This document shows, piece after piece, positions 1 through 64,000 of a stretch of 64,000 nucleotides of DNA. The translations under genes were made by a program, and so were the position numbers. The stretch's first letter is position 1. Every line of letters begins with the position of its first letter. Under the pieces are notes generated by a model. That model saw only the letters and a list, made by a program, of their open reading frames with translations, was not told the origin of the DNA and did no database searches. Source of the DNA: Pseudomonas berkeleyensis (GTDB lineage: Bacteria > Pseudomonadota > Gammaproteobacteria > Pseudomonadales > Pseudomonadaceae); contig NZ_CP059139.1 in NCBI RefSeq assembly GCF_014109765.1, positions 2,108,001-2,172,000 of the forward strand. Direction: 5' to 3'.

Positions 1-59
1 GGCCGCTCGCATTGGCGGCAGGGTACGTTCTACTCATCAGGGATATGGCAGCGGCATGA
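1..59 (+). CDS. 3' end of an upstream gene, partial
   Basis: A frame is open from the window edge (codons start at base 3). It encodes a short hydrophobic tail ending LLIRDMAAA and stops with TGA at 57-59. That stop overlaps the ATG of the next gene as ATGA, the same coupling used between several genes in this cluster, which is why I think it is a real gene end and not chance. Only about 18 residues are visible, so no family can be named. It would be the first visible member of the plus-strand operon. Confidence 0.4.
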   Translation, partial: PLALAAGYVLLIRDMAAA

Positions 60-2383
60 CCGAACAGATTCTGGCTTTTTCCACCAAGGCGGGTTCGCTC
101 GCGCTGCTCGACGGTCGCCTGCACAGTGCCTGCGTATTGCCGCAGGTGATCTTCAGCGTCGCGCAGTGGCGCGAGAGCGCTGAAGCCTGTCTGGCCGAGG
201 TACGCGCCAAGGGCTGGGCCAGCATGGCCGTGCGCAGCAGCAGTAGCCGTGAGGATGGTGAGCAGTCGTCGGCCGCCGGGGCGTTCGACTCCTGCCTCAA
301 CGTCGACACCTACGGCTTGTCGGCCGCCATCGAGCAGGTGCTCGAGTCGATGGGCGGGCAGGGCGCCAGTGCGCACGATCAGGTCTTCGTCCAGCCCATG
401 GTCGGCGACGTGCGCATGGCCGGGGTTGGGTTTGGCATCGACCCGGCCACGCTGGCGCCGTACTTCGTGATCAACTACGACGAGAGTAGCGGACGCACCG
501 ATGCCGTGACCTCCGGGCGCTCCAACGAGCTGCGTACTTTCTATGCCCATCATGCGGCCGGTGAATTGCCGGCCACGCTGGCCCCAGTGGTGGCGCTTCT
601 GCGCGAGTTGCAGGCGTTGTTCGGGCGCCAGGCCATCGATATCGAATTCGCCGTGGACGCGCAGGCACGGCTGTACCTGCTGCAGGTACGACCGCTGGTG
701 CTCGGCGCCGAACCGGCCGATGTCCAGGCGCATGGCAAGCTGGTTCGCCTGATTCACGATCGCATTGCTCAGGGCATTCGCCCGCAACCCTTCCTGCATG
801 GCGAGCGCACCGTGTTCGGGGTGATGCCGGACTGGAATCCAGCCGAGATCATCGGTGTGCGACCACGGCCGCTGGCGCTGTCGCTGTACCGTGAGCTGGT
901 GACCGACATGATCTGGGCCTACCAGCGCAACAACTACGGCTACCGCAACCTGCGCAGCTTCCCGCTGATGCTGCATTTTCACGGACTGCCCTACATCGAT
1001 GTGCGTGTCAGCTTCAACTCCTTCATCCCGCGCGACATCGACGGTGCCCTGGCTGACAAACTGGTCAATTACTACATCGAGCGCCTGTTGGCCGCGCCCA
1101 ATCTGCATGACAAGGTCGAGTTCGAGATCGTCTTCTCCTGCTACACGCTTGATCTGCCGCAACGCCTGCAGGCCCTGCAGGATGCGGGGTTCACCGAGGC
1201 CGAGTGCCGGCGCCTGGCCGACAGCCTGCGCGAGCTGACCAACCGTATCGTCCACAACGAAACCGGCCTGTGGCGCACTGACCGACAGAAGCTCGACGTG
1301 CTGTTGGCCAGACGCGACGAGATCCTCGGTGCCGATACCGATCCGGTGACGCGCATCTACTGGCTGCTGGAAGACTGCCGTCGTTACGGTACGCTGCCGT
1401 TCGCCGGGCTGGCGCGGGCCGGCTTCATCGCCGTGCAATTGCTGCGTTCGCTGGTCACCGTGGGCGTGCTCGACCAGAGCGAGTACGACGCGTTTCTCAA
1501 CGGTCTATCCACGGTCAGCGGGCAGATGACTCAGGATCTGGCGCAGCTGGATCGCACCACCTTCCTGGCGCGCTACGGCCACCTGCGGCCAGGCACTTAC
1601 GACATCCTTTCGCCGCGCTACGACGAGGCGCCCGATCTGTATTTCGACTGGCACAATCTGGCGGTCGAGGCGCGCCACGACAGTGCCCGTTTCGCCCTGT
1701 CGCTGGCGCAGATGCGCGAGATCAGCCGCCTGCTCAGCGAGCACGGGTTGTCCCATGACGTGGTGGGATTGTTCGATTTCCTCCAGGCCGGCATCGAATT
1801 GCGCGAGTACGCCAAGTTTGTGTTCACGCGCAATCTGTCCGATGCGCTGTCGCTGTTTCGTGAATTGGGCCATGACCTGGGCTTCAGCGCCGAGGACATG
1901 TCCTACGCCAACATCCAGTTGATCAAGGAGCTGCATGCTGCCAGCGCCGATCCCCGGGAACTGATCGCTGCCAGCATCGAGGAAGGGCGCCGGCGCTACG
2001 GCGAAACCTGCCAGATCGTCTTGCCGCCGCTGATCACCCGCGCCGAAGACGCCTTCTGTTTTCACCTACCGCAGGCCGAGCCGAATTTCATCACCCAGCG
2101 CCAGGTGACTGGCGCGGTGATGGACTACCACCAGCGCGACCAGTTGCACGGGGCCATCGTCATGATTCCCAGCGCCGACCCTGGGTTCGACTGGATCTTC
2201 TCTCACCGCATCGCTGGCTTCATCACCGCCTATGGCGGTACCAACTCGCACATGGCCATCCGCGCCAACGAACTTGGCCTGCCTGCCGTGATCGGTGCAG
2301 GAGAGGTGCTTTATCGCAAGTGGGCTGCCGCGCAGATGCTCAACATCGACTGCGCTAACCGACGCGTCGAGGTGTTGCGGTGA
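56..2383 (+). CDS. L-glutamine kinase-like dikinase (Cj1418 type)
   Basis: 775 residues. Residues about 55-220 match the ATP-grasp (PPDK_N) domain of PEP synthase: AVRSSSSREDGE near 58-69, VFVQPMV near 110, and DIEFA...LLQVRP near 197-215. The last 90 residues are the swivelling phosphohistidine domain with GGTNSHMA; His732 is the predicted phospho-acceptor. The PEP-binding TIM barrel of PEP synthase and PPDK is absent and a roughly 450-residue middle region replaces it, so this is an ATP-driven phosphotransferase on another acceptor. The family with this layout beside the next two genes is the Campylobacter jejuni glutamine kinase Cj1418, which makes L-glutamine phosphate, AMP and Pi. The glutamine substrate is inferred from gene context. 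The frame stays open to the window edge, but ATG 56 overlaps an upstream TGA. The stop overlaps the GTG of the next gene. Confidence 0.75.
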   Translation: MTEQILAFSTKAGSLALLDGRLHSACVLPQVIFSVAQWRESAEACLAEVRAKGWASMAVRSSSSREDGEQSSAAGAFDSCLNVDTYGLSAAIEQVLESMGGQGASAHDQVFVQPMVGDVRMAGVGFGIDPATLAPYFVINYDESSGRTDAVTSGRSNELRTFYAHHAAGELPATLAPVVALLRELQALFGRQAIDIEFAVDAQARLYLLQVRPLVLGAEPADVQAHGKLVRLIHDRIAQGIRPQPFLHGERTVFGVMPDWNPAEIIGVRPRPLALSLYRELVTDMIWAYQRNNYGYRNLRSFPLMLHFHGLPYIDVRVSFNSFIPRDIDGALADKLVNYYIERLLAAPNLHDKVEFEIVFSCYTLDLPQRLQALQDAGFTEAECRRLADSLRELTNRIVHNETGLWRTDRQKLDVLLARRDEILGADTDPVTRIYWLLEDCRRYGTLPFAGLARAGFIAVQLLRSLVTVGVLDQSEYDAFLNGLSTVSGQMTQDLAQLDRTTFLARYGHLRPGTYDILSPRYDEAPDLYFDWHNLAVEARHDSARFALSLAQMREISRLLSEHGLSHDVVGLFDFLQAGIELREYAKFVFTRNLSDALSLFRELGHDLGFSAEDMSYANIQLIKELHAASADPRELIAASIEEGRRRYGETCQIVLPPLITRAEDAFCFHLPQAEPNFITQRQVTGAVMDYHQRDQLHGAIVMIPSADPGFDWIFSHRIAGFITAYGGTNSHMAIRANELGLPAVIGAGEVLYRKWAAAQMLNIDCANRRVEVLR

Positions 2384-2982
2384 GGGTGGTGCTGGTCAGT
2401 CAGCGCGTCGATGTGCTGGCTGACCGCGGCGAGCGCCGCGATGCACTGGATCAGCGCCTGGCGGACTGGCTGGCGAGCCACGGGTTGTTGCCGGTGCCGG
2501 TGCCCAATCGGGCCAAGCGCCTGGACGCCCTGTGGACGCAACTGAAGCCCGCCGCCGTGGTGCTCAGCGGCGGCAATGACCTGGCCGAGTACGGCGGCGA
2601 TGCCCCGGAACGTGATGCTGTCGAACGCGCGCTGCTGGCGCGGGCCATGGCCGAGCAGGTGCCGCTGTTTGCCCTGTGCCGTGGTGCGCAACTGCTGCTC
2701 GATGCCTTCGGCAATCGCCTGGAACGGGTGGGCGGGCATGTCGGTACGCGTCACCGTCTGCTGATCGACGGACGTGAGACCGAGGTCAACAGCTACCACC
2801 AATGGGGGTGTCGTTCGCTGGCGGCGCCCCTTGAAGTCCTGGCACGCAGTGAAGATGGCGTGATCGAGGCCTTCTTTCATCCGCAGCTGCCGCTGCTGGG
2901 CGTGATGTGGCACCCCGAGCGGGAAGCGCCCTTCGCCGAGCTGGACGGCCTGCTCCTGAATCGCTGTCTGAACAAGGAATGA
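2380..2982 (+). CDS. Class I glutamine amidotransferase fold hydrolase (gamma-glutamyl-CDP-amidate hydrolase-like, Cj1417 type)
   Basis: 200 residues, peptidase C26 / class I glutamine amidotransferase fold. The nucleophile elbow is FALCRGAQLL with Cys100. The rest of the triad is His178 and Glu180 in GVMWHPERE. VLSGGNDLAEY near residues 61-71 is the usual oxyanion region of gamma-glutamyl hydrolases. GTG start at 2380 overlaps the stop of the kinase gene (GTGA), so translation is coupled. In Campylobacter the protein at this place (Cj1417) releases glutamate from CDP-L-glutamine to give cytidine diphosphoramidate. That specific reaction is inferred here from the neighbours; the alternative is a generic gamma-glutamyl-GABA hydrolase. 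Confidence 0.72.
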   Translation: MRVVLVSQRVDVLADRGERRDALDQRLADWLASHGLLPVPVPNRAKRLDALWTQLKPAAVVLSGGNDLAEYGGDAPERDAVERALLARAMAEQVPLFALCRGAQLLLDAFGNRLERVGGHVGTRHRLLIDGRETEVNSYHQWGCRSLAAPLEVLARSEDGVIEAFFHPQLPLLGVMWHPEREAPFAELDGLLLNRCLNKE

Positions 2983-2989
2983 GCTTTCC

Positions 2990-3730
2990 ATGACACGTGC
3001 CATCATCCTCGCTGCCGGGCGCGGCAGCCGCATGGGCGAGCTGACCGCCGAACAGCCCAAGTGCTTCGCTCGCCTGCACGGTCGTCGTCTGCTGGACTGG
3101 CAACTGCAGGCGCTGCGTGGAGCCGGTATCGAGCGCCTGGCCCTGGTGCGGGGGTATCGCGGCGAGTGCTTTGACGAGCCGCTGACCTACTTCGAAAACC
3201 CCCGTTGGCAACAGAGCAACATGGTGCGCACCCTGCTGGCCGCAGATGCCTGGCTGTCAGCGGAGGCCTGCATCGTCAGCTATAGCGACATCTTCTACAG
3301 TGCCGCCACCGTGGCGACCCTGAGCCGGGTCGAGGCCGACCTGGCGATTGCCTATGACCCGCACTGGCATGCGCTGTGGTCACAACGTTTCGCCGACCCG
3401 CTGGCCGATGCCGAGAGTTTCCGTCTGGATGCCAGCGGTAATCTGGCAACCATTGGCGAGCGTTGTCAGAGTGTCGCTGAGATCGAGGGACAGTACATGG
3501 GCCTGCTCAAGTTCACCCCGTCCGGCTGGGCACAGGTGCGCGAGTTGTTGCTGCAGCGAGGCGACGAGGCGATAGACCGTTTGGACATGACCAGCCTGCT
3601 GCGCTTGATGCTGCAGGCCGGCCTGCCAATCGCTGTGTCACCGGTACAAGGCCCCTGGGGGGAGGTGGACGCTGCCGATGACCTGGCGCTCTATCACCGA
3701 CTGTTCACCCCAGAGGCGCTACACGCCTGA
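2990..3730 (+). CDS. Nucleotidyltransferase (CTP:phosphoglutamine cytidylyltransferase-like, Cj1416 type)
   Basis: 246 residues, NTP_transferase fold. The N-terminus AIILAAGRGSRMGELT followed by PKCF is the nucleotide-binding signature LAAGxGxR...PK. YSDIFYSA near residue 100 supplies the metal-binding aspartate region, and GPWGEVDAADDLALY near the end is typical of phosphocholine cytidylyltransferase-like enzymes. It starts 7 bases after the amidotransferase stop. In the Campylobacter pathway the equivalent (Cj1416) joins L-glutamine phosphate to CMP from CTP. Sequence alone cannot exclude another phosphorylated acceptor such as phosphocholine. Confidence 0.72.
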   Translation: MTRAIILAAGRGSRMGELTAEQPKCFARLHGRRLLDWQLQALRGAGIERLALVRGYRGECFDEPLTYFENPRWQQSNMVRTLLAADAWLSAEACIVSYSDIFYSAATVATLSRVEADLAIAYDPHWHALWSQRFADPLADAESFRLDASGNLATIGERCQSVAEIEGQYMGLLKFTPSGWAQVRELLLQRGDEAIDRLDMTSLLRLMLQAGLPIAVSPVQGPWGEVDAADDLALYHRLFTPEALHA

Positions 3731-3745
3731 ACGACTACGCGTTCA
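3728..3745. terminator. Short inverted repeat spanning both convergent stops
   Basis: TGAACG (3728-3733) and CGTTCA (3740-3745) form a 6-bp stem with a 6-base loop. The two arms contain the stop codons of the convergent cytidylyltransferase and formyltransferase-like genes. There is no T-tract, so a bidirectional terminator is only a possibility. Confidence 0.25.
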
Positions 3746-4468
3746 GTCTGCCGCGCCGGGCAGGCTGAGCAGCGCCAGGTGCTTGAGCACCGGGTGAATG
3801 ACGTAGTAGGTGTTGCCCTGTTCGGCTTCCTGCTGCAACACCACGTCCAGTTCGCCGCTGGCCTGATAGCGGCGCAGCACCTCCAGCAGCAGGTCGGCGC
3901 GGATCGCCGTGTCGTAGCGGCGGTCGATGTCGGTGCCCAGCGGCGGTGCCGGGTAGCGTTTGCGAGCCAGTACCGGGCCGGTGTCGATTTGGGTATCGAG
4001 CAGAATGGCGCTGGCGGCGCAGACACCTTCTTCCAGCAGGCTGTAGTAGACGGTCGTGCTGCCACGGTAGTCGGGCAGCCAGCCGCTGTGCACGTGCAGC
4101 AGCGGGATGCCCAGTTCGATCAGGGGCGGTTTGACGATCTGCCCGCCATACCCTGAGAAGATCACCAGGCGCGGTGCCCGCTCACGCACGGCATCGATGA
4201 CCTGCTGATAGTTGATGTCGCGTGTTGCCAGGCAGGTGATGGGTACATCGCAGTCGGCCAGGGTGCGGCTGAGGGGTATGCCCAGATCCGGCAGCAGAAC
4301 TCCCATCAGCTCTCGGGCAGGCTCGCTCGGCGTCGTGGGGGATTGCGGCGCCTCGCCGAGCAGCAAGGCGTGGGAGGGCATCAGGCCATGGGCAGCCAGG
4401 GTCTGCACGTAAGCCTGGCTGCGCGCACTGTGCGCAGCGATCAGCAGAACGTCGTCGAGGTGGGTCAT
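3743..4468 (-). CDS. Formyltransferase-family protein with altered active-site motif
   Basis: 241 residues, related to the catalytic domain of methionyl-tRNA and GAR formyltransferases. GIPLLHVHSGWLPDYRG (residues 120-136) aligns with the family motif NxHxSxLPxYRG, and IDTGPVL (161-167) carries the conserved Asp162. The catalytic Asn of the family is His125 here, so formyl transfer may be altered or lost. Start ATG at 4468 was chosen because it overlaps the upstream stop (ATGA); a longer frame to 4657 runs inside the neighbour. It is the last gene of the four-gene minus-strand operon. It may formylate an amino sugar or modify the phosphoramidate group; neither is shown. Confidence 0.7.
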   Translation of the reverse strand: MTHLDDVLLIAAHSARSQAYVQTLAAHGLMPSHALLLGEAPQSPTTPSEPARELMGVLLPDLGIPLSRTLADCDVPITCLATRDINYQQVIDAVRERAPRLVIFSGYGGQIVKPPLIELGIPLLHVHSGWLPDYRGSTTVYYSLLEEGVCAASAILLDTQIDTGPVLARKRYPAPPLGTDIDRRYDTAIRADLLLEVLRRYQASGELDVVLQQEAEQGNTYYVIHPVLKHLALLSLPGAAD

Positions 4469-5040
4469 GGGGCGAGCTCCACGTTGGCCTGCGATGCAAT
4501 GCGAGCGACCCAGTCCTGTTCGGCCGCGATCAGCCAGGCGAGCTGAGCGCCCTGGGCCGGGCTCAGGCGCGGGAGAATCGAGATCAGGCTGTCGATGACC
4601 TTGAGCAAACCATTGAGAAAGGGCAGGGCGCCAGGCTGCTCGGACAGGTGCAGGCACAGCGCGGCGAATTGCAGGTAGAGTTCCAGGTCATCGTAGCCGC
4701 TGTCGGCGACCGCTTTGTAATTCGCGTCATAGCGGCGGTGCAGGCGCTTGCTGACCTCGAAGCGTTGCAGCAGACGTTCGGCCAGGCGCCGCTTGCTCGG
4801 TGCATCCGCGGCCGCGTGCAGCAGGTCGGCCAGCAGCGCAGCCGTATCCACATGGTGTGCGTTTCGTTCGGCGGCCACTGGTAACGGCACGGCCTGCGCT
4901 GGTGGCAGTTGCATCAGCGCCGCCTGACGGCTCGCACGCCAGGCCGGGAAAAAGGCTGCGCCGTGGTACTGGCTGTAGAAGTAGGTGTTGCGTTCCTCGA
5001 GCCGATCACCCTGGCTGTAGGGGTAGTCGATGTCGCTCAT
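4465..5040 (-). CDS. Hypothetical protein of the phosphoramidate locus
   Basis: 191 residues, no family recognised. It begins MSDIDYPYSQGDRLEERN, has a Pro/Ala-rich stretch near residues 45-60, and is then largely helical with conserved-looking FYSQYHGAAFF near 21-31. No signal peptide or membrane segment is seen, so it is probably cytoplasmic. Both ends overlap neighbours by four bases (ATGA), so it is translationally coupled between the APS-kinase-like and formyltransferase-like genes and very likely works with them. Confidence 0.75.
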   Translation of the reverse strand: MSDIDYPYSQGDRLEERNTYFYSQYHGAAFFPAWRASRQAALMQLPPAQAVPLPVAAERNAHHVDTAALLADLLHAAADAPSKRRLAERLLQRFEVSKRLHRRYDANYKAVADSGYDDLELYLQFAALCLHLSEQPGALPFLNGLLKVIDSLISILPRLSPAQGAQLAWLIAAEQDWVARIASQANVELAP

Positions 5041-5558
5041 GCCATCGATCCCTGTGCTCGTTGCAGGATGTCACGGGCCAGTTCGGCGATGTCGGCTGGT
5101 TGGCTGGTGTCGATTTCCAGATCCGCTGCGCTGGGGGGCGGGAAGGGAATATCCACGCCCACCATGTCGCTCATCTCGCCGGCCAGCGCCTGGCGGTAGA
5201 GCCCCTTGGTGTCTCGTTCGACCAGCGTCTGCATCGGCGGGTTGAGGTAGACCTCGTAGTAGTGGCGAAAGCGTGTGCGGTTGAGCGCACGCAGATCGGG
5301 GAAGATCGACAGGATGCTGCACACCACGTTGATCTCCTGCGCATCGAGCCAGGCGCACAGCTCGAAGATGCGCTCGGCGTTGAGACGCCGCCCTGCCAGG
5401 CTGTAGTCCGCGGCCTGGGTGTCCTGGCGGAAGATGCGCCGAACCTCGTCGCCGTCCACCAGCAGAGTATTGGCTGCCTGCTGCTTCCATTGGCGGGTGA
5501 TTTCGCGACCGAGCGTGGTCTTGCCCGAGCCGGACAGGCCGATCAACCAGATGACCAT
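5037..5558 (-). CDS. APS-kinase-like protein, probable CDP-amidate kinase (Cj1415 type)
   Basis: 173 residues, P-loop kinase of the APS kinase family. Walker A is GLSGSGKTT at residues 7-15, followed by LLVDGDEVRRIF, NAERI, INVVCSI and RDTKGLY in the APS-kinase order. Start ATG 5558 overlaps the stop of the upstream transferase gene by one base; a longer frame to 6089 lies inside that gene. No sulfate-assimilation genes are near. Its partners are the Cj1416/1417/1418 counterparts, and Cj1415, also annotated cysC, phosphorylates the 3'-OH of cytidine diphosphoramidate. I therefore infer that role. A true CysC making PAPS cannot be excluded by motif. Confidence 0.72.
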   Translation of the reverse strand: MVIWLIGLSGSGKTTLGREITRQWKQQAANTLLVDGDEVRRIFRQDTQAADYSLAGRRLNAERIFELCAWLDAQEINVVCSILSIFPDLRALNRTRFRHYYEVYLNPPMQTLVERDTKGLYRQALAGEMSDMVGVDIPFPPPSAADLEIDTSQPADIAELARDILQRAQGSMA

Positions 5559-6622
5559 CAGCCTCTCCCTGCCAGGGAGCGGGCACTGTTGGCGATCGCC
5601 ACAGCGGCTACCTGACCGGCATAACCATAGAACGGTGCGAAGTAGTACTGGCTGAGGGTCTTGCGGATCGGTCGCTGGGCCTCCCACAGACCGGCATCCT
5701 CCAGCAACTCTTCGAGGCGACCGCTGTGCTGGTTGCCAAGATGAGGCAGGTATTTGCGCAGCCAGATGTCCGAGGAGTCCTCGCCCATCAGCGGGTCGGC
5801 TTCGGCGTTGGGCAGGTCGAGGAGCAGCACGTTGCGATCGGTGTAGATGCCGCCGAAGGCGGAGCCACCGTAGTCGCACAGCAGGAAGTCGGCGAGCTGG
5901 AACAGCTCGACGTTGTCGATATGTTCGCGGATCACGCAGGTGAAGCGCTCCAGCTCGCGCATGCGCGCCGGCTCGTCGGTGATGGTGATCGGGTGGGGTT
6001 TGACGATGACGTTGTAGCGCGCCTGCAAACGTGCGACTGCGGCAGCGAACAGGTCGATCGAGCTGAGCGTGCTCCAGGTCGGCAGCCACACCACGGTCTG
6101 CCGGCTGGGGTCGAGCTTCAGCTCGGTCAGGCGCACCGTGCGATCCACAGGCTGATTGAAGAAACGATCGAAGCGAGGGTAGCCCATCTGGATCTTCAGC
6201 GTGTCTTGGCAGAATTCCAGATGCTCAGCCTGATAAGGACCGAAGCAGAGGATGCTGTCGTACACCTGGTTCCAGGACTGGAAGTTCCAGCCAGCCTTAC
6301 CGTTGGCATACATGAACCGCAGGTTGTAGCGGCCGATGGACTTGGGCAGGTAGGGTGAGTCGGGGCCACGCAGGTAATGCTGGGGGAAGTTCGACACCAG
6401 GGTGGTGTAGCGCTCTTTGCGCGCGAGCATTTCCCGTGCGTCGCGCCACGGCAACTGATACCGCTGGCAGCCGGCGACCACGGCGTCGATGTCCTGCTGC
6501 GTCTTGCCGGTAACGGCGATCTCCACACTGCCTGCCGGCAGATGCTGCCAGACCGCATGGTAGTGATTGAACATCTCAGGGTTGTGAATCAGAAAACCGA
6601 AGCGTTCGAGTTCGCTAGCCAT
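5558..6622 (-). CDS. CDP-glycerol glycerophosphotransferase-like transferase
   Basis: 354 residues, resembling the TagB/TagF CDP-glycerol:glycerophosphotransferase family. It has WLPTW at about 179-183, VKPHP at 207-211, and the C-terminal block CDYGGSAFGGIYTDRNVLLLD at about 249-269. Members transfer a phosphorylated group from a CDP donor with release of CMP. It is the first gene of the minus-strand operon and overlaps the kinase gene by one base (TGATG). Because the pathway beside it produces a CDP-linked phosphoramidate, it is the best candidate for the transferase that moves this group onto a glycan. Transfer of a glycerol-phosphate-like group is the alternative. Confidence 0.7.
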   Translation of the reverse strand: MASELERFGFLIHNPEMFNHYHAVWQHLPAGSVEIAVTGKTQQDIDAVVAGCQRYQLPWRDAREMLARKERYTTLVSNFPQHYLRGPDSPYLPKSIGRYNLRFMYANGKAGWNFQSWNQVYDSILCFGPYQAEHLEFCQDTLKIQMGYPRFDRFFNQPVDRTVRLTELKLDPSRQTVVWLPTWSTLSSIDLFAAAVARLQARYNVIVKPHPITITDEPARMRELERFTCVIREHIDNVELFQLADFLLCDYGGSAFGGIYTDRNVLLLDLPNAEADPLMGEDSSDIWLRKYLPHLGNQHSGRLEELLEDAGLWEAQRPIRKTLSQYYFAPFYGYAGQVAAVAIANSARSLAGRG

Positions 6623-6750
6623 GCCGTCCCGTCCTGGCGATTACCGATGCGCCATGTTACTGGAAATTAACCGGCGGTTGAGGCGCTTCTTCCGTGACGC
6701 TTCAGGCTAGGCTTGCTACGCTCGAAACTTCTCTCAAAGGCAGTCCATAC

Positions 6751-7215
6751 ATGGCATCGATCCATCCGTCCGCGGACGTCAAAAGCCAGTTGATTGGTGA
6801 GGGCACCACGGTCTGGCAGTTCGTGGTGATCCTCGCGCAGGCGCGCATCGGCCGCGACTGCAATATCAACGCCCACTGCTTCATCGAGAACGACGTGGTG
6901 CTCGGTGATCGGGTTACGGTGAAATGCGGCGTGTACCTGTGGGACGGCCTGCGTGTCGCCGACGATGTTTTCATCGGTCCCAACGCCACCTTCACCAATG
7001 ACCGATTGCCGCGTTCCAAGCAATATCCCGACAGCTTCCCGCAGACCGTGATCGAACGCGGCGCCTCCATTGGTGCCGGGGCGGTCATCCTGCCAGGCCT
7101 GACCATCGGCGCCGGTGCCATGGTCGGCGCTGGCGCGGTGGTGACCCGCGACGTTCCTGCCCGCGCGCTGGTCGTTGGCAACCCTGCACGTATCGTGCGT
7201 TACCTGGATGAGTGA
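6751..7215 (+). CDS. Hexapeptide-repeat N-acetyltransferase (FdtC/QdtC-like)
   Basis: 154 residues of left-handed beta-helix hexapeptide repeats, for example [26 protein letters not shown] and [10 protein letters not shown]. The family includes the acetyltransferases that finish dTDP-3-acetamido-3,6-dideoxyhexoses. ATG 6751 ([10 protein letters not shown]) fits the family start; a longer frame to 6694 adds an unlikely leader. The next gene overlaps or abuts its stop. With the aminotransferase and ketoisomerase downstream, the predicted role is N-acetylation of dTDP-Fuc3N or dTDP-Qui3N. Confidence 0.8.
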
Positions 7216-7216
7216 C

Positions 7217-8326
7217 ATGTTTCCTTTTCTCGATCTGGCCGGGATCAACCGGCGCGATGAAGCGGCACTGACCGAGGCGTTTCAGCGGGTGCTGCGTTCT
7301 GGCTGGTATGTGCTGGGTACCGAAGTCGCCGCGTTCGAGGCGGAGTACGCGGCTGCCTGTGGAGTAGCGCATGCCATCGGTGTGGGCAACGGCCTCGATG
7401 CACTGACCCTGATTTTGCGTGGTTATCGGCAGTTGGGGCGCCTGGCCGAGGGTGACGAGGTGATCCTGCCCGACAACAGCTTTGTCGCCACCGCGCTGGC
7501 CGTCAGTGAGGCCGGGCTGACGCCGGTCTTGGTCGAGCCAGCGCTGGACACGTTCAACATCGATCCGGCCGCCGTCGAGGCCGCTATCAGCCCGCGCACA
7601 CGGGCAATCATCGCCGTGCACCTGTACGGGCGTCTGGCTGACATGCAGCGTCTGCGCGCACTCGCCGATCAGCACGGGCTGTTGCTGATCGAGGATGCGG
7701 CTCAGGCGCATGGCGCAGTGGACGCCCGCGGGCACGCTGCGGGTGCCCTCGGCGATGCGGCAGGCTTCAGTTTTTTCCCGGTGAAGAACCTTGGCGCACT
7801 TGGCGATGCCGGTGCTCTGACCACCAACGACGATGCCCTGGCCGAGCAGGTGCGCAAGCTGCGTAACTACGGCTCCAGCCGCAAGTATGTGCACGAGTTG
7901 CAGGGTATCAATTCGCGCCTGGACGAGTTACAGGCTGCGCTTTTGCGGGTGAAGCTGGCGCGCCTGGCCGATGATGCCCAGGCCCGACGCGACCTGGCGG
8001 CGCGGTATCTGGCCGGCATCGACAACCAGCATCTGCAACTGCCCCAAGTTCCGCACGTGTCCGAGAGTCATGTCTGGCACCAGTTCGTCATGCGCTGCGA
8101 AGCACGAGAGGCCTTGCAGACGCATCTCGAGCGTCATGGCGTACCGAGCCTGATCCACTACCCGATTCCCATCCACCGCCAGGCCGCTTACGCCGAGTTT
8201 GCCGATCGGCACCTGCCGCTCTCGCAACGCCTGGCTGGCGAGGTGCTCAGCTTGCCGCTATACCCGGGAATGGCAAATGAATGGGTCGAGCAGACCATTG
8301 AAGCGTGCAACGCTTTCCGCGTCTGA
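7217..8326 (+). CDS. fdtB: DegT/DnrJ/EryC1 sugar aminotransferase (FdtB/QdtB-like)
   Basis: 369 residues, PLP-dependent nucleotide-sugar aminotransferase of the DegT/DnrJ/EryC1/StrS family. The PLP lysine is Lys190 in FSFFPVKNLGALGDAGA. The PLP-binding aspartate lies in LLIEDAAQAHGA, and the N-terminal FPFLDLAGIN is characteristic. Expected reaction: amination of dTDP-3-oxo-6-deoxyhexose at C3 using glutamate. An in-frame ATG at 7208 overlaps the acetyltransferase stop and would add three residues. The role as the 3-aminotransferase rests on the ketoisomerase next door. Confidence 0.85.
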   Translation: MFPFLDLAGINRRDEAALTEAFQRVLRSGWYVLGTEVAAFEAEYAAACGVAHAIGVGNGLDALTLILRGYRQLGRLAEGDEVILPDNSFVATALAVSEAGLTPVLVEPALDTFNIDPAAVEAAISPRTRAIIAVHLYGRLADMQRLRALADQHGLLLIEDAAQAHGAVDARGHAAGALGDAAGFSFFPVKNLGALGDAGALTTNDDALAEQVRKLRNYGSSRKYVHELQGINSRLDELQAALLRVKLARLADDAQARRDLAARYLAGIDNQHLQLPQVPHVSESHVWHQFVMRCEAREALQTHLERHGVPSLIHYPIPIHRQAAYAEFADRHLPLSQRLAGEVLSLPLYPGMANEWVEQTIEACNAFRV

Positions 8327-8474
8327 TGGGAAGGTGGTTCGAGTTTTGCTTCGGAGCCACAACGACCCTGTCGATCATGTTTTCTTGACGCAGCGACTGC
8401 ACGGGGCTCGGTCACCTGGAAGGTGATCGAGAGGCAGGCGCGAATGGGTTACACCAGCGTATTTGGAGCGTTCT

Positions 8475-8885
8475 ATGTCTCTTCAGCACTGCAAGATCAT
8501 CGATCTGCCAATCGTCGAGGATCGGCGTGGCAACCTCACTTTCATCGAGGGAGGGCGACACATTCCCTTCGATATCCAGCGTGTCTACTACCTCTATGAC
8601 GTTCCCGGCGGCTCTCACCGCGGCGGCCATGCTCACAAGGGGCTGCACCAGCTGTTGATCGCCATGTCGGGCAGTTTCGACATCCTGCTGGATGATGGGC
8701 GAACCAAGTTCAAGTACCACCTCAACCGTTCCTATTACGGTCTTTATATTCCGCCGATGATCTGGCGCGAGATCGACAACTTCTCCAGCGGCTCGGTGTG
8801 CATGGTGCTGGCGTCCGAGCACTACAGCGAAGACGATTACTACCGCGACTACGACCAGTTCTCCCTGGCTGCCAGCGGCAAGTAA
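8475..8885 (+). CDS. fdtA: dTDP-4-oxo-6-deoxyglucose 3,4-ketoisomerase (FdtA/QdtA/WxcM-like)
   Basis: 136-residue cupin of the FdtA/QdtA/TylX sugar ketoisomerase family. Visible family features are DRRGNLTFIEGG near the N-terminus, VYYLYDVPGGSHRGGHAHK with the clustered histidines, and IPPMIWREIDNFS. It moves the keto group from C4 to C3 of dTDP-4-oxo-6-deoxyglucose so that the aminotransferase can act at C3. The 4-epimer outcome (galacto or gluco) cannot be told. Start ATG 8475 has GGAG six bases upstream; a TTG at 8463 is less likely. 148 bases separate it from the aminotransferase gene, so it may have its own promoter. Confidence 0.85.
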   Translation: MSLQHCKIIDLPIVEDRRGNLTFIEGGRHIPFDIQRVYYLYDVPGGSHRGGHAHKGLHQLLIAMSGSFDILLDDGRTKFKYHLNRSYYGLYIPPMIWREIDNFSSGSVCMVLASEHYSEDDYYRDYDQFSLAASGK

Positions 8886-8956
8886 GCTGCTGCCATGGCC
8901 CGTGGCCGCCATAACCCGGCTGGCTGTTTTCACTTTTTTCAATCGGAGTTTTCTGC

Positions 8957-11900
8957 ATGTCCCAGGGAAGTCATCTGCCAGACGCAGTGGTCAGCGCCAG
9001 GGTCGTTTCCGCCCGAAGCGCCAAGGGCTGTGTCGATCTGACCGAGCTGGCCGCCGCCGAGAGCTGGTCGCCGGCACCGCTGGAGATGGTGGGGTTCTCT
9101 CTGCCGGAAAGCCTACGGCAGGCCCGGCAGCGCATGCTGGCTCAGTACCGCGGACGCTTTCACGATGTGCGCCTGGTCGCCGGTATGGCCGGCATTGGCG
9201 ATATCGCCAATGGTGAGTATGTCTGCGACGGTGTGTACGACAACCTTGGGCGAGTGAATAACGCCTGGTATGAAAAGCATGGGTTGCGTGTCGATGACAG
9301 CGGCGCGTGCGCGTTTTTCGCCGGCAAGGGCGAGTCGTTGCAGGTGGCCAATGCCATCAGCTTCTTCGGCTGGGAAAACGGCAACTATGCGCACTGGTTG
9401 AGCGAGAAGCTCGGGCGCTTCTACTGGATCGAGCAGGCCGACCTGCCACACGATACCGTGGTGCTGGTCGAGGCTGGCTTGCCGGCTTCTATCATGGATG
9501 CCCTGGCCTTGTTCTGGCCGCGTGAGCGTACGCTTTGCGTGCCGCCGGGAAGTGCTTGCCAGGTGGCTGTGCTGCACCATTTCTCCGACACCGCCGATAT
9601 CTGGGAGCCGCGTGCCGGCTACGTCTATCGCGGTGACGAATACCATCTCTATCCGCCGGCCATTGCCTGGATGGCGAGCCAGGTCAAGGCCCGCTGCGCT
9701 GCGGTCGAGGGCCAGGACAAGGCCTATCTGATTCGGCCGCCGGGCGGCAATGGCCGTACCATCGTCAACCAGCAGGAGCTGATCCGCGAGCTCAGTCGCG
9801 ATGGCTTTCAGGCTTTTCAGCCGGAGGTGCGCGACTTTGCCTCGCAGGTGCGTGCGCTCGCCGGTTGCGAACTGGCGATCCTCGGTTCTGGCGCGGCTGC
9901 CGCCAATCTTCTGTGGATGCCCCGTGGCGGCACCCTGGTGATGCTGATCCAGGATAATCCGCAGATGTGGTACTGGTTCTTCCATGCCCTGGCTGCTGCG
10001 GTGGGCGTGCGTTTGGTCTATCACCCGGTCAAGGGCTTGCCGGGCACCCACAGCGTTGTCTACCACTGGAACGTGGAAATTCCCATCGAGGCCCTGCGCC
10101 AATGGCTGGCCCAGGATGCACAGCGCGCCAGCCAGGCGCTGCCTGAGCAGCCGCTGGGCGTCGCGACTTTGCAGAGCGAGCTCGCCGGGCGGCGCCGCAG
10201 AACGCTGCCCGAGCCGCTTTCTGTCGAGCCACAGGAGGAGGGCGTAGATGTCACCGTTGCGGTGATGTCCTACAACAATGCCGCATTCCTGGCTCAGACC
10301 CTCGATTCGATCCTGGCTCAGGAGGGTGTACGGCTCGAGGTGGTGGTCTACGACGACTGCTCGAAAGACGACAGCCTGGAGGTTCTGAAACGCTATGCCG
10401 GCGAGCCGCGCCTGCATTTCGAGGTCAACCCCCAGAACCTGGGCATGACCGGCAACTACAACAAGTGCGTGGCGGCCGGGCGCGGTCGTTACGTGGTGGT
10501 ACTGGGTTCCGATGACGTGCTCTACCCGGGCCACCTGGCCTCGTTGGTCGAGGCCATGGATGCCAGTCCGCAGGCTGCGCTGGGCTATACCCAGTGCTAC
10601 TGGATCGACGAGCAGGGGGTACGCCAGCAGTACGCGGATCACCCAGGGCACCGGCGTGCATCGTATTGCGGTGGGCGCGACGAAGTAATCGACCTGCTGT
10701 GTTTCGACAACTACATCACGCCTTCCGCCGCCATGTTGCGCCGTAGTGCACTGCATCTCGTCGCACTGCCGGAAGGCGGCATCCACCGCCACGACATGCT
10801 CGCTGGCGATTGGGAACTGTGGATTCGCCTGGCCCGTGTGGCGCCCGATTTCGTATTCCTGCGCCAACCCAGCGTCGGCTATCGGGTGCACGGCGGACAG
10901 ATCTCCAAGAGTTTCTATGGCAGTGACCGTCCGCTGCGCGAGCACACCGAGATTCTCGAGATGTGTCTGGATGACGCGCTGACCCGTGTGCGCATGCGAG
11001 GCGCTGCGCAACCGATCTGGCAGCTCTACCGCCAGCGTTTCGAGGCCTACCCGGCCGAGGTTCGGGCGCCGCTGCAGGTGCGCATCGATGCCGTCCGCCG
11101 TGCGCTGCTGGAGCAGAACAGCCATGATGAGGTTGCGACGTGCCTGTTCTCCATCATCCTCACCACCTACAACCGTGCCGATCTGTTGAAGGATGCTCTG
11201 GCCAGCGTCGGCAACCAGATCTTGCGCGATTTCGAAGTCATTCTGATCAACGATAACGGCGAGCCGGTTGAACATCTGCTGGCCGATTACGCGTTCCCCA
11301 TCACCTATATCCGCCAGGGCCGCAACCAGGGCTTGTCAGCCGCGCGTAACGCCGGTCTCAAGCTGGCGCGTGGGCGCTACATCGTCTACCTCGACGATGA
11401 CGACATCTACCTGCCCAACCACCTGGCTGTGTTGGCCGAGGCCTTCGAGCAGCATCCAGATAGCGTCATTTATACCGGCGTCGAGTACGTCAATGAAAAG
11501 CTGGAGGATGGCCAGCGTATCGAGCTTGGTCGTGACCAGCCGTTCAGGCACGAGGTGTTCGACCGCGATCGCCTGTTCGTGCAGAATTACATCCCGGTCA
11601 ACACCTGGGCACATCCGCGCCAGATGCTGGCCACTGTCGGTGAGTTCGACACCGGGCTGGCGGCGTTCGAAGACTGGGACATGCTCCTGCGTATGGCCAC
11701 GCGCTACCCGTTCGTGCACGTACCGACGGTGACCAGCGAAGTCCACACCCGTGCCCCGGGCGCCGGCGGCGACCACATGCTCGGTCGTGAGCGCAAGAAC
11801 TTCCCGGCGCTGTATCGCGAGCTCTACGAGCGCTACGGCGGTTCCGCCAGCGAGGGGCAGCAGCGTGGTCGTCAGCAGATGCTCGAAAGCCTGGGGGAAC

Positions 11901-14515
11901 GACCCAGGGATGGGCTTGCGCAGTGGCTGGCCAAACGCTTGCCGACCGCAGCTGAAAACCGCCTGATCTCCGACTATCTGCAGGGGCGCCAGGGCGGGCC
12001 GCTGATTGGCGTGGTGGTAGTCGATACCGAGGGGCAGTCCGAGGCGCTGATGGTCACGCTCAAGAGCCTGCTCGGCGAGCGCTGCCTCTATGCGACGCTG
12101 CGTATCCTGGTGATCACCCCGGCCGACGTGCCCGCCACCTCGGCGGCGGACAAGCTGCATTTCCTGCAAATGACTGATGAGCCCATGGTTGCGCAGATCA
12201 ACCGCGCGGTCGAGGCGAGCGATTGCCAGTGGTTCATGTTGGCGCGTGCCGGCGATGAGTTTACCCAGAGCGGTCTGATGGTCGCCGGGCTCGAACTGGC
12301 TGGTAACCCCGAATGCCGCGCGGTGTATGGCGATCAACTGCAACGCCTGCCGGACGGCAGCTTGGGCGGGGCCTTCCTGCCGGGCTTCAACCTGGATCTG
12401 CTGCTCAGCTTCCCGATGGTGATGGCGCGTCATTGGTTGTATCGCCGCGATCTGTTCCTCGCTGTCGGTGGCTTCGACTCGGCGTTCCCCGATGCTTTTG
12501 AGTTCGAACTGCTGACCCGCTTCATCGAACAGGAAGGCCTGGCTGGCCTGGGGCATATCGATGAACCGCTGTTGATCACCGAAGCGCCTGCACTGCGTGA
12601 TAATCCTGACGAGCGCCGGGTAATCGAGCGTCACCTGGGTAATCGAGGCTATCAGGCTCAGGTGCTGCCCGGCTTGCCGGGGCGTTATCGGGTGCACTAC
12701 GGCCATGGCGCTGTTCCCCTGGTGTCGATCATTCTCGCCACGGATGTGCCGTTGGCCGCTTTGCAGCGCTGTACTGACAGCCTGCTGGAAAAGACGGCCT
12801 ACGGTCATTACGAGCTGTTGCTGGCCGATAGCGGCACGCGGGCTGACGTCAGCGCTTGGTTGCGCGAGGTGGCGTTACTCGGTGACGACAAGGTTCGCGT
12901 GTTTCCCGCAGAAACTGGGCTGGCGCAGAACCGCGCTGCCGAGCAGGCACGTGGCGAATACTTGCTGCTGCTTTCTGGCGAAGCGGCCATCGTCAATGCT
13001 GACTGGCTGGATGAGTTGCTCAACCACGCTCAGAGGCCGGAGGTCGGTGTGGTCGGCGGCAAGCTGCTGACGCCGAACGGACGTATCGCCCAGGCTGGGC
13101 TGCTGTTGGGTGTCAATGGTCCGGCGACTGCCGCCTTCGCCGGTGAGGCGATGGATGCGGCGGGCTATATGCAACGTCTGCAGGTGGATCAGAACTACAG
13201 CGCCGTCGGTGAGCAATGCCTGATGGTGCGTGCCGAAGTGTTCCGTCAGATTGGTGGGATGGATGCCGGGCTGAATGCCTTCCGCGATGTGGATCTCTGC
13301 TTGCGCGTGCGCGATGCCGGGTATCTGACAGTCTGGGCGGCAAACGCGATCATCCTGCATGAGGCGGAGCGGGTACGGGCCAGCACTGCAGCAGAAGACC
13401 AGCTCTACGAGCGCTACCTGCCGCAGCTTGCAAATGACCGTGCTTACAACCGTAATCTGGCATTGAGCGGGCGGGGCTTCGATCTGGAAAGCGATGCGTC
13501 CCTGACCTGGCGTCCCTTGAGTTGGCGCCCTTTACCGGTGGTATTGGCCCATCCGGCCGATCCCTGGGGCTGTGGTCATTACCGCGTCATCCAACCGCTC
13601 TCTGCGCTTAAGTCTCAGGGGCTGGCCGACGGCACCCTGTCCATGGGGTTGTTGCAGGTAACCGACCTGGAGCGCTACGACCCAGACGTGGTCGTGTTGC
13701 AGCGCCAGATTGGCGATGATCGCCTGGAGGCCATGCGCCGTCTCAAGCGTTTCTCGCGCGCGTTCAAGGTCTACGAGCTGGACGACTATCTACCCAATCT
13801 GCCGCTGAAAAGCGTGCATCGGGATCAGATGCCCCGCGATATCCTCAAGTCTCTGCGTCGCGGTCTGGAGTTCGTCGACCGCTTTGTAGTCTCCACTCAG
13901 CCATTGGCAGAGGCGTTCGCCGGTTTGCATGGTGATATCCGGGTAATCGAGAACCGCCTGCCTCTGAAATGGTGGAAGGGGCTGCAAAGTCAGCGCCGGC
14001 GAGGGCGTAAGCCTCGGGTCGGCTGGGCCGGTGGGGTCAGCCATACCGGCGACCTGGATCTGATCGTCGATGTCGTCCGCGAGTTGACGGGAGAGGTCGA
14101 GTGGGTATTCATGGGCATGTGCCCGGATGCTATCCGGCCCTTCATTAATGAATTTCACCCAGGTGTCGATATCGAGTCTTACCCGGTTGCGCTCGCGAAT
14201 CTGGATCTTGATCTGGCGCTGGCGCCGGTGGAGGCCAATCTGTTCAACGAGTGCAAGAGCAACTTGCGCCTGCTGGAGTATGGCGCCTGCGGCTTTCCGG
14301 TGATCTGCAGTGATCTGGTGTGCTATCGCGGAGATCTTCCTGTGACGCGGGTGAAAAATCGCTTCCGCGATTGGGTCGACGCCATCCGCATGCATATCAG
14401 CGATCTGGATGCCACTGCTCAGGCGGGTGATCGCCTGCGCGAAGCGGTTTATCGCGACTGGATGCTGGACGGTGAGAACCTGGAACGCTGGCGCAAGGCC
14501 TGGATGCCTGACTGA
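8957..14515 (+). CDS. Giant multidomain glycosyltransferase, probable flagellin glycosyltransferase
   Basis: 1852 residues. Module order: GT61/DUF563-like at about 50-380 (NYAHWLSEKLGRFYWIEQ; LAILGSGAAAANLLWMPRGG near 305); a first GT2 at about 431-660 (VTVAVMSYNNAAFLAQTLDS, YDDCSKDDS); a second GT2 at about 730-960 (SIILTTYNRADLLKDAL, VYLDDDD); a third, degenerate GT2 at about 1015-1230 without a clear DxD; a fourth GT2-like at about 1254-1480; and a C-terminal GT4-like module from about 1528 (RVGWAGGVSHTGDLD near 1685, FNECKSNLRLLEYGACGFPVICSD near 1755-1785). No signal peptide or membrane segment is seen. Its position directly before fliC matches flagellin glycosyltransferases of other pseudomonads. 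Building a multi-sugar glycan on flagellin is inferred. Confidence 0.85.
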   Translation: MSQGSHLPDAVVSARVVSARSAKGCVDLTELAAAESWSPAPLEMVGFSLPESLRQARQRMLAQYRGRFHDVRLVAGMAGIGDIANGEYVCDGVYDNLGRVNNAWYEKHGLRVDDSGACAFFAGKGESLQVANAISFFGWENGNYAHWLSEKLGRFYWIEQADLPHDTVVLVEAGLPASIMDALALFWPRERTLCVPPGSACQVAVLHHFSDTADIWEPRAGYVYRGDEYHLYPPAIAWMASQVKARCAAVEGQDKAYLIRPPGGNGRTIVNQQELIRELSRDGFQAFQPEVRDFASQVRALAGCELAILGSGAAAANLLWMPRGGTLVMLIQDNPQMWYWFFHALAAAVGVRLVYHPVKGLPGTHSVVYHWNVEIPIEALRQWLAQDAQRASQALPEQPLGVATLQSELAGRRRRTLPEPLSVEPQEEGVDVTVAVMSYNNAAFLAQTLDSILAQEGVRLEVVVYDDCSKDDSLEVLKRYAGEPRLHFEVNPQNLGMTGNYNKCVAAGRGRYVVVLGSDDVLYPGHLASLVEAMDASPQAALGYTQCYWIDEQGVRQQYADHPGHRRASYCGGRDEVIDLLCFDNYITPSAAMLRRSALHLVALPEGGIHRHDMLAGDWELWIRLARVAPDFVFLRQPSVGYRVHGGQISKSFYGSDRPLREHTEILEMCLDDALTRVRMRGAAQPIWQLYRQRFEAYPAEVRAPLQVRIDAVRRALLEQNSHDEVATCLFSIILTTYNRADLLKDALASVGNQILRDFEVILINDNGEPVEHLLADYAFPITYIRQGRNQGLSAARNAGLKLARGRYIVYLDDDDIYLPNHLAVLAEAFEQHPDSVIYTGVEYVNEKLEDGQRIELGRDQPFRHEVFDRDRLFVQNYIPVNTWAHPRQMLATVGEFDTGLAAFEDWDMLLRMATRYPFVHVPTVTSEVHTRAPGAGGDHMLGRERKNFPALYRELYERYGGSASEGQQRGRQQMLESLGERPRDGLAQWLAKRLPTAAENRLISDYLQGRQGGPLIGVVVVDTEGQSEALMVTLKSLLGERCLYATLRILVITPADVPATSAADKLHFLQMTDEPMVAQINRAVEASDCQWFMLARAGDEFTQSGLMVAGLELAGNPECRAVYGDQLQRLPDGSLGGAFLPGFNLDLLLSFPMVMARHWLYRRDLFLAVGGFDSAFPDAFEFELLTRFIEQEGLAGLGHIDEPLLITEAPALRDNPDERRVIERHLGNRGYQAQVLPGLPGRYRVHYGHGAVPLVSIILATDVPLAALQRCTDSLLEKTAYGHYELLLADSGTRADVSAWLREVALLGDDKVRVFPAETGLAQNRAAEQARGEYLLLLSGEAAIVNADWLDELLNHAQRPEVGVVGGKLLTPNGRIAQAGLLLGVNGPATAAFAGEAMDAAGYMQRLQVDQNYSAVGEQCLMVRAEVFRQIGGMDAGLNAFRDVDLCLRVRDAGYLTVWAANAIILHEAERVRASTAAEDQLYERYLPQLANDRAYNRNLALSGRGFDLESDASLTWRPLSWRPLPVVLAHPADPWGCGHYRVIQPLSALKSQGLADGTLSMGLLQVTDLERYDPDVVVLQRQIGDDRLEAMRRLKRFSRAFKVYELDDYLPNLPLKSVHRDQMPRDILKSLRRGLEFVDRFVVSTQPLAEAFAGLHGDIRVIENRLPLKWWKGLQSQRRRGRKPRVGWAGGVSHTGDLDLIVDVVRELTGEVEWVFMGMCPDAIRPFINEFHPGVDIESYPVALANLDLDLALAPVEANLFNECKSNLRLLEYGACGFPVICSDLVCYRGDLPVTRVKNRFRDWVDAIRMHISDLDATAQAGDRLREAVYRDWMLDGENLERWRKAWMPD

Positions 14516-14529
14516 ATGTGCCGCAAAAA

Positions 14530-14558
14530 CCGTCGAGTGCTGTAATAGCGCTCGACGG
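14530..14558 (+). terminator. Hairpin after the giant glycosyltransferase gene
   Basis: A stem of 12 pairs (14530-14541 with 14547-14558, one G-T) starts with CCGTCGAG and ends with CTCGACGG around the loop GTAAT. It begins 14 bases after the stop. The following ATTTCAGT is only weakly T-rich. It should insulate the glycosylation genes from fliC. Confidence 0.55.
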
Positions 14559-14642
14559 ATTTCAGTCAAAGGCGTCCATAAAGCGTGAGTGACTGGTTAA
14601 GTGGTTGACTGTAAAGAATAAAAAAAAGCTGAAAATTGTCTC

Positions 14643-14669
14643 TAAAGCTCCTTAGGCAAGCGCCGATAA
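14643..14669 (+). promoter_or_regulatory. Sigma-28 (FliA) promoter of fliC
   Basis: TAAA at 14643-14646, 15 bases, then GCCGATAA at 14662-14669, an exact match to the sigma-28 consensus at exact spacing. The fliC ATG is 95 bases downstream with GGAGG at 14752-14756, leaving a long untranslated leader. Confidence 0.88.
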
Positions 14670-14763
14670 AGAGATCGAATGCGAACTCTCTGGGCGTCTG
14701 AGCATGCAGGCCCGAGCTCGCAAGCTCAGACAAACGGTTCTAAGGTCATCTGGAGGCAATACC

Positions 14764-16248
14764 ATGGCCCTTACAGTCAACACTAACGTTGCGTCCCTCA
14801 ACACTCAGCGTAACCTGAACACCTCGTCCAAAGGCCTGGATACTTCCCTCCAGCGCCTGTCCACTGGCTACCGTATCAACAGCGCCAAAGACGACGCTGC
14901 CGGCCTGCAGATCGCCAACCGCCTGACCAGCCAGATCACTGGCCTGGGCGTAGCGACCCGTAACGCCAACGACGGTATCTCCCTGGCGCAAACCGCTGAA
15001 GGTGCCCTGCAGCAGTCCACCGGCATTCTGCAGCGTATGCGTGACCTGGCCCTGCAGTCGGCCAACGGTTCCAACGGCGCCGTCGAGCGTTCCGCCCTTC
15101 AGGGTGAAGTCGCTCAGTTGCAACAAGAGCTGAATCGTATTGCCGATACCACCAGCTTCGGCGGTCGCAAGATCCTCGACGGCAGCTTTGGTTCGCAAAG
15201 CTTCCAGGTGGGTGCCAACGCCTACGAAACCATCAGCGTTTCCATTGGCTCCGCTGCCACTGATCGTATCGGTATCAACCGTGTGACCACCTCCGGTGGG
15301 GGCGCTCAGGCCATCGCTTCCGGTGCCGCTTTCAGTGCCACCTCGGGCAGCGCTTACAGCAGTGCTTCGTTCAACATCAACTCCAAACTGTCCGACGGTG
15401 ATGTCGCCATCTCCGGTGCAGCTAGCGGTTCTGCCAGCGATGTGGCTCGTGCCATCAACGCCAAGAGTGATGAAACTGGCGTGACCGCCAACGCCCGTAC
15501 CGTGGCAACGCTCGGCGGCATCACTGCTTCGGGTACCGTCTCCTTCAACCTGTCTGGTCTGACCAGCAAGTCTCTGGAGGCCGACGCTGCCACCGTGTCC
15601 GCTGTAGTGACCGATCTCTCCAACCTGTCCTCGCTGGCTGACGCCATCAACCGTGAAACTGGCAAAACCGGCATCTCGGCTGTTTCCAAAGGCGACACCA
15701 TCGAGCTGGTCAGCTCGCGCGGTGATGCGATCCAGATCACCAACTACGCTGGTTCGGGTGGTGCGACTCTGCAGACCAAGAGCTTCGATGGCGCAGACGA
15801 TGTCGGTGCTGTGGCTACCATCGTTGCCGGTGGCGGTGCTCGCGCCGACGGTCAGGTGCAACTCGAAGCAGCCGATGCCTTCCAGGTTACTGGCATGACT
15901 GGCGGTCTGGGTGCCGATGGCTTCAGTGAGCTGGATGCGGTGAATACCATCGACATCAGTACGGCGACTGGGGCGCAGAGTGCCCTGGGTATCATCAACG
16001 GTGCGATCTCCAACATCGACAGCCAGCGTGCTCAGCTCGGTGCCGTGCAGAACCGCTTCGAGAACACCATCTCGAACCTGCAGAACATCGCTGAGAACTC
16101 CTCTGCTGCTCGTAGCCGGATCCGTGACACTGACTTCGCTGCCGAAACTTCGGAACTGACCAAGAATCAGATCCTGCAGCAGGCCGGTACCGCGATCCTG
16201 GCCCAGGCCAACCAGCTGCCGCAGGCTGTTCTCAGTCTGCTGGGCTAA
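14764..16248 (+). CDS. fliC: Flagellin
   Basis: 494 residues. The N-terminal D0/D1 region ([23 protein letters not shown]-type block [25 protein letters not shown]) and the C-terminal D1/D0 region ([18 protein letters not shown], ending [10 protein letters not shown]) are canonical. The centre, roughly residues 175-400, is a variable Ser/Thr/Ala/Gly-rich surface domain and the likely site of O-glycosylation. ATG 14764 follows GGAGG; the frame extends to 14704 but lacks family similarity there. Exported unfolded by the flagellar secretion system with the FliS chaperone. Flanked by glycosyltransferase genes upstream and flaG downstream. Confidence 0.98.
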
Positions 16249-16266
16249 GCTCGAAGGCGCTAGACT

Positions 16267-16297
16267 ACGGGGGGAAGGGCCTGGCTCTTCTCCCCGT
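16267..16297 (+). terminator. Hairpin between fliC and flaG
   Basis: An 11-pair stem (16267-16277 with 16287-16297, one G-T) and a 9-base loop lie 18 bases after the fliC stop. No T-run follows. It may stabilise the 3' end of the abundant fliC message or attenuate read-through into flaG. Confidence 0.5.
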
Positions 16298-16320
16298 TAC
16301 CTCATTCTGAGGAGTAATTT

Positions 16321-16713
16321 ATGGACGTCGGTTCGATAAAGTCCCCAGTTAACCCCCCACTGGTTCGTGATGGCGGTGTCTCCACAGCTGTGGATTCGCG
16401 GCAGAAGCAGAGCCTGGCGGAGATCGCCTCGGCCCAGTCGGCCGATGAGCAATCCACTGCTCGCCCAGTTGCTCCGACTCAGGATGTGAGTCGGGAACAG
16501 GTCGAGGATGCAGTAGCCACCATCCAGGAATTCGTCCAGTCTGTGCGTCGCAGTATCAACTTTGCGGTGGATGACGGCTCTGGGCGCGTTGTGGTCAAGG
16601 TGACGGATGCCGGGTCGGGCGACGTGATCCGACAGATTCCATCGGAGGAGGCGCTCAAGCTGGCAGAGAATCTGTCGGAGGTGCGCAGCCTGCTGTTCAA
16701 GGCCGAGGCATAG
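16321..16713 (+). CDS. flaG: FlaG family protein
   Basis: 130 residues. The N-terminal half is polar and disordered-looking; the C-terminal half carries the FlaG domain (INFAVDDGSGRVVVKVTDAGSGDVIRQIPSEEALKLAENL). FlaG influences filament length in Pseudomonas and Vibrio relatives. A GAGGAG ribosome site sits just before ATG 16321. It lies between fliC and fliD as is usual in the genus. Confidence 0.9.
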   Translation: MDVGSIKSPVNPPLVRDGGVSTAVDSRQKQSLAEIASAQSADEQSTARPVAPTQDVSREQVEDAVATIQEFVQSVRRSINFAVDDGSGRVVVKVTDAGSGDVIRQIPSEEALKLAENLSEVRSLLFKAEA

Positions 16714-16724
16714 TTCTACTGTCT

Positions 16725-16740
16725 TGGCACGAGTTTTGAC
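16725..16740 (+). promoter_or_regulatory. Possible sigma-54 promoter of fliD
   Basis: TGGCACG (16725-16731), four bases, TTGAC (16736-16740). The -24 element is perfect, but the -12 element reads GA instead of GC, which weakens the call. A FleQ-box-like palindrome (GTC-N8-GAC, 16767-16780) lies just downstream. Control of fliD by sigma-54 and FleQ is known in P. aeruginosa. Confidence 0.45.
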
Positions 16741-16793
16741 TGTAAACCCACTATCTACAGGGCGCAGTCGAATTTTTGACGAGGTACGAGATC

Positions 16794-18263
16794 ATGGCGG
16801 GTATCACGGGAATCGGTTCGGGCATCAAGATCGACGATATCGTTACAGCGTTGGTCAATGCTGAGCGAGCGCCCAAGACCAATCAGCTCGATCGCCTGGA
16901 AAAGCAGACTACCACCCGTATTTCGGCGATCGGTACGCTCACCGGGGCGATGAACTCGTTCAAGACCGCTCTCGATGCGCTCAACAAGCCTGCGCTTTTC
17001 GAGTCTCGCACTGCAAGTACTTCCAACAGCAGCGTGCTCAAGGCTACCGCGGCCACCACAGCCCCTGCCGGCACCTACAGCATTCAGGTCCAGCAACTGG
17101 CAGCCAGCAGCAAGGTAGCCCTGCAGTCCGTTTCGCGTGTAGGTGATGCCCCGGCTACTTTCAACAGCGGTACGCTGGAAATTTCCGCCGGCAACACCAG
17201 CATCAGTGTCGATGTCACGGCGGCCAACAACACGCTTGCCGGTATGCGTGACGCGATAAACGAAGCCGGGAAAAGCAGCGGTATAAGCGCAACCATCATT
17301 ACCGATGATTCTGGTTCCCGCCTAGTATTGAGTTCGACCAAGACTGGCGAAGGCAATGACATCAAGGTAGCGGTTACCGAAGATGGTGAAACGACCGGCA
17401 GCAACGCCCTGACGACTCAAGCGTTCACGCCAGAAGCTGATCCTGACAATGCTGGCGCTTTCCTCAAGCCAAGCTCGGACAGTGGCGCGGGTGGGGTAAT
17501 CAGCCAAGCCAAGTCTGCGAAACTGACCATCGATGGTTTGCAGCTGGTGCGTAGTAGTAACAAGATCGAAGATGCGCTCGAGGGCGTTACGCTCGACTTG
17601 GTCGCCGTACAGAGCGCCGCTGATCTGACGGATGGCAAGACCATCAATCTTACTGTTGGCGTCGACAAGTCGGGCGTCAAGAGCAACCTGCAGAAGTTCG
17701 TCGATGCCTATAACGCCCTGATCACGTCCTCGGCTCAACTGACGGCCGTCGTGGAAGTGGAAGGCTCCAAGCCCGTGGCTGGCCCGCTGGTCGGCGACTC
17801 TACGGTGCGCAGCGTACTGGCGGGGCTGCGCAATGAAATCGTTAAGATGACCGGAGGCGGTGAGACTGGCGTACGTGCATTGGCTGATCTGGGTATCACT
17901 ACTGGTAAAGATGGCAAGCTGGCTCTCGATGACGCCACGCTGACCAAGGCGCTGGATAGCAATTTTGAGCAGGTCGGTGCCTACCTCACCGGCAGTGATG
18001 GCTTGATGGGGCGTCTTTCTGGTTTCGTTTCCGATTATGTGGCTACCGACGGTGTGCTGAAACAGCGCGACAGTGCCTTGCGAGGCACACTGAAGAACAT
18101 TGACAAACAACGGGAGAGCTTGGACAAGCGCGTCGAAAGCCTGCAAACACGTCTCTATGCCCAGTACAACGCAATGGACTCCCTGGTGGCACAGCTCTCC
18201 CGTACCAGCGATAGCTTGAGCGGTATGCTGGCCAACCTCCCCGGTTTCGTGAAAAAGGATTAA
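16794..18263 (+). CDS. fliD: Flagellar filament cap protein FliD
   Basis: 489 residues. The FliD N-terminal domain starts AGITGIGSGIKIDDIVTALVNAE; the C-terminal domain includes DAYNALI near residue 303 and a coiled coil near 420-460 (LKNIDKQRESLDKRVESL). FliD forms the cap under which flagellin folds, and in P. aeruginosa it is a mucin adhesin. ATG 16794 has GAGG nine bases upstream. Four bases after its stop comes fliS, so the two are co-transcribed. Confidence 0.96.
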   Translation: MAGITGIGSGIKIDDIVTALVNAERAPKTNQLDRLEKQTTTRISAIGTLTGAMNSFKTALDALNKPALFESRTASTSNSSVLKATAATTAPAGTYSIQVQQLAASSKVALQSVSRVGDAPATFNSGTLEISAGNTSISVDVTAANNTLAGMRDAINEAGKSSGISATIITDDSGSRLVLSSTKTGEGNDIKVAVTEDGETTGSNALTTQAFTPEADPDNAGAFLKPSSDSGAGGVISQAKSAKLTIDGLQLVRSSNKIEDALEGVTLDLVAVQSAADLTDGKTINLTVGVDKSGVKSNLQKFVDAYNALITSSAQLTAVVEVEGSKPVAGPLVGDSTVRSVLAGLRNEIVKMTGGGETGVRALADLGITTGKDGKLALDDATLTKALDSNFEQVGAYLTGSDGLMGRLSGFVSDYVATDGVLKQRDSALRGTLKNIDKQRESLDKRVESLQTRLYAQYNAMDSLVAQLSRTSDSLSGMLANLPGFVKKD

Positions 18264-18266
18264 GCA

Positions 18267-18659
18267 ATGGGCAAGAACCCTATCGATGCCTACAAGCAGG
18301 TCAAGACCAGCCAAGAGGTTTCTCCCTATCGCACCGTGCAGTTGCTGCTTGAAGGGGCACTTCAGCGTGTAATGCTTGCCAAGCACGCACAGGCCGAGGG
18401 CGACACCGAGATTCGTGGTATGGCAGTGGGCAGTACGATCACCATCCTGGGCGTATTGCAGGCCGCTCTGGACAAGGAACTGGGTGGTGAAATCGCCGAG
18501 AACCTCGATGCGCTGTACGACTATATGACCCGTCGTCTGGCGGGCGTGGCCTTGGACGATACGCCGCGTAATCTGGAAGAGGTTCAGGCGCTGCTGGGCG
18601 ATATCAAGAGCGCCTGGGATGCCATTGGCCCTGAAGTCGAGCCCGCTCCCGCAGGCTGA
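18267..18659 (+). CDS. fliS: Flagellin export chaperone FliS
   Basis: 130 residues, all-helical FliS. The N-terminus [25 protein letters not shown] and the C-terminal [17 protein letters not shown] match the family. It binds the flagellin C-terminus in the cytoplasm to prevent early polymerisation. It follows fliD by three bases. A second FliS-like gene lies 94 bases downstream. Confidence 0.95.
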
Positions 18660-18690
18660 TCGAGTCGGCAGTTTTCGCAACATAAAGCGC

Positions 18691-18717
18691 TAAAGCTTTG
18701 CTCGACAACGCCGATAC
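18691..18717 (+). promoter_or_regulatory. Internal sigma-28 promoter before the second fliS-like gene
   Basis: TAAA (18691-18694), 15 bases, GCCGATAC (18710-18717): seven of eight -10 bases match and the spacing equals that of the fliC promoter. It lies between the two FliS-like genes, 36 bases before ATG 18754, and could give late FliA-dependent expression of the second chaperone and fliT. Confidence 0.7.
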
Positions 18718-18753
18718 TCAGAGTATCAGCCCACCGGTAGAGCGAGAGCGACT

Positions 18754-19137
18754 ATGAACGCAATGGCGGCCCTCAAGCAGTATCAGACCGTCAACAACCA
18801 AGCGCAGGCTGCAGAGGCCAGCCCTCATCGTCTGATTCAGATGTTGATGGAGGGTGGGCTGTCTCGAATCGCTCAGGCGCGTGGTGCCATGGAGCGTGGA
18901 CAGACTGCGCTGAAAGGCGAGTTGATCGGCAAGAGTATTGCCATCGTCGCGGGACTGCGCGAGAGTCTCGATCACCAGCAAGGTGGCGAACTGGCCGGTA
19001 ACCTCGATAGCCTGTACGAATACATGATCGCCCGTTTGACTGAAGCCAACGTCAGCAACGAGCCGGAGCTTCTGGAAGAAGTGTCGGTTTTGCTGCGTAA
19101 CGTCAAGCAGGGTTGGGATGCCATCGCTCAGCAATGA
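18754..19137 (+). CDS. Second FliS-like flagellar chaperone
   Basis: 127 residues, clearly paralogous to the preceding FliS. It shares the SPHRLIQMLMEGGL block, GELAGNLDSLYEYMIARL near residues 80-98, and the ending NVKQGWDAI. The two paralogues differ in charge and in the N-terminal segment that contacts flagellin. Other pseudomonads have a comparable gene between fliS and fleQ. A sigma-28 promoter directly upstream suggests timing different from fliDS. It may serve another late substrate or a modified flagellin. Confidence 0.9.
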   Translation: MNAMAALKQYQTVNNQAQAAEASPHRLIQMLMEGGLSRIAQARGAMERGQTALKGELIGKSIAIVAGLRESLDHQQGGELAGNLDSLYEYMIARLTEANVSNEPELLEEVSVLLRNVKQGWDAIAQQ

Positions 19138-19159
19138 GCGAGCATCGGAGGAGAAGCGA

Positions 19160-19453
19160 ATGAGTTCATCTGTCCAGCATTTGCAAGCGACCGGCTCAGC
19201 GATGCGTGACGCTTTGGCCAAGCAGGACTGGGCAGCCATTGGCGAGCTTGATCTGCAGTGCCGCCTCGCGGTCGATGCGGCCATGGTCGACAGCCGTGAT
19301 GAAGAAGAGCTACGCGGCAGTATGGAAAACCTGCTGGCGCTCTACCGTGAGCTGGTGACCGTCTGTCAGGCAGAGCAACAGCGTCTGGCCAGTGAGCTGA
19401 TTCAACTCAATCAGTCCCATCAGGGCGCTAAGGTCTATCAGCTGTTCGGCTGA
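19160..19453 (+). CDS. fliT: FliT-like flagellar chaperone
   Basis: 97 residues, helical, with a coiled-coil-like stretch in the second half (LLALYRELVTVCQAEQQRLASELIQL). Size, position after the fliS genes and the ending KVYQLFG fit the pseudomonad FliT-like protein, a presumed chaperone of FliD. ATG 19160 was chosen for the GGAGGAG site at 19147-19153; an upstream in-frame start at 19118 overlaps the previous gene. Sequence similarity to enteric FliT is low, so the name rests largely on position. Confidence 0.75.
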   Translation: MSSSVQHLQATGSAMRDALAKQDWAAIGELDLQCRLAVDAAMVDSRDEEELRGSMENLLALYRELVTVCQAEQQRLASELIQLNQSHQGAKVYQLFG

Positions 19454-19467
19454 CTTCACCGCAGTTT

Positions 19468-19500
19468 CCGAGCTTAGCCGACAGGTTCGGCTCGGTTTCT
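19468..19500 (+). terminator. Hairpin at the end of the fliD-fliS-fliT operon
   Basis: CCGAGC (19468-19473) pairs with GCTCGG (19490-19495); an alternative inner stem is AGCCGA (19476-19481) with TCGGCT (19487-19492). TTTCTCTCTTCTT follows. Placed 15 bases after fliT and before fleQ. Confidence 0.6.
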
Positions 19501-19601
19501 CTCTTCTTCCGCTTCTAGTAACTTTCTCTTTTTATCGGTTTTCGCTACCCGATAATGCAAACAGCTGCTTAGCTAATGTCATTAACGGGCAAAAAAATTA
19601 C

Positions 19602-19615
19602 GCCATAAAATTGAC
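19602..19615. promoter_or_regulatory. Possible FleQ box upstream of fleQ
   Basis: GCCATAAAATTGAC matches 11 of 14 bases of the published FleQ consensus (GTCAnTAAATTGAC). It lies about 100 bases before the fleQ ATG in an AT-rich stretch and suggests autoregulation. No confident -35/-10 pair was found, so the fleQ promoter itself is not placed. Confidence 0.35.
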
Positions 19616-19713
19616 TGGATCCAATTTTTTGACTTTACTAGTGGCCAATTGCCGGTGCGCGCCGAAGATCTGGCGCGCAATTTCTTTCACTCCTCGGGTC
19701 AGACAAACACAAG

Positions 19714-21189
19714 ATGTGGCGTGAAACCAAAATCCTGTTGATCGATGACAATGCTGCGCGCCGCCACGAGTTGGCGATCATTCTGAGCTTTCTCGGCGAG
19801 GAGCATCTGGCCTGCACGAGTCAGGACTGGCGCAACGCGGTTGCCGAGTTGGGTTCGAGTCGTGAAGTGCTGAGTGTGTTGCTGGGGGATGTCGAGTCCA
19901 AGGGCGGTGCACTCGAGCTGACTAAGCATATTGCTGGCTGGGATGAGTTTTTGCCGCTGCTGACGGTGGGTGAGTCCACCGCCAGTGAATGGCCGGAAGA
20001 TCTGCGCAGGCGTGTGCTGGCCAGTCTGGAAACCCCGCTCAGCTACAACAAGCTGCTCGATTCCCTGCACCGTGCCCAGGTCTATCGCGAGATGTACGAC
20101 CAGGCCCGAGATCGTGGGCGGCAGCGCGAGCCCAACCTGTTCCGCAGCCTGGTTGGTACTAGTCGCGCCATCCAGCAGGTGCGGCAGATGATGCAGCAGG
20201 TTGCCGATACCGAGGCCAGCGTGCTGATTCTCGGTGAGTCCGGAACCGGCAAGGAAGTGGTGGCGCGCAACCTGCACTACCACTCCAAGCGTCGCGAAGC
20301 ACCGTTCGTGCCGGTCAACTGCGGTGCGATTCCTGCCGAGTTGTTGGAAAGCGAGCTGTTCGGGCATGAAAAGGGCGCTTTCACCGGTGCCATCACCAGC
20401 CGGGCAGGGCGTTTCGAACTGGCCAACGGCGGCACACTGTTCCTCGATGAAATCGGCGACATGCCTCTGCCTATGCAGGTCAAGCTGCTGCGTGTGCTGC
20501 AGGAACGCACCTTCGAGCGTGTGGGCAGCAACAAGACGCAGACGGCCGATGTGCGCATCATCGCTGCCACGCACAAGAATCTGGAGAAGATGATCGAGGA
20601 CGGCAGCTTCCGTGAGGATCTGTACTATCGCCTCAACGTCTTCCCGATCGAGATGGCGCCGTTGCGTGAGCGCATCGAAGACATTCCGCTGCTGATGAAC
20701 GAGCTGATTTCGCGCATGGAGCACGAAAAGCGCGGTTCCATCCGTTTCAACTCGGCGGCGATCATGTCGCTGTGCCGGCATGACTGGGCGGGCAACGTGC
20801 GTGAGCTGGCCAACCTGGTGGAGCGCATGGCGATCATGCATCCCTATGGCGTGATCGGTGTGGGCGAGCTGCCGAAGAAATTCCGTCATGTCGATGACGA
20901 GGATGAACAGCTCGCCGCCAGCCTGCGCGATGAGATGGAGGAGCGTGCTGCGATCATGGCTGGCCTGCCGGGTCTCGATACGCCTGCCATGCTGCCGCCG
21001 GAAGGTCTGGATCTGAAGGACTACCTCGGCAATCTGGAGCAAGGACTTATCCAGCAGGCGCTGGATGATGCGGGGGGCGTGGTGGCGCGTGCTGCCGAAC
21101 GCCTGCGTATTCGCCGTACCACGCTGGTCGAGAAGATGCGCAAGTACGGCATGAGCCGCCGCGAAGAGGATGGCCAGGACGAGGATTGA
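19714..21189 (+). CDS. fleQ: Flagellar master regulator FleQ
   Basis: 491 residues, enhancer-binding protein. A divergent receiver-like FleQ domain occupies about 1-120 ([15 protein letters not shown]). The AAA+ domain has Walker A GESGTGKE at 174-181, the sigma-54 contact GAFTGA at 221-226, and Walker [13 protein letters not shown] Fis-type HTH lies in the last 45 residues ([21 protein letters not shown]). In P. aeruginosa FleQ is a c-di-GMP-binding activator of class II flagellar genes and a regulator of exopolysaccharide, and FleN antagonises it; fleN is also in this window. Monocistronic by its flanking terminators. Confidence 0.97.
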
Positions 21190-21221
21190 CTCGGCTAGGT
21201 ATCGGCCGCGCAGTAGGGCAG

Positions 21222-21270
21222 CCATTCCCCCGTAGATCTGGTGCGCTCTGCGCATCCTACGGGGGAATGG
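21222..21270. repeat. 14-bp perfect inverted repeat of the CGTAGG intergenic family
   Basis: CCATTCCCCCGTAG (21222-21235) and CTACGGGGGAATGG (21257-21270) flank a 21-base loop containing a GTGCGC...GCGCAT pair. It lies 33 bases after fleQ and just before the terminator. It is one member of a dispersed family seen at five places in the window. Confidence 0.7.
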
Positions 21271-21278
21271 CCAAACAA

Positions 21279-21317
21279 AAAGCCGGAGCTTTGACGCAAG
21301 CTCCGGCTTTGTTTTTT
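21279..21317 (+). terminator. Rho-independent terminator after fleQ
   Basis: AAAGCCGGAGCTT (21279-21291) pairs perfectly with AAGCTCCGGCTTT (21298-21310), loop TGACGC, then GTTTTTT. An A-run precedes the stem, so it may act in both directions. Confidence 0.88.
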
Positions 21318-21332
21318 CAAGCTATTGAAAAA
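21313..21332. promoter_or_regulatory. Palindrome resembling a FleQ site before fleS
   Basis: TTTTTCAA, GCTA, TTGAAAAA is a perfect 8-bp inverted repeat whose core TCAA-N4-TTGA equals the core of the FleQ box. It overlaps the T-run of the fleQ terminator and ends 16 bases before the sigma-54 promoter of fleSR. FleQ is known to bind upstream of fleSR in P. aeruginosa. Confidence 0.4.
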
Positions 21333-21347
21333 TAAGCATAAAAAAGT

Positions 21348-21363
21348 AGGCACGGGTATTGCT
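21348..21363 (+). promoter_or_regulatory. Sigma-54 promoter of fleSR
   Basis: AGGCACG (21348-21354), GGTA, TTGCT (21359-21363). GG and GC fall at the required spacing and only the first base departs from TGGCACG-N4-TTGCT. The fleS start at 21416 is 53 bases downstream. Confidence 0.75.
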
Positions 21364-21415
21364 AAAGCTCTTGTATCCGACCGTCTTCTGACGGTGCGTC
21401 ATGCGAGAGAAGCAG

Positions 21416-22630
21416 ATGGCAGCCAACCTTCGTCCCTCCGAGTCAGCCGAGCCAAGCGTTTCGGCCCCCCTCGAACAAGCCAGTCGTGCCGGGCTGGAGC
21501 AGGCTTTTGCCCTGTTCAATCAGATGTCCAGCCAGCTCAGCGAGTCCTACAGTTTGCTCGAGGCGCGAGTCAATGAGCTGAAGGGGCAATTGGCGCTGGT
21601 CAGTGCTCAGCGTATGCAGGAGCTGGCGGAGAAGGAACGTCTGGCTCACCGCCTGCAAAGTTTGCTGGATCTGCTGCCCGGTGGGGTGATCGTCATCGAT
21701 GGTCAGGGCGTGGTGCGTGAGGCCAACCCCGTGGCCCGGGCGCTGCTCGGGCAGCCATTGGTTGGCATGCTCTGGCGCCAGGTGATTGCTCGCAACTTCG
21801 CGCCGCGTGAAGACGATGGTCACGAAATCTCCATGCGTGACGGCCGTCGTTTATCCATTGCCACCCGTTCCCTGCATGGAGAGCCGGGGCAGCTCGTGCT
21901 TTTGACTGATCTGACAGAAACCCGTCGCCTGCAGGATCAGCTGTCTCGCCATGAACGCCTCTCTGCCCTGGGGCGCATGGTTGCCTCCCTTGCGCATCAG
22001 ATTCGTACGCCTCTCTCTGCTGCGCTGCTCTATGCCAGTCATCTGAACGAGCAGGTGCTGCCTGCCGAACAGCAGCAGCGCTTTGCTGGCCGTTTGAAGG
22101 AGCGTCTGCACGAGCTGGAAAACCAGGTGCGCGACATGCTGATCTTTGCTCGGGGCGAACTGCCGCTGCCGGATCGTTTGTCGCCGGTGGTGCTGTTCGA
22201 TGCCTTGCGTGCTGCTGCCGAGGCTCACGTGGGCGATATGGCCGTGCGCTGGCAGTGCGATGTGCGTGACGGCGAGCTGCTGTGCAACCGCGACACCTTG
22301 GTCGGCACGGTGCTCAATCTGATCGACAACGCCATTCAGGCCTCTGGGCGCGATGCGCGCCTGAAGATCCATCTGTATCGCCGCGCTAACCAGTTGCGCC
22401 TGTGCGTCAGTGACAACGGGCCAGGGATGGACAAGGAAACCCTGGCACGTCTGGGCGAACCCTTCTTTACCACCAAGACCACCGGAACCGGTCTCGGCCT
22501 AGCCGTGGTCAAGGCAGTGGCGCGCGCTCATCAGGGCCAACTGCTGCTGCAATCGCGCGCGGGTCGTGGAACCTGCGCCATCGTTTCTCTGCCGCTGCTC
22601 GATGCAGCGCCTCATTCGAATCAGGAGTAA
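21416..22630 (+). CDS. fleS: Flagellar sensor histidine kinase FleS
   Basis: 404 residues from ATG 21416, preceded by GAGAGAAG; an in-frame ATG at 21401 has no ribosome site. It starts with a coiled-coil-like region, then a PAS-like domain at about 80-165 (LLDLLPGGVIVIDGQGVVREAN). The H-box LGRMVASLAHQIRTPL carries His194, and the C-terminal HATPase has NLIDNAIQAS, DNGPGMDKET and TGTGLGLAVVKA. No membrane segment, so cytoplasmic. It phosphorylates FleR, whose gene follows by three bases. Confidence 0.95.
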   Translation: MAANLRPSESAEPSVSAPLEQASRAGLEQAFALFNQMSSQLSESYSLLEARVNELKGQLALVSAQRMQELAEKERLAHRLQSLLDLLPGGVIVIDGQGVVREANPVARALLGQPLVGMLWRQVIARNFAPREDDGHEISMRDGRRLSIATRSLHGEPGQLVLLTDLTETRRLQDQLSRHERLSALGRMVASLAHQIRTPLSAALLYASHLNEQVLPAEQQQRFAGRLKERLHELENQVRDMLIFARGELPLPDRLSPVVLFDALRAAAEAHVGDMAVRWQCDVRDGELLCNRDTLVGTVLNLIDNAIQASGRDARLKIHLYRRANQLRLCVSDNGPGMDKETLARLGEPFFTTKTTGTGLGLAVVKAVARAHQGQLLLQSRAGRGTCAIVSLPLLDAAPHSNQE

Positions 22631-22633
22631 CCC

Positions 22634-24049
22634 ATGGCTGCCAAAGTCCTGCTGGTTGAAGACGATCGCGCCTTGCGCGAAGCCCTGGCCGATACGCTGT
22701 GCCTGGGAGGGCATGATTATCGGGCTGTCGATTGTGCCGAGGCGGCACTGGTCGCGCTGACCGAGGAGCCTTTTGGGTTGGTGGTCAGCGACGTCAACAT
22801 GCCAGGCATGGACGGACATCAGTTGCTGGCGCAGATTCGCAGCCGTTACCCGCAACTGCCGGTGTTGTTGATGACGGCTTTTGGCGCGGTCGAGCGTGCG
22901 GTGGATGCCATTCGCCAGGGGGCTGCCGATTACCTGGTCAAGCCATTCGAGCCGCGTACGCTGCTCGAACTGGTGGCCAAGCATGCGCTTGGAAAGTTGA
23001 CGGCAGGCGATCGTGACGGCCCGGTGGCGCTTGAGCCGGCCAGCGTGCAATTGTTGGAATTGGCAGCCCGTGTGGCGCAGAGCGATTCGACGGTGATGAT
23101 TACCGGTGAGTCCGGTACCGGCAAGGAAGTGCTGGCGCGCTATATCCATCAGCAGTCGCCGCGGGCATCCGGCCCATTTATCGCCATCAACTGCGCGGCG
23201 ATTCCCGACAACATGCTTGAGGCCACGCTGTTCGGTCATGAGAAAGGGGCCTTCACCGGGGCCGTCACCGCTCAGCCGGGCAAGTTCGAACTGGCCGATG
23301 GCGGCACCATTCTGCTCGACGAGATTTCTGAAATGCCGCTGGGGCTGCAGGCCAAGTTGCTGCGTGTGCTGCAAGAGCGTGAAGTGGAGCGGGTGGGTGC
23401 GCGCAAGCCGATCAATCTGGACATTCGCGTGCTGGCGACCAGCAACCGTGATCTGGCCAGTGAAGTGGCGGCCGGGCGTTTCCGCGAGGATCTGTATTAT
23501 CGCCTGTCGGTATTCCCGTTGGCCTGGAGGCCGTTGCGTGAGCGTCCTGCCGACATTCTGCCGCTGGCCGAGCGACTGCTGGCCAAGCACGTCAAAAAAA
23601 TGAATCAGGCTCAAGTAAGACTTTCTGCGTCCGCCGCGCAGAGCCTGGTGCAACATCAATGGCCGGGCAACGTGCGTGAATTGGATAACGCCATTCAGCG
23701 CGCATTGATCCTGCAGCAGGGTGGGGTGATTCAGGCACAGGATCTCTGCCTGCATGCGCCCATCGGTCAGACGGTGCAGAGTGCGGCGCCGCGTCTGGCC
23801 GTGGTGTCTAGTGTCACGCCGCCTCTGCCGCAGGTTGTCGAGTCGCCGAATGCCGTTGATTCCGGCGCGCTGGGCGAGGATCTTCGGCGTCGTGAATTCC
23901 AGGTGATCATCGATACCTTGCGTGCCGAACGTGGGCGTCGCAAGGAGGCCGCCGAGCGTCTGGGCATCAGTCCGCGCACCCTGCGTTACAAGCTGGCGCA
24001 GATGCGTGATGCCGGCATGGATGTCGAGGCTTATCTCTACGCCAGTTGA
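22634..24049 (+). CDS. fleR: Flagellar response regulator FleR
   Basis: 471 residues, NtrC class. Receiver domain 1-120 with phospho-acceptor Asp53 in VVSDVNMPGMDG. AAA+ domain with GESGTGKE at 158-165 and GAFTGA at 205-210. Fis HTH at the C-terminus (RRKEAAERLGISPRTLRYKLAQM). It activates sigma-54 class III genes for hook and basal body. Co-transcribed with fleS. Confidence 0.96.
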   Translation: MAAKVLLVEDDRALREALADTLCLGGHDYRAVDCAEAALVALTEEPFGLVVSDVNMPGMDGHQLLAQIRSRYPQLPVLLMTAFGAVERAVDAIRQGAADYLVKPFEPRTLLELVAKHALGKLTAGDRDGPVALEPASVQLLELAARVAQSDSTVMITGESGTGKEVLARYIHQQSPRASGPFIAINCAAIPDNMLEATLFGHEKGAFTGAVTAQPGKFELADGGTILLDEISEMPLGLQAKLLRVLQEREVERVGARKPINLDIRVLATSNRDLASEVAAGRFREDLYYRLSVFPLAWRPLRERPADILPLAERLLAKHVKKMNQAQVRLSASAAQSLVQHQWPGNVRELDNAIQRALILQQGGVIQAQDLCLHAPIGQTVQSAAPRLAVVSSVTPPLPQVVESPNAVDSGALGEDLRRREFQVIIDTLRAERGRRKEAAERLGISPRTLRYKLAQMRDAGMDVEAYLYAS

Positions 24050-24144
24050 AGCGTTTCAACGGCGTCGTCGTGACCTGTCAGGGGCGGCGCTCCATGGCGA
24101 TTCCTGTTTACGATGCACACGGCACACCCTGCGGATGCCCTATC

Positions 24145-24167
24145 CGTAGGGGGCGCTGTGCGCACCG
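24145..24167. repeat. CGTAGGGGGCGC-type intergenic repeat copy
   Basis: CGTAGGGGGCGCTGTGCGCA and following bases match the copy at 56017-56038 (CGTAGGGGCGCCGTGCG). It lies between fleR and fliE, about 95 bases after fleR. Confidence 0.5.
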
Positions 24168-24220
24168 ACTATGACGACTAGAGCTCTGGTCGTGCGCGTT
24201 CTGCGCTCTTTCTCATATTC

Positions 24221-24236
24221 TGGCACCCTTGTTGCA
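24221..24236 (+). promoter_or_regulatory. Sigma-54 promoter of fliE
   Basis: TGGCACCCTTGTTGCA: TGGCAC, five bases, TTGCA, the expected -24/-12 arrangement. It is 53 bases before ATG 24289. A half FleQ site, GTCAAAAAG, lies downstream at 24262-24270. Confidence 0.8.
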
Positions 24237-24288
24237 GATACCCCTGCATAGCGCCGCTAGCGTCAAAAAGCGGGCAGTGGAGGAAGTC

Positions 24289-24618
24289 ATGAGCCAAGGT
24301 GTCGAATTCAATCGCTTGATGCTGGAAATGCGTTCCATGCAGGCTGAGGCCATGGCGCGTCAGAAACCTGCTGTGAGCGAGCCAGTGCAAGGGGCGCCGA
24401 GTTTCTCGGAAATGCTCGGCCAAGCGGTGAACAACGTCAATGAGACCCAGCAGGCTTCCAATAAACTGGCTACCGCTTTCGAGATGGGGCAGAGCGGGGT
24501 CGATCTGACCGACGTGATGATCGCCTCGCAGAAAGCCAGCGTATCCTTTCAGGCCATGACCCAGGTGCGTAACAAGCTGGTTCAGGCGTATCAAGACATC
24601 ATGCAGATGCCGGTCTGA
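24289..24618 (+). CDS. fliE: Flagellar hook-basal body protein FliE
   Basis: 109 residues, the usual length. [14 protein letters not shown] at the N-terminus and the C-terminal [35 protein letters not shown] are the FliE signature. It joins the MS ring to the rod. ATG 24289 has GGAGGA upstream; the longer frame from 24229 starts inside the promoter region. First gene of fliEFGHIJ. Confidence 0.96.
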
Positions 24619-24628
24619 GGATTGATTC

Positions 24629-26413
24629 ATGGCTGAAGCAGCAGTAGCAAACGTACCGGCTAAAGCCGCCTCTGGCGAGCCCAAGGGGCCGCTGTTCGGG
24701 TTGAGCTTTCTGGAGAACCTCGCCGAGATGTCGGTGCTGCGTCAGCTCGGTCTGCTGGTTGGCCTGGCGGCCAGCGTGGCGATCGGTTTTGCCGTGGTGC
24801 TCTGGTCGCAGCAGCCGGACTACCGCCCGCTGTATGGCAGCCTCAATGGCATGGATGCGACTCAGGTGGTGGACACCCTGACCACCTCCGGCATCGACTA
24901 CACCATCGAACCCAACTCCGGCGCATTGCTGGTCAAGGCCGACGACCTGGCTCGGGCGCGTATGCGTCTGGCTGCTGCCGGCGTGGCGCCGACCGACACC
25001 AGCGTCGGCTTCGAGATTCTCGACCGTGAGCAGGGCCTGGGTACCAGCCAGTTCATGGAGGCGACCCGTTATCGCCGCGGCCTCGAAGGCGAGCTTGCAC
25101 GTACGGTGGCCAGCCTCAACAACGTCAAGGCTGCGCGCGTGCACCTGGCCATGCCCAAGGCATCGGTCTTCGTGCGTGACGAGCGCAAGCCCAGCGCCTC
25201 GGTACTGGTGGAGCTCTACCCGGGCCGCAACCTGGAACCGAGTCAGGTGATGGCCATCGTCAATCTGGTGGCGACCAGCGTGCCGGAGTTGGACAAGGGC
25301 CAGGTCACCGTCGTCGACCAGAAGGGCAATCTGCTGTCCGATCAGCAGGAGCTGTCCGAGCTGACCATGGCCGGCAAGCAGTTCGACTACACCCGCCGCA
25401 TGGAAACCCTGTTCACACAGCGCGTGCACAACATTCTGCAGCCGGTGCTGGGTACTGGCCGCTACAAGGCAGAAGTCTCCGCCGACGTCGATTTCAGCGC
25501 GGTGGAGTCCACCTCCGAGATGTTCAATCCGGATCAACCAGCGCTGCGCAGCGAGCAACAGGTCAACGAGCAGCGCCAGAGCAGCCTGCCGCCGCAAGGC
25601 GTCCCCGGCGCGCTGTCCAACCAGCCGCCAGGCCCGGCTGCCGCTCCGCAGCAGGCTGCTGGCGCCGCACCACCTGCTGGGCCTATCGCCGCCGGCCAAC
25701 CGCTGGTCGATGCCAATGGCCAGCAGATCATGGATCCGGCGACTGGTCAGCCGATGCTGGCACCGTATCCGGCGGACAAGCGTGAGCAATCCACCCGCAA
25801 CTTCGAACTGGATCGCTCCATCAGCTACACCCGTCAGCAGCAGGGCCGTTTGCGTCGCCTGTCGGTTGCGGTGGTCGTGGATGATCAGGTGCGTGTCGAT
25901 CCGGCCACTGGCGAGTCCAGCCGAGTGCCATGGACTGCCGATGACCTGGCGCGCTTCACCCGCTTGGTGCAGGATTCGGTGGGCTTCGATGCCAGCCGTG
26001 GCGACAGCGTCAGCGTGATCAACACCGCGTTCACCGCTTCGCTGGGCGAGGAAATTCCGGACATTCCGTTCTATACCCAGCCCTGGTTCTGGGACATCGT
26101 CAAGCAAGTGCTCGGCGTACTGTTCATCCTGGTGCTGGTATTCGGCGTGCTGCGCCCGGTGCTCAACAACATTACCGGTGGTGGCCGCGGCAAGGATCTG
26201 GCAGGTTCTGGTGATGTAGAGCTGGGTGAGATGGGTGGTCTGGGTGGCGAGCTCTCCGATGATCGGGTCAGCCTCGGCGGTCCGCAGAGCATCATGTTGC
26301 CCAGCCCCAGTGAGGGGTATGATGCACAACTGAACGCTATCAAGAGTCTGGTAGCGGAAGATCCTGGCCGCGTCGCGCAGGTCGTGAAAGAGTGGATCAA
26401 CGCCGATGAGTGA
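24629..26413 (+). CDS. fliF: MS-ring protein FliF
   Basis: 594 residues. A cytoplasmic N-terminus is followed by a membrane segment at about 40-62 (LGLLVGLAASVAIGFAVVLW), then periplasmic ring-building motifs (YRRGLEGELARTVASLNNVKAARVHLAMP). A Pro/Ala-rich insertion lies at about 310-370, a second membrane segment near 490-510 (VLGVLFILVLVFGVLRPVL), and a C-terminal FliG-binding tail. Overlaps fliG by eight bases. Confidence 0.97.
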   Translation: MAEAAVANVPAKAASGEPKGPLFGLSFLENLAEMSVLRQLGLLVGLAASVAIGFAVVLWSQQPDYRPLYGSLNGMDATQVVDTLTTSGIDYTIEPNSGALLVKADDLARARMRLAAAGVAPTDTSVGFEILDREQGLGTSQFMEATRYRRGLEGELARTVASLNNVKAARVHLAMPKASVFVRDERKPSASVLVELYPGRNLEPSQVMAIVNLVATSVPELDKGQVTVVDQKGNLLSDQQELSELTMAGKQFDYTRRMETLFTQRVHNILQPVLGTGRYKAEVSADVDFSAVESTSEMFNPDQPALRSEQQVNEQRQSSLPPQGVPGALSNQPPGPAAAPQQAAGAAPPAGPIAAGQPLVDANGQQIMDPATGQPMLAPYPADKREQSTRNFELDRSISYTRQQQGRLRRLSVAVVVDDQVRVDPATGESSRVPWTADDLARFTRLVQDSVGFDASRGDSVSVINTAFTASLGEEIPDIPFYTQPWFWDIVKQVLGVLFILVLVFGVLRPVLNNITGGGRGKDLAGSGDVELGEMGGLGGELSDDRVSLGGPQSIMLPSPSEGYDAQLNAIKSLVAEDPGRVAQVVKEWINADE

Positions 26414-27422
26414 CAACCGTACCGCTACCAAGCTGAACAAGGTCGACAAGGCCGCCATTCTCTTGCTGTCGCTCGGTGAGACCGACGCCGCCCAGGTGTT
26501 GCGTCACCTCGGGCCGAAGGAAGTGCAGCGAGTCGGCGTGGCCATGGCCGGCATGCGCAACATCCACCGCGAACAGGTGGAGCAGGTGATGGCCGAATTC
26601 GTCGATATCGTCGGCGACCAGACCAGCCTGGGCGTCGGTGCCGATGGCTATATCCGCAAGATGCTCACCCAGGCATTGGGCGAGGACAAGGCCGGCAACC
26701 TGATCGACCGTATTCTGCTTGGCGGCAGCACCAGCGGCCTGGACAGCCTCAAGTGGATGGAGCCGCGTGCCGTTGCCGACGTGATTCGCTACGAGCACCC
26801 GCAGATCCAGGCCATCGTCGTCGCCTACCTCGATCCGGATCAGGCCGGCGAAGTGCTCAGCCATTTCGATCACAAGGTGCGCCTGGACATCATCCTGCGC
26901 GTGTCTTCGCTCAACACCGTGCAGCCATCCGCGCTCAAGGAATTGAACCAGATCCTCGAGAAACAGTTCTCCGGCAGTGCCAACACCACGCGGGCCTCGA
27001 TGGGCGGTGTGAAGCGTGCGGCGGACATCATGAACTTCCTCGACAGCTCGGTTGAGGGTCAGTTGATGGACTCGATCCGCGAAGTGGACGAAGACCTGTC
27101 GACGCAGATCGAGGATCTGATGTTCGTCTTCGACAACCTGGCCGACGTCGACGACCGGGGCATCCAGGCGCTGCTGCGCGAGGTCTCTTCCGAAGTGCTG
27201 GTGCTGGCGCTCAAGGGCGCCGACGAAGCTATCAAGGACAAGGTATTCAAGAACATGTCCAAGCGCGCGGCCGAACTGTTGCGCGACGATCTGGAGGCCA
27301 AGGGCCCGGTACGTGTCAGCGACGTCGAGACTGCACAGAAGGAAATCCTCACCATCGCCCGCCGCATGGCCGAAGCCGGAGAGATCGTGCTCGGCGGCAA
27401 GGGCGGCGAAGAGATGGTCTAG
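26406..27422 (+). CDS. fliG: Flagellar motor switch protein FliG
   Basis: 338 residues with the three FliG domains: N-terminal VDKAAILLLSLGETDAAQVLRHL, middle EHPQIQAIVVAYLDPDQAGEVL, and the C-terminal torque helix region (QIEDLMFVFDNLADVDDRGIQALLREV) with its charged residues. Ends GGEEMV. It couples the stator to the MS ring. Overlap with fliF and 10 bases before fliH show one operon. Confidence 0.97.
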   Translation: MSDNRTATKLNKVDKAAILLLSLGETDAAQVLRHLGPKEVQRVGVAMAGMRNIHREQVEQVMAEFVDIVGDQTSLGVGADGYIRKMLTQALGEDKAGNLIDRILLGGSTSGLDSLKWMEPRAVADVIRYEHPQIQAIVVAYLDPDQAGEVLSHFDHKVRLDIILRVSSLNTVQPSALKELNQILEKQFSGSANTTRASMGGVKRAADIMNFLDSSVEGQLMDSIREVDEDLSTQIEDLMFVFDNLADVDDRGIQALLREVSSEVLVLALKGADEAIKDKVFKNMSKRAAELLRDDLEAKGPVRVSDVETAQKEILTIARRMAEAGEIVLGGKGGEEMV

Positions 27423-27432
27423 GAGCTGACCC

Positions 27433-28227
27433 ATGGCTGCCAAGGAGCCGGAAAGCGAGCTGATTCGCGCCAAGGATCTCGGCATGTTCGACCGCTGGGC
27501 GCTGCCCAGCTTCGACGAGCCAGGTGCCGAGCCGGTAGAGGTCGAAGAGGTGCCGGCCGAGCCGGCCGCCACTCCCGTCGAACCTGAGCAAACCGGGCAA
27601 ATCGAGGAAGTCGCGCTCGAGGACGTCAAGCCGCTGACGCTCGATGAGCTCGAAGCCATTCGCCAGGACGCCTACAACGAAGGTTTTGCCACCGGCGAGA
27701 AAGATGGCTTCCACGCTGGCCAGATCAAGGCCAAGCAAGAGGCCGACGCGGCCCTGGCGGTCAAGGTCAATGGCCTGGAAAAGCTCATGACGCAGTTGCT
27801 CGATCCCATCGCCGACCAGGATCAGCAGCTGGAGGTCGCTCTGGTAAATCTGGTCAGCCACATGGCGCGTGAGGTCATTCAGCGCGAGCTGAGCACCGAC
27901 TCCAGCCAGATCCGCCAGGTATTGCGCGAGGCGCTCAAGCTGCTGCCGATGGGCGCGGGCAACGTGCGCATTCAGATCAATCCGCAAGACTTCGAAACCG
28001 TCAAGGCACTGCGCGAGCGCCATGAAGAGAACTGGCGCATTCTCGAGGATGAGAGCCTGCTGCCGGGCGGTTGTCGCATCGAGGCAGAACACAGCCAGAT
28101 CGATGCCAGTGTCGAAACCCGCATGGCCCAAGCGCTCAAACAGTTGTTCGAGCAGCAGCGGGCGCAGATCACCGAGCCGCCGGAGGCGGACATCAGCCTG
28201 GATCTGGACAACCCCGATGCGCATTGA
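27433..28227 (+). CDS. fliH: Flagellar export ATPase regulator FliH
   Basis: 264 residues. A Glu/Pro/Val-rich acidic N-terminus (about 25-60) precedes the FliH/YscL domain, seen in [22 protein letters not shown] with the GxxxG repeat and in [14 protein letters not shown]. It holds the FliI ATPase at the export gate. Its 3' end overlaps fliI by 11 bases. Confidence 0.95.
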
Positions 28228-29563
28228 TCGCGTGAGTTTCGCCCGGCGCCTGGAGGGCTACAGCGACGCGATCAGCCTACCCAGTCAGCCGATACTCGAA
28301 GGGCGCTTGTTGCGCATGGTCGGTCTGACCCTGGAGGCCGAAGGACTGCGCGCTGCCATCGGCAGCCGTTGTCTGGTGATCAACAGCGACAGCTATCACC
28401 CGGTGCAGGTGGAAGCCGAAGTCATGGGCTTTTCCGGTGGCAAGATCTACCTGATGCCGGTCGGCAGCCTGGCCGGTATTGCGCCGGGTGCACGTGTGGT
28501 GCCATTGCCAGACGCCGGGCGTTTACCCATGGGCATGACCATGTTGGGGCGGGTGCTCGACGGCGCCGGCCGCGCGCTGGATGGCAAGGGCGGCATGAAG
28601 GCCGAAGATTGGGTGCCGATGGATGGGCCGGCTATCAACCCGCTCAATCGTGATCCCATCAGCCAGCCACTGGATGTTGGCATTCGCTCGATCAACGGCC
28701 TGCTGACCGTGGGGCGTGGCCAGCGCCTGGGCCTGTTCGCCGGTACCGGCGTGGGCAAGTCGGTGCTGCTGGGCATGATGACTCGCTTTACCGAGGCCGA
28801 GATCATCGTGGTCGGCCTGATCGGCGAGCGGGGCCGTGAGGTCAAGGAGTTCATCGACGAGATTCTCGGCGAGGAAGGCCTCAAGCGCTCCGTGGTCGTG
28901 GCGTCGCCTGCCGACGATGCGCCGCTCATGCGCCTGCGCGCGGCGCAATACTGCACACGCATCGCCGAATACTTTCGCGACAAGGGCAAGAACGTCCTGC
29001 TGCTGATGGATTCGTTGACCCGCTATGCCCAGGCTCAGCGGGAGATCGCCCTGGCCATCGGCGAGCCGCCCGCGACCAAGGGCTATCCACCTTCGGTATT
29101 CGCCAAGCTGCCCAAGCTGGTGGAACGTGCCGGTAACGCCGAGGCCGGCGGCGGGTCGATCACTGCGTTCTACACCGTGCTCAGTGAGGGGGATGACCAG
29201 CAGGATCCCATCGCCGACGCCGCACGCGGCGTACTCGACGGGCACTTCGTATTGTCGCGGCGTCTAGCTGAAGAGGGGCATTACCCGGCCATCGACATCG
29301 AATCCTCCATCAGTCGGGTGATGCCGCAGGTGGTGCCGCCCGAGCAGTTGAAACAGGCGCAGCGCTTCAAGCAGTTGTGGGCACGGTATCAGCAAAGTCG
29401 CGACCTGATCAGCGTCGGTGCCTATGTGCCTGGCGGCGATGCTGATACCGATCTGGCCATTGCCCGTCAGCCGGTGATGGCGCAATACCTGCGCCAGGGG
29501 CTCAGTGAAAGTGTTGGGATGGCGCAAAGTCGCGATCAACTGGCCGGGGTGTTGGGGCAGTGA
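28217..29563 (+). CDS. fliI: Flagellar export ATPase FliI
   Basis: 448 residues from ATG 28217, which overlaps fliH; a frame open from 28022 is the fliH shadow. Walker A is GTGVGKS at 176-182, followed by [14 protein letters not shown], Walker [21 protein letters not shown], and [16 protein letters not shown], all typical of the type III export ATPases related to F1 beta. Confidence 0.97.
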
Positions 29564-29570
29564 TCTGCGG

Positions 29571-29597
29571 CCGTAGGGCGGATAACACCCGCTGGGG
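29571..29597. repeat. CGTAGGGCGGATAA-type intergenic repeat copy
   Basis: CCGTAGGGCGGATAACACC followed by CGCTGGGG lies in the 70-base gap between fliI and fliJ. The CGTAGGGCGGA core is the same as at the end of flhB. Confidence 0.5.
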
Positions 29598-29633
29598 CGA
29601 TCTGACGGGCTGCCCCCGCCTATCGAGGTGCGG

Positions 29634-30083
29634 ATGAGCCTGAGTCGCGCCAAGCGTCTGCAACCAGTCGTCGATATGGCGGAAAAGGCCGAGCGAGAGG
29701 CTGCGCGCCAGATGGGACACTGCCAGGGGCTGGTTGGCCAGGCTGAGGCCAAGCTGGGCGAGCTGGAGCGTTTTCGCGGTGATTACCAGCAGCAATGGAT
29801 CAGCGAAGGCAGCAAGGGCGTATCCGGGCAGTGGCTGATGAACTACCAACGTTTCCTTTCACAACTGGAAACGGCCGTCGCCCAGCAGCAGCAGAGCATC
29901 GAATGGCATCGTGCCAACCTGGAGAAGGTTCGCGCCATCTGGCAGCAACGATATGCGCGTCTGGAGGGGCTGCGTAAGTTGGTGCAACGCTACATAACCG
30001 AGGCGCGGCTGGCCGAGGACAAACGGGAGCAGAAGCTGCTCGATGAGCTGGCGCAACGCCTGACAGACCGCGGCGAACCCTGA
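29634..30083 (+). CDS. fliJ: Flagellar export chaperone FliJ
   Basis: 149 residues, almost entirely helical coiled coil. It starts SLSRAKRLQPVVDMAEKAEREAARQM and includes QQQSIEWHRANLEKVRAIWQQ. It is the central stalk-like subunit of the FliHIJ complex. ATG 29634 preferred over GTG 29628. The 70-base gap from fliI holds a repeat copy. Last gene of the fliE operon before the signalling trio. Confidence 0.93.
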   Translation: MSLSRAKRLQPVVDMAEKAEREAARQMGHCQGLVGQAEAKLGELERFRGDYQQQWISEGSKGVSGQWLMNYQRFLSQLETAVAQQQQSIEWHRANLEKVRAIWQQRYARLEGLRKLVQRYITEARLAEDKREQKLLDELAQRLTDRGEP

Positions 30084-30166
30084 TAGCAGTTGTCTCGCTT
30101 TCTGCCAAATGCTACACCTTGAGCGTAAGCCGACTAATCCGGCAAGGTCTCGACTAAGGAGCAGAC

Positions 30167-30472
30167 ATGGCCATCACCTCGCAACCGTCCGCAGACGGGC
30201 AAGAGCTGACCATCGTGATTCGAGGGCGATTCGATTTCGCCTCTCACCAGGAGTTTCGCGACGCCTACGAACGCATCAACATCACACCGAAGCGTTATCA
30301 GGTTGACCTGCAGGACACCAGCTATTTGGACAGCTCGGCATTAGGCATGCTCCTGTTGCTGCGTGATCACGCCGGTGGTGATGCGGCACAGATTCGCCTG
30401 CTCAATTGCAGCAGCGATGTACGCAAGATCCTGGCGATTTCCAACTTCGAGCAACTGTTTCAGATCAGTTGA
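30167..30472 (+). CDS. STAS-domain anti-anti-sigma factor
   Basis: 101 residues covering one STAS domain. YQVDLQDTSYLDSSALGML carries the phosphorylatable serine (Ser56 or Ser57) found in SpoIIAA/RsbV-type antagonists. GAGCAG precedes ATG 30167. The next gene, three bases on, encodes a response regulator with phosphatase and kinase-like domains, so the two should form a partner-switching pair. The same trio between fliJ and fliK occurs in other pseudomonads such as P. putida. Confidence 0.9.
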   Translation: MAITSQPSADGQELTIVIRGRFDFASHQEFRDAYERINITPKRYQVDLQDTSYLDSSALGMLLLLRDHAGGDAAQIRLLNCSSDVRKILAISNFEQLFQIS

Positions 30473-30474
30473 GC

Positions 30475-32163
30475 ATGCCTGAGCGCCTGTCGATCCTGAT
30501 CGCCGAGGACAACGCGGCCGACCGCATGCTGCTGTCCACCATCGTCAGCCGCCAGGGGCATCGTGTGCTCACCGCCAGCAACGGCCTGGAAGCCGTTGCA
30601 TTGTTCGAGCAGGAGCGTCCGCAACTGGTGTTGATGGATGCTCTGATGCCGGTAATGGACGGCTTCGAGGCAGCGCGCAGGATCAAGCAACAGGCCGGCG
30701 AGGCGTTGGTGCCGATCATCTTTCTTACCTCGTTGACCGAAGGTGAAGCGCTGGTTCGCTGCCTGGAGGCCGGTGGTGACGATTTTCTCGCCAAGCCCTA
30801 CAACCGCGTGATACTCGAAGCCAAGATCGGCGCCATGGATCGTCTGCGTCGCTTGCAGGACACGGTGCTGCAGCAGCGTGACCTGATCGCCCGGCACAAC
30901 GAGCACCTGCTGCGCGAGCAGCGTGTGGCCAAGGCGGTATTCGACAAGGTGGCGCATTCCGGTTGTCTGAATGCCCCGAATATTCGTTATCTGCAATCGC
31001 CCTACGCGCTGTTCAACGGCGATTTGCTGCTGGCTGCCTACAAGCCCTCGGGCGGCATGCACGTGATGCTCGGCGACTTCACCGGCCATGGTCTGCCGGC
31101 GGCAATTGGCGCCATGCCGCTGGCCGAGGTGTTCTATGGCATGACCGCCAAGGGTCATGCCCTGGCCGAGATTCTTCGCGAGATCAACGCCAAGCTCAAA
31201 CGCATCCTGCCGGTCGGCGTGTTCTGCTGCGCCACCTTGCTCAATATCAGTAGCAAGCGCGGGCTGCTGGAGGTATGGAACGGCGGGCTGCCCGATGGGC
31301 ACCTGCTGCATGGTGATGGGCGACCTCGCCAGGCGCTGGTGTCGCGCCACTTGCCGCTGGGCATTCTTGAGCCCGCAGCGTTCAGCGACCGCTGCGAGAT
31401 TTATCCGCTGACGACTGGCGATCGTATCTTCCTGCTCAGCGATGGCGTGCTGGAGGCCACCAATCAGCAGGGTGAGTTGTTTGGTGAAGCTCGCTTGCTG
31501 GCCTTGCTCGATGCCAATCGCCAACCGCAGGCCCTGTTCGAGGAAATCCAGCAGGCGTTGGTAGCGTTTCGCGGTGAGCAGCAGGACGACGTCAGCATGC
31601 TTCAGGTCGGCCTCGCCGAGGATGACGAGCATCCTCGGCCGCTTGCCTTCGCCGATAGCGGCCACAGCAGCCCGCTGGACTGGTCGGCGAGTTTCGAATT
31701 CCGTGCGCAGAGCCTGCGTCACTTCAATCCCTTGCCGTTCCTGCTGCAGTTACTGCTGGATGTGCAGGCGCTCAGGCCGCGTGGCGGAGAGCTCTACACG
31801 GTGCTGGCCGAGCTGTACTCCAATGCGCTGGAACATGGCGTGATGGGCCTGGACTCGTCACTCAAACAGGATGCCAGCGGGTTTGCCGAGTACTATCGAG
31901 AGCGGCGCCTGCGCCTGGCGGCGTTGACCGATGGCTATGTGCGTTTTCATCTGCAGATGCTGCCGGAGGCGGGTGGTGGTCGCCTGATCGTACGGGTCGA
32001 GGACAGTGGCCCAGGCTTCGATCCGGCAAGCCTCCTCACGTCTCAGGACGAAGCGCTGTGTGGGCGTGGCCTGACGCTGGTGCGTGAGCTCAGCGATGGA
32101 TTCCAGGGCTGGCCTGACGGGCAGGGCGTCAGCGTGGAGTTTTGTTGGGCCGCTGAGGCATAA
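30475..32163 (+). CDS. Response regulator with PP2C phosphatase and anti-sigma-kinase-like domain
   Basis: 562 residues. Receiver domain 1-120 with Asp55 in LVLMDALMPVMDG; PP2C/SpoIIE-type phosphatase at about 180-380 (LLAAYKPSGGMHVMLGDFTGHGLPAAIGAMP, FLLSDGVLEATN, QQDDVSMLQV); and a C-terminal HATPase of the RsbW type (ELYSNALEHGVMG, VRVEDSGPGFDPASLL, GRGLTLVRELSDG). The architecture resembles HsbR of P. aeruginosa. ATG 30475 lies three bases after the STAS stop; an earlier in-frame start would overlap that gene. It should set the phosphorylation state of the STAS protein according to receiver input. Confidence 0.9.
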   Translation: MPERLSILIAEDNAADRMLLSTIVSRQGHRVLTASNGLEAVALFEQERPQLVLMDALMPVMDGFEAARRIKQQAGEALVPIIFLTSLTEGEALVRCLEAGGDDFLAKPYNRVILEAKIGAMDRLRRLQDTVLQQRDLIARHNEHLLREQRVAKAVFDKVAHSGCLNAPNIRYLQSPYALFNGDLLLAAYKPSGGMHVMLGDFTGHGLPAAIGAMPLAEVFYGMTAKGHALAEILREINAKLKRILPVGVFCCATLLNISSKRGLLEVWNGGLPDGHLLHGDGRPRQALVSRHLPLGILEPAAFSDRCEIYPLTTGDRIFLLSDGVLEATNQQGELFGEARLLALLDANRQPQALFEEIQQALVAFRGEQQDDVSMLQVGLAEDDEHPRPLAFADSGHSSPLDWSASFEFRAQSLRHFNPLPFLLQLLLDVQALRPRGGELYTVLAELYSNALEHGVMGLDSSLKQDASGFAEYYRERRLRLAALTDGYVRFHLQMLPEAGGGRLIVRVEDSGPGFDPASLLTSQDEALCGRGLTLVRELSDGFQGWPDGQGVSVEFCWAAEA

Positions 32164-32245
32164 TGTGCAGGTTCTGTCTCGGGCTCAGCCGCATTGCTCG
32201 TGCTGAAGCCAGAGCAGGCATCGTTGTCGTTCAGGGAGTTTCTCG

Positions 32246-32599
32246 GTGTCCGATATCCATCTCGACGATGCCGTCCTGGCTGCCCTGCAGGACGTCATGG
32301 AAGACGAATACCCCATTCTGCTCGATACCTTCGTAGCAGATTCCGAAGAGCGCCTGCGTCTTCTGCATCAGGCCGAAGCTGAAGGTGACGCGCAAGGACT
32401 GCGCCTGGCTGCGCATAGCTTCAAGGGCAGCTGCAGCAACATGGGGGCGGTGATGCTCGCTGGTCTGTGCAAGCAGCTCGAAGATGCCGGCCGACGTGAG
32501 ACTCTGGAACTGGCACCCGCGTTGATCGAGCAGATCGAGCGCGAGTTCGCCATCGTCCGCATCCTGTTCAAATCCGAGCGCCAGCGTTACCGCGTCTGA
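32246..32599 (+). CDS. HPt-domain phosphotransfer protein
   Basis: 117 residues, a single HPt four-helix domain. The phospho-acceptor is His57 in LRLAAHSFKGSCSNMGA. It probably feeds phosphate to the receiver domain of the preceding regulator from a hybrid kinase encoded elsewhere. Seen in sequence: the domain and histidine. Inferred: the partner. Confidence 0.9.
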   Translation: MSDIHLDDAVLAALQDVMEDEYPILLDTFVADSEERLRLLHQAEAEGDAQGLRLAAHSFKGSCSNMGAVMLAGLCKQLEDAGRRETLELAPALIEQIEREFAIVRILFKSERQRYRV

Positions 32600-32676
32600 G
32601 CCTTCACTCGCGTTTTGCCCGACTTGGCCCATCCTTTGCTCTGATACCGTCACGACCCAATAGACGGAGAGCGTCC

Positions 32677-33894
32677 ATGTCCGCGTTGCCCGACATACGC
32701 CTACAGGCCACGCCTGAGGTGAAGAGCAAAGCGCAGCCACCCGCCAAAACGCAGGAGCCCAGCAGGAACGGGGCTTCGAGCTTTGCCGAGGTGTATGCCA
32801 AAGAGCGTCAGAGCAAACCTGGCGAGCGCGCCAATGGCTCTGCACAAAACAATCAGGAGCCGGCAAAGCCCGCGGCCGACTCCCCCGGTACTGCCGCCGA
32901 GGAGGCGGATGTTGCCGCCTCCGGCAATTCCTTGCCGACCGATGAGCGGGCTCCTGAAGCCATCGATCCGCTGCTGGCCATGGCGTTGGGCGGGATCCAG
33001 CCGCAGCCTGAGGAGGCGCCGCCTACCGAGGATGCTCTGGAAGCGCCAGCGCTGATCATCAGTGGTCTTGCCAATAACGTGACAGATGAGCCAGAGCCGG
33101 TACTGGAGGACGAATCACTCGATCCTATGGCCATGCTCAAGCAACTGCCGGAAGAGGACAGCAAGGCGCAAGTGGCTCAGGAGAGCGTGAGCAAGAATTC
33201 GCGTGCGAACAGCACCGACTTCGCTGCTGCAATGGCGGCCATGGGCAAGGGCGAGGAGAAGACCAAGGCCAGCGACGAGGTGAGCCTGGAGTTGCCACTC
33301 GATGACTTGGCCAAGGACGCGCTGGAAAGTCTCAAGGACAGCGTACAACCGACCCGTCCCGATCAATTCGTCAGCAAGCTCAACGCGTTGACCCAGGCGC
33401 TCAACCAGCAGACCACGGCGGCGCCTCGCTTGCCGTTGGTGCCGGGTCAGCCGGTGCCCATGCATCAAGGGGGCTGGAGCGAGGCGGTGGTCGATCGCGT
33501 TATGTGGTTGTCCAGCCAGAACCTCAAGTCGGCCGAGATCCAGCTTGATCCGGCAGAGCTGGGGCGCCTCGAGGTGCGGGTGAACCTGTCCCAGGATCAG
33601 GCCCAGGTGACCTTTGCCAGTCCCAACGCCGGTGTACGTGAAGCACTGGAAGGGCAGATGCATCGGCTGCGCGAGCTGTTCGCCCAGCAGGGCATGAACC
33701 TGGCTGACGCCAACGTCTCCGATCAGTCACTCAATCGTGGCTGGCAGGGACAGGGACAAGGTGAGGGCGGCCGTGGTGGTGCGGGTTCTGCCGACGGGCG
33801 CCTGGCTGCCGATGAGGCGTTGCCAGGCGTACATCAGGAGGTTCGCAGCGAGCACCTGAGCTCGGGGCGTGGTCTGGTCGACTACTACGCCTGA
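32677..33894 (+). CDS. fliK: Flagellar hook-length control protein FliK
   Basis: 405 residues. About 250 N-terminal residues are low-complexity (Ala, Glu, Pro, Ser). The C-terminal FliK domain at about 265-360 has WSEAVVDRVMWLSSQNLKSAEI, LDPAELGRLEVRV and LRELFAQQGM. The C-terminal tail is Gly-rich. It measures the hook and triggers the switch in FlhB specificity. A second FliK-like protein is encoded at 54450-55982. Confidence 0.93.
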   Translation: MSALPDIRLQATPEVKSKAQPPAKTQEPSRNGASSFAEVYAKERQSKPGERANGSAQNNQEPAKPAADSPGTAAEEADVAASGNSLPTDERAPEAIDPLLAMALGGIQPQPEEAPPTEDALEAPALIISGLANNVTDEPEPVLEDESLDPMAMLKQLPEEDSKAQVAQESVSKNSRANSTDFAAAMAAMGKGEEKTKASDEVSLELPLDDLAKDALESLKDSVQPTRPDQFVSKLNALTQALNQQTTAAPRLPLVPGQPVPMHQGGWSEAVVDRVMWLSSQNLKSAEIQLDPAELGRLEVRVNLSQDQAQVTFASPNAGVREALEGQMHRLRELFAQQGMNLADANVSDQSLNRGWQGQGQGEGGRGGAGSADGRLAADEALPGVHQEVRSEHLSSGRGLVDYYA

Positions 33895-34006
33895 AGCGCT
33901 GTGAGGCGGGTGATTGACGTGCCACCCACCTCGGCTGCCGGTGAGGATTGAGCCACACATGAAGCGCTCGATCCCCGCTGGTCGGTGTTACTCCGCTAGA
34001 CTTGTA

Positions 34007-34047
34007 TTCGCCCGGGTGGTCGATAGGCCGCCTGGGCGAATGCATTT
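34007..34047 (+). terminator. Hairpin between fliK and fliL
   Basis: TTCGCCCGGG (34007-34016) pairs with CCTGGGCGAA (34031-34040), ten pairs with one G-T, followed by TGCATTTT. It lies about 110 bases after fliK in a 285-base gap and probably ends the fliE-to-fliK transcript. Confidence 0.5.
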
Positions 34048-34114
34048 TGGGTGACAGCAAGGGCGCGGCCCTGTTAAATCCGCAGCCCAGAGTTAGACAA
34101 GCCTGCTCATATGC

Positions 34115-34130
34115 TGGCATAACACTTGCT
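34115..34130 (+). promoter_or_regulatory. Sigma-54 promoter of fliL
   Basis: TGGCATAACACTTGCT: TGGCAT, five bases, TTGCT, with GG and GC at the right spacing. It is 50 bases before ATG 34180 and would drive fliLMNOPQR-flhB. Confidence 0.72.
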
Positions 34131-34179
34131 CTTAACCCTTTGAAAGCGGAAAGAACTCCGACAGTGACGGATTATTGGC

Positions 34180-34698
34180 ATGGCTAAGAAAGAAGCAGCA
34201 CCGGCCGCCGACGGGCAGCCGGCTGGCAAGAGCAAACTCAAGCTCATCATCCTCATCGTTGTGGGCTTGCTTTTGGCTATCGGCCTGTCCATCGGCGGCA
34301 CCTGGTTCATTCTCAGCAAGGGTGACAAGACTGAAGAGGCCAAGCCGGCAGAAGCGGCCAGCGCGACGCCAGTGCGGCAGCCCGCGATATACCAGGATCT
34401 GCAGCCGGCCTTCGTGGTCAATTTCAATTACCAGAACCGTACCCGCTATCTGCAGGTGAGCATGGCTCTGATGAGTCGCGATGCCGCTGGCATGGAGAAG
34501 CTCAAGGTACACATGCCGGTGCTGCGTAACCGTCTGGTGATGTTGCTCTCCGGCCAGGATTTCGCAGCCCTGCAGACCCCCTTGGGCAAGGAGATGCTCC
34601 TGCAGCAGGCATTGGCCAGCGTGCAGGAACTGGCCCAGACGGAAACCGGCAGCACCGTGGTCGAGCAGGTGCTGTTCACCAACTTCGTTTTGCAGTAG
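34180..34698 (+). CDS. fliL: Flagellar basal body protein FliL
   Basis: 172 residues. A short basic cytoplasmic tail precedes a membrane segment at about 20-42 (LIILIVVGLLLAIGLSIGGTW). The periplasmic FliL domain includes YQDLQPAFVVNFNY and ends VEQVLFTNFVLQ. It stabilises the stator near the motor. First gene of the sigma-54-driven fliL operon. Confidence 0.95.
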   Translation: MAKKEAAPAADGQPAGKSKLKLIILIVVGLLLAIGLSIGGTWFILSKGDKTEEAKPAEAASATPVRQPAIYQDLQPAFVVNFNYQNRTRYLQVSMALMSRDAAGMEKLKVHMPVLRNRLVMLLSGQDFAALQTPLGKEMLLQQALASVQELAQTETGSTVVEQVLFTNFVLQ

Positions 34699-34711
34699 CC
34701 GGGAGCTGAAC

Positions 34712-35683
34712 ATGGCCGTGCAGGATCTGCTTTCCCAGGACGAAATCGATGCGCTGTTGCATGGCGTCGATGACGGTCTGGTCGAGACCGAAGACGCCGC
34801 GGAACCCGGTAGCGTCAAGCAATATGACCTGACCAGCCAGGATCGTATCGTCCGTGGGCGCATGCCGACCCTGGAGATGATCAACGAGCGTTTTGCCCGT
34901 TACACCCGCATCAGCATGTTCAACCTGCTGCGCCGTTCGGCTGACGTGGCGGTCGGCGGTGTGCAGGTGATGAAGTTCGGCGAGTACGTTCACTCGCTCT
35001 ACGTACCGACCAGCCTCAACCTGGTGAAGATGAAGCCGCTGCGTGGCACCGGCCTGTTCATTCTCGACGCCAAGCTGGTGTTCAAGCTGGTGGACAACTT
35101 CTTCGGCGGCGATGGGCGCCATGCCAAGATCGAAGGCCGTGAATTCACCCCGACCGAGCTGCGCGTGGTGCGCATGGTGCTCGACCAGGCCTTCGTCGAC
35201 CTGCGCGAAGCCTGGCATGCGGTGATGGACATCCACTTCGAGTACGTCAACTCCGAGGTCAACCCGGCGCTGGCCAACATCGTCAGCCCCAGCGAAGTGG
35301 TGGTGGTGTCCACCTTCCACATCGAGCTCGATGGTGGCGGTGGCGACCTGCACATCACCATGCCTTACTCGATGATCGAGCCGATCCGCGAGATGCTCGA
35401 TGCCGGTTTCCAGTCCGACGTCGACGATCAGGACGAGCGTTGGATCAAGGCGCTGCGCGAGGACATCCTCGACGTCAGCGTACCGCTGGGCGCCACCGTG
35501 GCGCGTCGGCAGTTGAAGCTGCGTGACATTCTGCATATGCAGCCGGGCGACGTGATTCCGGTCGAGTTACCGGAGAACGTGGTCATGCGCGCCAATGGCG
35601 TACCGACTTTCAAGGTCAAGCTGGGCGCCCACAAGGGTAATCTGGCGCTGCAAGTGCTCGAACCGATCGAACGCCAGCGCTGA
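34712..35683 (+). CDS. fliM: Flagellar motor switch protein FliM
   Basis: 323 residues. The N-terminal DLLSQDEIDALLHGVDDG is the CheY-P-binding peptide. The middle domain includes MPTLEMINERFARYTRISMFNLLRRSADV, and the C-terminal SpoA domain has LHMQPGDVIPVELPE. It forms the C-ring with FliG and FliN. A CheY-dock motif of the same flavour (DEIDALL) also appears as repeats in CheA of this window. Confidence 0.97.
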   Translation: MAVQDLLSQDEIDALLHGVDDGLVETEDAAEPGSVKQYDLTSQDRIVRGRMPTLEMINERFARYTRISMFNLLRRSADVAVGGVQVMKFGEYVHSLYVPTSLNLVKMKPLRGTGLFILDAKLVFKLVDNFFGGDGRHAKIEGREFTPTELRVVRMVLDQAFVDLREAWHAVMDIHFEYVNSEVNPALANIVSPSEVVVVSTFHIELDGGGGDLHITMPYSMIEPIREMLDAGFQSDVDDQDERWIKALREDILDVSVPLGATVARRQLKLRDILHMQPGDVIPVELPENVVMRANGVPTFKVKLGAHKGNLALQVLEPIERQR

Positions 35684-35754
35684 GACGCTGGTAACTCCAA
35701 GAGGGCCATTGGGCTCAATGCGAACGAATAGCTGAAGCCAGGCGAGGAAAGACG

Positions 35755-36231
35755 ATGGCAGATGAAGAAAACACCTCCCCCGAGGAGCAGGCGCTGGCCG
35801 ATGAGTGGGCGGCCGCGCTGGCCGAGGCGGGCGATGCCGACCAGGACGATATCGATGCCATGCTGGCCGGGCAGAGCGCTGCTCAGCCGGCAGCACCTGC
35901 GGCGCCGCGAGCGCCGATGGAAGAGTTCGGCAGCGCACCGCCTGCCATGAGCCTCCCCGTGAACCTGGAGGGGCCCAACCTGGATGTGATTCTGGACATT
36001 CCGGTGTCCATCTCCATGGAAGTGGGCAACACCGATATCACCATCCGCAACCTGCTGCAGCTCAATCAGGGTTCGGTGATCGAACTGGATCGCCTGGCGG
36101 GTGAGCCGCTCGATGTGCTGGTCAATGGCACGCTGATCGCCCACGGTGAAGTGGTGGTGGTCAACGAGAAGTTCGGCATCCGTCTCACCGACGTGATCAG
36201 CCCCAGCGAACGTATCAAGAAGCTGCGCTGA
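35755..36231 (+). CDS. fliN: Flagellar motor switch protein FliN
   Basis: 158 residues. The N-terminal half is acidic and Ala/Pro-rich, with DDIDAMLAGQ near residues 31-40 resembling the FliM CheY-binding peptide. The C-terminal SpoA domain has LDVILDIPVSISMEVG, LLQLNQGSVIELDRLAGEPL and RLTDVISPSERIKKL. The roughly 70-base gap from fliM has no evident promoter. Confidence 0.96.
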   Translation: MADEENTSPEEQALADEWAAALAEAGDADQDDIDAMLAGQSAAQPAAPAAPRAPMEEFGSAPPAMSLPVNLEGPNLDVILDIPVSISMEVGNTDITIRNLLQLNQGSVIELDRLAGEPLDVLVNGTLIAHGEVVVVNEKFGIRLTDVISPSERIKKLR

Positions 36232-36233
36232 TC

Positions 36234-36665
36234 ATGGCTCGATTTTTCGCATTGCTGCTGGCGCTGCCGGGTGCCGTACTGGCCGCCGAACCTGCCGGCA
36301 AGGCCGCCACGCCGATGGCGGGCAGCGACATCGCCGGCCAGCTCGGCCAATTGCTGCTTGGCCTGTTGCTGGTAATCGGCCTGATCTTTCTGCTGGCCTG
36401 GCTGCTGCGCCGTGTGCAGCAACTGAACCCGCGGGGCGGGCAGGTGATCAAGCTGCTCTCGACCCAGGCGCTCGGCCCGCGTGATCGTCTGGTGCTGGTG
36501 CAGGTGGGCAACGAGCAAATTCTGCTGGGTCTATCCGCCGGACGCATCACGCCGCTGCACGTGCTCAAGGAGCCGGTGCACCTGGCCGATGCCGAACCGG
36601 CCACGCCGGAGTTCGCCCAGCGCCTGATGGAGCTGCTGGGCAAGGATCAGAAGGACAAATCCTGA
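36234..36665 (+). CDS. fliO: Flagellar export protein FliO
   Basis: 143 residues. A signal-like N-terminus ([14 protein letters not shown]) precedes one membrane segment at about 42-60 ([21 protein letters not shown]), followed by the FliO cytoplasmic domain ([30 protein letters not shown]). It helps assemble FliP. The stop overlaps the fliP start by one base. Confidence 0.93.
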
Positions 36666-37450
36666 TGCTGCGTTTGTTGCTGGTGGTAGTGCTCAGCCTG
36701 GCCGCTTCATTGGCTTTTGCCGAAGACCCACCGACAGGCAGTTCGCTGATCCAGCAGGGCAACAGCCCGTTGTCGATCCCAGCGATCACGCTGTCCACCG
36801 ATGCGCAAGGTCAGCAGGAGTATTCGGTCAGCCTGCAGATTCTGCTGATCATGACCGCGCTGAGCTTCATCCCGGCGTTCGTCATGCTGATGACCAGCTT
36901 TACCCGGATCATCATCGTCTTTTCCATCCTGCGTCAGGCCCTGGGCCTGCAGCAGACGCCGTCGAACCAAATTCTGGTCGGCCTGGCCCTGTTCCTGACC
37001 ATGTTCATCATGGCGCCGATCTTCGATCGGATTAATACCAGTGCGCTGCAGCCGTACCTCAATGAGGAGATCGTCGCGCAGGAGGCCTTGAAGCGGGCCG
37101 AGGTGCCCATTCGCGACTTCATGCTGGCACAGACCCGTGAGAGCGATCTGGCGCTGTTCGTGCGCCTGTCCAAGCGCACTGATCTGGCTGGTGTCGAAGA
37201 CGTACCCTTGACCATTCTGGTGCCGGCCTTCGTGACCTCGGAGCTGAAGACGGCGTTCCAGATCGGCTTCATGATCTTCATCCCGTTTCTGATCATCGAC
37301 ATGGTGGTCGCCAGTATCCTCATGGCGATGGGCATGATGATGCTCTCGCCCCTGATCATTTCCTTGCCGTTCAAGATCATGCTGTTCGTACTGGTCGACG
37401 GCTGGGCGCTGATCATGGGCACCCTGGCCGCCAGTTTCGGCACGATATAG
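36665..37450 (+). CDS. fliP: Flagellar export gate protein FliP
   Basis: 261 residues. A cleavable signal peptide ([18 protein letters not shown]) precedes four membrane segments; conserved blocks include [19 protein letters not shown] and [27 protein letters not shown]. It forms the FliPQR export gate within the MS ring. Confidence 0.97.
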
Positions 37451-37461
37451 CGAGGCTCACG

Positions 37462-37731
37462 ATGACTCCCGAGGTGGCAGTTGACCTGTTTCGCGAAGCG
37501 CTCTGGCTGATCGTGGTGATCGTCGGCCTGGCGGTGGTACCGAGCCTATTGGTGGGCCTGGTGGTCGCCATGTTCCAGGCCGCTACACAGATCAACGAAC
37601 AGACGTTGAGTTTTCTGCCGCGCCTGATGGTGATGCTGATCACCCTGATCTGGGCCGGCCCCTGGCTGGTGAGCCAGCTGATGGAGTACACCCAGACGCT
37701 GATTCAGAACATTCCGTACCTCATAGGTTGA
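37462..37731 (+). CDS. fliQ: Flagellar export gate protein FliQ
   Basis: 89 residues, the usual size, with two membrane segments (LWLIVVIVGLAVVPSLLVGLV; MVMLITLIWAGPWLVSQLMEY) and QAATQINEQTLSFLPRL between them. Lies between fliP and fliR. Confidence 0.96.
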   Translation: MTPEVAVDLFREALWLIVVIVGLAVVPSLLVGLVVAMFQAATQINEQTLSFLPRLMVMLITLIWAGPWLVSQLMEYTQTLIQNIPYLIG

Positions 37732-37744
37732 GGGGCAGGGCACG

Positions 37745-38521
37745 ATGCTGGAATTGAGCAACGAGCAGATCAGCGGCTGGATCGGCCAGTTTCTGCTGCC
37801 GTTGTTCCGTATTGCCGCGATGCTGATGGTGATGCCGATCATCGGTACCCAGCTGGTGCCGACCCGGGTGCGGCTGTACCTGGCGCTGGCCATCAGCGTC
37901 GTGCTGGTGCCCACCCTGCCGCCCATGCCGCAAGTGGATGCGCTGAGCCTGCGCAGCCTGTTGCTGATCCTCGAGCAGGTGCTGATTGGTGCCATGTTCG
38001 GTTTCATCCTGCAGCTGTTTTTCCACCTGTTCGCCGTGGCTGGGCAGATCATCGCCATGCAGATGGGCCTGGGCTTCGCCTCCATGGTCGACCCGGCCAA
38101 TGGTGTGTCGGTACCGGTGCTCGGTCAGTTCATGCTGATGCTGGTGACCTTGCTGTTTCTGGCCATCAATGGCCACTTGGTGGCGCTGGAGATTCTCGCC
38201 GAGAGCTTCGTCGCCTTGCCCTCCGGGCAGGGCCTGATGGTCAACCACTACTGGGAACTGGCTGGCAAGCTGAGCTGGGTGATCGGTGCTGGCCTGTTGT
38301 TGACCCTGCCAATGGTCACTGCGCTGTTGGTGATCAACCTGGCCTTCGGTGTGATGACCCGCGCCGCGCCGCAGCTGAACATCTTTTCCATCGGCTTCCC
38401 CCTGACCCTGGCCCTGGGCCTGGTGATCTTCTGGGTGGGGCTTTCCGACTTCGGCAACCTGTTTCAGGGGTTGGCCAGTGAAGCCTTGCAGCAACTGGGC
38501 GAATTCGCCCGGATGAGGTAG
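37745..38521 (+). CDS. fliR: Flagellar export gate protein FliR
   Basis: 258 residues, six predicted membrane segments. Conserved blocks: RIAAMLMVMPIIGTQLVPTR and GQIIAMQMGLGFASMVDPANG. Its stop is two bases before flhB, with which it functions in the export gate. Confidence 0.96.
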   Translation: MLELSNEQISGWIGQFLLPLFRIAAMLMVMPIIGTQLVPTRVRLYLALAISVVLVPTLPPMPQVDALSLRSLLLILEQVLIGAMFGFILQLFFHLFAVAGQIIAMQMGLGFASMVDPANGVSVPVLGQFMLMLVTLLFLAINGHLVALEILAESFVALPSGQGLMVNHYWELAGKLSWVIGAGLLLTLPMVTALLVINLAFGVMTRAAPQLNIFSIGFPLTLALGLVIFWVGLSDFGNLFQGLASEALQQLGEFARMR

Positions 38522-38523
38522 CC

Positions 38524-39660
38524 ATGGCCGAGAGCGAGAGCGGCGCCGACAAGAGCGAGGAACCCACTGGTAAGCGGCTCGAAGAGTCGCGGAAAAAAGG
38601 CCAGATCGCTCGCTCCAAGGAGCTCAATACCCTGGCGGTGACCCTGACCGGCACCATCGCGCTGATGATCTTCGGTGCGCAGATGGGCGACGCCATGCTC
38701 GACCTGATGCGCGGCAACTTCAGCCTGTCACGTGACGTGCTGATGAACGAAGGCAGCATGGCGCTGCACCTGCTCGCGTCCGGCAAGCATGCCTTGCAGG
38801 CCATGTTGCCGTTTCTCATCGCCTTGTTGATCGCCTCCATCGCCGGCCCCATCGTCTTGGGCGGCTGGTTGTTCTCGGTCGAGGCGTTGCAGCCCAAGGG
38901 CAGTCGCATGAACCCGCTGGCCGGGCTCAAGCGGATGTTCTCGGTGCAGGCGCTGGTTGAGCTGCTCAAGGCTCTAGCCAAGTTTCTGGTGATCCTCGCT
39001 GTGGCCTTGCTGGTGCTGTCGATGGATCAGGACGATCTGCTCGCCATCGCCAATGAACCGGTGGAACCCGCCATCCTGCATAGCTTGCAGGTGGTGGGTT
39101 GGAGCGCGCTGTGGCTGTCGTGTGGGCTGATTCTGATCGCAGCGGTGGACGTGCCGTTCCAGCTGTGGAGCCACAAGAACAAGCTGAAGATGACCAAGCA
39201 GGAAGTGCGCGACGAGTACAAGGACACCGAAGGTAAGCCGGAGGTCAAAGGGCGTATTCGTCAGTTGCAACGTGAGATGGCCGAGCGCCGCATGATGCAG
39301 GCCGTACCTCAGGCTGACGTGGTGATCACCAACCCGACCCACTTCGCCGTGGCGCTCAAGTACGATCCGGACAATGGCGGCGCACCGGTGCTGCTGGCCA
39401 AGGGTGGCGACTTCCTGGCGCTGAAGATTCGCGAGATCGCTCAGGAGCACCAGGTCATGGTGCTGGAGTCGCCGGCTCTGGCCCGGGCGGTTTACTACTC
39501 CACGGAACTCGAACAGGAGATTCCGGCCGGTCTGTATCTCGCCGTAGCGCAAGTGTTGGCCTACGTCTACCAGTTGCGTCAGTACCGCGCCGGCAAGGGC
39601 AAGCGGCCAGGGCCGTTGCCCGATCTGCCGATTCCGCCGGATCTGCGCCGCGATTCGTAG
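38524..39660 (+). CDS. flhB: Flagellar export switch protein FlhB
   Basis: 378 residues. The N-terminal SEEPTGKRLEESRKKGQIARSKE is characteristic, followed by four membrane segments and a cytoplasmic domain with the self-cleavage motif NPTH at 270-273 (ADVVITNPTHFAVALKYD). The TAG stop lies inside a CGTAGGGCGG repeat, so the last codons may have been changed by insertion of the element that follows. A separate C-domain-only paralogue (FlhX) is encoded at 54106-54453. Confidence 0.97.
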   Translation: MAESESGADKSEEPTGKRLEESRKKGQIARSKELNTLAVTLTGTIALMIFGAQMGDAMLDLMRGNFSLSRDVLMNEGSMALHLLASGKHALQAMLPFLIALLIASIAGPIVLGGWLFSVEALQPKGSRMNPLAGLKRMFSVQALVELLKALAKFLVILAVALLVLSMDQDDLLAIANEPVEPAILHSLQVVGWSALWLSCGLILIAAVDVPFQLWSHKNKLKMTKQEVRDEYKDTEGKPEVKGRIRQLQREMAERRMMQAVPQADVVITNPTHFAVALKYDPDNGGAPVLLAKGGDFLALKIREIAQEHQVMVLESPALARAVYYSTELEQEIPAGLYLAVAQVLAYVYQLRQYRAGKGKRPGPLPDLPIPPDLRRDS

Positions 39661-39791
39661 GGCGGATCGGGACGCCGACCGCTCGTAGGGCGGACTCAGG
39701 AGCGCCAGCGAACAGTCCGCCGTGTCTGGGCGCGGCACAAATCCAGCAGCGTACTGCTTCGCGAACGGATCGCCGCCCGGTGCGCCCTACG
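39656..39791. repeat. MITE-like palindromic element after flhB
   Basis: CGTAGGGCG at 39656-39664 and CGCCCTACG at 39783-39791 are perfect 9-bp terminal inverted repeats of a 136-base unit. Inside are a second CGTAGGGCGGACT (39684-39696) and GGCGGACT/AGTCCGCC arms (39689-39696 and 39714-39721). There is no coding capacity. The left end supplies the TAG stop of flhB. No clear target-site duplication is seen. Confidence 0.55.
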
Positions 39792-39845
39792 GAACCAGGC
39801 GTTTTTACCCTGTAGATCGAGGCTTGTAGCCTGTCGCCGCGTTTC

Positions 39846-39860
39846 TGGAACGCTTCTTGC
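39846..39860 (+). promoter_or_regulatory. Sigma-54 promoter of flhA
   Basis: TGGAAC (39846-39851), five bases, TTGC (39857-39860). One mismatch to TGGCAC. It is 59 bases before the flhA start and just outside the palindromic element. Confidence 0.65.
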
Positions 39861-39887
39861 CATTACCCCTGTAAAGCGCAGCTCTGC

Positions 39888-39901
39888 GTCAAAAGATTGA
39901 A
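39888..39901. promoter_or_regulatory. FleQ box downstream of the flhA promoter
   Basis: GTCAAAAGATTGAA matches 11 of 14 bases of the FleQ consensus. It lies downstream of the sigma-54 site, within the leader, in agreement with reports that FleQ binds downstream of the flhA promoter in P. aeruginosa. Confidence 0.45.
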
Positions 39902-39918
39902 TTGGCTGGGGTAGTCAC

Positions 39919-42054
39919 GTGGCATTCAACATCAACCGCTCGCAAATCATCGGGGACGCTCGTGGCAACCTGGCCGGCCTGCGCCAGGGCAGCCTTGGCA
40001 TCCCGCTGCTGTTGTTGGCGCTGCTGGGCATGGTCACGCTGCCGGTGCCGCCGCTACTGCTCGACACCCTGTTCACGTTCAACATCGCCTTGTCCATCGT
40101 CGTGCTGCTGGTCGCCGTCTACGCGCTGCGCCCGCTGGACTTCGCCGTATTCCCCACCATCCTGCTGGTCGCCACCTTGTTGCGCCTGGCGCTCAACGTC
40201 GCTTCCACGCGTGTCGTGCTGCTGCACGGTCAGGAGGGGCCGCACGCCGCGGGTAAGGTAATCCAGGCCTTCGGCGAGGTGGTGATCGGCGGTAACTACG
40301 TGGTCGGTGTGGTGGTCTTCGCCATCCTGGTGATCATCAACTTTGTGGTGGTCACCAAGGGTGCCGGGCGGATTTCCGAAGTCAGCGCGCGTTTCACCCT
40401 CGATGCCATGCCCGGCAAGCAGATGGCCATCGACGCGGATCTGAACGCCGGTCTGATTGACCAGGCCGAAGCCAAGAAACGTCGCTCCGAAGTCGCTCAG
40501 GAAGCGGATTTCTACGGTTCCATGGACGGTGCCAGCAAATTCGTTCGCGGTGATGCCATCGCCGGCCTGCTGATCATGTTCGTTACCCTGATCGGCGGCA
40601 TGGCCATCGGCATGCTGCAGCATGGCCTTAGCTTTGCCGACGCGAGCAAGATCTACGCGCTGCTGGTGATCGGTGACGGCCTGGTCGCGCAGATTCCCTC
40701 GCTGCTGCTGTCCACCGCTGCAGCCATCATGGTTACTCGCGTATCCAGCTCCGAAGACATGGGCCAGCAGGTCAACCGGCAGATGTTCGCTTCGCCGCGT
40801 GCGCTGGCTGTGGCGGCGATCATCCTGATCGTCATGGGCCTGGTGCCGGGCATGCCGCATGTTTCCTTCATTGGTCTGGGCCTGATCGCTGCAGGTGGCG
40901 CCTACTGGATCGCCAACAAGAAGCGCAGGGCGCAAGAGGTCGAGCAGCAGGAAGTGCAGCGTCAGCAGGAGCTGATTCCGGCGCAGAAGGCGCAGGAGGT
41001 CAAGGAGCTGGGTTGGGATGACGTCATGCCTGTGGACATGGTCGGCCTGGAAGTTGGCTATCGCCTTATCCCACTGGTCGACCGTAATCAGGGCGGGCAA
41101 CTGCTGGCGCGGATCAAGGGCGTACGCAAGAAGTTGTCGCAGGAGATGGGCTTTCTCATGCCCTCGGTGCATATCCGCGACAACCTCGACCTGGCGCCCA
41201 ACGCCTACCGTTTGACGCTGATGGGCGTCAGCGTGGCCGAGGCCGAGGTCTATCCGGATCGTGAATTGGCGATCAACCCCGGTCAGGTGTTCGGCCCACT
41301 CAATGGCATTGCCGCCAAGGATCCGGCGTTCGGTCTGGAGGCCGTGTGGATCGACCCCACTCAGCGTGATCAGGCGCAGTCGCTCGGCTATACCGTGGTC
41401 GACGCCAGTACCGTGGTTGCCACCCACCTCAACCAGATCCTGCACAAGCACGCTCACGAGCTGCTCGGGCATGAGGAAGTGCAGCAGCTCATGCAATTGC
41501 TGGCCAAGAGCTCGCCGAAGCTGGCCGAAGAGCTGGTGCCGGGCCTGGTGTCGCTGTCGACCCTGCTCAAGGTGCTGCAAGCGCTGTTGCAGGAGCAGGT
41601 GCCGGTGCGCGATATCCGCACCATTGCCGAAGCCATCGCCAACGTGGCGCCGAAGAGTCAAGATCCCGCCGCTATGGTCGCCGCCGTACGGGTGGCGTTG
41701 GCCCGTGCAATCGTGCAAAGCATTGTGGGACTAGAGCCGGAGCTGCCTGTGATCACCCTCGAACCGAGGTTGGAACAGATATTGCTCAATAGTCTGCAGA
41801 AGGCCGGTCAGGGCAGTGAGGATGGCATCCTCCTGGAACCGGGCATGGCCGAGAAGCTGCAGCGTTCCCTGGTGGAAGCGGCGCAGCGCCAGGAAATGCT
41901 CGGCAAGCCGGTGATTCTGCTGGTGGCCGGCCCGATCCGGGCGATGTTGTCGCGCTTCGCGCGGTTGGCGGTATCCAGCATGCACGTGCTGGCCTACCAG
42001 GAAATTCCGGACAACAAGCAGGTCACCATAGTCGCCACTGTGGGCCAGAACTGA
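39919..42054 (+). CDS. flhA: Flagellar export gate protein FlhA
   Basis: 711 residues, GTG start. The N-terminal half has about eight membrane segments (for example LLLALLGMVTLPVPPLLLDTLF) and the FHIPEP region, seen in FAVFPTILLVATLLRLALNVASTRVVL. The C-terminal cytoplasmic domain (about 350-711) includes WDDVMPVDMVGLEVGYRLI and VEAAQRQEMLGKPVILLVAGPIR and docks chaperone-substrate complexes. It begins the flhA-flhF-fleN transcript. Confidence 0.97.
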   Translation: MAFNINRSQIIGDARGNLAGLRQGSLGIPLLLLALLGMVTLPVPPLLLDTLFTFNIALSIVVLLVAVYALRPLDFAVFPTILLVATLLRLALNVASTRVVLLHGQEGPHAAGKVIQAFGEVVIGGNYVVGVVVFAILVIINFVVVTKGAGRISEVSARFTLDAMPGKQMAIDADLNAGLIDQAEAKKRRSEVAQEADFYGSMDGASKFVRGDAIAGLLIMFVTLIGGMAIGMLQHGLSFADASKIYALLVIGDGLVAQIPSLLLSTAAAIMVTRVSSSEDMGQQVNRQMFASPRALAVAAIILIVMGLVPGMPHVSFIGLGLIAAGGAYWIANKKRRAQEVEQQEVQRQQELIPAQKAQEVKELGWDDVMPVDMVGLEVGYRLIPLVDRNQGGQLLARIKGVRKKLSQEMGFLMPSVHIRDNLDLAPNAYRLTLMGVSVAEAEVYPDRELAINPGQVFGPLNGIAAKDPAFGLEAVWIDPTQRDQAQSLGYTVVDASTVVATHLNQILHKHAHELLGHEEVQQLMQLLAKSSPKLAEELVPGLVSLSTLLKVLQALLQEQVPVRDIRTIAEAIANVAPKSQDPAAMVAAVRVALARAIVQSIVGLEPELPVITLEPRLEQILLNSLQKAGQGSEDGILLEPGMAEKLQRSLVEAAQRQEMLGKPVILLVAGPIRAMLSRFARLAVSSMHVLAYQEIPDNKQVTIVATVGQN

Positions 42055-42065
42055 GGTAAAGGGTC

Positions 42066-43376
42066 ATGCAGGTCAAACGCTTCTTCGCCGCCGATATGCG
42101 AACCGCCATGAAACTGGTGCGTGACGAGCTGGGTGCCGATGCTGCGATCATTGGCAACCGCCGCGTGGCCGGTGGTGTCGAGCTGACTGCCGCGCTGGAC
42201 TATCAGGTGACGCCGGCTCCGGTGCGACCGAACCCGGCGCTGGAAGCCGAGCTGCGCAAGACCCAGGCGCGCATCGCCAGTGCCCAGGCCGAACTCGCCA
42301 CCCGTGCCGAGCAGGACGCCGGCAAGGATCGCCAGTTATTCGCCAACGAATCTCTGCTGGCACCCGAGCTGCCAGCCACTCCGGTCAAGCCGCAGCGTCC
42401 GGTCGAGGCCGCAGTACCTGCTACGCCGGCCGTCGACCCCCGTGCGCTGGATGCCATGCGTTTCGAGTTGCACGGCCTGCGTGAGCTGATCGAAGTGCAA
42501 CTGGGCTCCATCGCCTGGGGCCAGCTGCAAAATCGCCGTCCGCAACAAGCTAATCTGTGGCGCCGCCTGCAACGCATGGGTCTGTCTGCCGAGCTGTCGC
42601 AGGCGCTGCTGAGCAAGGTGGCAGGTGTGGCTGAGCCGCGCCAGGCCTGGCGCATGCTGCTGGCGCACCTGGCTCACGCGATCAGAACGCCGAAGGTAGA
42701 GCCGCTGGAGGAGGGCGGGGTGATTGCCCTGGTCGGTCCGGCCGGTATGGGCAAGACCACCACCCTGGCCAAGCTGGCCGCGCGTTACGTGCTTAAGTAC
42801 GGCGCGCAGCAGGTCGCTCTGGTGAGCATGGACAGTTACCGTATTGGCGCGCAGGAGCAACTCAAGACCCTGGGGCGTATCCTGGGCGTATCGGTGACTC
42901 AGGTCGATCCTGGTCAGTCGTTGTTGCAGGCGCTGACTCCGCTGGCGAAGAAACGTGTGGTGCTGGTCGACACAGCAGGCCTGCCGGGTAACGATCCCGC
43001 ACTGCGTCTGCAACTGGAAAGCCTGGCGTCGGCGCGTATCAATGCGAAAAATTATCTGGTTCTGGCGGCAACAAGTCAGAGCCAAGTGCTCAAGGCGGCC
43101 TACCATAGTTACAAGCGTTGTGGACTGGCAGGCTGCATACTGACGAAACTGGACGAGGCGGTGAGCCTGGGCGAGGTTTTAGGTCTGGCTATAGGCCAGC
43201 ATCTGCCGGTAGCCTATGTCACGGACGGGCCGCGTATTCCGGACGATCTGCAGGTGCCGCGCAGTCATCAACTGGTCAGTCGCGCAGTAGGTTTGCAGGC
43301 CGCCGAAGAACCGAGTGAAGATGCCATGGCGCAGATGTTTGCCGGGCTCTACCAGAAGCCGGCTCGTGCCGGTTGA
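42066..43376 (+). CDS. flhF: Polar flagellum placement GTPase FlhF
   Basis: 436 residues, SRP-type GTPase. B domain at the N-terminus (MQVKRFFAADMRTAMKLVRDELG), then an N domain with a four-helix region, then the G domain with P-loop GPAGMGKT at 224-231, SMDSYRIGAQEQL, VDTAG and the G4-type TKLDEA. It marks the pole for flagellar assembly and works against FleN, encoded next. Confidence 0.95.
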   Translation: MQVKRFFAADMRTAMKLVRDELGADAAIIGNRRVAGGVELTAALDYQVTPAPVRPNPALEAELRKTQARIASAQAELATRAEQDAGKDRQLFANESLLAPELPATPVKPQRPVEAAVPATPAVDPRALDAMRFELHGLRELIEVQLGSIAWGQLQNRRPQQANLWRRLQRMGLSAELSQALLSKVAGVAEPRQAWRMLLAHLAHAIRTPKVEPLEEGGVIALVGPAGMGKTTTLAKLAARYVLKYGAQQVALVSMDSYRIGAQEQLKTLGRILGVSVTQVDPGQSLLQALTPLAKKRVVLVDTAGLPGNDPALRLQLESLASARINAKNYLVLAATSQSQVLKAAYHSYKRCGLAGCILTKLDEAVSLGEVLGLAIGQHLPVAYVTDGPRIPDDLQVPRSHQLVSRAVGLQAAEEPSEDAMAQMFAGLYQKPARAG

Positions 43377-43467
43377 GGCAATAAGAATCGTGCATCCTTT
43401 TGCCGAGTAGGCGAGAGTGAACGGCCTGTCAGGGTCAAGTCGAAGTTAGACAAGGTATAGAAATAAC

Positions 43468-44298
43468 ATGGGTATGCATCCCGTACAGGTGATTGCGGTG
43501 ACTGGCGGCAAAGGTGGCGTCGGCAAGACCAACGTGTCGGTCAATCTGTCCATGGCCCTGGCCGATCTCGGCCGTCGGGTGATGCTGATGGACGCTGACC
43601 TTGGCCTGGCCAACGTCGACGTTCTGTTGGGACTGACGCCCAAACGCACCCTGGCCGATGTGATCGCCGGTGAATGCGATCTGCGTGACGTGCTGCTGCA
43701 GGGGCCCGGTGGTGTTCGTATCGTGCCGGCGGCGTCCGGTACGCAGAGCATGGTCAGCCTTACGCCCATGCAGCACGCTGGCCTGATCCAGGCGTTTAGC
43801 GACATCAGCGAGAACCTCGACGTGCTGGTGATCGACACCGCGGCCGGTATTGGCGATGCGGTGGTCAGTTTCGTTCGCGCAGCGCAGGAAATTCTCGTGG
43901 TGGTGTGCGATGAGCCGACCTCGATCACCGACGCCTACGCGCTGATCAAGCTGCTCAATCGCGACCACGGCATCAGCCGCTTCCGCGTTTTGGCCAACAT
44001 GGCCCACAGCCCGCAGGAAGGGCGCAATCTCTTTGCTAAGCTGACCAAGGTGACGGATCGTTTCCTCGATGTCGCCCTGCAGTATGTCGGTGCCGTGCCC
44101 TACGATGAGTGCGTGCGCAAGGCCGTGCAGAAACAGCGCGCCGTCTATGAAGCCTTCCCTCGATCCAAGTGCGCTCTGGCGTTCAAGGCGATAGCTCAGA
44201 AGGTCGACACCTGGCCGTTGCCGGCCAATCCCCGTGGCCATCTGGAGTTTTTCGTCGAGCGTCTGGTGCAGCAACCGACTGCAGACTCGGCCGTATGA
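43468..44298 (+). CDS. fleN: Flagellar number regulator FleN (FlhG)
   Basis: 276 residues, MinD/ParA-type ATPase. Deviant Walker A GGKGGVGKT at 13-21, LMDADLGLANVDVLLG, and VLVIDTAAGIGDAVVSF. It binds FleQ and limits the flagellum to one per cell in P. aeruginosa. Its 3' end overlaps the fliA start (GTATGA). Confidence 0.96.
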   Translation: MGMHPVQVIAVTGGKGGVGKTNVSVNLSMALADLGRRVMLMDADLGLANVDVLLGLTPKRTLADVIAGECDLRDVLLQGPGGVRIVPAASGTQSMVSLTPMQHAGLIQAFSDISENLDVLVIDTAAGIGDAVVSFVRAAQEILVVVCDEPTSITDAYALIKLLNRDHGISRFRVLANMAHSPQEGRNLFAKLTKVTDRFLDVALQYVGAVPYDECVRKAVQKQRAVYEAFPRSKCALAFKAIAQKVDTWPLPANPRGHLEFFVERLVQQPTADSAV

Positions 44299-45041
44299 CA
44301 GCAGCCTCTGGACTTCGTATGTACAACAAGGCTCAGGCGCAGGATTCCCAGCATCAGCTGATCGAGCGCTATGCGCCACTGGTCAAGCGGATTGCCTATC
44401 ACTTGCTGGCACGTCTGCCGGCCAGCGTGCAGGTCGATGACCTGATCCAGGCCGGCATGATCGGTCTGCTCGAAGCCTCGCGCAAATACGACTCCAGCAA
44501 GGGCGCCAGCTTCGAAACTTTCGCCGGTATCCGTATCCGTGGGGCCATGCTCGACGAGGTGCGCAAGGGCGATTGGGCACCGCGTTCGGTACACCGCAAC
44601 AGCCGTATGGTCAGCGATGCGATTCGCGTTGTTGAGGCCAGAACGGGGCGTGACGCTAAAGATCACGAAGTTGCGGCCGAACTCCAATTGAGTCTGGAGG
44701 ATTACTACGGCATTCTTGGCGACACTTTGGGCAGCCGCCTGTTCAGCTTCGACGACCTGTTGCAGGACGGCGAGCATGGCGGGCTGCACGAAGACGCCGG
44801 GCACACCCACCTCGAACCTTCGCGGGACCTCGAAGACGAACGCTTCCAGGCGGCCTTGGCCGATGCCATCGCTGGTTTGCCGGAGCGTGAACGTCTCGTG
44901 CTGGCGCTGTATTACGACGAAGAACTGAACTTGAAAGAAATCGGCGAAGTGCTGGGGGTTAGCGAGTCACGCGTCAGCCAGTTGCACAGCCAGTGCGCAG
45001 CGCGTCTGCGTTCGCGGCTGAGTGAATGGCGCGCTGGCTGA
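44295..45041 (+). CDS. fliA: Flagellar sigma factor FliA (sigma-28)
   Basis: 248 residues. Region 2 (LIERYAPLVKRIAYHLLARLPASVQVDDLIQAGMIGLLEA), region 3, and region 4 with the HTH (NLKEIGEVLGVSESRVSQLHSQ) are complete. ATG 44295 overlaps the fleN stop; a later ATG at 44319 is possible. It should recognise the sigma-28 promoters at 14643 and 18691 in this window. Confidence 0.97.
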   Translation: MTAASGLRMYNKAQAQDSQHQLIERYAPLVKRIAYHLLARLPASVQVDDLIQAGMIGLLEASRKYDSSKGASFETFAGIRIRGAMLDEVRKGDWAPRSVHRNSRMVSDAIRVVEARTGRDAKDHEVAAELQLSLEDYYGILGDTLGSRLFSFDDLLQDGEHGGLHEDAGHTHLEPSRDLEDERFQAALADAIAGLPERERLVLALYYDEELNLKEIGEVLGVSESRVSQLHSQCAARLRSRLSEWRAG

Positions 45042-45137
45042 ACAGCGTATTCGCAGGCTTAAACGGCCTGTTAACGGTTTCATGATTAAAGGACGTGGTT
45101 GCGAGCGCAATACGTTTGGGACTGTACGGAGGTCGAC

Positions 45138-45524
45138 TTGGACAAGAACATGAAAATCCTCATCGTTGACGATTTCTCGACGATGCGACGGATCATCAAG
45201 AACCTCTTGCGGGACTTGGGTTTCACCAACACCGCAGAAGCCGACGATGGCACCTCGGCGTTGCCGATGTTGCAAAGCGGCAGTTTCGATTTTTTGGTGA
45301 CCGACTGGAACATGCCCGGTATGACCGGCATCGACCTGCTGCGTGCCGTGCGCGCCGATGAACGCCTGAAGCACCTGCCGGTGTTGATGGTGACTGCCGA
45401 AGCCAAGCGCGATCAGATCATCGAGGCGGCCCAAGCTGGTGTGAACGGCTATGTGGTCAAACCCTTCACCGCCCAGGTGCTGAAGGAAAAGATCGAGAAG
45501 ATCTTCGAGCGGGTCAACGGCTGA
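45138..45524 (+). CDS. cheY: Chemotaxis response regulator CheY
   Basis: Single receiver domain with phospho-acceptor Asp in [10 protein letters not shown], Thr in LMVTAEA and Lys in VVKPF. Start choice: GGAGG at 45128-45132 is five bases before TTG 45138 (128 residues, MDKNMKIL...) but 17 bases before ATG 45150, the usual annotation (124 residues). I favour the TTG on the ribosome site. A weak sigma-28-like TAAA-N15-CGCAATAC lies at 45087-45113. First gene of cheYZAB-motCD. Confidence 0.93.
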
Positions 45525-45543
45525 TGTCGGCCGCGAGGGTGCT

Positions 45544-46332
45544 ATGGAACACGATGACTCCACGCTGGGTGACCTTGAGTCGACCCTGAAAAGCAATGCC
45601 CGCGATCTGGTCGATAGCCTCGAACAAGGCAACTTCGGCGCCGCGGTACAACTGATTAATGAGCTCAACAAGGTTCGTGATCGTGGCCTGTATCACGAGG
45701 TCGGCAAGCTGACCCGTGAGCTGCACAACGCCATTGTCAATTTCCAGCTTGATCCGCGTATGCCGCATGCCCAGGAGCTGTCGCAGATCGCCGATGCCAC
45801 CGAACGCCTGAATTACGTTGTCACCATGACCGAGAAGGCTGCCAATCGCACCATGGATCTGGTGGAGCAGAGCGCGCCGCTGGTCAATGACCTGAGCGAT
45901 GAGGCGCAGAGTCTGAGCGTCGAGTGGGGCCGTTTCATGCGTCGTGAAATGGGCGCCGATGGCTTTCGTGAGTTGGCCAAACGCATCGAACTTTTCCTCG
46001 CTCGCAGCGAGCGTGATGGCAACAAACTTTCCAGTCACCTCAACGACATTTTGCTGGCACAGGACTATCAGGATCTGACCGGGCAAGTGATCAAGCGTGT
46101 CACCCAACTGGTGACCGAGGTGGAAAGCAACCTGCTCAAGCTGATGTTGATGGCCAGTCAGGTCGACCGTTTTGCCGGTATTCAGCACGACCATGAAGTG
46201 CTGCGCACCGAACAGGAAAAATTAAAAGAGCCATCGCGGGGTGAAGGTCCGCAGATTCATGCCGATAAGCGTGATGACGTTGCCTCCAGCCAGGACGATG
46301 TCGACGACCTGCTGTCCAGCCTAGGGTTCTAA
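45544..46332 (+). CDS. cheZ: CheY-P phosphatase CheZ
   Basis: 262 residues, long helical hairpin. The catalytic Gln region is LLAQDYQDLTGQVIKRV near residues 174-190. The C-terminal tail QDDVDDLLSSLGF is the CheY-binding peptide. Placed directly after cheY. Confidence 0.96.
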   Translation: MEHDDSTLGDLESTLKSNARDLVDSLEQGNFGAAVQLINELNKVRDRGLYHEVGKLTRELHNAIVNFQLDPRMPHAQELSQIADATERLNYVVTMTEKAANRTMDLVEQSAPLVNDLSDEAQSLSVEWGRFMRREMGADGFRELAKRIELFLARSERDGNKLSSHLNDILLAQDYQDLTGQVIKRVTQLVTEVESNLLKLMLMASQVDRFAGIQHDHEVLRTEQEKLKEPSRGEGPQIHADKRDDVASSQDDVDDLLSSLGF

Positions 46333-46344
46333 GGAGCACACAAT

Positions 46345-48552
46345 ATGAGCTTCGGCGCCGATGAAGAGATCCTCCAGGATTTCCTGGTAGAGGCCGGCGA
46401 GATTCTCGAACAGTTGTCCGAACAATTAGTCGAGCTGGAAAGCCGACCGGACGACATGAACCTGCTCAACGCCATCTTTCGCGGTTTCCATACCGTCAAG
46501 GGCGGAGCGGGCTTCCTCCAGCTCAATGAGCTGGTGGAGTGCTGCCATATCGCCGAAAACGTCTTCGACATCCTGCGCAAGGGTGAGCGTCGCGTCGATT
46601 CGGAATTGATGGATGTGGTGCTCGAGGCTCTTGATGCTGTCAATGGCATGTTCGGCGAGGTGCGTGAGCGCCGCGAGCCGACACCAGCCACTCCTGAACT
46701 GCTGGCGGCATTGGCGCGCCTGGCCGAGCCGGCGGGCGCCGACTCGGCTCCCGCAGCCCCGGCTCCTGCTCGTGAGCCCGAGCCTGTAGCAGTGCCCGAG
46801 CCGGTCGCTGCGGCTCCCGCCTCGGGCGACATCACTGACAGCGAATTCGAGCAACTGCTCGATGCCCTGGGGGATGCGCCGGCCAGCGAGAGCGTTGCTG
46901 CCAGCGATGAAATTACCGACGACGAGTTCGAGTCTCTGCTCGATCAGTTGCATGGCAAGGGCCAGTTCAGCGGTACGGTCGAGGCTTCGGCTGACGTTGC
47001 CGTCGCGGCAGCCCCTGCCGCAACTCCGGCTGGTGACGATATCACCGACGACGAATTCGAGGCCCTGCTCGATCAACTGCATGGCAAGGGCCAGTTTTCC
47101 ACAGCACCTGAAGCGGCCGCTCCGGTCGCTGCGGCAGTCGAAGCCGCTGCGCCGGTCAGTGATGACATTACCGATGACGAGTTCGAATCCCTGCTCGATC
47201 AGTTGCATGGCAAAGGCAAATTCGTTCCTCCGAGCGAGCCTGCACCGGCACCTGCTGCGGTAGCCAAGCCTGCTGCAGCCAAGGCTGCTCCGGCCAAGCC
47301 CGCAGCCAAGGCCGAGCCTGCCGCGGCGCGTGCGCCGGCCGCTCCGGCACCGGTTGCGGACAAGGCGGTAGCACCGGCGAGCGAGGCGGAAACCACCGTG
47401 CGGGTCGATACCGCTCGCCTCGACGAGATCATGAACATGGTCGGCGAGCTGGTGCTGGTGCGTAACCGCCTGGTACGCCTGGGGCTCAACAGCGGTGACG
47501 AGGCCATGTCCAAGGCCGTGTCGAACCTCGACGTGGTGACTGCGGATCTGCAGACCTCGGTGATGAAGACCCGCATGCAGCCGATCAAGAAGGTCTTCGG
47601 CCGCTTCCCTCGCCTGGTACGCGATCTGGCGCGCAACCTGAAGAAGGAAATCAACCTCGAGTTGGTGGGTGAAGAGACCGACCTCGATAAGAACCTGGTC
47701 GAGGCTCTCGCCGACCCGCTGGTGCACTTGGTGCGCAATGCCGTCGACCACGGCGTAGAAACCCCGGAAGAGCGCGAGAAGGCTGGCAAGGCTCGCGCAG
47801 GCCGCGTGGTGCTGTCCGCCGAGCAGGAAGGCGACCATATCCTGCTGTCGATCACCGACGACGGCAAAGGCATGGATGCCGACGTGCTACGTGCCAAGGC
47901 CGTCGAGAAAGGCCTGCTGGATAAGGACGCGGCCGATCGCCTGAACGAGTTCGAGTGCTACAACCTGATCTTCGCCCCGGGCTTCTCGACCAAGACCGAG
48001 ATTTCCGATGTGTCCGGCCGCGGTGTCGGCATGGACGTGGTGAAAACCAAGATTTCCCAGCTCAACGGCACGGTCAACGTGTTCTCGCAGAAGGGCCAGG
48101 GCTCGAAGATCATCATCAAGGTGCCATTGACCCTGGCGATCATGCCGACGCTGATGGTGATGCTGGAGAACCAGGCTTTCGCTTTCCCGCTGGTCAACGT
48201 CAACGAGATCTTCCACCTCGACCTGTCGCGCACCAACGTGGTCGATGGCCAGGAAGTGGTGATCGTGCGTGACAAGGCGCTGCCCCTGTTCTATCTCAAG
48301 CGTTGGCTGGTGCCGCAGGCCTTCCATGAAGGTCAGCGCGAAGGTCATGTGGTGATCCTCACCGTCGGTAGCCAACGCATCGGCTTTGTCGTCGATCAAT
48401 TGGTCGGCCAGGAAGAAGTGGTAATCAAGCCACTGGGCAAGATGCTTCAGGGCACGCCCGGGATGTCCGGCGCCACGATCACTGGTGATGGACGCATCGC
48501 GTTGATTCTCGACGTACCGAGCATGCTCAAGCGCTATGCTCGACGTTTCTGA
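46345..48552 (+). CDS. cheA: Chemotaxis histidine kinase CheA
   Basis: 735 residues. HPt (P1) domain 1-105 with His49 in FRGFHTVKGGAGFL; a long Ala/Pro-rich linker at about 130-345; P3 dimerisation from about 350 (VRVDTARLDEIMNMVGELVLVRN); HATPase with HLVRNAVDHGVE near 462 and GRGVGMDVVK; and a CheW-like P5 from about 595. No P2 (CheY-binding) domain is visible. Instead the linker holds four repeats of the form DDEFESLLDQLHGKG, starting near residues 161, 188, 231 and 273. These resemble the CheY-binding tail of CheZ and may replace P2. Confidence 0.96.
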   Translation: MSFGADEEILQDFLVEAGEILEQLSEQLVELESRPDDMNLLNAIFRGFHTVKGGAGFLQLNELVECCHIAENVFDILRKGERRVDSELMDVVLEALDAVNGMFGEVRERREPTPATPELLAALARLAEPAGADSAPAAPAPAREPEPVAVPEPVAAAPASGDITDSEFEQLLDALGDAPASESVAASDEITDDEFESLLDQLHGKGQFSGTVEASADVAVAAAPAATPAGDDITDDEFEALLDQLHGKGQFSTAPEAAAPVAAAVEAAAPVSDDITDDEFESLLDQLHGKGKFVPPSEPAPAPAAVAKPAAAKAAPAKPAAKAEPAAARAPAAPAPVADKAVAPASEAETTVRVDTARLDEIMNMVGELVLVRNRLVRLGLNSGDEAMSKAVSNLDVVTADLQTSVMKTRMQPIKKVFGRFPRLVRDLARNLKKEINLELVGEETDLDKNLVEALADPLVHLVRNAVDHGVETPEEREKAGKARAGRVVLSAEQEGDHILLSITDDGKGMDADVLRAKAVEKGLLDKDAADRLNEFECYNLIFAPGFSTKTEISDVSGRGVGMDVVKTKISQLNGTVNVFSQKGQGSKIIIKVPLTLAIMPTLMVMLENQAFAFPLVNVNEIFHLDLSRTNVVDGQEVVIVRDKALPLFYLKRWLVPQAFHEGQREGHVVILTVGSQRIGFVVDQLVGQEEVVIKPLGKMLQGTPGMSGATITGDGRIALILDVPSMLKRYARRF

Positions 48553-48594
48553 TGGTTGCGGCGCAGGCGAGGTCTGCGCTGTCTAGGAGTGTGT

Positions 48595-49734
48595 ATGGCA
48601 GTTAAGGTTCTGGTAGTGGACGACTCCGGTTTTTTCCGCCGGCGCGTTTCGGAAATTCTGTCTGCTGACCCCAGTATTCAGGTCGTGGGCACGGCCACCA
48701 ACGGGCGGGAAGCCATCGATCAGGCGTTGGCGCTCAAGCCTGACGTGATCACCATGGATTACGAGATGCCGATGATGGACGGCATCACTGCGGTACGAAA
48801 CATCATGCAGCGCTGCCCGACGCCGGTGTTGATGTTCTCCTCGCTGACCCACGAAGGTGCCCGTGTCACCCTCGATGCACTGGATGCCGGGGCGGTGGAC
48901 TTCCTGCCGAAGAATTTCGAAGACATCTCGCGCAATCCCGAGAAGGTCAAGCAGATGCTGTGCGAGAAGGTGCATACCATCGCGCGCAGCAATCGCCGTT
49001 TCAGCTCGGCTGCAGTGGCTCCGGCGCCGACTGCGGCCAGTCCGGCAGTGGCGCCGATTAGTCGTCCTGCTGTCGCGCCAGTGCGTCCAGCCACGCCTGC
49101 CGCCACGCCGCGTACCGCATCGACGCCAGGCGCTTCCAGTGCCGCGCCGAGCTCGGCTGCGCCCAAGCGCAAGTCTTACAAGCTGGTGGCCATCGGTACC
49201 TCCACCGGCGGCCCGGTGGCACTGCAACGTGTACTGACCCAATTGCCGGCTAATTTCCCGGCACCGCTGGTGTTGATCCAGCATATGCCGGCAGCTTTCA
49301 CCAAGGCCTTTGCCGAGCGCCTGGACAAGCTCTGCCGCATCCAGGTCAAGGAAGCTGAGGATGGCGATGTACTGCGCCCTGGCCTGGCGCTGCTAGCTCC
49401 TGGCGGCAAGCAGATGATGGTCGATGCCCGTGGCGTGGTGAAGATTCTGCCCGGCGATGAGCGCCTCAACTACAAACCCTGCGTGGATATCACCTTCGGT
49501 TCGGCGGCCAAGTCCTATGGCGACAAGGTGCTGGCAGTGGTACTGACCGGCATGGGCGCCGACGGCCGTGAGGGCGCGCGCCTGCTCAAGCAGGGTGGCA
49601 GTCAGGTGTGGGCTCAGGATGAGGCCAGTTGCGTGATCTATGGCATGCCGATGGCGGTGGTCAAGGCCAGTCTGGCCGATGCGATCTACAGCCTGGATGA
49701 CATCGGTCGGCATCTGACCGAGGCTTGCCAATGA
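48595..49734 (+). CDS. cheB: Chemotaxis methylesterase CheB
   Basis: 379 residues. Receiver domain with Asp55 ([13 protein letters not shown]), an Ala/Pro-rich linker at about 140-190, and a CheB esterase domain with Ser203 (IGTSTGGP), His230 (IQHMP) and Asp323 (TGMGADG). ATG 48595 follows AGGAG; the longer frame from 48556 is unsupported. It demethylates and deamidates chemoreceptors. Confidence 0.96.
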
Positions 49735-49759
49735 TGAAGGCTGAGTCGAGCGTGTCTGC

Positions 49760-50500
49760 ATGGATGTATTGAGCCTAATCGGCGTCATCCTGGCGTTCGT
49801 CGCGATACTGGGTGGCAATTATCTCGAAGGCGGTAACGCCGGGGCGCTGCTCAATGGCCCGGCGGCACTGATCGTTATCGGCGGTACCCTGGGCGCGGCG
49901 TTCCTGCAGGCCCCCGTCAGTGTGTTCAAACGCGCCATGGGTATCGTGCGCTGGATCTTCTTTCCGCCGCGCATCGACCTGGTGGGCGGCATCAACCGGG
50001 TTGTGGGCTGGAGCATGGTGGCGCGCAAGGAAGGTCTGCTCGGCCTCGAGTCGGTGGCCGATGCCGAGCCCGATCCTTATGCGCGCAAGGGCCTGCAATT
50101 GCTGGTCGACGGTGCCGAGCCGGAATCCATTCGCAGCATCCTGGAGGTCGATCTCTACACCCAGGAAGCACGCGATATCCAGGCGGCCAAGGTATTCGAG
50201 AGCATGGGCGGCTACGCCCCGACCATCGGCATCATCGGTGCGGTAATGGGCCTGATCCACGTGATGGGTAACCTGGCTGACCCGAGCATGCTCGGCAGCG
50301 GTATCGCCGTGGCCTTCGTCGCCACCATCTATGGCGTCGGCTTCGCCAACCTGCTGTTGTTGCCGATCGGCAACAAGCTCAAGTCCATTGCGCTGCGCCA
50401 GTCGCGCTATCGCGAGATGTTGCTGGAGGGCATCCTGTCCATCGCCGAGGGTGAGAACCCGCGCTCTATCGAACTGAAGCTGCAAGGCTTCATGGACTGA
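49760..50500 (+). CDS. motC: Flagellar motor stator protein MotC
   Basis: 246 residues, MotA/TolQ family with four membrane segments. YAPTIGIIGAVMGLIHVMGNL carries the conserved proline of the ion path. It pairs with MotD encoded next, the second Pseudomonas stator, which supports swarming in P. aeruginosa. Confidence 0.95.
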   Translation: MDVLSLIGVILAFVAILGGNYLEGGNAGALLNGPAALIVIGGTLGAAFLQAPVSVFKRAMGIVRWIFFPPRIDLVGGINRVVGWSMVARKEGLLGLESVADAEPDPYARKGLQLLVDGAEPESIRSILEVDLYTQEARDIQAAKVFESMGGYAPTIGIIGAVMGLIHVMGNLADPSMLGSGIAVAFVATIYGVGFANLLLLPIGNKLKSIALRQSRYREMLLEGILSIAEGENPRSIELKLQGFMD

Positions 50501-50512
50501 TGGAGGCATGGC

Positions 50513-51322
50513 ATGGCACGCAGGCGGCATCAGGAAGAACATGAGAACCATGAGCGTTGGCTGGTTTCCTACGCCGACTTCATCACGCTGCTGTTCGCCT
50601 TCTTCGTGGTGATGTATTCGATCTCCTCGATCAACGAAGGCAAGTACAAGATCCTCTCGGAGTCGCTGACAGGCGTATTCAACCAGCCTGACCGCGCGAT
50701 CAAGCCCATTCCGGTGGGTGAAGAGCGGCCACGCACCAGTGAGCCCGACAACACTGCACTGGACGATCCCAGCTCGGACGCCACCTTGCAGAGCATTGCT
50801 TCCAGCGTGCGTGAAGTGTTCGGTGAGTTGATCCAGAGCGACCAGTTGACCCTGCGTGGCAACGAGATGTGGATCGAGATCGAGCTGAGTTCGAGCCTGC
50901 TGTTTCCTAGCGGCGACGCCATTCCGAACAATCAGGCGTTCGACATTATCGAGAAGGTCGCCAAGATTCTGGCGCCGTATCAGAATCCGGTAAAAGTCGA
51001 AGGCTTCACTGACAATCTGCCGATTCAGACCGCCCAGTACCCAACCAACTGGGAGTTGTCTTCGGCGCGCGCGTCGAGCATCGTGCGTATGCTGGCTATG
51101 GATGGCGTCGACCCTTCGCGTTTGGCGGCCGTCGGTTACGGCGAGTTCCAGCCGGTGGCCGACAATGCCACGGCGGAGGGCAGGGGACGCAATCGCCGGG
51201 TGGTACTGGTGATTTCGCGTAACCTCGAAACCCGCCGCAGCGATGGCAGCGCCGCGACTCAGCAGTCCGAGGCTGGCACGCAACCTGCACCAGCGTCTGC
51301 GTCGGGGGTTCCACAGTCGTGA
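50513..51322 (+). CDS. motD: Flagellar motor stator protein MotD
   Basis: 269 residues, MotB family. One membrane segment with the proton-binding Asp22 in SYADFITLLFAFFVVMYS, a plug/linker region, and an OmpA-type peptidoglycan-binding domain (VKVEGFTDNLPIQ, NWELSSARASSIVRML, GRGRNRRVVLVI). A Ser/Ala/Gln-rich tail ends the protein. Confidence 0.95.
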   Translation: MARRRHQEEHENHERWLVSYADFITLLFAFFVVMYSISSINEGKYKILSESLTGVFNQPDRAIKPIPVGEERPRTSEPDNTALDDPSSDATLQSIASSVREVFGELIQSDQLTLRGNEMWIEIELSSSLLFPSGDAIPNNQAFDIIEKVAKILAPYQNPVKVEGFTDNLPIQTAQYPTNWELSSARASSIVRMLAMDGVDPSRLAAVGYGEFQPVADNATAEGRGRNRRVVLVISRNLETRRSDGSAATQQSEAGTQPAPASASGVPQS

Positions 51323-51404
51323 GCCGTCAAATCCCAGTCGCCTGCTGCATGTCGGCGACAGCCATTCTCGGCCTGAGCGCCTCACGCCGGGAGGATGAGA
51401 GAAC

Positions 51405-52193
51405 ATGAAAGTCTGGGCAGTAGCCAATCAGAAAGGTGGGGTCGGCAAGACCACCACCTCCATCGCCCTGGCAGGCCTGTTGGCCGATGCCGGCAAGCGT
51501 GTGATCGTGGTCGATCTCGATCCGCATGGATCGATGACCAGTTATTTCGGTCATGATCCCGATGCGCTGGAGCACAGTTGCTTCGATCTGTTCCTGCATC
51601 AGGGCAACGTGCCGCAAGGCTTGCCCAAGCAGTTGCTGCACAGCACCAGCCACGAAGGGATTTCCCTGTTGCCATCGAGCACCGCGCTGGCCACGCTCGA
51701 GCGCCAGTCGCCTGGGCAGAACGGTCTGGGCCTGGTGATAGCCAAGAGCCTGGCGCAACTCTGGGGTGATTTCGATCACGCCGTCATCGACAGCCCGCCC
51801 TTGCTTGGCGTGTTGATGGTCAACGCCCTGGCAGCCAGCCAGCAACTGGTGATCCCGGTGCAGACCGAGTTTCTCGCGGTCAAGGGGCTGGAGCGCATGA
51901 TCAGCACCCTGGCGATGATCAATCGTTCGCGCAAGCAGGCGTTGCCCTACACCATCGTGCCGACGCTGTTCGATCGCCGAACCCAGGCGTCCATGAGCAC
52001 CTTGCGCGTGCTGCGCAATACCTATCCCGAGCATCTGTGGCCGGCGTACATTCCGGTCGACACGCGCTTGCGTGATGCCAGCCGCGCTGGCCGCACGCCA
52101 TCCCAGTTCGACGCCAATAGCCGCGGCGTGATCGCTTATCGTGCCCTGCTCAAGCATCTGCTGAATCATCAGCCAGCGGCGCAGGTGGCCTGA
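51405..52193 (+). CDS. ParA-family ATPase of the chemotaxis operon (ParC-like)
   Basis: 262 residues, Walker-type ATPase with KGGVGKTT at 10-17, VVDLDPHGSMTSYF, and AVIDSPPLLGVLMVNAL. No ParB partner is nearby; the gene sits between motD and a CheW-domain protein. That matches the ParC/ParP system that positions chemotaxis arrays at the pole in Vibrio and the equivalent pair in pseudomonads. Polar array positioning is inferred from context. Confidence 0.88.
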   Translation: MKVWAVANQKGGVGKTTTSIALAGLLADAGKRVIVVDLDPHGSMTSYFGHDPDALEHSCFDLFLHQGNVPQGLPKQLLHSTSHEGISLLPSSTALATLERQSPGQNGLGLVIAKSLAQLWGDFDHAVIDSPPLLGVLMVNALAASQQLVIPVQTEFLAVKGLERMISTLAMINRSRKQALPYTIVPTLFDRRTQASMSTLRVLRNTYPEHLWPAYIPVDTRLRDASRAGRTPSQFDANSRGVIAYRALLKHLLNHQPAAQVA

Positions 52194-52277
52194 AATGAGC
52201 GTCTGTGTTGAACTGTGCTCAAGTCGGGCCGTGCTGCGGCCGATAGGCTGTGAAGCTTTCCATTCCGGGTTTCAGTC

Positions 52278-53090
52278 ATGAGTCGTAACCTCGCCACTGC
52301 CACGCGTTCCCAGCTGGCCTTGCAGTCGTACCTCGATGGTCTGCTGCAGGAGGCTGCTGCCGAGCTGGAGATGTCCGTCAGTCTCGACGAGTTCGAGGCT
52401 GCCGTGCTCGAGGAGCAGGTGCGCGATGCGCGCCTGATCGAGCCCGTCGCGTTCGCCGAGATCGTCGAGCCACCGGTGCTCGCAGCAGTCGAGGTCGCGC
52501 CTGTCGAGTTGCTTGCGCCGGTGCAAGCGCCTGTCGTCGAGGACATCGCGCCCCCAGTGGTTGCCGCTGTGGTGGATTTCGCCACGCAGCCTGCCGGTGT
52601 TCTGGCAGATGGGCGGCCGACCTGGGCCGAGGAACCGTTCGAGTGCCTGCTGTTCGATGTCGCCGGGTTGACCCTGGCGGTACCGCTGATCTGCCTGGGA
52701 TCGATCTATCCGCTGGAAGGGCAGGAGCTGACGCCGTTGTTCGGTCAGCCGGAATGGTTCCTCGGCATTCTGCCGAGCCAGACCGGCAACCTGAAAGTAC
52801 TGGATACCGCGCGCTGGGTGATGCCTGATCGCTATCGCGATGATTTTCGCGATGGCTTGCAGTACGTGATTTCGGTACAAGGCTACGAGTGGGGGCTGGC
52901 CGTGCATCAGGTCAGCCGCTCGATTCGCCTTGATCCGAGTGAGGTCAAGTGGCGCAGTCAGCGTACCCAGCGGCCCTGGCTGGCGGGAACAGTGATCGAA
53001 CACATGTGCGCACTGCTCGACGTCGCGGCCTTGGCCGAATTGATCGCCAGCGGTGGTGCCAAACGCCTGGCCGCAGGAAAACTGCATTGA
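52278..53090 (+). CDS. CheW-domain protein, ParP-like
   Basis: 270 residues. An Ala/Val/Glu/Pro-rich N-terminal half (about 35-110) is followed by a CheW-like domain (FECLLFDVAGLTLAVPLICLGSIYPLE, YVISVQGYEWGLAVHQVS). A separate canonical CheW follows, so this is not the main adaptor. ParP proteins carry such a domain to bind CheA and link arrays to the ParA-type ATPase encoded just upstream. Confidence 0.85.
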   Translation: MSRNLATATRSQLALQSYLDGLLQEAAAELEMSVSLDEFEAAVLEEQVRDARLIEPVAFAEIVEPPVLAAVEVAPVELLAPVQAPVVEDIAPPVVAAVVDFATQPAGVLADGRPTWAEEPFECLLFDVAGLTLAVPLICLGSIYPLEGQELTPLFGQPEWFLGILPSQTGNLKVLDTARWVMPDRYRDDFRDGLQYVISVQGYEWGLAVHQVSRSIRLDPSEVKWRSQRTQRPWLAGTVIEHMCALLDVAALAELIASGGAKRLAAGKLH

Positions 53091-53185
53091 GAATTGGTGA
53101 GCCTGCGTCAGCGGGCTCTATAGTTGATGACAAGCGGGTCGACCCGCGCATGCCGCACTGAGCGGTTTTTGACGAGGCTAGGGAC

Positions 53186-53665
53186 ATGAAGAAAAGTTCT
53201 GCACAAGGTGCCGAAGATCCGATTCTGCAGTGGGTGACCTTTCGCCTGGATAACGAAACCTATGGCATCAACGTGATGCAGGTGCAGGAAGTGCTGCGCT
53301 ACACCGAGATTGCCCCGGTGCCGGGTGCGCCGAGCTACGTACTGGGCATCATCAACCTGCGTGGCAACGTGGTCACCGTGATCGATACCCGCCAGCGTTT
53401 CGGCCTGGGTTCTGCGCCGGTCACCGACAACACCCGCATCGTCATCATCGAAGCGGACAAGCAGGTGGTTGGCATCCTGGTCGATAGCGTGGCTGAAGTG
53501 GTCTACCTGCGTCAGTCCGAGATCGAGACCGCGCCGAATGTCGGCAACGACGAGTCGGCCAAGTTCATCCAGGGCGTGTGCAACAAGAACGGCGAGCTGC
53601 TGATCCTGGTCGAGCTGGACAAGATGATGTCCGAGGAAGAATGGTCGGAGCTGGAGAGCATCTGA
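53186..53665 (+). CDS. cheW: Chemotaxis adaptor CheW
   Basis: 159 residues, complete CheW domain: WVTFRLDNETYGINVMQVQEVLRY, PSYVLGIINLRGNVVTVIDTRQRFG, IVGILVDSVAEVVYL-type block. It links receptors to CheA. Three bases before the DUF2802 gene. Confidence 0.96.
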   Translation: MKKSSAQGAEDPILQWVTFRLDNETYGINVMQVQEVLRYTEIAPVPGAPSYVLGIINLRGNVVTVIDTRQRFGLGSAPVTDNTRIVIIEADKQVVGILVDSVAEVVYLRQSEIETAPNVGNDESAKFIQGVCNKNGELLILVELDKMMSEEEWSELESI

Positions 53666-53668
53666 GCC

Positions 53669-54082
53669 ATGTCCGAGTTTGCCATGCTTGCTGCGGCCCT
53701 GGCCTTCGTGGCGCTGCTATGCGTGGCACTGGGCATCGTCTGCAACGGCCTGTATCGCAATCAGCAGCGCATGCTGGCGGAGCAGGCCAAGCGCGATGCT
53801 GTGCGTGACAGTCGGATCCGCGAACTCAGCAAGCGCCTGGATGCTTACCTGACCGGCAGCATCCGCATGGGCGAGGAGCTGCACGAGTTGCGCCGGGTGG
53901 TGGCGCCGCTACCTGACAAGGTCAGTCAGATCGAGCAGCGTGATCCGGACAGCCTGTCCTTCACCCAGGCCGCTCGGCTGGTGGGGATGGGCGCCAGCGT
54001 CGATGACCTCACCCAATCCTGCGGCCTGAGCACGGCCGAAGCCGAGCTGATCAGTCGCTTGCATCGGCCCAAGACGCAATAG
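53669..54082 (+). CDS. DUF2802 family protein
   Basis: 137 residues. A single N-terminal membrane segment (AMLAAALAFVALLCVALGIV), then a basic coiled-coil region, then a conserved-looking C-terminal block (FTQAARLVGMGASVDDLTQSCGLSTAEAELISRLH). It is a regular last gene of the Pseudomonas che operon with no established function. Its membrane anchor and HTH-like tail suggest a tether or scaffold, which is speculation. Confidence 0.8.
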   Translation: MSEFAMLAAALAFVALLCVALGIVCNGLYRNQQRMLAEQAKRDAVRDSRIRELSKRLDAYLTGSIRMGEELHELRRVVAPLPDKVSQIEQRDPDSLSFTQAARLVGMGASVDDLTQSCGLSTAEAELISRLHRPKTQ

Positions 54083-54105
54083 TCCAACCGCGTCTTTCCC
54101 CTACT

Positions 54106-54453
54106 TCAGCGCGTTGGCCCGCTCAGGCGAGGCAGCGGCGGCGTGACGTCGTGCTCGGTTTCCTCACCGGGAGTGAAACCCTCGGGCGCCTTGCCTTGCA
54201 GGTACCAGGCGAAGGCAATGATTTCGGCGATGCAGCGATACAACGATTCGGGAATCGCGTCGCCCAGTTCCAGGCGAGCCAGCAAGCGTACCAGTTCGGC
54301 ATTTTCATAGATTGGCACTTCGTACTCGCGGGCGATGGCGAGGATGGCCTCGGCCAGCTCGTCATCGCCCTTGGCGCTGAGTATCGGCGCACTCTGCCCG
54401 TCGTAATTGAGGGCGATGGCCTGGCGAGCTTCGGGGGGCGTCTTACGGCTCAT
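54106..54453 (-). CDS. FlhB C-domain-like protein FlhX
   Basis: 115 residues matching only the cytoplasmic C-domain of FlhB (AIALNYDGQSAPILSAKGDDELAEAI, REYEVPIYENAELVRLLARLELGDAIP). The NPTH cleavage motif and all membrane segments are missing, so it resembles the post-cleavage FlhB fragment. Such FlhX proteins can stand in for the FlhB C-terminal fragment in other bacteria. The gene overlaps the upstream fliK-like gene by four bases. Confidence 0.88.
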   Translation of the reverse strand: MSRKTPPEARQAIALNYDGQSAPILSAKGDDELAEAILAIAREYEVPIYENAELVRLLARLELGDAIPESLYRCIAEIIAFAWYLQGKAPEGFTPGEETEHDVTPPLPRLSGPTR

Positions 54454-55982
54454 GCGGTTTCGTCCACCCAGCGTTGCTCCAGCGAGGTCTTCGGCCCCTG
54501 TGGCGGCATGCCCTGGCTGCAGGCCAGCTCGCCAACCTCCAGGCCTGCGGACTGCAGGCGTTCACGCAGGTTGCCCAGCTCGGCGCTGATCAGCGATGCG
54601 GTATCGGCGCGCTCTGCCCACAGCTGGCTGGAGAGGCTGCCGCGCAGCAGCTGCGCGCGAACCTGCAGCGGCCCCAGGTAATCGAGATCGAAGGCCAGGT
54701 CGATTCGCCAGAGGGTTTCCTTGGGTTCGTTCCTCTCGCCCTTGGCGTTCTGTTCCTCGCGCTGCAGCTTGATCTGCAGGGGAATCACTTCCTGTTGGTG
54801 GCGCATCGGCAGTTCAAGCTGCCAGGTGGTCAGCAGGTTGCCGTTGGCGTCTACCTGAGTCTGCGCCAGGCTCGACAACTGGTGAGTCTGCAGCCTGGAG
54901 ATGGCAGCAGCGGCGAGCTTGAGCAGGGTTTCCAGGTCGGCCTCACCGTCCATGTTCTGCAGCAGTCGTGAGGGCAGGGGAAAGGTCAGCGCCTGCTGGC
55001 GGGCCGTACCATTGGCATTGACGCCGAGCAACTGCCGAGCCAGGTTCGGCAGGTTCTGGTTGAGGGCGTTCTGCAGGCCGGTCAGTGTGCCGGCGCCGCC
55101 GGGCAGTTGCGGGGCCAGTTGCGCGATCAGACGCAGCAGGTTGGCTTTGAGATCCTGCGCCAGGCCACTGGTCTGGCCTTGCAGCAATTTGGCCTCAAGC
55201 AGTAGGCCACTGCCTTCGAGCGCCTGCGCCAGGCCCTTGGCGGTGCTGAGTTGGCTGCTGTCGGGGAGGGCGCCGAGCAGCTTGTCGATACTGCCGCGCA
55301 GCGCGTCGTTGGTGCCGGCCAGTCCTTGCAAGCCTTTGAACAAGCCCTCCAGCGAGGCCTGACGGTTTTGCTGAGCGGCCAACTGCTGGCCTAGTACCAA
55401 CTGATCGAGGCGGCCGCTGAGCGGTAGAAAGGCGAGGCTCTGGCTGCCTTGTACCTGGGCGCTGAGCAGGCTGCCGAGCGGCAGGTTCAGGGGGCTGTCG
55501 ATGGCCAGCTGGTTGCCGGCCAGCGGTGTGTTGAGCAGGTTGACCACCAGGCGATAGATCGTTTGCGCATTCTGCGCAGGCATCGGAGCGTTGCTGACGA
55601 CCTTGCCCTGTACCAGTGTGCCGGGTGGTAGTTGCTGCAGGTCGAGCTTGGTCAGGGCCTTGTCGCCACCGGGTTGCAGCAGCACGCTCAGGCGCGTGTC
55701 GGACAGTGCGGTAACGGTCAGGGCAGTACCCTGCGCCAGTGGCCGTGAGCTGTCCGCCTGCACGGTCGCCTGGCGGCCGCCTTCCAGCGTCAGCTTGAGC
55801 AGCAATTGAAAGCTCTGCGCCTGTTCGCGTACGGCGATCACTTCGGCCTTGGCGCTTTCACCGGCGGCCAGCATGCCTTCCAGCGGTTGCAGCAGGCGCA
55901 CGGCCATATCGGCGGCCGTCGCCGTACTGCGGATGACCGGCGCCGAAGGGGGAAGCGGGCGTGGGCTGCTGATTTCGCTCAT
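54450..55982 (-). CDS. Second FliK-like hook-length control domain protein
   Basis: 510 residues from ATG 55982 (MSEISSPRPLPPS); the frame runs open to 56138 but into the ccm promoter region. A long Leu/Gln/Ala-rich body precedes a C-terminal FliK-type domain at about 415-500 (WRIDLAFDLDYLGPLQVRAQLLRG, LRERLQSAGLEVGELACSQG). Translation is coupled to flhX. Gene pairing of a FliK domain with a FlhB C-domain suggests an accessory substrate-switch module. It differs strongly from the fliK at 32677. Confidence 0.83.
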   Translation of the reverse strand: MSEISSPRPLPPSAPVIRSTATAADMAVRLLQPLEGMLAAGESAKAEVIAVREQAQSFQLLLKLTLEGGRQATVQADSSRPLAQGTALTVTALSDTRLSVLLQPGGDKALTKLDLQQLPPGTLVQGKVVSNAPMPAQNAQTIYRLVVNLLNTPLAGNQLAIDSPLNLPLGSLLSAQVQGSQSLAFLPLSGRLDQLVLGQQLAAQQNRQASLEGLFKGLQGLAGTNDALRGSIDKLLGALPDSSQLSTAKGLAQALEGSGLLLEAKLLQGQTSGLAQDLKANLLRLIAQLAPQLPGGAGTLTGLQNALNQNLPNLARQLLGVNANGTARQQALTFPLPSRLLQNMDGEADLETLLKLAAAAISRLQTHQLSSLAQTQVDANGNLLTTWQLELPMRHQQEVIPLQIKLQREEQNAKGERNEPKETLWRIDLAFDLDYLGPLQVRAQLLRGSLSSQLWAERADTASLISAELGNLRERLQSAGLEVGELACSQGMPPQGPKTSLEQRWVDETA

Positions 55983-56013
55983 GGGCTCTCGTATAGGCTC
56001 CGTCCATCGAAGG

Positions 56014-56064
56014 TGCCGTAGGGGCGCCGTGCGTCGGCTGGCGGCACACACTGCGCACCCTACG
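56014..56064. repeat. CGTAGGGGCGCC-type inverted repeat before ccmA
   Basis: CGTAGGGGCGCCGTGCG begins at 56017 and CTGCGCACCCTACG ends at 56064, the arms of an imperfect palindrome. It lies in the 221-base divergent gap between the fliK-like gene and ccmA. Confidence 0.55.
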
Positions 56065-56115
56065 CGATTCACACCCTGTCGAAAATGCTGACTGCGGGGA
56101 CAGCGGCGCGCCATG

Positions 56116-56121
56116 TATAAT
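56116..56121 (+). promoter_or_regulatory. Possible -10 box of the ccm operon
   Basis: A perfect TATAAT lies 82 bases before the ccmA ATG. The region at -35 (TGCGGG) does not match consensus, so activator help or a different element would be needed. Confidence 0.35.
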
Positions 56122-56203
56122 GCCGCCCCGCTGCGCATAGTACCTCCGGCACGCGTCAGTATAGCGGCCGGAGCACCGTCGACTTTAACCCTGCCAGGTA
56201 TCG

Positions 56204-56848
56204 ATGACCCGTCCCGTACCCCTTCTAGAAGCCGTGGCGCTCAGCTGTGAGCGGGATTGGCGCATGCTTTTCGAGCAGTTGGCGTTTCGCCTCGACGCTG
56301 GCGACATGCTGCAGATCAGTGGGCCCAATGGCAGCGGCAAGACCAGCCTGCTGCGCCTGATTGCCGGTCTGCGCCAGCCGACTGCCGGCGATATCCTGCT
56401 GCAGGGCAAGGCCTTGTCCGAGCAACGCAGTGAGCTGGCGCGCAACCTGCTGTGGATCGGTCATGCCGCCGGCATCAAAGGCCTGCTGACTGCCGAAGAG
56501 AATCTGGCCTGGCTCTGCGCGCTGCACCGTCCTGCCAGCCGCGAGGCGATCTGGCAGGCGCTTGAGGCGGTCGGTCTGCGTGGTTTCGAGGACGTTCCCT
56601 GTCACACCCTGTCTGCTGGCCAGCAGCGCCGCGTGGCTCTGGCGCGCCTGTACCTTGCCGATACGCCGCCGCTGTGGGTGCTCGATGAACCCTTCACCGC
56701 TTTGGACAAGAGCGGTGTGGCGCAACTCGAAGCGCACCTGGCCGGGCACTGCGAGCGCGGCGGTGTGGTGGTGCTGACCACTCATCACAGTCTGCAGCAC
56801 AAGCCGGCGACCTATCGCGACCTGGATCTGGGGCAACACGCCGCATGA
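56204..56848 (+). CDS. ccmA: Heme exporter ATP-binding protein CcmA
   Basis: 214 residues, ABC ATPase. Walker [10 protein letters not shown] at 40-48, signature [16 protein letters not shown], Walker [13 protein letters not shown], and the switch histidine in TTHH. With CcmB and CcmC it energises release of heme-loaded CcmE. Overlaps ccmB by four bases (ATGA). Confidence 0.96.
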
Positions 56849-57516
56849 GTAACGTCTTCACTCAGCTGCTGTCGCGCGAGATGCGTCTGTTGGCGCGCCG
56901 CCCGTCCGATCTGGCCAACCCCCTGGTGTTCTTCGCCATCGTCATCGCCCTGTTTCCATTGGCGGTGGGGCCGGAGACGCAATTGTTGCAAACCCTTTCT
57001 CCGGGCTTGGTCTGGGTAGCGGCGCTTTTGGCCGTGCTGCTCTCGCTGGACGGGCTTTTCCGCAGTGATTTCGAGGATGGCTCGCTCGAGCAGTGGGTCC
57101 TTTCGTCGCACCCCCTGCCTCTTCTGGTGTTGGCCAAGGTGCTGGCACACTGGCTGTTCAGTGGGCTGGCGCTGGTTCTGCTGGCGCCCTTGCTGGCGTT
57201 GATGCTCGGTTTGCCAGGGCGTTGCCTGCCGGTTCTGCTGATTTCCCTGCTGCTCGGCACCCCGGTGTTGAGCCTGCTCGGCGCGGTGGGCGCGGCGCTT
57301 ACCGTGGGCCTCAAGCGCGGCGGCCTGCTGCTGGCGCTGCTGATTCTGCCGCTGTACATCCCGGTGCTGATCTTGGGCAGCGGGGCGTTGCAGGCGGCCC
57401 TGCAAGGACTGCCGGCGACCGGTCATCTGTTGTGGCTGGCCAGCCTCACCGCTTTGGCGGTGACCCTGACACCTTTTGCGATTGCCGCCGGTCTGACCAT
57501 CAGCGTCGGCGAATAA
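56845..57516 (+). CDS. ccmB: Heme exporter permease CcmB
   Basis: 223 residues, about six membrane segments, with the conserved N-terminal [23 protein letters not shown] and [17 protein letters not shown]. Translationally coupled to ccmA. Confidence 0.96.
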
Positions 57517-57581
57517 GAACGAACCGTGACTGACATCTGAACCGGATAGCCGCCGGATCAGGCCTGAATAATGAGTCGAGC

Positions 57582-58337
57582 ATGAACTGGACGTGGTTTC
57601 ACAAATGGGGTTCGCCCAAGTGGTTCTATGAGATGAGCGGCCGCTGGCTGCCCTGGCTCAGCATCGCTGCCGTGTTGCTGATTGCCGCCGGTCTGGTCTG
57701 GGGCCTGGCTTTCGCGCCGCCGGACTACCAGCAGGGCAACAGCTTTCGCATCATCTACATCCACGTTCCCGCGGCCTTTCTCGCTCAGTCCATCTACGTC
57801 ACGTTGGCCATTGCCGGTCTGGTCGGTCTGGTGTGGAAGATGAAACTGGCCGACGTTGCGCTGCAGCAAGCCGCGCCCATCGGTGCCTGGATGACCGCTA
57901 TCGCACTGCTCACCGGCGCCATCTGGGGCAAGCCGACCTGGGGCACCTACTGGGTCTGGGACGCACGCCTGACCTCGATGCTGATCCTGCTGTTCCTCTA
58001 CTTCGGTGTCATCGCCCTGGGCAACGCCATCAGCAACCGCGACAGTGCCGCCAAGGCCTGCGCCGTGTTGGCCATTGTCGGCGTGGTGAATATCCCGATC
58101 ATCAAGTACTCGGTGGAGTGGTGGAACTCGTTGCACCAGACTGCCACTTTCAAAGTCACCGAAAAGCCCGCGATGCCCGTCGAGATGTGGCTGCCGTTGC
58201 TACTCGCGGTGCTGGGTTTCTACTGTTTCTTTGGCGCTGTGCTGCTTTATCGCATGCGCCTGGAAGTGCTCAAGCGTGAATCGCGCAGCAGCTGGGTGAA
58301 AGCCGAAGTGCAGAACCTGGTGGAGGGCAAGGCATGA
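57582..58337 (+). CDS. ccmC: Heme handling protein CcmC
   Basis: 251 residues, six membrane segments. The heme-binding WWD region is [20 protein letters not shown], with flanking histidines such as YIHVPAAF. It loads heme onto CcmE. The 65-base gap after ccmB shows no clear promoter. Overlaps ccmD by four bases. Confidence 0.96.
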
Positions 58338-58510
58338 GTTTCTCGTCCTTTGCCGAATTTCTCGCCATGGGCACCCATGGCCCCTACGTCTGGAGCGCCT
58401 ACGGCATCAGCCTGGCGATCCTGGCGTTGAATGTGGTGTTGCCGATCCTGGCGCGCCGCCGTTACCTGCAAGACGAGGCGCGTCGTTTGCGCCGGGAGAA
58501 GTCGAAGTGA
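58334..58510 (+). CDS. ccmD: Heme exporter protein CcmD
   Basis: 58 residues, too short for most gene lists. It starts [20 protein letters not shown], the conserved CcmD opening, followed by one membrane segment ([18 protein letters not shown]) and a basic tail. It overlaps ccmC (ATGA) and ccmE (GTGA). It helps release holo-CcmE from CcmABC. Confidence 0.93.
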
Positions 58511-58995
58511 ATCCGGTTCGCAAGAAACGTCTGTACATCGTCCTGGCCATCCTCTGCGGCGTCAGTATCGCCGTGGCGCTGGCGCTGACCGCATTGCAGG
58601 AGAACATCAACCTGTTCTACACCCCAAGCCAGATCGCCAACGGCGAGGCGCCGGTCGATACGCGCATCCGCGCTGGCGGTTTGGTGGAGGAGGGCTCGGT
58701 GAAGCGTTCGGCCGATTCGCTGGAAGTGGACTTCATCGTCACCGATGGCGCGCACGGCGTGACCATTCGCTACCAGGGCATCCTGCCGGATCTGTTCCGT
58801 GAAGGGCAGGGCATCGTCGCCCTGGGCCGGGTCAACGAAGAGGGCGTGCTGGTGGCCGACGAGGTACTGGCCAAGCACGACGAGAACTACATGCCGCCTG
58901 AAGTCATGCAGGCGCTGGAAAAGAGCGGAATGATGCAGAAGCACGATGAGGCCAAGGCCGCCAAGCAGGGTTATCAGCAGGAGAGCGCGCAATGA
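58507..58995 (+). CDS. ccmE: Heme chaperone CcmE
   Basis: 162 residues, GTG start overlapping the ccmD stop. N-terminal anchor ([19 protein letters not shown]), then an OB-fold; the covalent heme site is His124 in [13 protein letters not shown] with Tyr128. Periplasmic, membrane anchored. Confidence 0.97.
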
Positions 58996-60965
58996 TTCCC
59001 GAGCTCGGCCATCTGGCGATGATCCTGGCGCTGTGCCTGTGCCTGGTGCAGGCGACCCTGCCGCTGATCGGCGCCTGGCGTGGTGACCACCAGTGGATGA
59101 GCCTGGCGCAGCCGGCGACCTGGGGGCAGTTCGCTTTCCTGTTGTTCTCCTTCCTGTGCCTGACCTATGCCTTCATGGTCGACGATTTTTCCGTCGCCTA
59201 CGTGGCCAACAACTCCAACACGGCGCTGCCCTGGTATTACAAGTTCAGCGCCGTATGGGGCGCGCACGAAGGCTCCCTGTTGTTGTGGGCGCTGATCCTG
59301 GGGGGCTGGACCTTTGCCGTGGCGATTTTCTCGCGTCACTTGCCGGAAGAGATGCTCGCCCGCGTGCTGGCGGTGATGGGTATGATCAGCGTCGGCTTCC
59401 TGCTGTTCCTGATCGTCACCTCCAACCCCTTCGAGCGCCTGCTGCCAAACACACCGGCCGATGGTCGCGATCTCAACCCGCTGCTGCAGGACTTCGGCCT
59501 GATCGTGCATCCGCCGATGCTGTACATGGGGTACGTCGGATTCTCGGTGGCTTTCTCTTTCGCCATCGCCGCACTGCTGGGCGGCAAGCTCGATGCGGCC
59601 TGGGCGCGTTGGTCGCGTCCATGGACCATCGTCGCCTGGGCCTTCCTCGGCATTGGCATCGCGCTGGGCTCCTGGTGGGCCTACTACGAATTGGGCTGGG
59701 GCGGCTGGTGGTTCTGGGACCCTGTGGAAAACGCGTCCTTCATGCCCTGGCTGGTGGGTACCGCGTTGATTCACTCGCTGGCGGTGACCGAGAAGCGTGG
59801 CGTGTTCAAGAGTTGGACGGTGCTGCTGGCCATCGCCGCGTTCTCCCTCAGCCTGCTGGGCACCTTCCTGGTTCGTTCCGGCGTCCTGACCTCGGTACAC
59901 GCCTTCGCCACCGATCCGGAGCGCGGCGTATTCATCCTCGCCTTCCTGCTGGTGGTGGTGGGTGGTTCGCTGGCGCTGTTCGCCGTGCGTGCTCCAGTGG
60001 TCAAAAGCCAGGTCGGCTTCGGTCTGTGGTCGCGTGAAACCCTGCTGCTGGTCAACAACATCGTACTCATCGTGGCAGCTGCGATGATCCTGCTCGGCAC
60101 CCTCTACCCGCTGGTGCTCGATGCCCTGACCGGCGCCAAGCTGTCGGTCGGCCCGCCTTACTTCAACGCGCTGTTCCTGCCGCTGATGGCGCTGCTGATG
60201 GCGGTGATCGCGGTTGGCGTCATCGTGCGCTGGAAGGACACTCCGCTGAACTGGCTGGGCCGCATGCTGGCCCCGGTGCTGGTGGCCAGCGTGGTACTGG
60301 CGTTGATCGCCACCTTCGTTCACGGCGACTTCCATTGGGCGGTGCTGGCGGTCTGTCTGCTGGCCTTCTGGGTGGTGCTGGCTGGTGTGCGCGACATCCT
60401 CGACAAGACCCGCCACAAGGGCTTGATCAAGGGCCTGCCGAGTCTGACTCGCAGTTACTGGGGCATGCAGATGGCGCACCTGGGCTTTGCCGTGTGCGCC
60501 CTGGGCGTGGTGCTGACCAGCCTGGGCAGCTACGAGCGCGACCTGCGCATGGCACCGGGTGACTCGGTGGAGTTGGCGGGTTACCGCTTCCAGTTCGAGG
60601 GCGCGGTGCACCATGAAGGCCCCAACTTCATTTCCGACAAGGGCACGGTGCGGATCTTCGACGGTGAGCGCCAGATCAAGGTGCTGCATCCGGAGAAGCG
60701 CCTGTACACAGTGCAGCAGTCGACCATGACCGAAGCAGGCATCGATGCCGGCTTCACCCGTGACCTCTTCGTCGCCCTAGGCGAGCCGCTGGAGCAGGGG
60801 GCCTGGGCCGTGCGCATTCACATCAAGCCCTTCGTCCGCTGGATCTGGCTCGGCGGCTTGCTGATGGCGTTCGGCGGCTTCCTCGCTGCAGCCGACAAGC
60901 GCTACCGGATCAAGGTCAGAACCCGCGTGCGTGATGCCCTGGGCTTGCAGGAGGCCAACGCATGA
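58992..60965 (+). CDS. ccmF: Cytochrome c heme lyase subunit CcmF
   Basis: 657 residues, many membrane segments. The WWD domain is [18 protein letters not shown], with conserved HEGSLLLW and [11 protein letters not shown] blocks supplying heme-binding histidines. It ligates heme to apocytochrome together with CcmH and CcmI. Overlaps both neighbours by four bases. Confidence 0.97.
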
Positions 60966-61501
60966 GACGTTTGCTGCTGTTGTTGCCGCTGCTGGCCTTT
61001 CTCAGCATCGCGGTATTTCTCTACCGCGGCTTGTTCCTCGATCCGTCCGAGCTGCCCTCGGCGTTGATCGGCAAGCCGTTCCCGGCCTTCAGCCTGCCAG
61101 CGCTGGACAACCCCGAGCGCACCCTGACCCAGGATGACCTCAAGGGCAAACCGGCCCTGGTCAACGTCTGGGCCACCTGGTGCCCGGCCTGCCGTCACGA
61201 ACACCCGGTGTTGAACAAGCTGGCCGAAGCCGGTGTGGTGATCCACGGTATCAACTACAAGGATCAACGTGAGCCAGCGCAGAAGTGGCTGCGTGATCTG
61301 CACAATCCCTACCAGCTCAATATCGAGGATGCCAAGGGCAGCCTCGGTCTCGATCTGGGGGTATACGGTGCACCGGAAACCTTCTTCATCGATGCCAAAG
61401 GCATCATCCGCCACAAGTACGTCGGAGCCATCGACGAGCGCATCTGGCGTGAAAAACTGGCGCCGGTCTATCAGCAACTGGTCGACGAGGCTCAGCCATG
61501 A
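60962..61501 (+). CDS. ccmG: Periplasmic thioredoxin CcmG (DsbE)
   Basis: 179 residues. N-terminal membrane anchor, then a thioredoxin fold with WCPAC (Cys74, Cys77) and the cis-Pro loop in YGAPETFFID. It reduces the CXXCH motif of apocytochrome c. Overlaps ccmH by four bases. Confidence 0.97.
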   Translation: MRRLLLLLPLLAFLSIAVFLYRGLFLDPSELPSALIGKPFPAFSLPALDNPERTLTQDDLKGKPALVNVWATWCPACRHEHPVLNKLAEAGVVIHGINYKDQREPAQKWLRDLHNPYQLNIEDAKGSLGLDLGVYGAPETFFIDAKGIIRHKYVGAIDERIWREKLAPVYQQLVDEAQP

Positions 61502-61986
61502 AGCGCCTGCTGATTTCCGCCGGCCTGGCGCTCGGTCTGCTGGCCAGCGCTCATGCCGCCATCGATACCTTCGAGTTCGCCAATGAGGCTGAGCGCCAGC
61601 GTTATCGCAACCTGGTCGAAGAGCTGCGTTGCCCGAAATGCCAGAACCAGAACATCGCCGACTCCGATGCGCCGATCGCCATGGATCTGCGCGGCGAAAT
61701 CTATCGCATGCTGGAGGAGGGCAAGAGCAACGAGGAAATCATCGATTTCCTGGTCTCGCGTTATGGCGACTTCGTGCTCTACAAGCCACCGCTGACCAGT
61801 CGTACGCTGCTGCTCTGGTATGGCCCGGCCGGCCTGCTGGTGATCGGCTTCGGCGTGCTTGGCGTGATCCTGCTGCGCCGCCGCGGGCAGCAGAAAAGCC
61901 GTTCGGCCGCAGGCCTCTCCGCTGATGAGCAACAGCGCCTCGCCGCATTGCTCGACCAAGCCTCTCAGGACAAGAAAGACCGATGA
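61498..61986 (+). CDS. ccmH: Cytochrome c maturation protein CcmH
   Basis: 162 residues. Signal peptide 1-20, the redox motif [19 protein letters not shown] with Cys45 and Cys48, and one C-terminal membrane segment ([23 protein letters not shown]). It corresponds to the N-terminal part of E. coli CcmH; the TPR part is the separate gene that follows. Confidence 0.97.
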
Positions 61987-63194
61987 TCGATTTCTGGTTG
62001 CCCGCCGGGCTGCTGTTGCTGACCGCCCTGGCATTTCTGCTGATTCCGGTGTTGCGTATTCGCAAGATGCAGGCTGAAGAAGACCGCACCGCACTCAACG
62101 TCACGCTCTATCAGGAACGCCTGCAGGAGCTGGAAGCCCAGCGCCAGGCTGGCGTGCTCGATGACGCCCAGCTCGAAGCCGGCCGCGCTGAGGCAGCTCG
62201 CGAGCTGCTGGATGACACCGAGGGCGTACAGCGCCGCAGCAGCGTGCTTGGTGGCAAGATTCCATTGGTTTCGGCATTGCTGGTGCCGGTGCTGGGCGTT
62301 GCGCTGTACCTGCACTGGGGCGCCATCGATCAAGTCGAAATGACGCGTCAAATGGCTGCTCAGCAACCGCAGAGCATCGAAGAGATGACCGCGCGCCTGG
62401 AACAGACCGTCAAGGATCAGCCCGACTCGGCCGAAGCCTGGTATTTCCTCGGCCGTACCTACATGGCTCAGGAGCGTGCGAACGACGCGGCCAAGGCCTT
62501 CGAGCAGGCGGTGAACCTGGCCGGCCGTGCGCCGGAGTTGCTCGGCCAGTGGGCTCAGGCCCTGTATTTCGCCCGCGACAAACAATGGAGCGACGAGCAG
62601 CAGGCGTTGACCGACGAGGCGCTCAAGGCAGATCCTGAAGAGGTCACCAGCCTCGGCCTGCTCGGTATCGCGGCCTATGAAAGCCAGCGCTATGCCGATG
62701 CAGTACGCTACTGGGAGCGCCTGGTTGCCGTGCTGCCGGAGCAGGATCCGTCGCGCATGGCGATTGCCAGTGGTATCGAGCGTGCCCGTCAGCAGATTGG
62801 CGAAGGCGAGAGCCCGAGTGCTGCAGCCGAGCCGACTGCCAAGGTACATGCGCTGGAGGTGAGTGTGTCGCTGACGCATGAAATACAGGCCCAGGTGCAG
62901 CCTGACGATGCCGTCTTCGTCTTCGCTCGCGCCCTCAGTGGCCCGCCGATGCCGTTGGCGGTCAAACGTCTGAAGGTCTCTGACCTGCCGACCCAGATCA
63001 GCCTTTCCGATGTGGATGCGATGATGCCCGAGCTCAAGCTGTCCCGTTTCGACCAGGTACAACTGGTGGCCCGCGTTTCTCGCGAGGGCAACGCTACCAA
63101 GGGCGAATGGATCGGCCAGAGCGGCCCGGTCTCCAACATTGCCCGTGACACCCAGGCGCTGCTGATCGACAGCCGCGACGGGCAAGCCCAATGA
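61983..63194 (+). CDS. ccmI: Cytochrome c maturation protein CcmI
   Basis: 403 residues. Two N-terminal membrane segments (1-20 and about 90-112) and TPR repeats at about 130-260 ([29 protein letters not shown]) that bind apocytochrome c. The C-terminal periplasmic domain includes [20 protein letters not shown]. Overlaps the lipoprotein gene by four bases. Confidence 0.95.
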
Positions 63195-63517
63195 AGCGCC
63201 TGGCGCTGCTCTGCGTGCTTGGGTTCGGCCTCAGCGGCTGCGTCCTGCAACAGCCGAGCACGCCAGTCGGTGAGCTGCCACCTGTGCAGCAACCCTCGCA
63301 CCCGCGCTACGCGCCGCCGCCTGGGGTGAAGAGCCACTGGAACCCGGCGTTGGGCGTCTACGTGGTCGAAGGTGCGCGTGATCTGTACTACCGCGAGCGC
63401 ATCTTTTATCGCTTCGATGGCGGCTGGAGCTGGTCGCTACGGCCGGCTGGGCCTTGGCAGGAGACGGACAGCTCGGGGATTCCACCTGGGTTGTTTCGTC
63501 AGTATCAGAACCGCTGA
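63191..63517 (+). CDS. Small lipoprotein, function unknown
   Basis: 108 residues. Signal peptide with lipobox LSGC (Cys17), a Pro-rich segment at about 25-50, and a C-terminal block [24 protein letters not shown] resembling small YXW-type lipoprotein domains. It overlaps ccmI by four bases, so it is expressed with the ccm operon, but no cytochrome role is known to me. Confidence 0.85.
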
Positions 63518-63527
63518 ATGTTCATAG

Positions 63528-63552
63528 GGGCATTGGCTTGCCCCATTTATTC
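63528..63552 (+). terminator. First hairpin after the ccm operon
   Basis: GGGGCA (63528-63533), loop TTGGCT, TGCCCC (63540-63545), then ATTTATT. It starts 11 bases after the lipoprotein stop. Confidence 0.5.
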
Positions 63553-63556
63553 CCAG

Positions 63557-63586
63557 CAAGCGTTCGCTTGCCCTGTCATTTTTCCT
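63557..63586 (+). terminator. Second hairpin after the ccm operon
   Basis: GCAAGCG and CGCTTGC are a perfect inverted repeat (63557-63572) with a tight loop, followed by CCTGTCATTTTT. It probably acts in tandem with the first hairpin. The remaining bases up to 63812 hold no convincing gene; a 74-codon minus-strand frame there has no recognisable family. Confidence 0.6.
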
Positions 63587-63812
63587 CCCATTCTTCGCTC
63601 ACGAATCCCACTGTCGGTTGAGTGCTCGCATTGCCTGATGCGTTCTTAGGATGAGGCTTGGTGGCTAGGTGCCATTCGTCGGTTAGGTTCGTTGGCGCTG
63701 TCCAAAATGTGACGGCGTTCAGCAAATAGACATGTTGATGGCTTAGTGCCACATGCTCTAATTCCCGCCGATTTTCCAACGCCGTTTTTCTGCTATTCAA
63801 AGGACTGAAGGC

Positions 63813-64000
63813 ATGTCTTTCCGTATTAGCCCTTTGGCCGTATGGCTATTTTTGTCCCTTCCCACCATTGCCCTGGCGCAGACGCCGGGTGACCGTGAGC
63901 TGATCCGTGAGCGCCAGGAGCGCCTGCTGCAGGAGCAGCAGCGGCGTCTCGATGAACTGCAGCAACTGCCTGGTGAGGCCCCTCGGCTGCAAACTATCCC
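63813..64000 (+). CDS. TpsB-type outer membrane transporter (ShlB/FhaC/HecB), 5' part
   Basis: 62 codons visible, cut by the window edge. A signal peptide (SFRISPLAVWLFLSLPTIALAQ) is followed by DRELIRERQERLLQEQQRRLDEL, the helix that precedes the POTRA domains in two-partner-secretion transporters. GAAGG precedes ATG 63813. The exported TpsA partner would lie outside the window. Confidence 0.7.
   Translation, partial: MSFRISPLAVWLFLSLPTIALAQTPGDRELIRERQERLLQEQQRRLDELQQLPGEAPRLQTI

Follow-up and report, generated by a model that had tools for sequence, protein, structure and literature searches.

A predicted CDP-phosphoramidate cassette with a formyltransferase-like gene in a flagellin glycosylation island of Pseudomonas berkeleyensis

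Results

Seven genes at positions 56–6622 of the window (the whole 64,000-nucleotide stretch of Pseudomonas berkeleyensis DNA analyzed here) form a cassette. What is new is that it carries a formyltransferase-like gene (FMT) and the gene of a 191-residue protein (U191) where Campylobacter-type sets have a methyltransferase. From the sequence, we lean toward a reading in which the cassette makes CDP-phosphoramidate, which is then likely phosphorylated, likely capped with a one-carbon (formyl-type) group and passed by GPT to a flagellin glycan. As FMT and U191 stand at the slot of the methyltransferase, the flagella would probably be decorated with phosphoramidate, a rare phosphorus-nitrogen group known chiefly from Campylobacter capsules, in a new form. 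A preliminary description of this DNA had matched four of the proteins to the Campylobacter jejuni enzymes Cj1415–Cj1418 and had predicted a P-N bonded surface modification. That observation is confirmed and its interpretation is supported, with three of the four assignments surviving the refutation test that it had set for itself.

Location and extent of the cassette

The open reading frames of GK, GAT, CYT and the kinase are all present as described, and the order GK-GAT-CYT is that of C. jejuni 414. The set had been called complete at position 5558; the unit runs to 6622, and GPT, U191 and FMT had been left out, the last two being the genes at 3743–5040. The start of GAT overlaps the end of GK by 4 bases. 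The gene set is sited between flgL and fliC, beginning 68 bases past the end of flgL, and fliC comes after the giant glycosyltransferase gene (Table 1). With glycan genes present between flgL and fliC, this region is a flagellin glycosylation island, which had been overlooked. The set adjoins flgL in all six type A genomes, the window included, and in one methyl-type genome (L044). Gene position narrows the predicted surface modification down to the flagellin glycan.

Table 1. Genes of the cassette and of its flagellar surroundings, in window positions.
Feature	Position	Strand	Basis
GK, L-glutamine kinase-like, ATP-grasp and phosphohistidine domain, 775 aa	56..2383	+	homology, NF004508, His732
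GAT, class-I amidotransferase-fold hydrolase, predicted to turn CDP-glutamine into CDP-amidate, 200 aa	2380..2982	+	NF045546 best model, triad
CYT, predicted phosphoglutamine cytidylyltransferase, 246 aa	2990..3730	+	C. jejuni 414 homology, conserved columns
FMT, formyltransferase-like, H-H-D for N-H-D, 241 aa	3743..4468	-	PF00551, fold match
U191, mostly helical, fused to FMT domain elsewhere, 191 aa	4465..5040	-	distribution, fusions
KIN, APS-kinase-like, predicted CDP-amidate 3'-kinase, 173 aa	5037..5558	-	NF004041, homology, clade
GPT, CDP-glycerol glycerophosphotransferase-like, predicted phosphoramidate transferase, 354 aa	5558..6622	-	PF04464, KIN neighbor
Hexapeptide acetyltransferase (amino-sugar context)	6751..7215	+	PF00132; TIGR03570 best model, under cut-off
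DegT/DnrJ aminotransferase (amino-sugar context)	7217..8326	+	PF01041, E 2e-107
FdtA-like sugar ketoisomerase (amino-sugar context)	8463..8885	+	PF05523, E 1e-57
Multidomain glycosyltransferase, 1852 aa, GT61 and three GT2 stretches	8957..14515	+	domain scan
fliC, flagellin, predicted acceptor	14764..16248	+	PF00669 and PF00700

The predicted CDP-amidate core

GK is homologous over its full length to the glutamine kinase of C. jejuni 414 (42% identity over 783 columns, 642 bits), and its His732 aligns with His737 of that protein, a position invariant in 46 of 46 aligned sequences. It scores 981.8 bits to NF004508, to which the C. jejuni enzyme scores 1161.7. Its only Pfam matches are PF01326 and PF00391, hence the PEP barrel is absent. 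These features bear out its assignment to the Cj1418 type, and in the GK tree (midpoint root) the window and C. jejuni share one clade (support 99/98). PEP synthase and rifampin phosphotransferase were rejected as identities, since the best scores (53.7 and 39.9 bits) lie far below the cut-offs of 850 and 999. Among 398 genomes of one Pseudomonas-type genus, 36 carry the gene, as do 14 plasmid records (Azospirillum, Vibrio and others); the annotations seen on the plasmid genes are PEP-utilizing enzyme, PEP/pyruvate-binding protein, or pyruvate, phosphate dikinase.

GAT is 31% identical to its C. jejuni 414 counterpart (97.8 bits), lies between GK and CYT, and keeps the triad Cys100, His178 and Glu180 that had been claimed for it, each residue being invariant in 46 of 46 aligned sequences. 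Its best match among the 20 models listed is NF045546 (gamma-glutamyl-CDP-amidate hydrolase) at 114.2 bits, under the cut-off of 250 (327.2 for the C. jejuni 414 protein), versus 55.6 bits to the gamma-glutamyl-GABA hydrolase model. GAT thus falls short of formal membership in NF045546, yet probably works like a member. CYT can be aligned over almost its whole length with the C. jejuni 414 enzyme (33% identity over 251 columns, 167 bits) and shares its conserved residues, 37 columns being kept in at least 95% of 46 aligned sequences, so that its identification with Cj1416 holds. Phosphocholine cytidylyltransferase, the best PDB match, was rejected as its identity, as that match covers 60 residues only.

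That routine annotation would miss the pathway had been predicted correctly: such a set in Azospirillum lipoferum 4B bears generic family names, namely adenylyl-sulfate kinase, class I SAM methyltransferase, PEP-utilizing enzyme, gamma-glutamyl-GABA hydrolase family and phosphocholine cytidylyltransferase family. Current annotations of this kind are what speaks for a chance adjacency of PEP synthase, GABA hydrolase, phosphocholine cytidylyltransferase and CysC. We find such a coincidence scarcely credible in view of the model scores, the near full-length similarity to C. jejuni, the invariant residues, and the co-occurrence of GK, GAT and CYT, which all 45 loci examined share (44 of them in this order; GAT lies upstream in L095). 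All three are also present in five of six plasmid loci, the Cupriavidus locus L101 having GK alone.

The fourth assignment, KIN to Cj1415, is only weakly supported by sequence comparison. KIN resembles the C. jejuni 414 kinase (29% identity, 93.2 bits), but it is nearly as similar to a CysC-like protein of its own genome (88.6 bits), and the two cluster kinases fall in different subclades, with that of the window in the FMT-type clade. Both pass NF004041 (153.6 bits for KIN, cut-off 127), a model that carries the name adenylyl-sulfate kinase. KIN misses the cut-off of the APS kinase model TIGR00455 (CysC; 104.7 versus 138.7 bits), and two other APS kinase genes of the genome score higher to PF01583 (217 and 168.6 versus 99 bits). 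On these scores CysC was discarded as its identity, less firmly than the other routine names. In the kinase tree, 33 cluster kinases separate from two CysC-type rows (100/99).

A formyltransferase-like protein with a changed triad

FMT passes PF00551 (29 bits, cut-off 26.1), and its model (pLDDT 81.6) has the formyltransferase fold (Foldseek E 8.5e-10), the matches including 10-formyl-folate enzymes and sugar N-formyltransferases. Asn-His-Asp (N-H-D) is the catalytic triad of 10-formyl-THF formyltransferases. Like Fmt, GART, ArnA and the sugar N-formyltransferases, FMT retains the catalytic Asp and the LPxxRG motif that follows the position of the catalytic Asn; unlike them, the cassette proteins have H-H-D in 19 of 19 cases, with His aligned to the catalytic Asn, and are partnered with or fused to U191 in 17 of 19 loci. 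The sole control formyltransferase (L097) carries NHD. With such a triad FMT might not formylate at all. FMT and U191 might then use another group or donor, such as carbamoyl or the hydroxymethyl of methylene-folate; with LPxxRG and Asp in place and a fold that matches 10-formyl-folate enzymes, we regard a non-formyl cap as unlikely.

U191 has no match in Pfam or NCBIfam, and no PDB fold was found for it at E≤0.001. Its gene occurs in 11 of 398 genomes; each of these has GK, with U191 no more than about 3.4 kb from it; a relative is recorded for Shewanella putrefaciens. Fusions of U191 and FMT occur in five loci of type C, with hhalign E values of 4e-9 and 7e-12, and in L087, with values of 3e-42 and 2e-67. 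KIN is fused to GK in L089.

Cassette types and the place of the predicted cap

Among the 45 loci, 19 have a methyltransferase (MT), 19 have FMT, none has both and seven have neither, as counted with models built from part of these same loci; as several loci are closely related, the split does not stand for 45 independent events. Six further plasmid loci have MT in three cases and FMT in none, and in the window the MT model has no match within 8.5 kb of GK. The type A' loci are colinear as GPT-KIN-U191-FMT-GK-GAT-CYT in five of five, and the 15 type B loci read c3-KIN-MT-GK-GAT-CYT. On the starred branches of the GK tree, the FMT label changes at least three times and the MT label at least twice. 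The KIN tree joins types A and A' (100/99), a grouping that GK rejects (p-AU 1.9e-5, quick tree). The two trees conflict, and the window pairs a methyl-lineage core with a formyl-lineage cap block; the cap block would appear to move as a unit.

These distributions bear on a different reading, in which GPT attaches plain phosphoramidate and FMT with U191, as mere neighbors, N-formylate a 3-amino sugar of the glycan. The fold takes in sugar N-formyltransferases, and eight of 11 type A and A' loci (the window, L039–L043, L065 and L068) have FdtA-like genes close to the cassette, with DegT-like genes at the same loci except L065. However, L066, L067 and L069 have FMT and U191 in the cassette with no FdtA- or DegT-like match in 20 kb; there the cassette lies between ammonium transporter and Mg-chelatase-family (ComM-like) genes (L067 by scan, the others by clustering). 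A search of the 398 genomes gave 11 FMT matches at 377–419 bits, all in GK loci, and the next at 48 bits; no locus examined combines FMT with MT; and in G362 a distinct formyltransferase, with the normal N-H-D, adjoins genes whose starts resemble FdtA and DegT. We therefore judge formylation of the amino sugar rather unlikely. One candidate for FMT apart from GK, in G323, was rejected, the neighborhood (L096) being read as a decayed copy: of the type C fusion, its 236-aa ORF matches the FMT portion only, and its flanks resemble those of L060.

GPT adjoins KIN in 11 of 11 type A and A' loci. Like CDP-glycerol glycerophosphotransferases it passes the PF04464 (Glyphos_transf) cut-off in hmmscan; it differs from that family in its 354-aa length, its weak score (34 bits, cut-off 22.1) and its linkage to CDP-amidate-type genes. 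A six-frame genome search with PF04464 gave no match at E≤0.001, despite the hmmscan result. A CJJ1420-type phosphoramidate transferase was found neither among 10 window proteins nor in a genome search whose controls also gave no match. Comparison did not support homology of the type B protein c3 (388–420 aa) to GPT or c23 (hhalign probability 2.9 and 14.2), nor that of a transferase-like ORF of C. jejuni 414 to c3 or GPT.

In type D loci (L070–L073), GK-GAT-CYT adjoin a CDP-alcohol transferase, an ATP-grasp ligase and an MFS transporter, a set that would suit a small secreted phosphoramidate compound. For the window such a product, with no surface decoration, seems very improbable: its cassette lacks those three genes and sits in the flagellin island with glycosyltransferase genes.

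Discussion

In the pathway that we propose, GK would N-phosphorylate glutamine, CYT would make CDP-glutamine and GAT would hydrolyze it to CDP-amidate and glutamate, as homology and conserved active sites suggest. KIN may add a 3'-phosphate, a weaker step. FMT with U191, placed at the cap step because they occupy the slot of the methyl lineage's methyltransferase, may modify the P-NH2 or an activated form of it from a folate one-carbon donor. GPT, judged by its family, would move the group onto a hydroxyl and release the cytidine nucleotide, and position and neighbors point to a flagellin glycan with a 3-amino-dideoxy sugar as acceptor. The order of reactions past glutamine kinase draws on titles cited in the available part of PMC12409886 and on model names. 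The likely product, predicted from these genes, is a flagellin glycan bearing phosphoramidate capped by a one-carbon group, perhaps formyl. More tentatively, and with some doubt, the H-H-D formyltransferase and U191 may put a folate-derived formyl on the phosphoramidate in place of SAM-dependent O-methylation, with formyl-phosphoramidate borne by the flagellin glycan and the cap, kinase and transferase forming a block that recombines with the CDP-amidate core.

P-N bonds are rare in biology. The cassette logic offers a testable reading of three unnoticed genes, and it yields a subfamily of formyltransferase-like proteins whose triad is changed, as well as a candidate CDP-amidate transferase. 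If true, formyl capping would be a second bacterial way to finish a biological phosphoramidate. As many phages recognize the phosphoramidate group of C. jejuni (PMC9561416, in part), such a group on flagella would matter for flagellum-seeking phages and for recognition of flagellin.

A 2022 review, in the passages available, still calls glutamine kinase specific to C. jejuni (PMC9561416). Literature searches for phosphoramidate with flagellin and Pseudomonas or glycosylation gave no phosphoramidate on flagellin among the matches listed, in the portions available; "N-formyl phosphoramidate" was not found in the papers searched; and matches to "glutamine kinase" with "Pseudomonas" describe no such locus in their accessible text. 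Phosphoramidate with formyltransferase and capsule returned, in the portions available, Campylobacter papers only. A Clostridium flagellar paper was dropped as a lead, as the match in its available text was only an item in the reference list.

The closest known system is the O-methyl phosphoramidate (MeOPN) pathway of the C. jejuni capsule, with Cj1415–Cj1418 and the transferases Cj1421 and Cj1422 (PMC3907429 and PMC6429109, in part). The window shares with it the order of homologous GK, GAT and CYT, and it too has an APS-kinase-like protein; unlike that capsule locus, its set lies at flgL-fliC, lacks a methyltransferase but has FMT, U191 and GPT, and has a KIN of another clade. In Xanthomonas campestris and Shewanella, lipopolysaccharide carries phosphoramidate without O-methyl (PMC3907429, whose available passages give no genes). 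With a predicted P-N surface decoration that lacks O-methyl, the window would be a similar case outside Campylobacter; it differs in that the carrier would be flagellin. The b-type flagellin glycan of PAO1 holds rhamnose and a 209 Da group reported, in the available part of PMC3958885, to contain phosphate; this too is a Pseudomonas flagellin glycan that bears phosphorus.

The core genes and their Campylobacter counterparts

The cassette beside flgL consists of seven genes in two converging groups. Genes for glutamine kinase-, amidohydrolase- and cytidylyltransferase-like proteins (GK, GAT and CYT) run forward, followed on the reverse strand by those for a formyltransferase-like protein (FMT), a 191-aa protein (U191), an APS-kinase-like protein (KIN) and a CDP-glycerophosphotransferase-like protein (GPT). 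With the start codons that we chose, GK/GAT, FMT/U191 and U191/KIN each overlap by 4 bases and KIN/GPT by 1; because of these overlaps in the sequence, each group reads as an operon. GK begins 68 bases past the end of flgL. The window spans positions 2108001-2172000 of one 5.65-Mb contig, and near-identical proteins (97%) bear the name Pseudomonas sp. On the 3' side lie genes for an acetyltransferase, a DegT aminotransferase, an FdtA-like ketoisomerase and a multidomain glycosyltransferase, and then fliC.

Coordinates of the features discussed
Sequence	Positions	Feature
Window	56-6622	Cassette of seven genes
Window	8957-14515	1852-aa glycosyltransferase, GT61 and three GT2 stretches; immediately precedes fliC
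C. jejuni 414 (L008)	2838-3695	Transferase-like ORF, 285 aa
Genome G323 (L096)	9941-10651	Truncated copy of the FMT portion of a type C fusion
MT837632.1	676-2994	GK relative

The order GK-GAT-CYT is identical in Campylobacter jejuni 414, where two methyltransferase (MT) genes adjoin GK and an APS-kinase-like gene lies about 3 kb further on. Identities between the two sets are 42% for GK, 31% for GAT, 33% for CYT and 29% for the kinase. Against the gamma-glutamyl-CDP-amidate hydrolase model (cut-off 250 bits), GAT of C. jejuni scores 327.2 bits; this model is also the best match of the window GAT, which at 114.2 bits stays below the cut-off. We aligned 46 core sequences (window, C. jejuni and 44 others). 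GK residues His732, R60, D67, W260, N261, E264, H351, D352 and R511 are invariant in all 46, as are C100, H178 and E180 of GAT and D100, D123, W130, R133, D140, E142, E225 and D227 of CYT. The preliminary description had claimed a Campylobacter-type CDP-phosphoramidate set here, and homology, gene order and these residues bear out its core. The kinase, named there as the Cj1415 counterpart, is the weakest link. Its P-loop Gly and Lys residues are kept in 33/33 sequences (L094, scoring under the set limit, was left out). The transferase-like ORF of C. jejuni 414 matches the O-methyl phosphoramidate transferase model at positions 174-431 of 596 only, below cut-off.

Distribution of the glutamine kinase

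At a presence threshold of E<=1e-60, GK occurs in 36 of 398 genus genomes and 10 of 369 class genomes, our genome being counted in both. The 45 loci compared are the window, 35 others from the genus and nine others from the class, some cut by contig ends; six of 14 GK-bearing plasmid records were examined in addition. A protein search of about 5.8 billion sequences gave at least 6809 GK relatives among 7996 scored candidates, and some of the 120 relatives listed carry the name glutamine kinase. One relative (33.5% identity) is encoded on a 9.5-kb record that lacks annotation and bears the label Bacteriophage sp. (MT837632.1). On a Cupriavidus taiwanensis plasmid (L101), GK lies about 7.5 kb from nifK, with no GAT or CYT match within 20 kb.

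Methyltransferase or formyltransferase-like protein in the proposed cap slot

MT and FMT exclude one another in the loci examined: 19 of the 45 carry MT, 19 FMT, none both, and seven neither (four type D, L088, L090 and L094), by models built from part of the same loci. U191 accompanies FMT in 17 of 19 loci (absent from L092 and L093) and is found in none of the remaining 26; KIN is found in 33 of the 45. The six plasmid loci hold MT in three and FMT in none. Across the 398 genus genomes, U191 occurs in 11, every one GK-positive, and always lies within about 3.4 kb of GK; across the 369 class genomes it occurs in two (our own and G504), both GK-positive. FMT gives 11 matches of 377-419 bits in the same 11 genus genomes, then a gap down to 48 bits. 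At 48 bits and below are the type C fusions, weak matches in G155, G362 and G364 (that of G362, the one examined, is a different formyltransferase) and a remnant in G323, a genome without a GK match; the remnant has flanks like those of L060 (type C) and is a decayed-looking copy.

Formyltransferases are the structural matches to the predicted FMT model (pLDDT 81.6); the best has E 8.5e-10, and query TM-scores are 0.5-0.6. In this 241-aa protein, His125 takes the place that the catalytic Asn has in GART-type enzymes; the other two triad positions are His127 and Asp162. H-H-D is found in all 19 cassette FMTs, and N-H-D, which we take to be the catalytic triad of GART-type formyltransferases, in the single control (L097). 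No PDB entry matches the U191 model (pLDDT 81.3) at E<=0.001. At E<=1e-5, U191 has at least 96 homologues among 7997 scored candidates, including ones named Pseudomonas, Aeromonas, Shewanella putrefaciens, Herbaspirillum and Chitinilyticum.

Locus architectures and gene fusions

Architectures of GK loci in the genus
Type	Genomes	Arrangement
A	6	Layout of the window, at flgL
A'	5	GPT-KIN-U191-FMT-GK-GAT-CYT, all in one direction
B	15	c3-KIN-MT-GK-GAT-CYT; c3, 388-420 aa
L044		flgL site, with KIN, MT and a PF04464-type gene
C (L060-L064)	5	CYT-like stretch in frame with GK; GAT, CYT, PF04464-type protein, YidC-like protein, U191-FMT fusion; without KIN
D (L070-L073)	4	MFS transporter, CDP-alcohol phosphatidyltransferase, ATP-grasp ligase, GK, GAT, CYT

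Three type A' cassettes (L066, L067 and L069) are flanked on one side by an ammonium transporter gene and on the other by a ComM-like gene of the Mg-chelatase family. The ComM-like flank recurs in nine of 15 type B loci (L045-L052 and L055), and with the ammonium transporter gene also present in 11 of these 12, methyl- and formyl-type cassettes of different genomes share an insertion site. The one c3 protein scanned, that of L045, matches nothing in Pfam or NCBIfam. With the genes seen in the 12 kb around GK, the type D set resembles a route to some small phosphoramidate compound.

In the type C loci, the CYT-like stretch in one frame with GK gives profile matches of 70-78 bits; a Pfam scan of the L060 protein gives no nucleotidyltransferase domain. 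The YidC-like protein there is 60KD_IMP, and a sulfatase-family protein is present at high score in four of the five. The first third of the fusion protein (c29, 453-458 aa, five loci) aligns with U191 at an hhalign probability of 96 (E 4e-9), and the remainder with FMT at 97.5 (E 7e-12); four unrelated control comparisons gave probabilities <1. Another family of the class (L087) has a 445-aa fusion whose residues 1-186 match U191 (E 3e-42) and whose residues 209-444 match FMT (E 2e-67). It scores 21.2 against PF00551, below the cut-off of 26.1, and is encoded next to KIN and the core. KIN and GK are themselves fused in L089.

Conflicting histories of GK and KIN

The GK tree nests the window clade within the methyl-type clade that includes C. 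jejuni (99/98); the sister of the window clade is L044, of methyl type (100/99). Starred branches of this tree force at least three FMT-label and at least two MT-label changes; the tree is midpoint-rooted, and placement of several long rows is unsure. The KIN tree joins the window clade to type A' (100/99), away from methyl-type kinases. Constraining GK to unite A and A' was rejected (p-AU 1.9e-5; quick tree, 35 rows). Because the GK and KIN trees conflict, KIN has a history distinct from that of GK, and so, by its constant company with KIN, would the block GPT-KIN-U191-FMT, the trees being those of GK and KIN. Separate histories fit two converging operons.

Proposed pathway and comparison with known systems

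The product of glutamine kinase is described as N-phosphoglutamine (PMC6429109); the cytidylyltransferase and diphosphoramidate kinase steps are known from titles cited in PMC12409886. The hydrolase role of GAT is taken from the name of its model. In this cassette KIN would carry out 3'-phosphorylation, a one-carbon cap would be added, and GPT would perform the transfer, possibly to a flagellin glycan. The cap may be a formyl group, set by FMT with U191. Precedents for such an acceptor are the 209-Da, phosphate-bearing group of PAO1 flagellin (PMC3958885) and a phosphoramidate lacking O-methyl, mentioned for two lipopolysaccharides (PMC3907429). What is new here is the flagellar setting and an exchangeable cap block with an H-H-D formyltransferase-like family.
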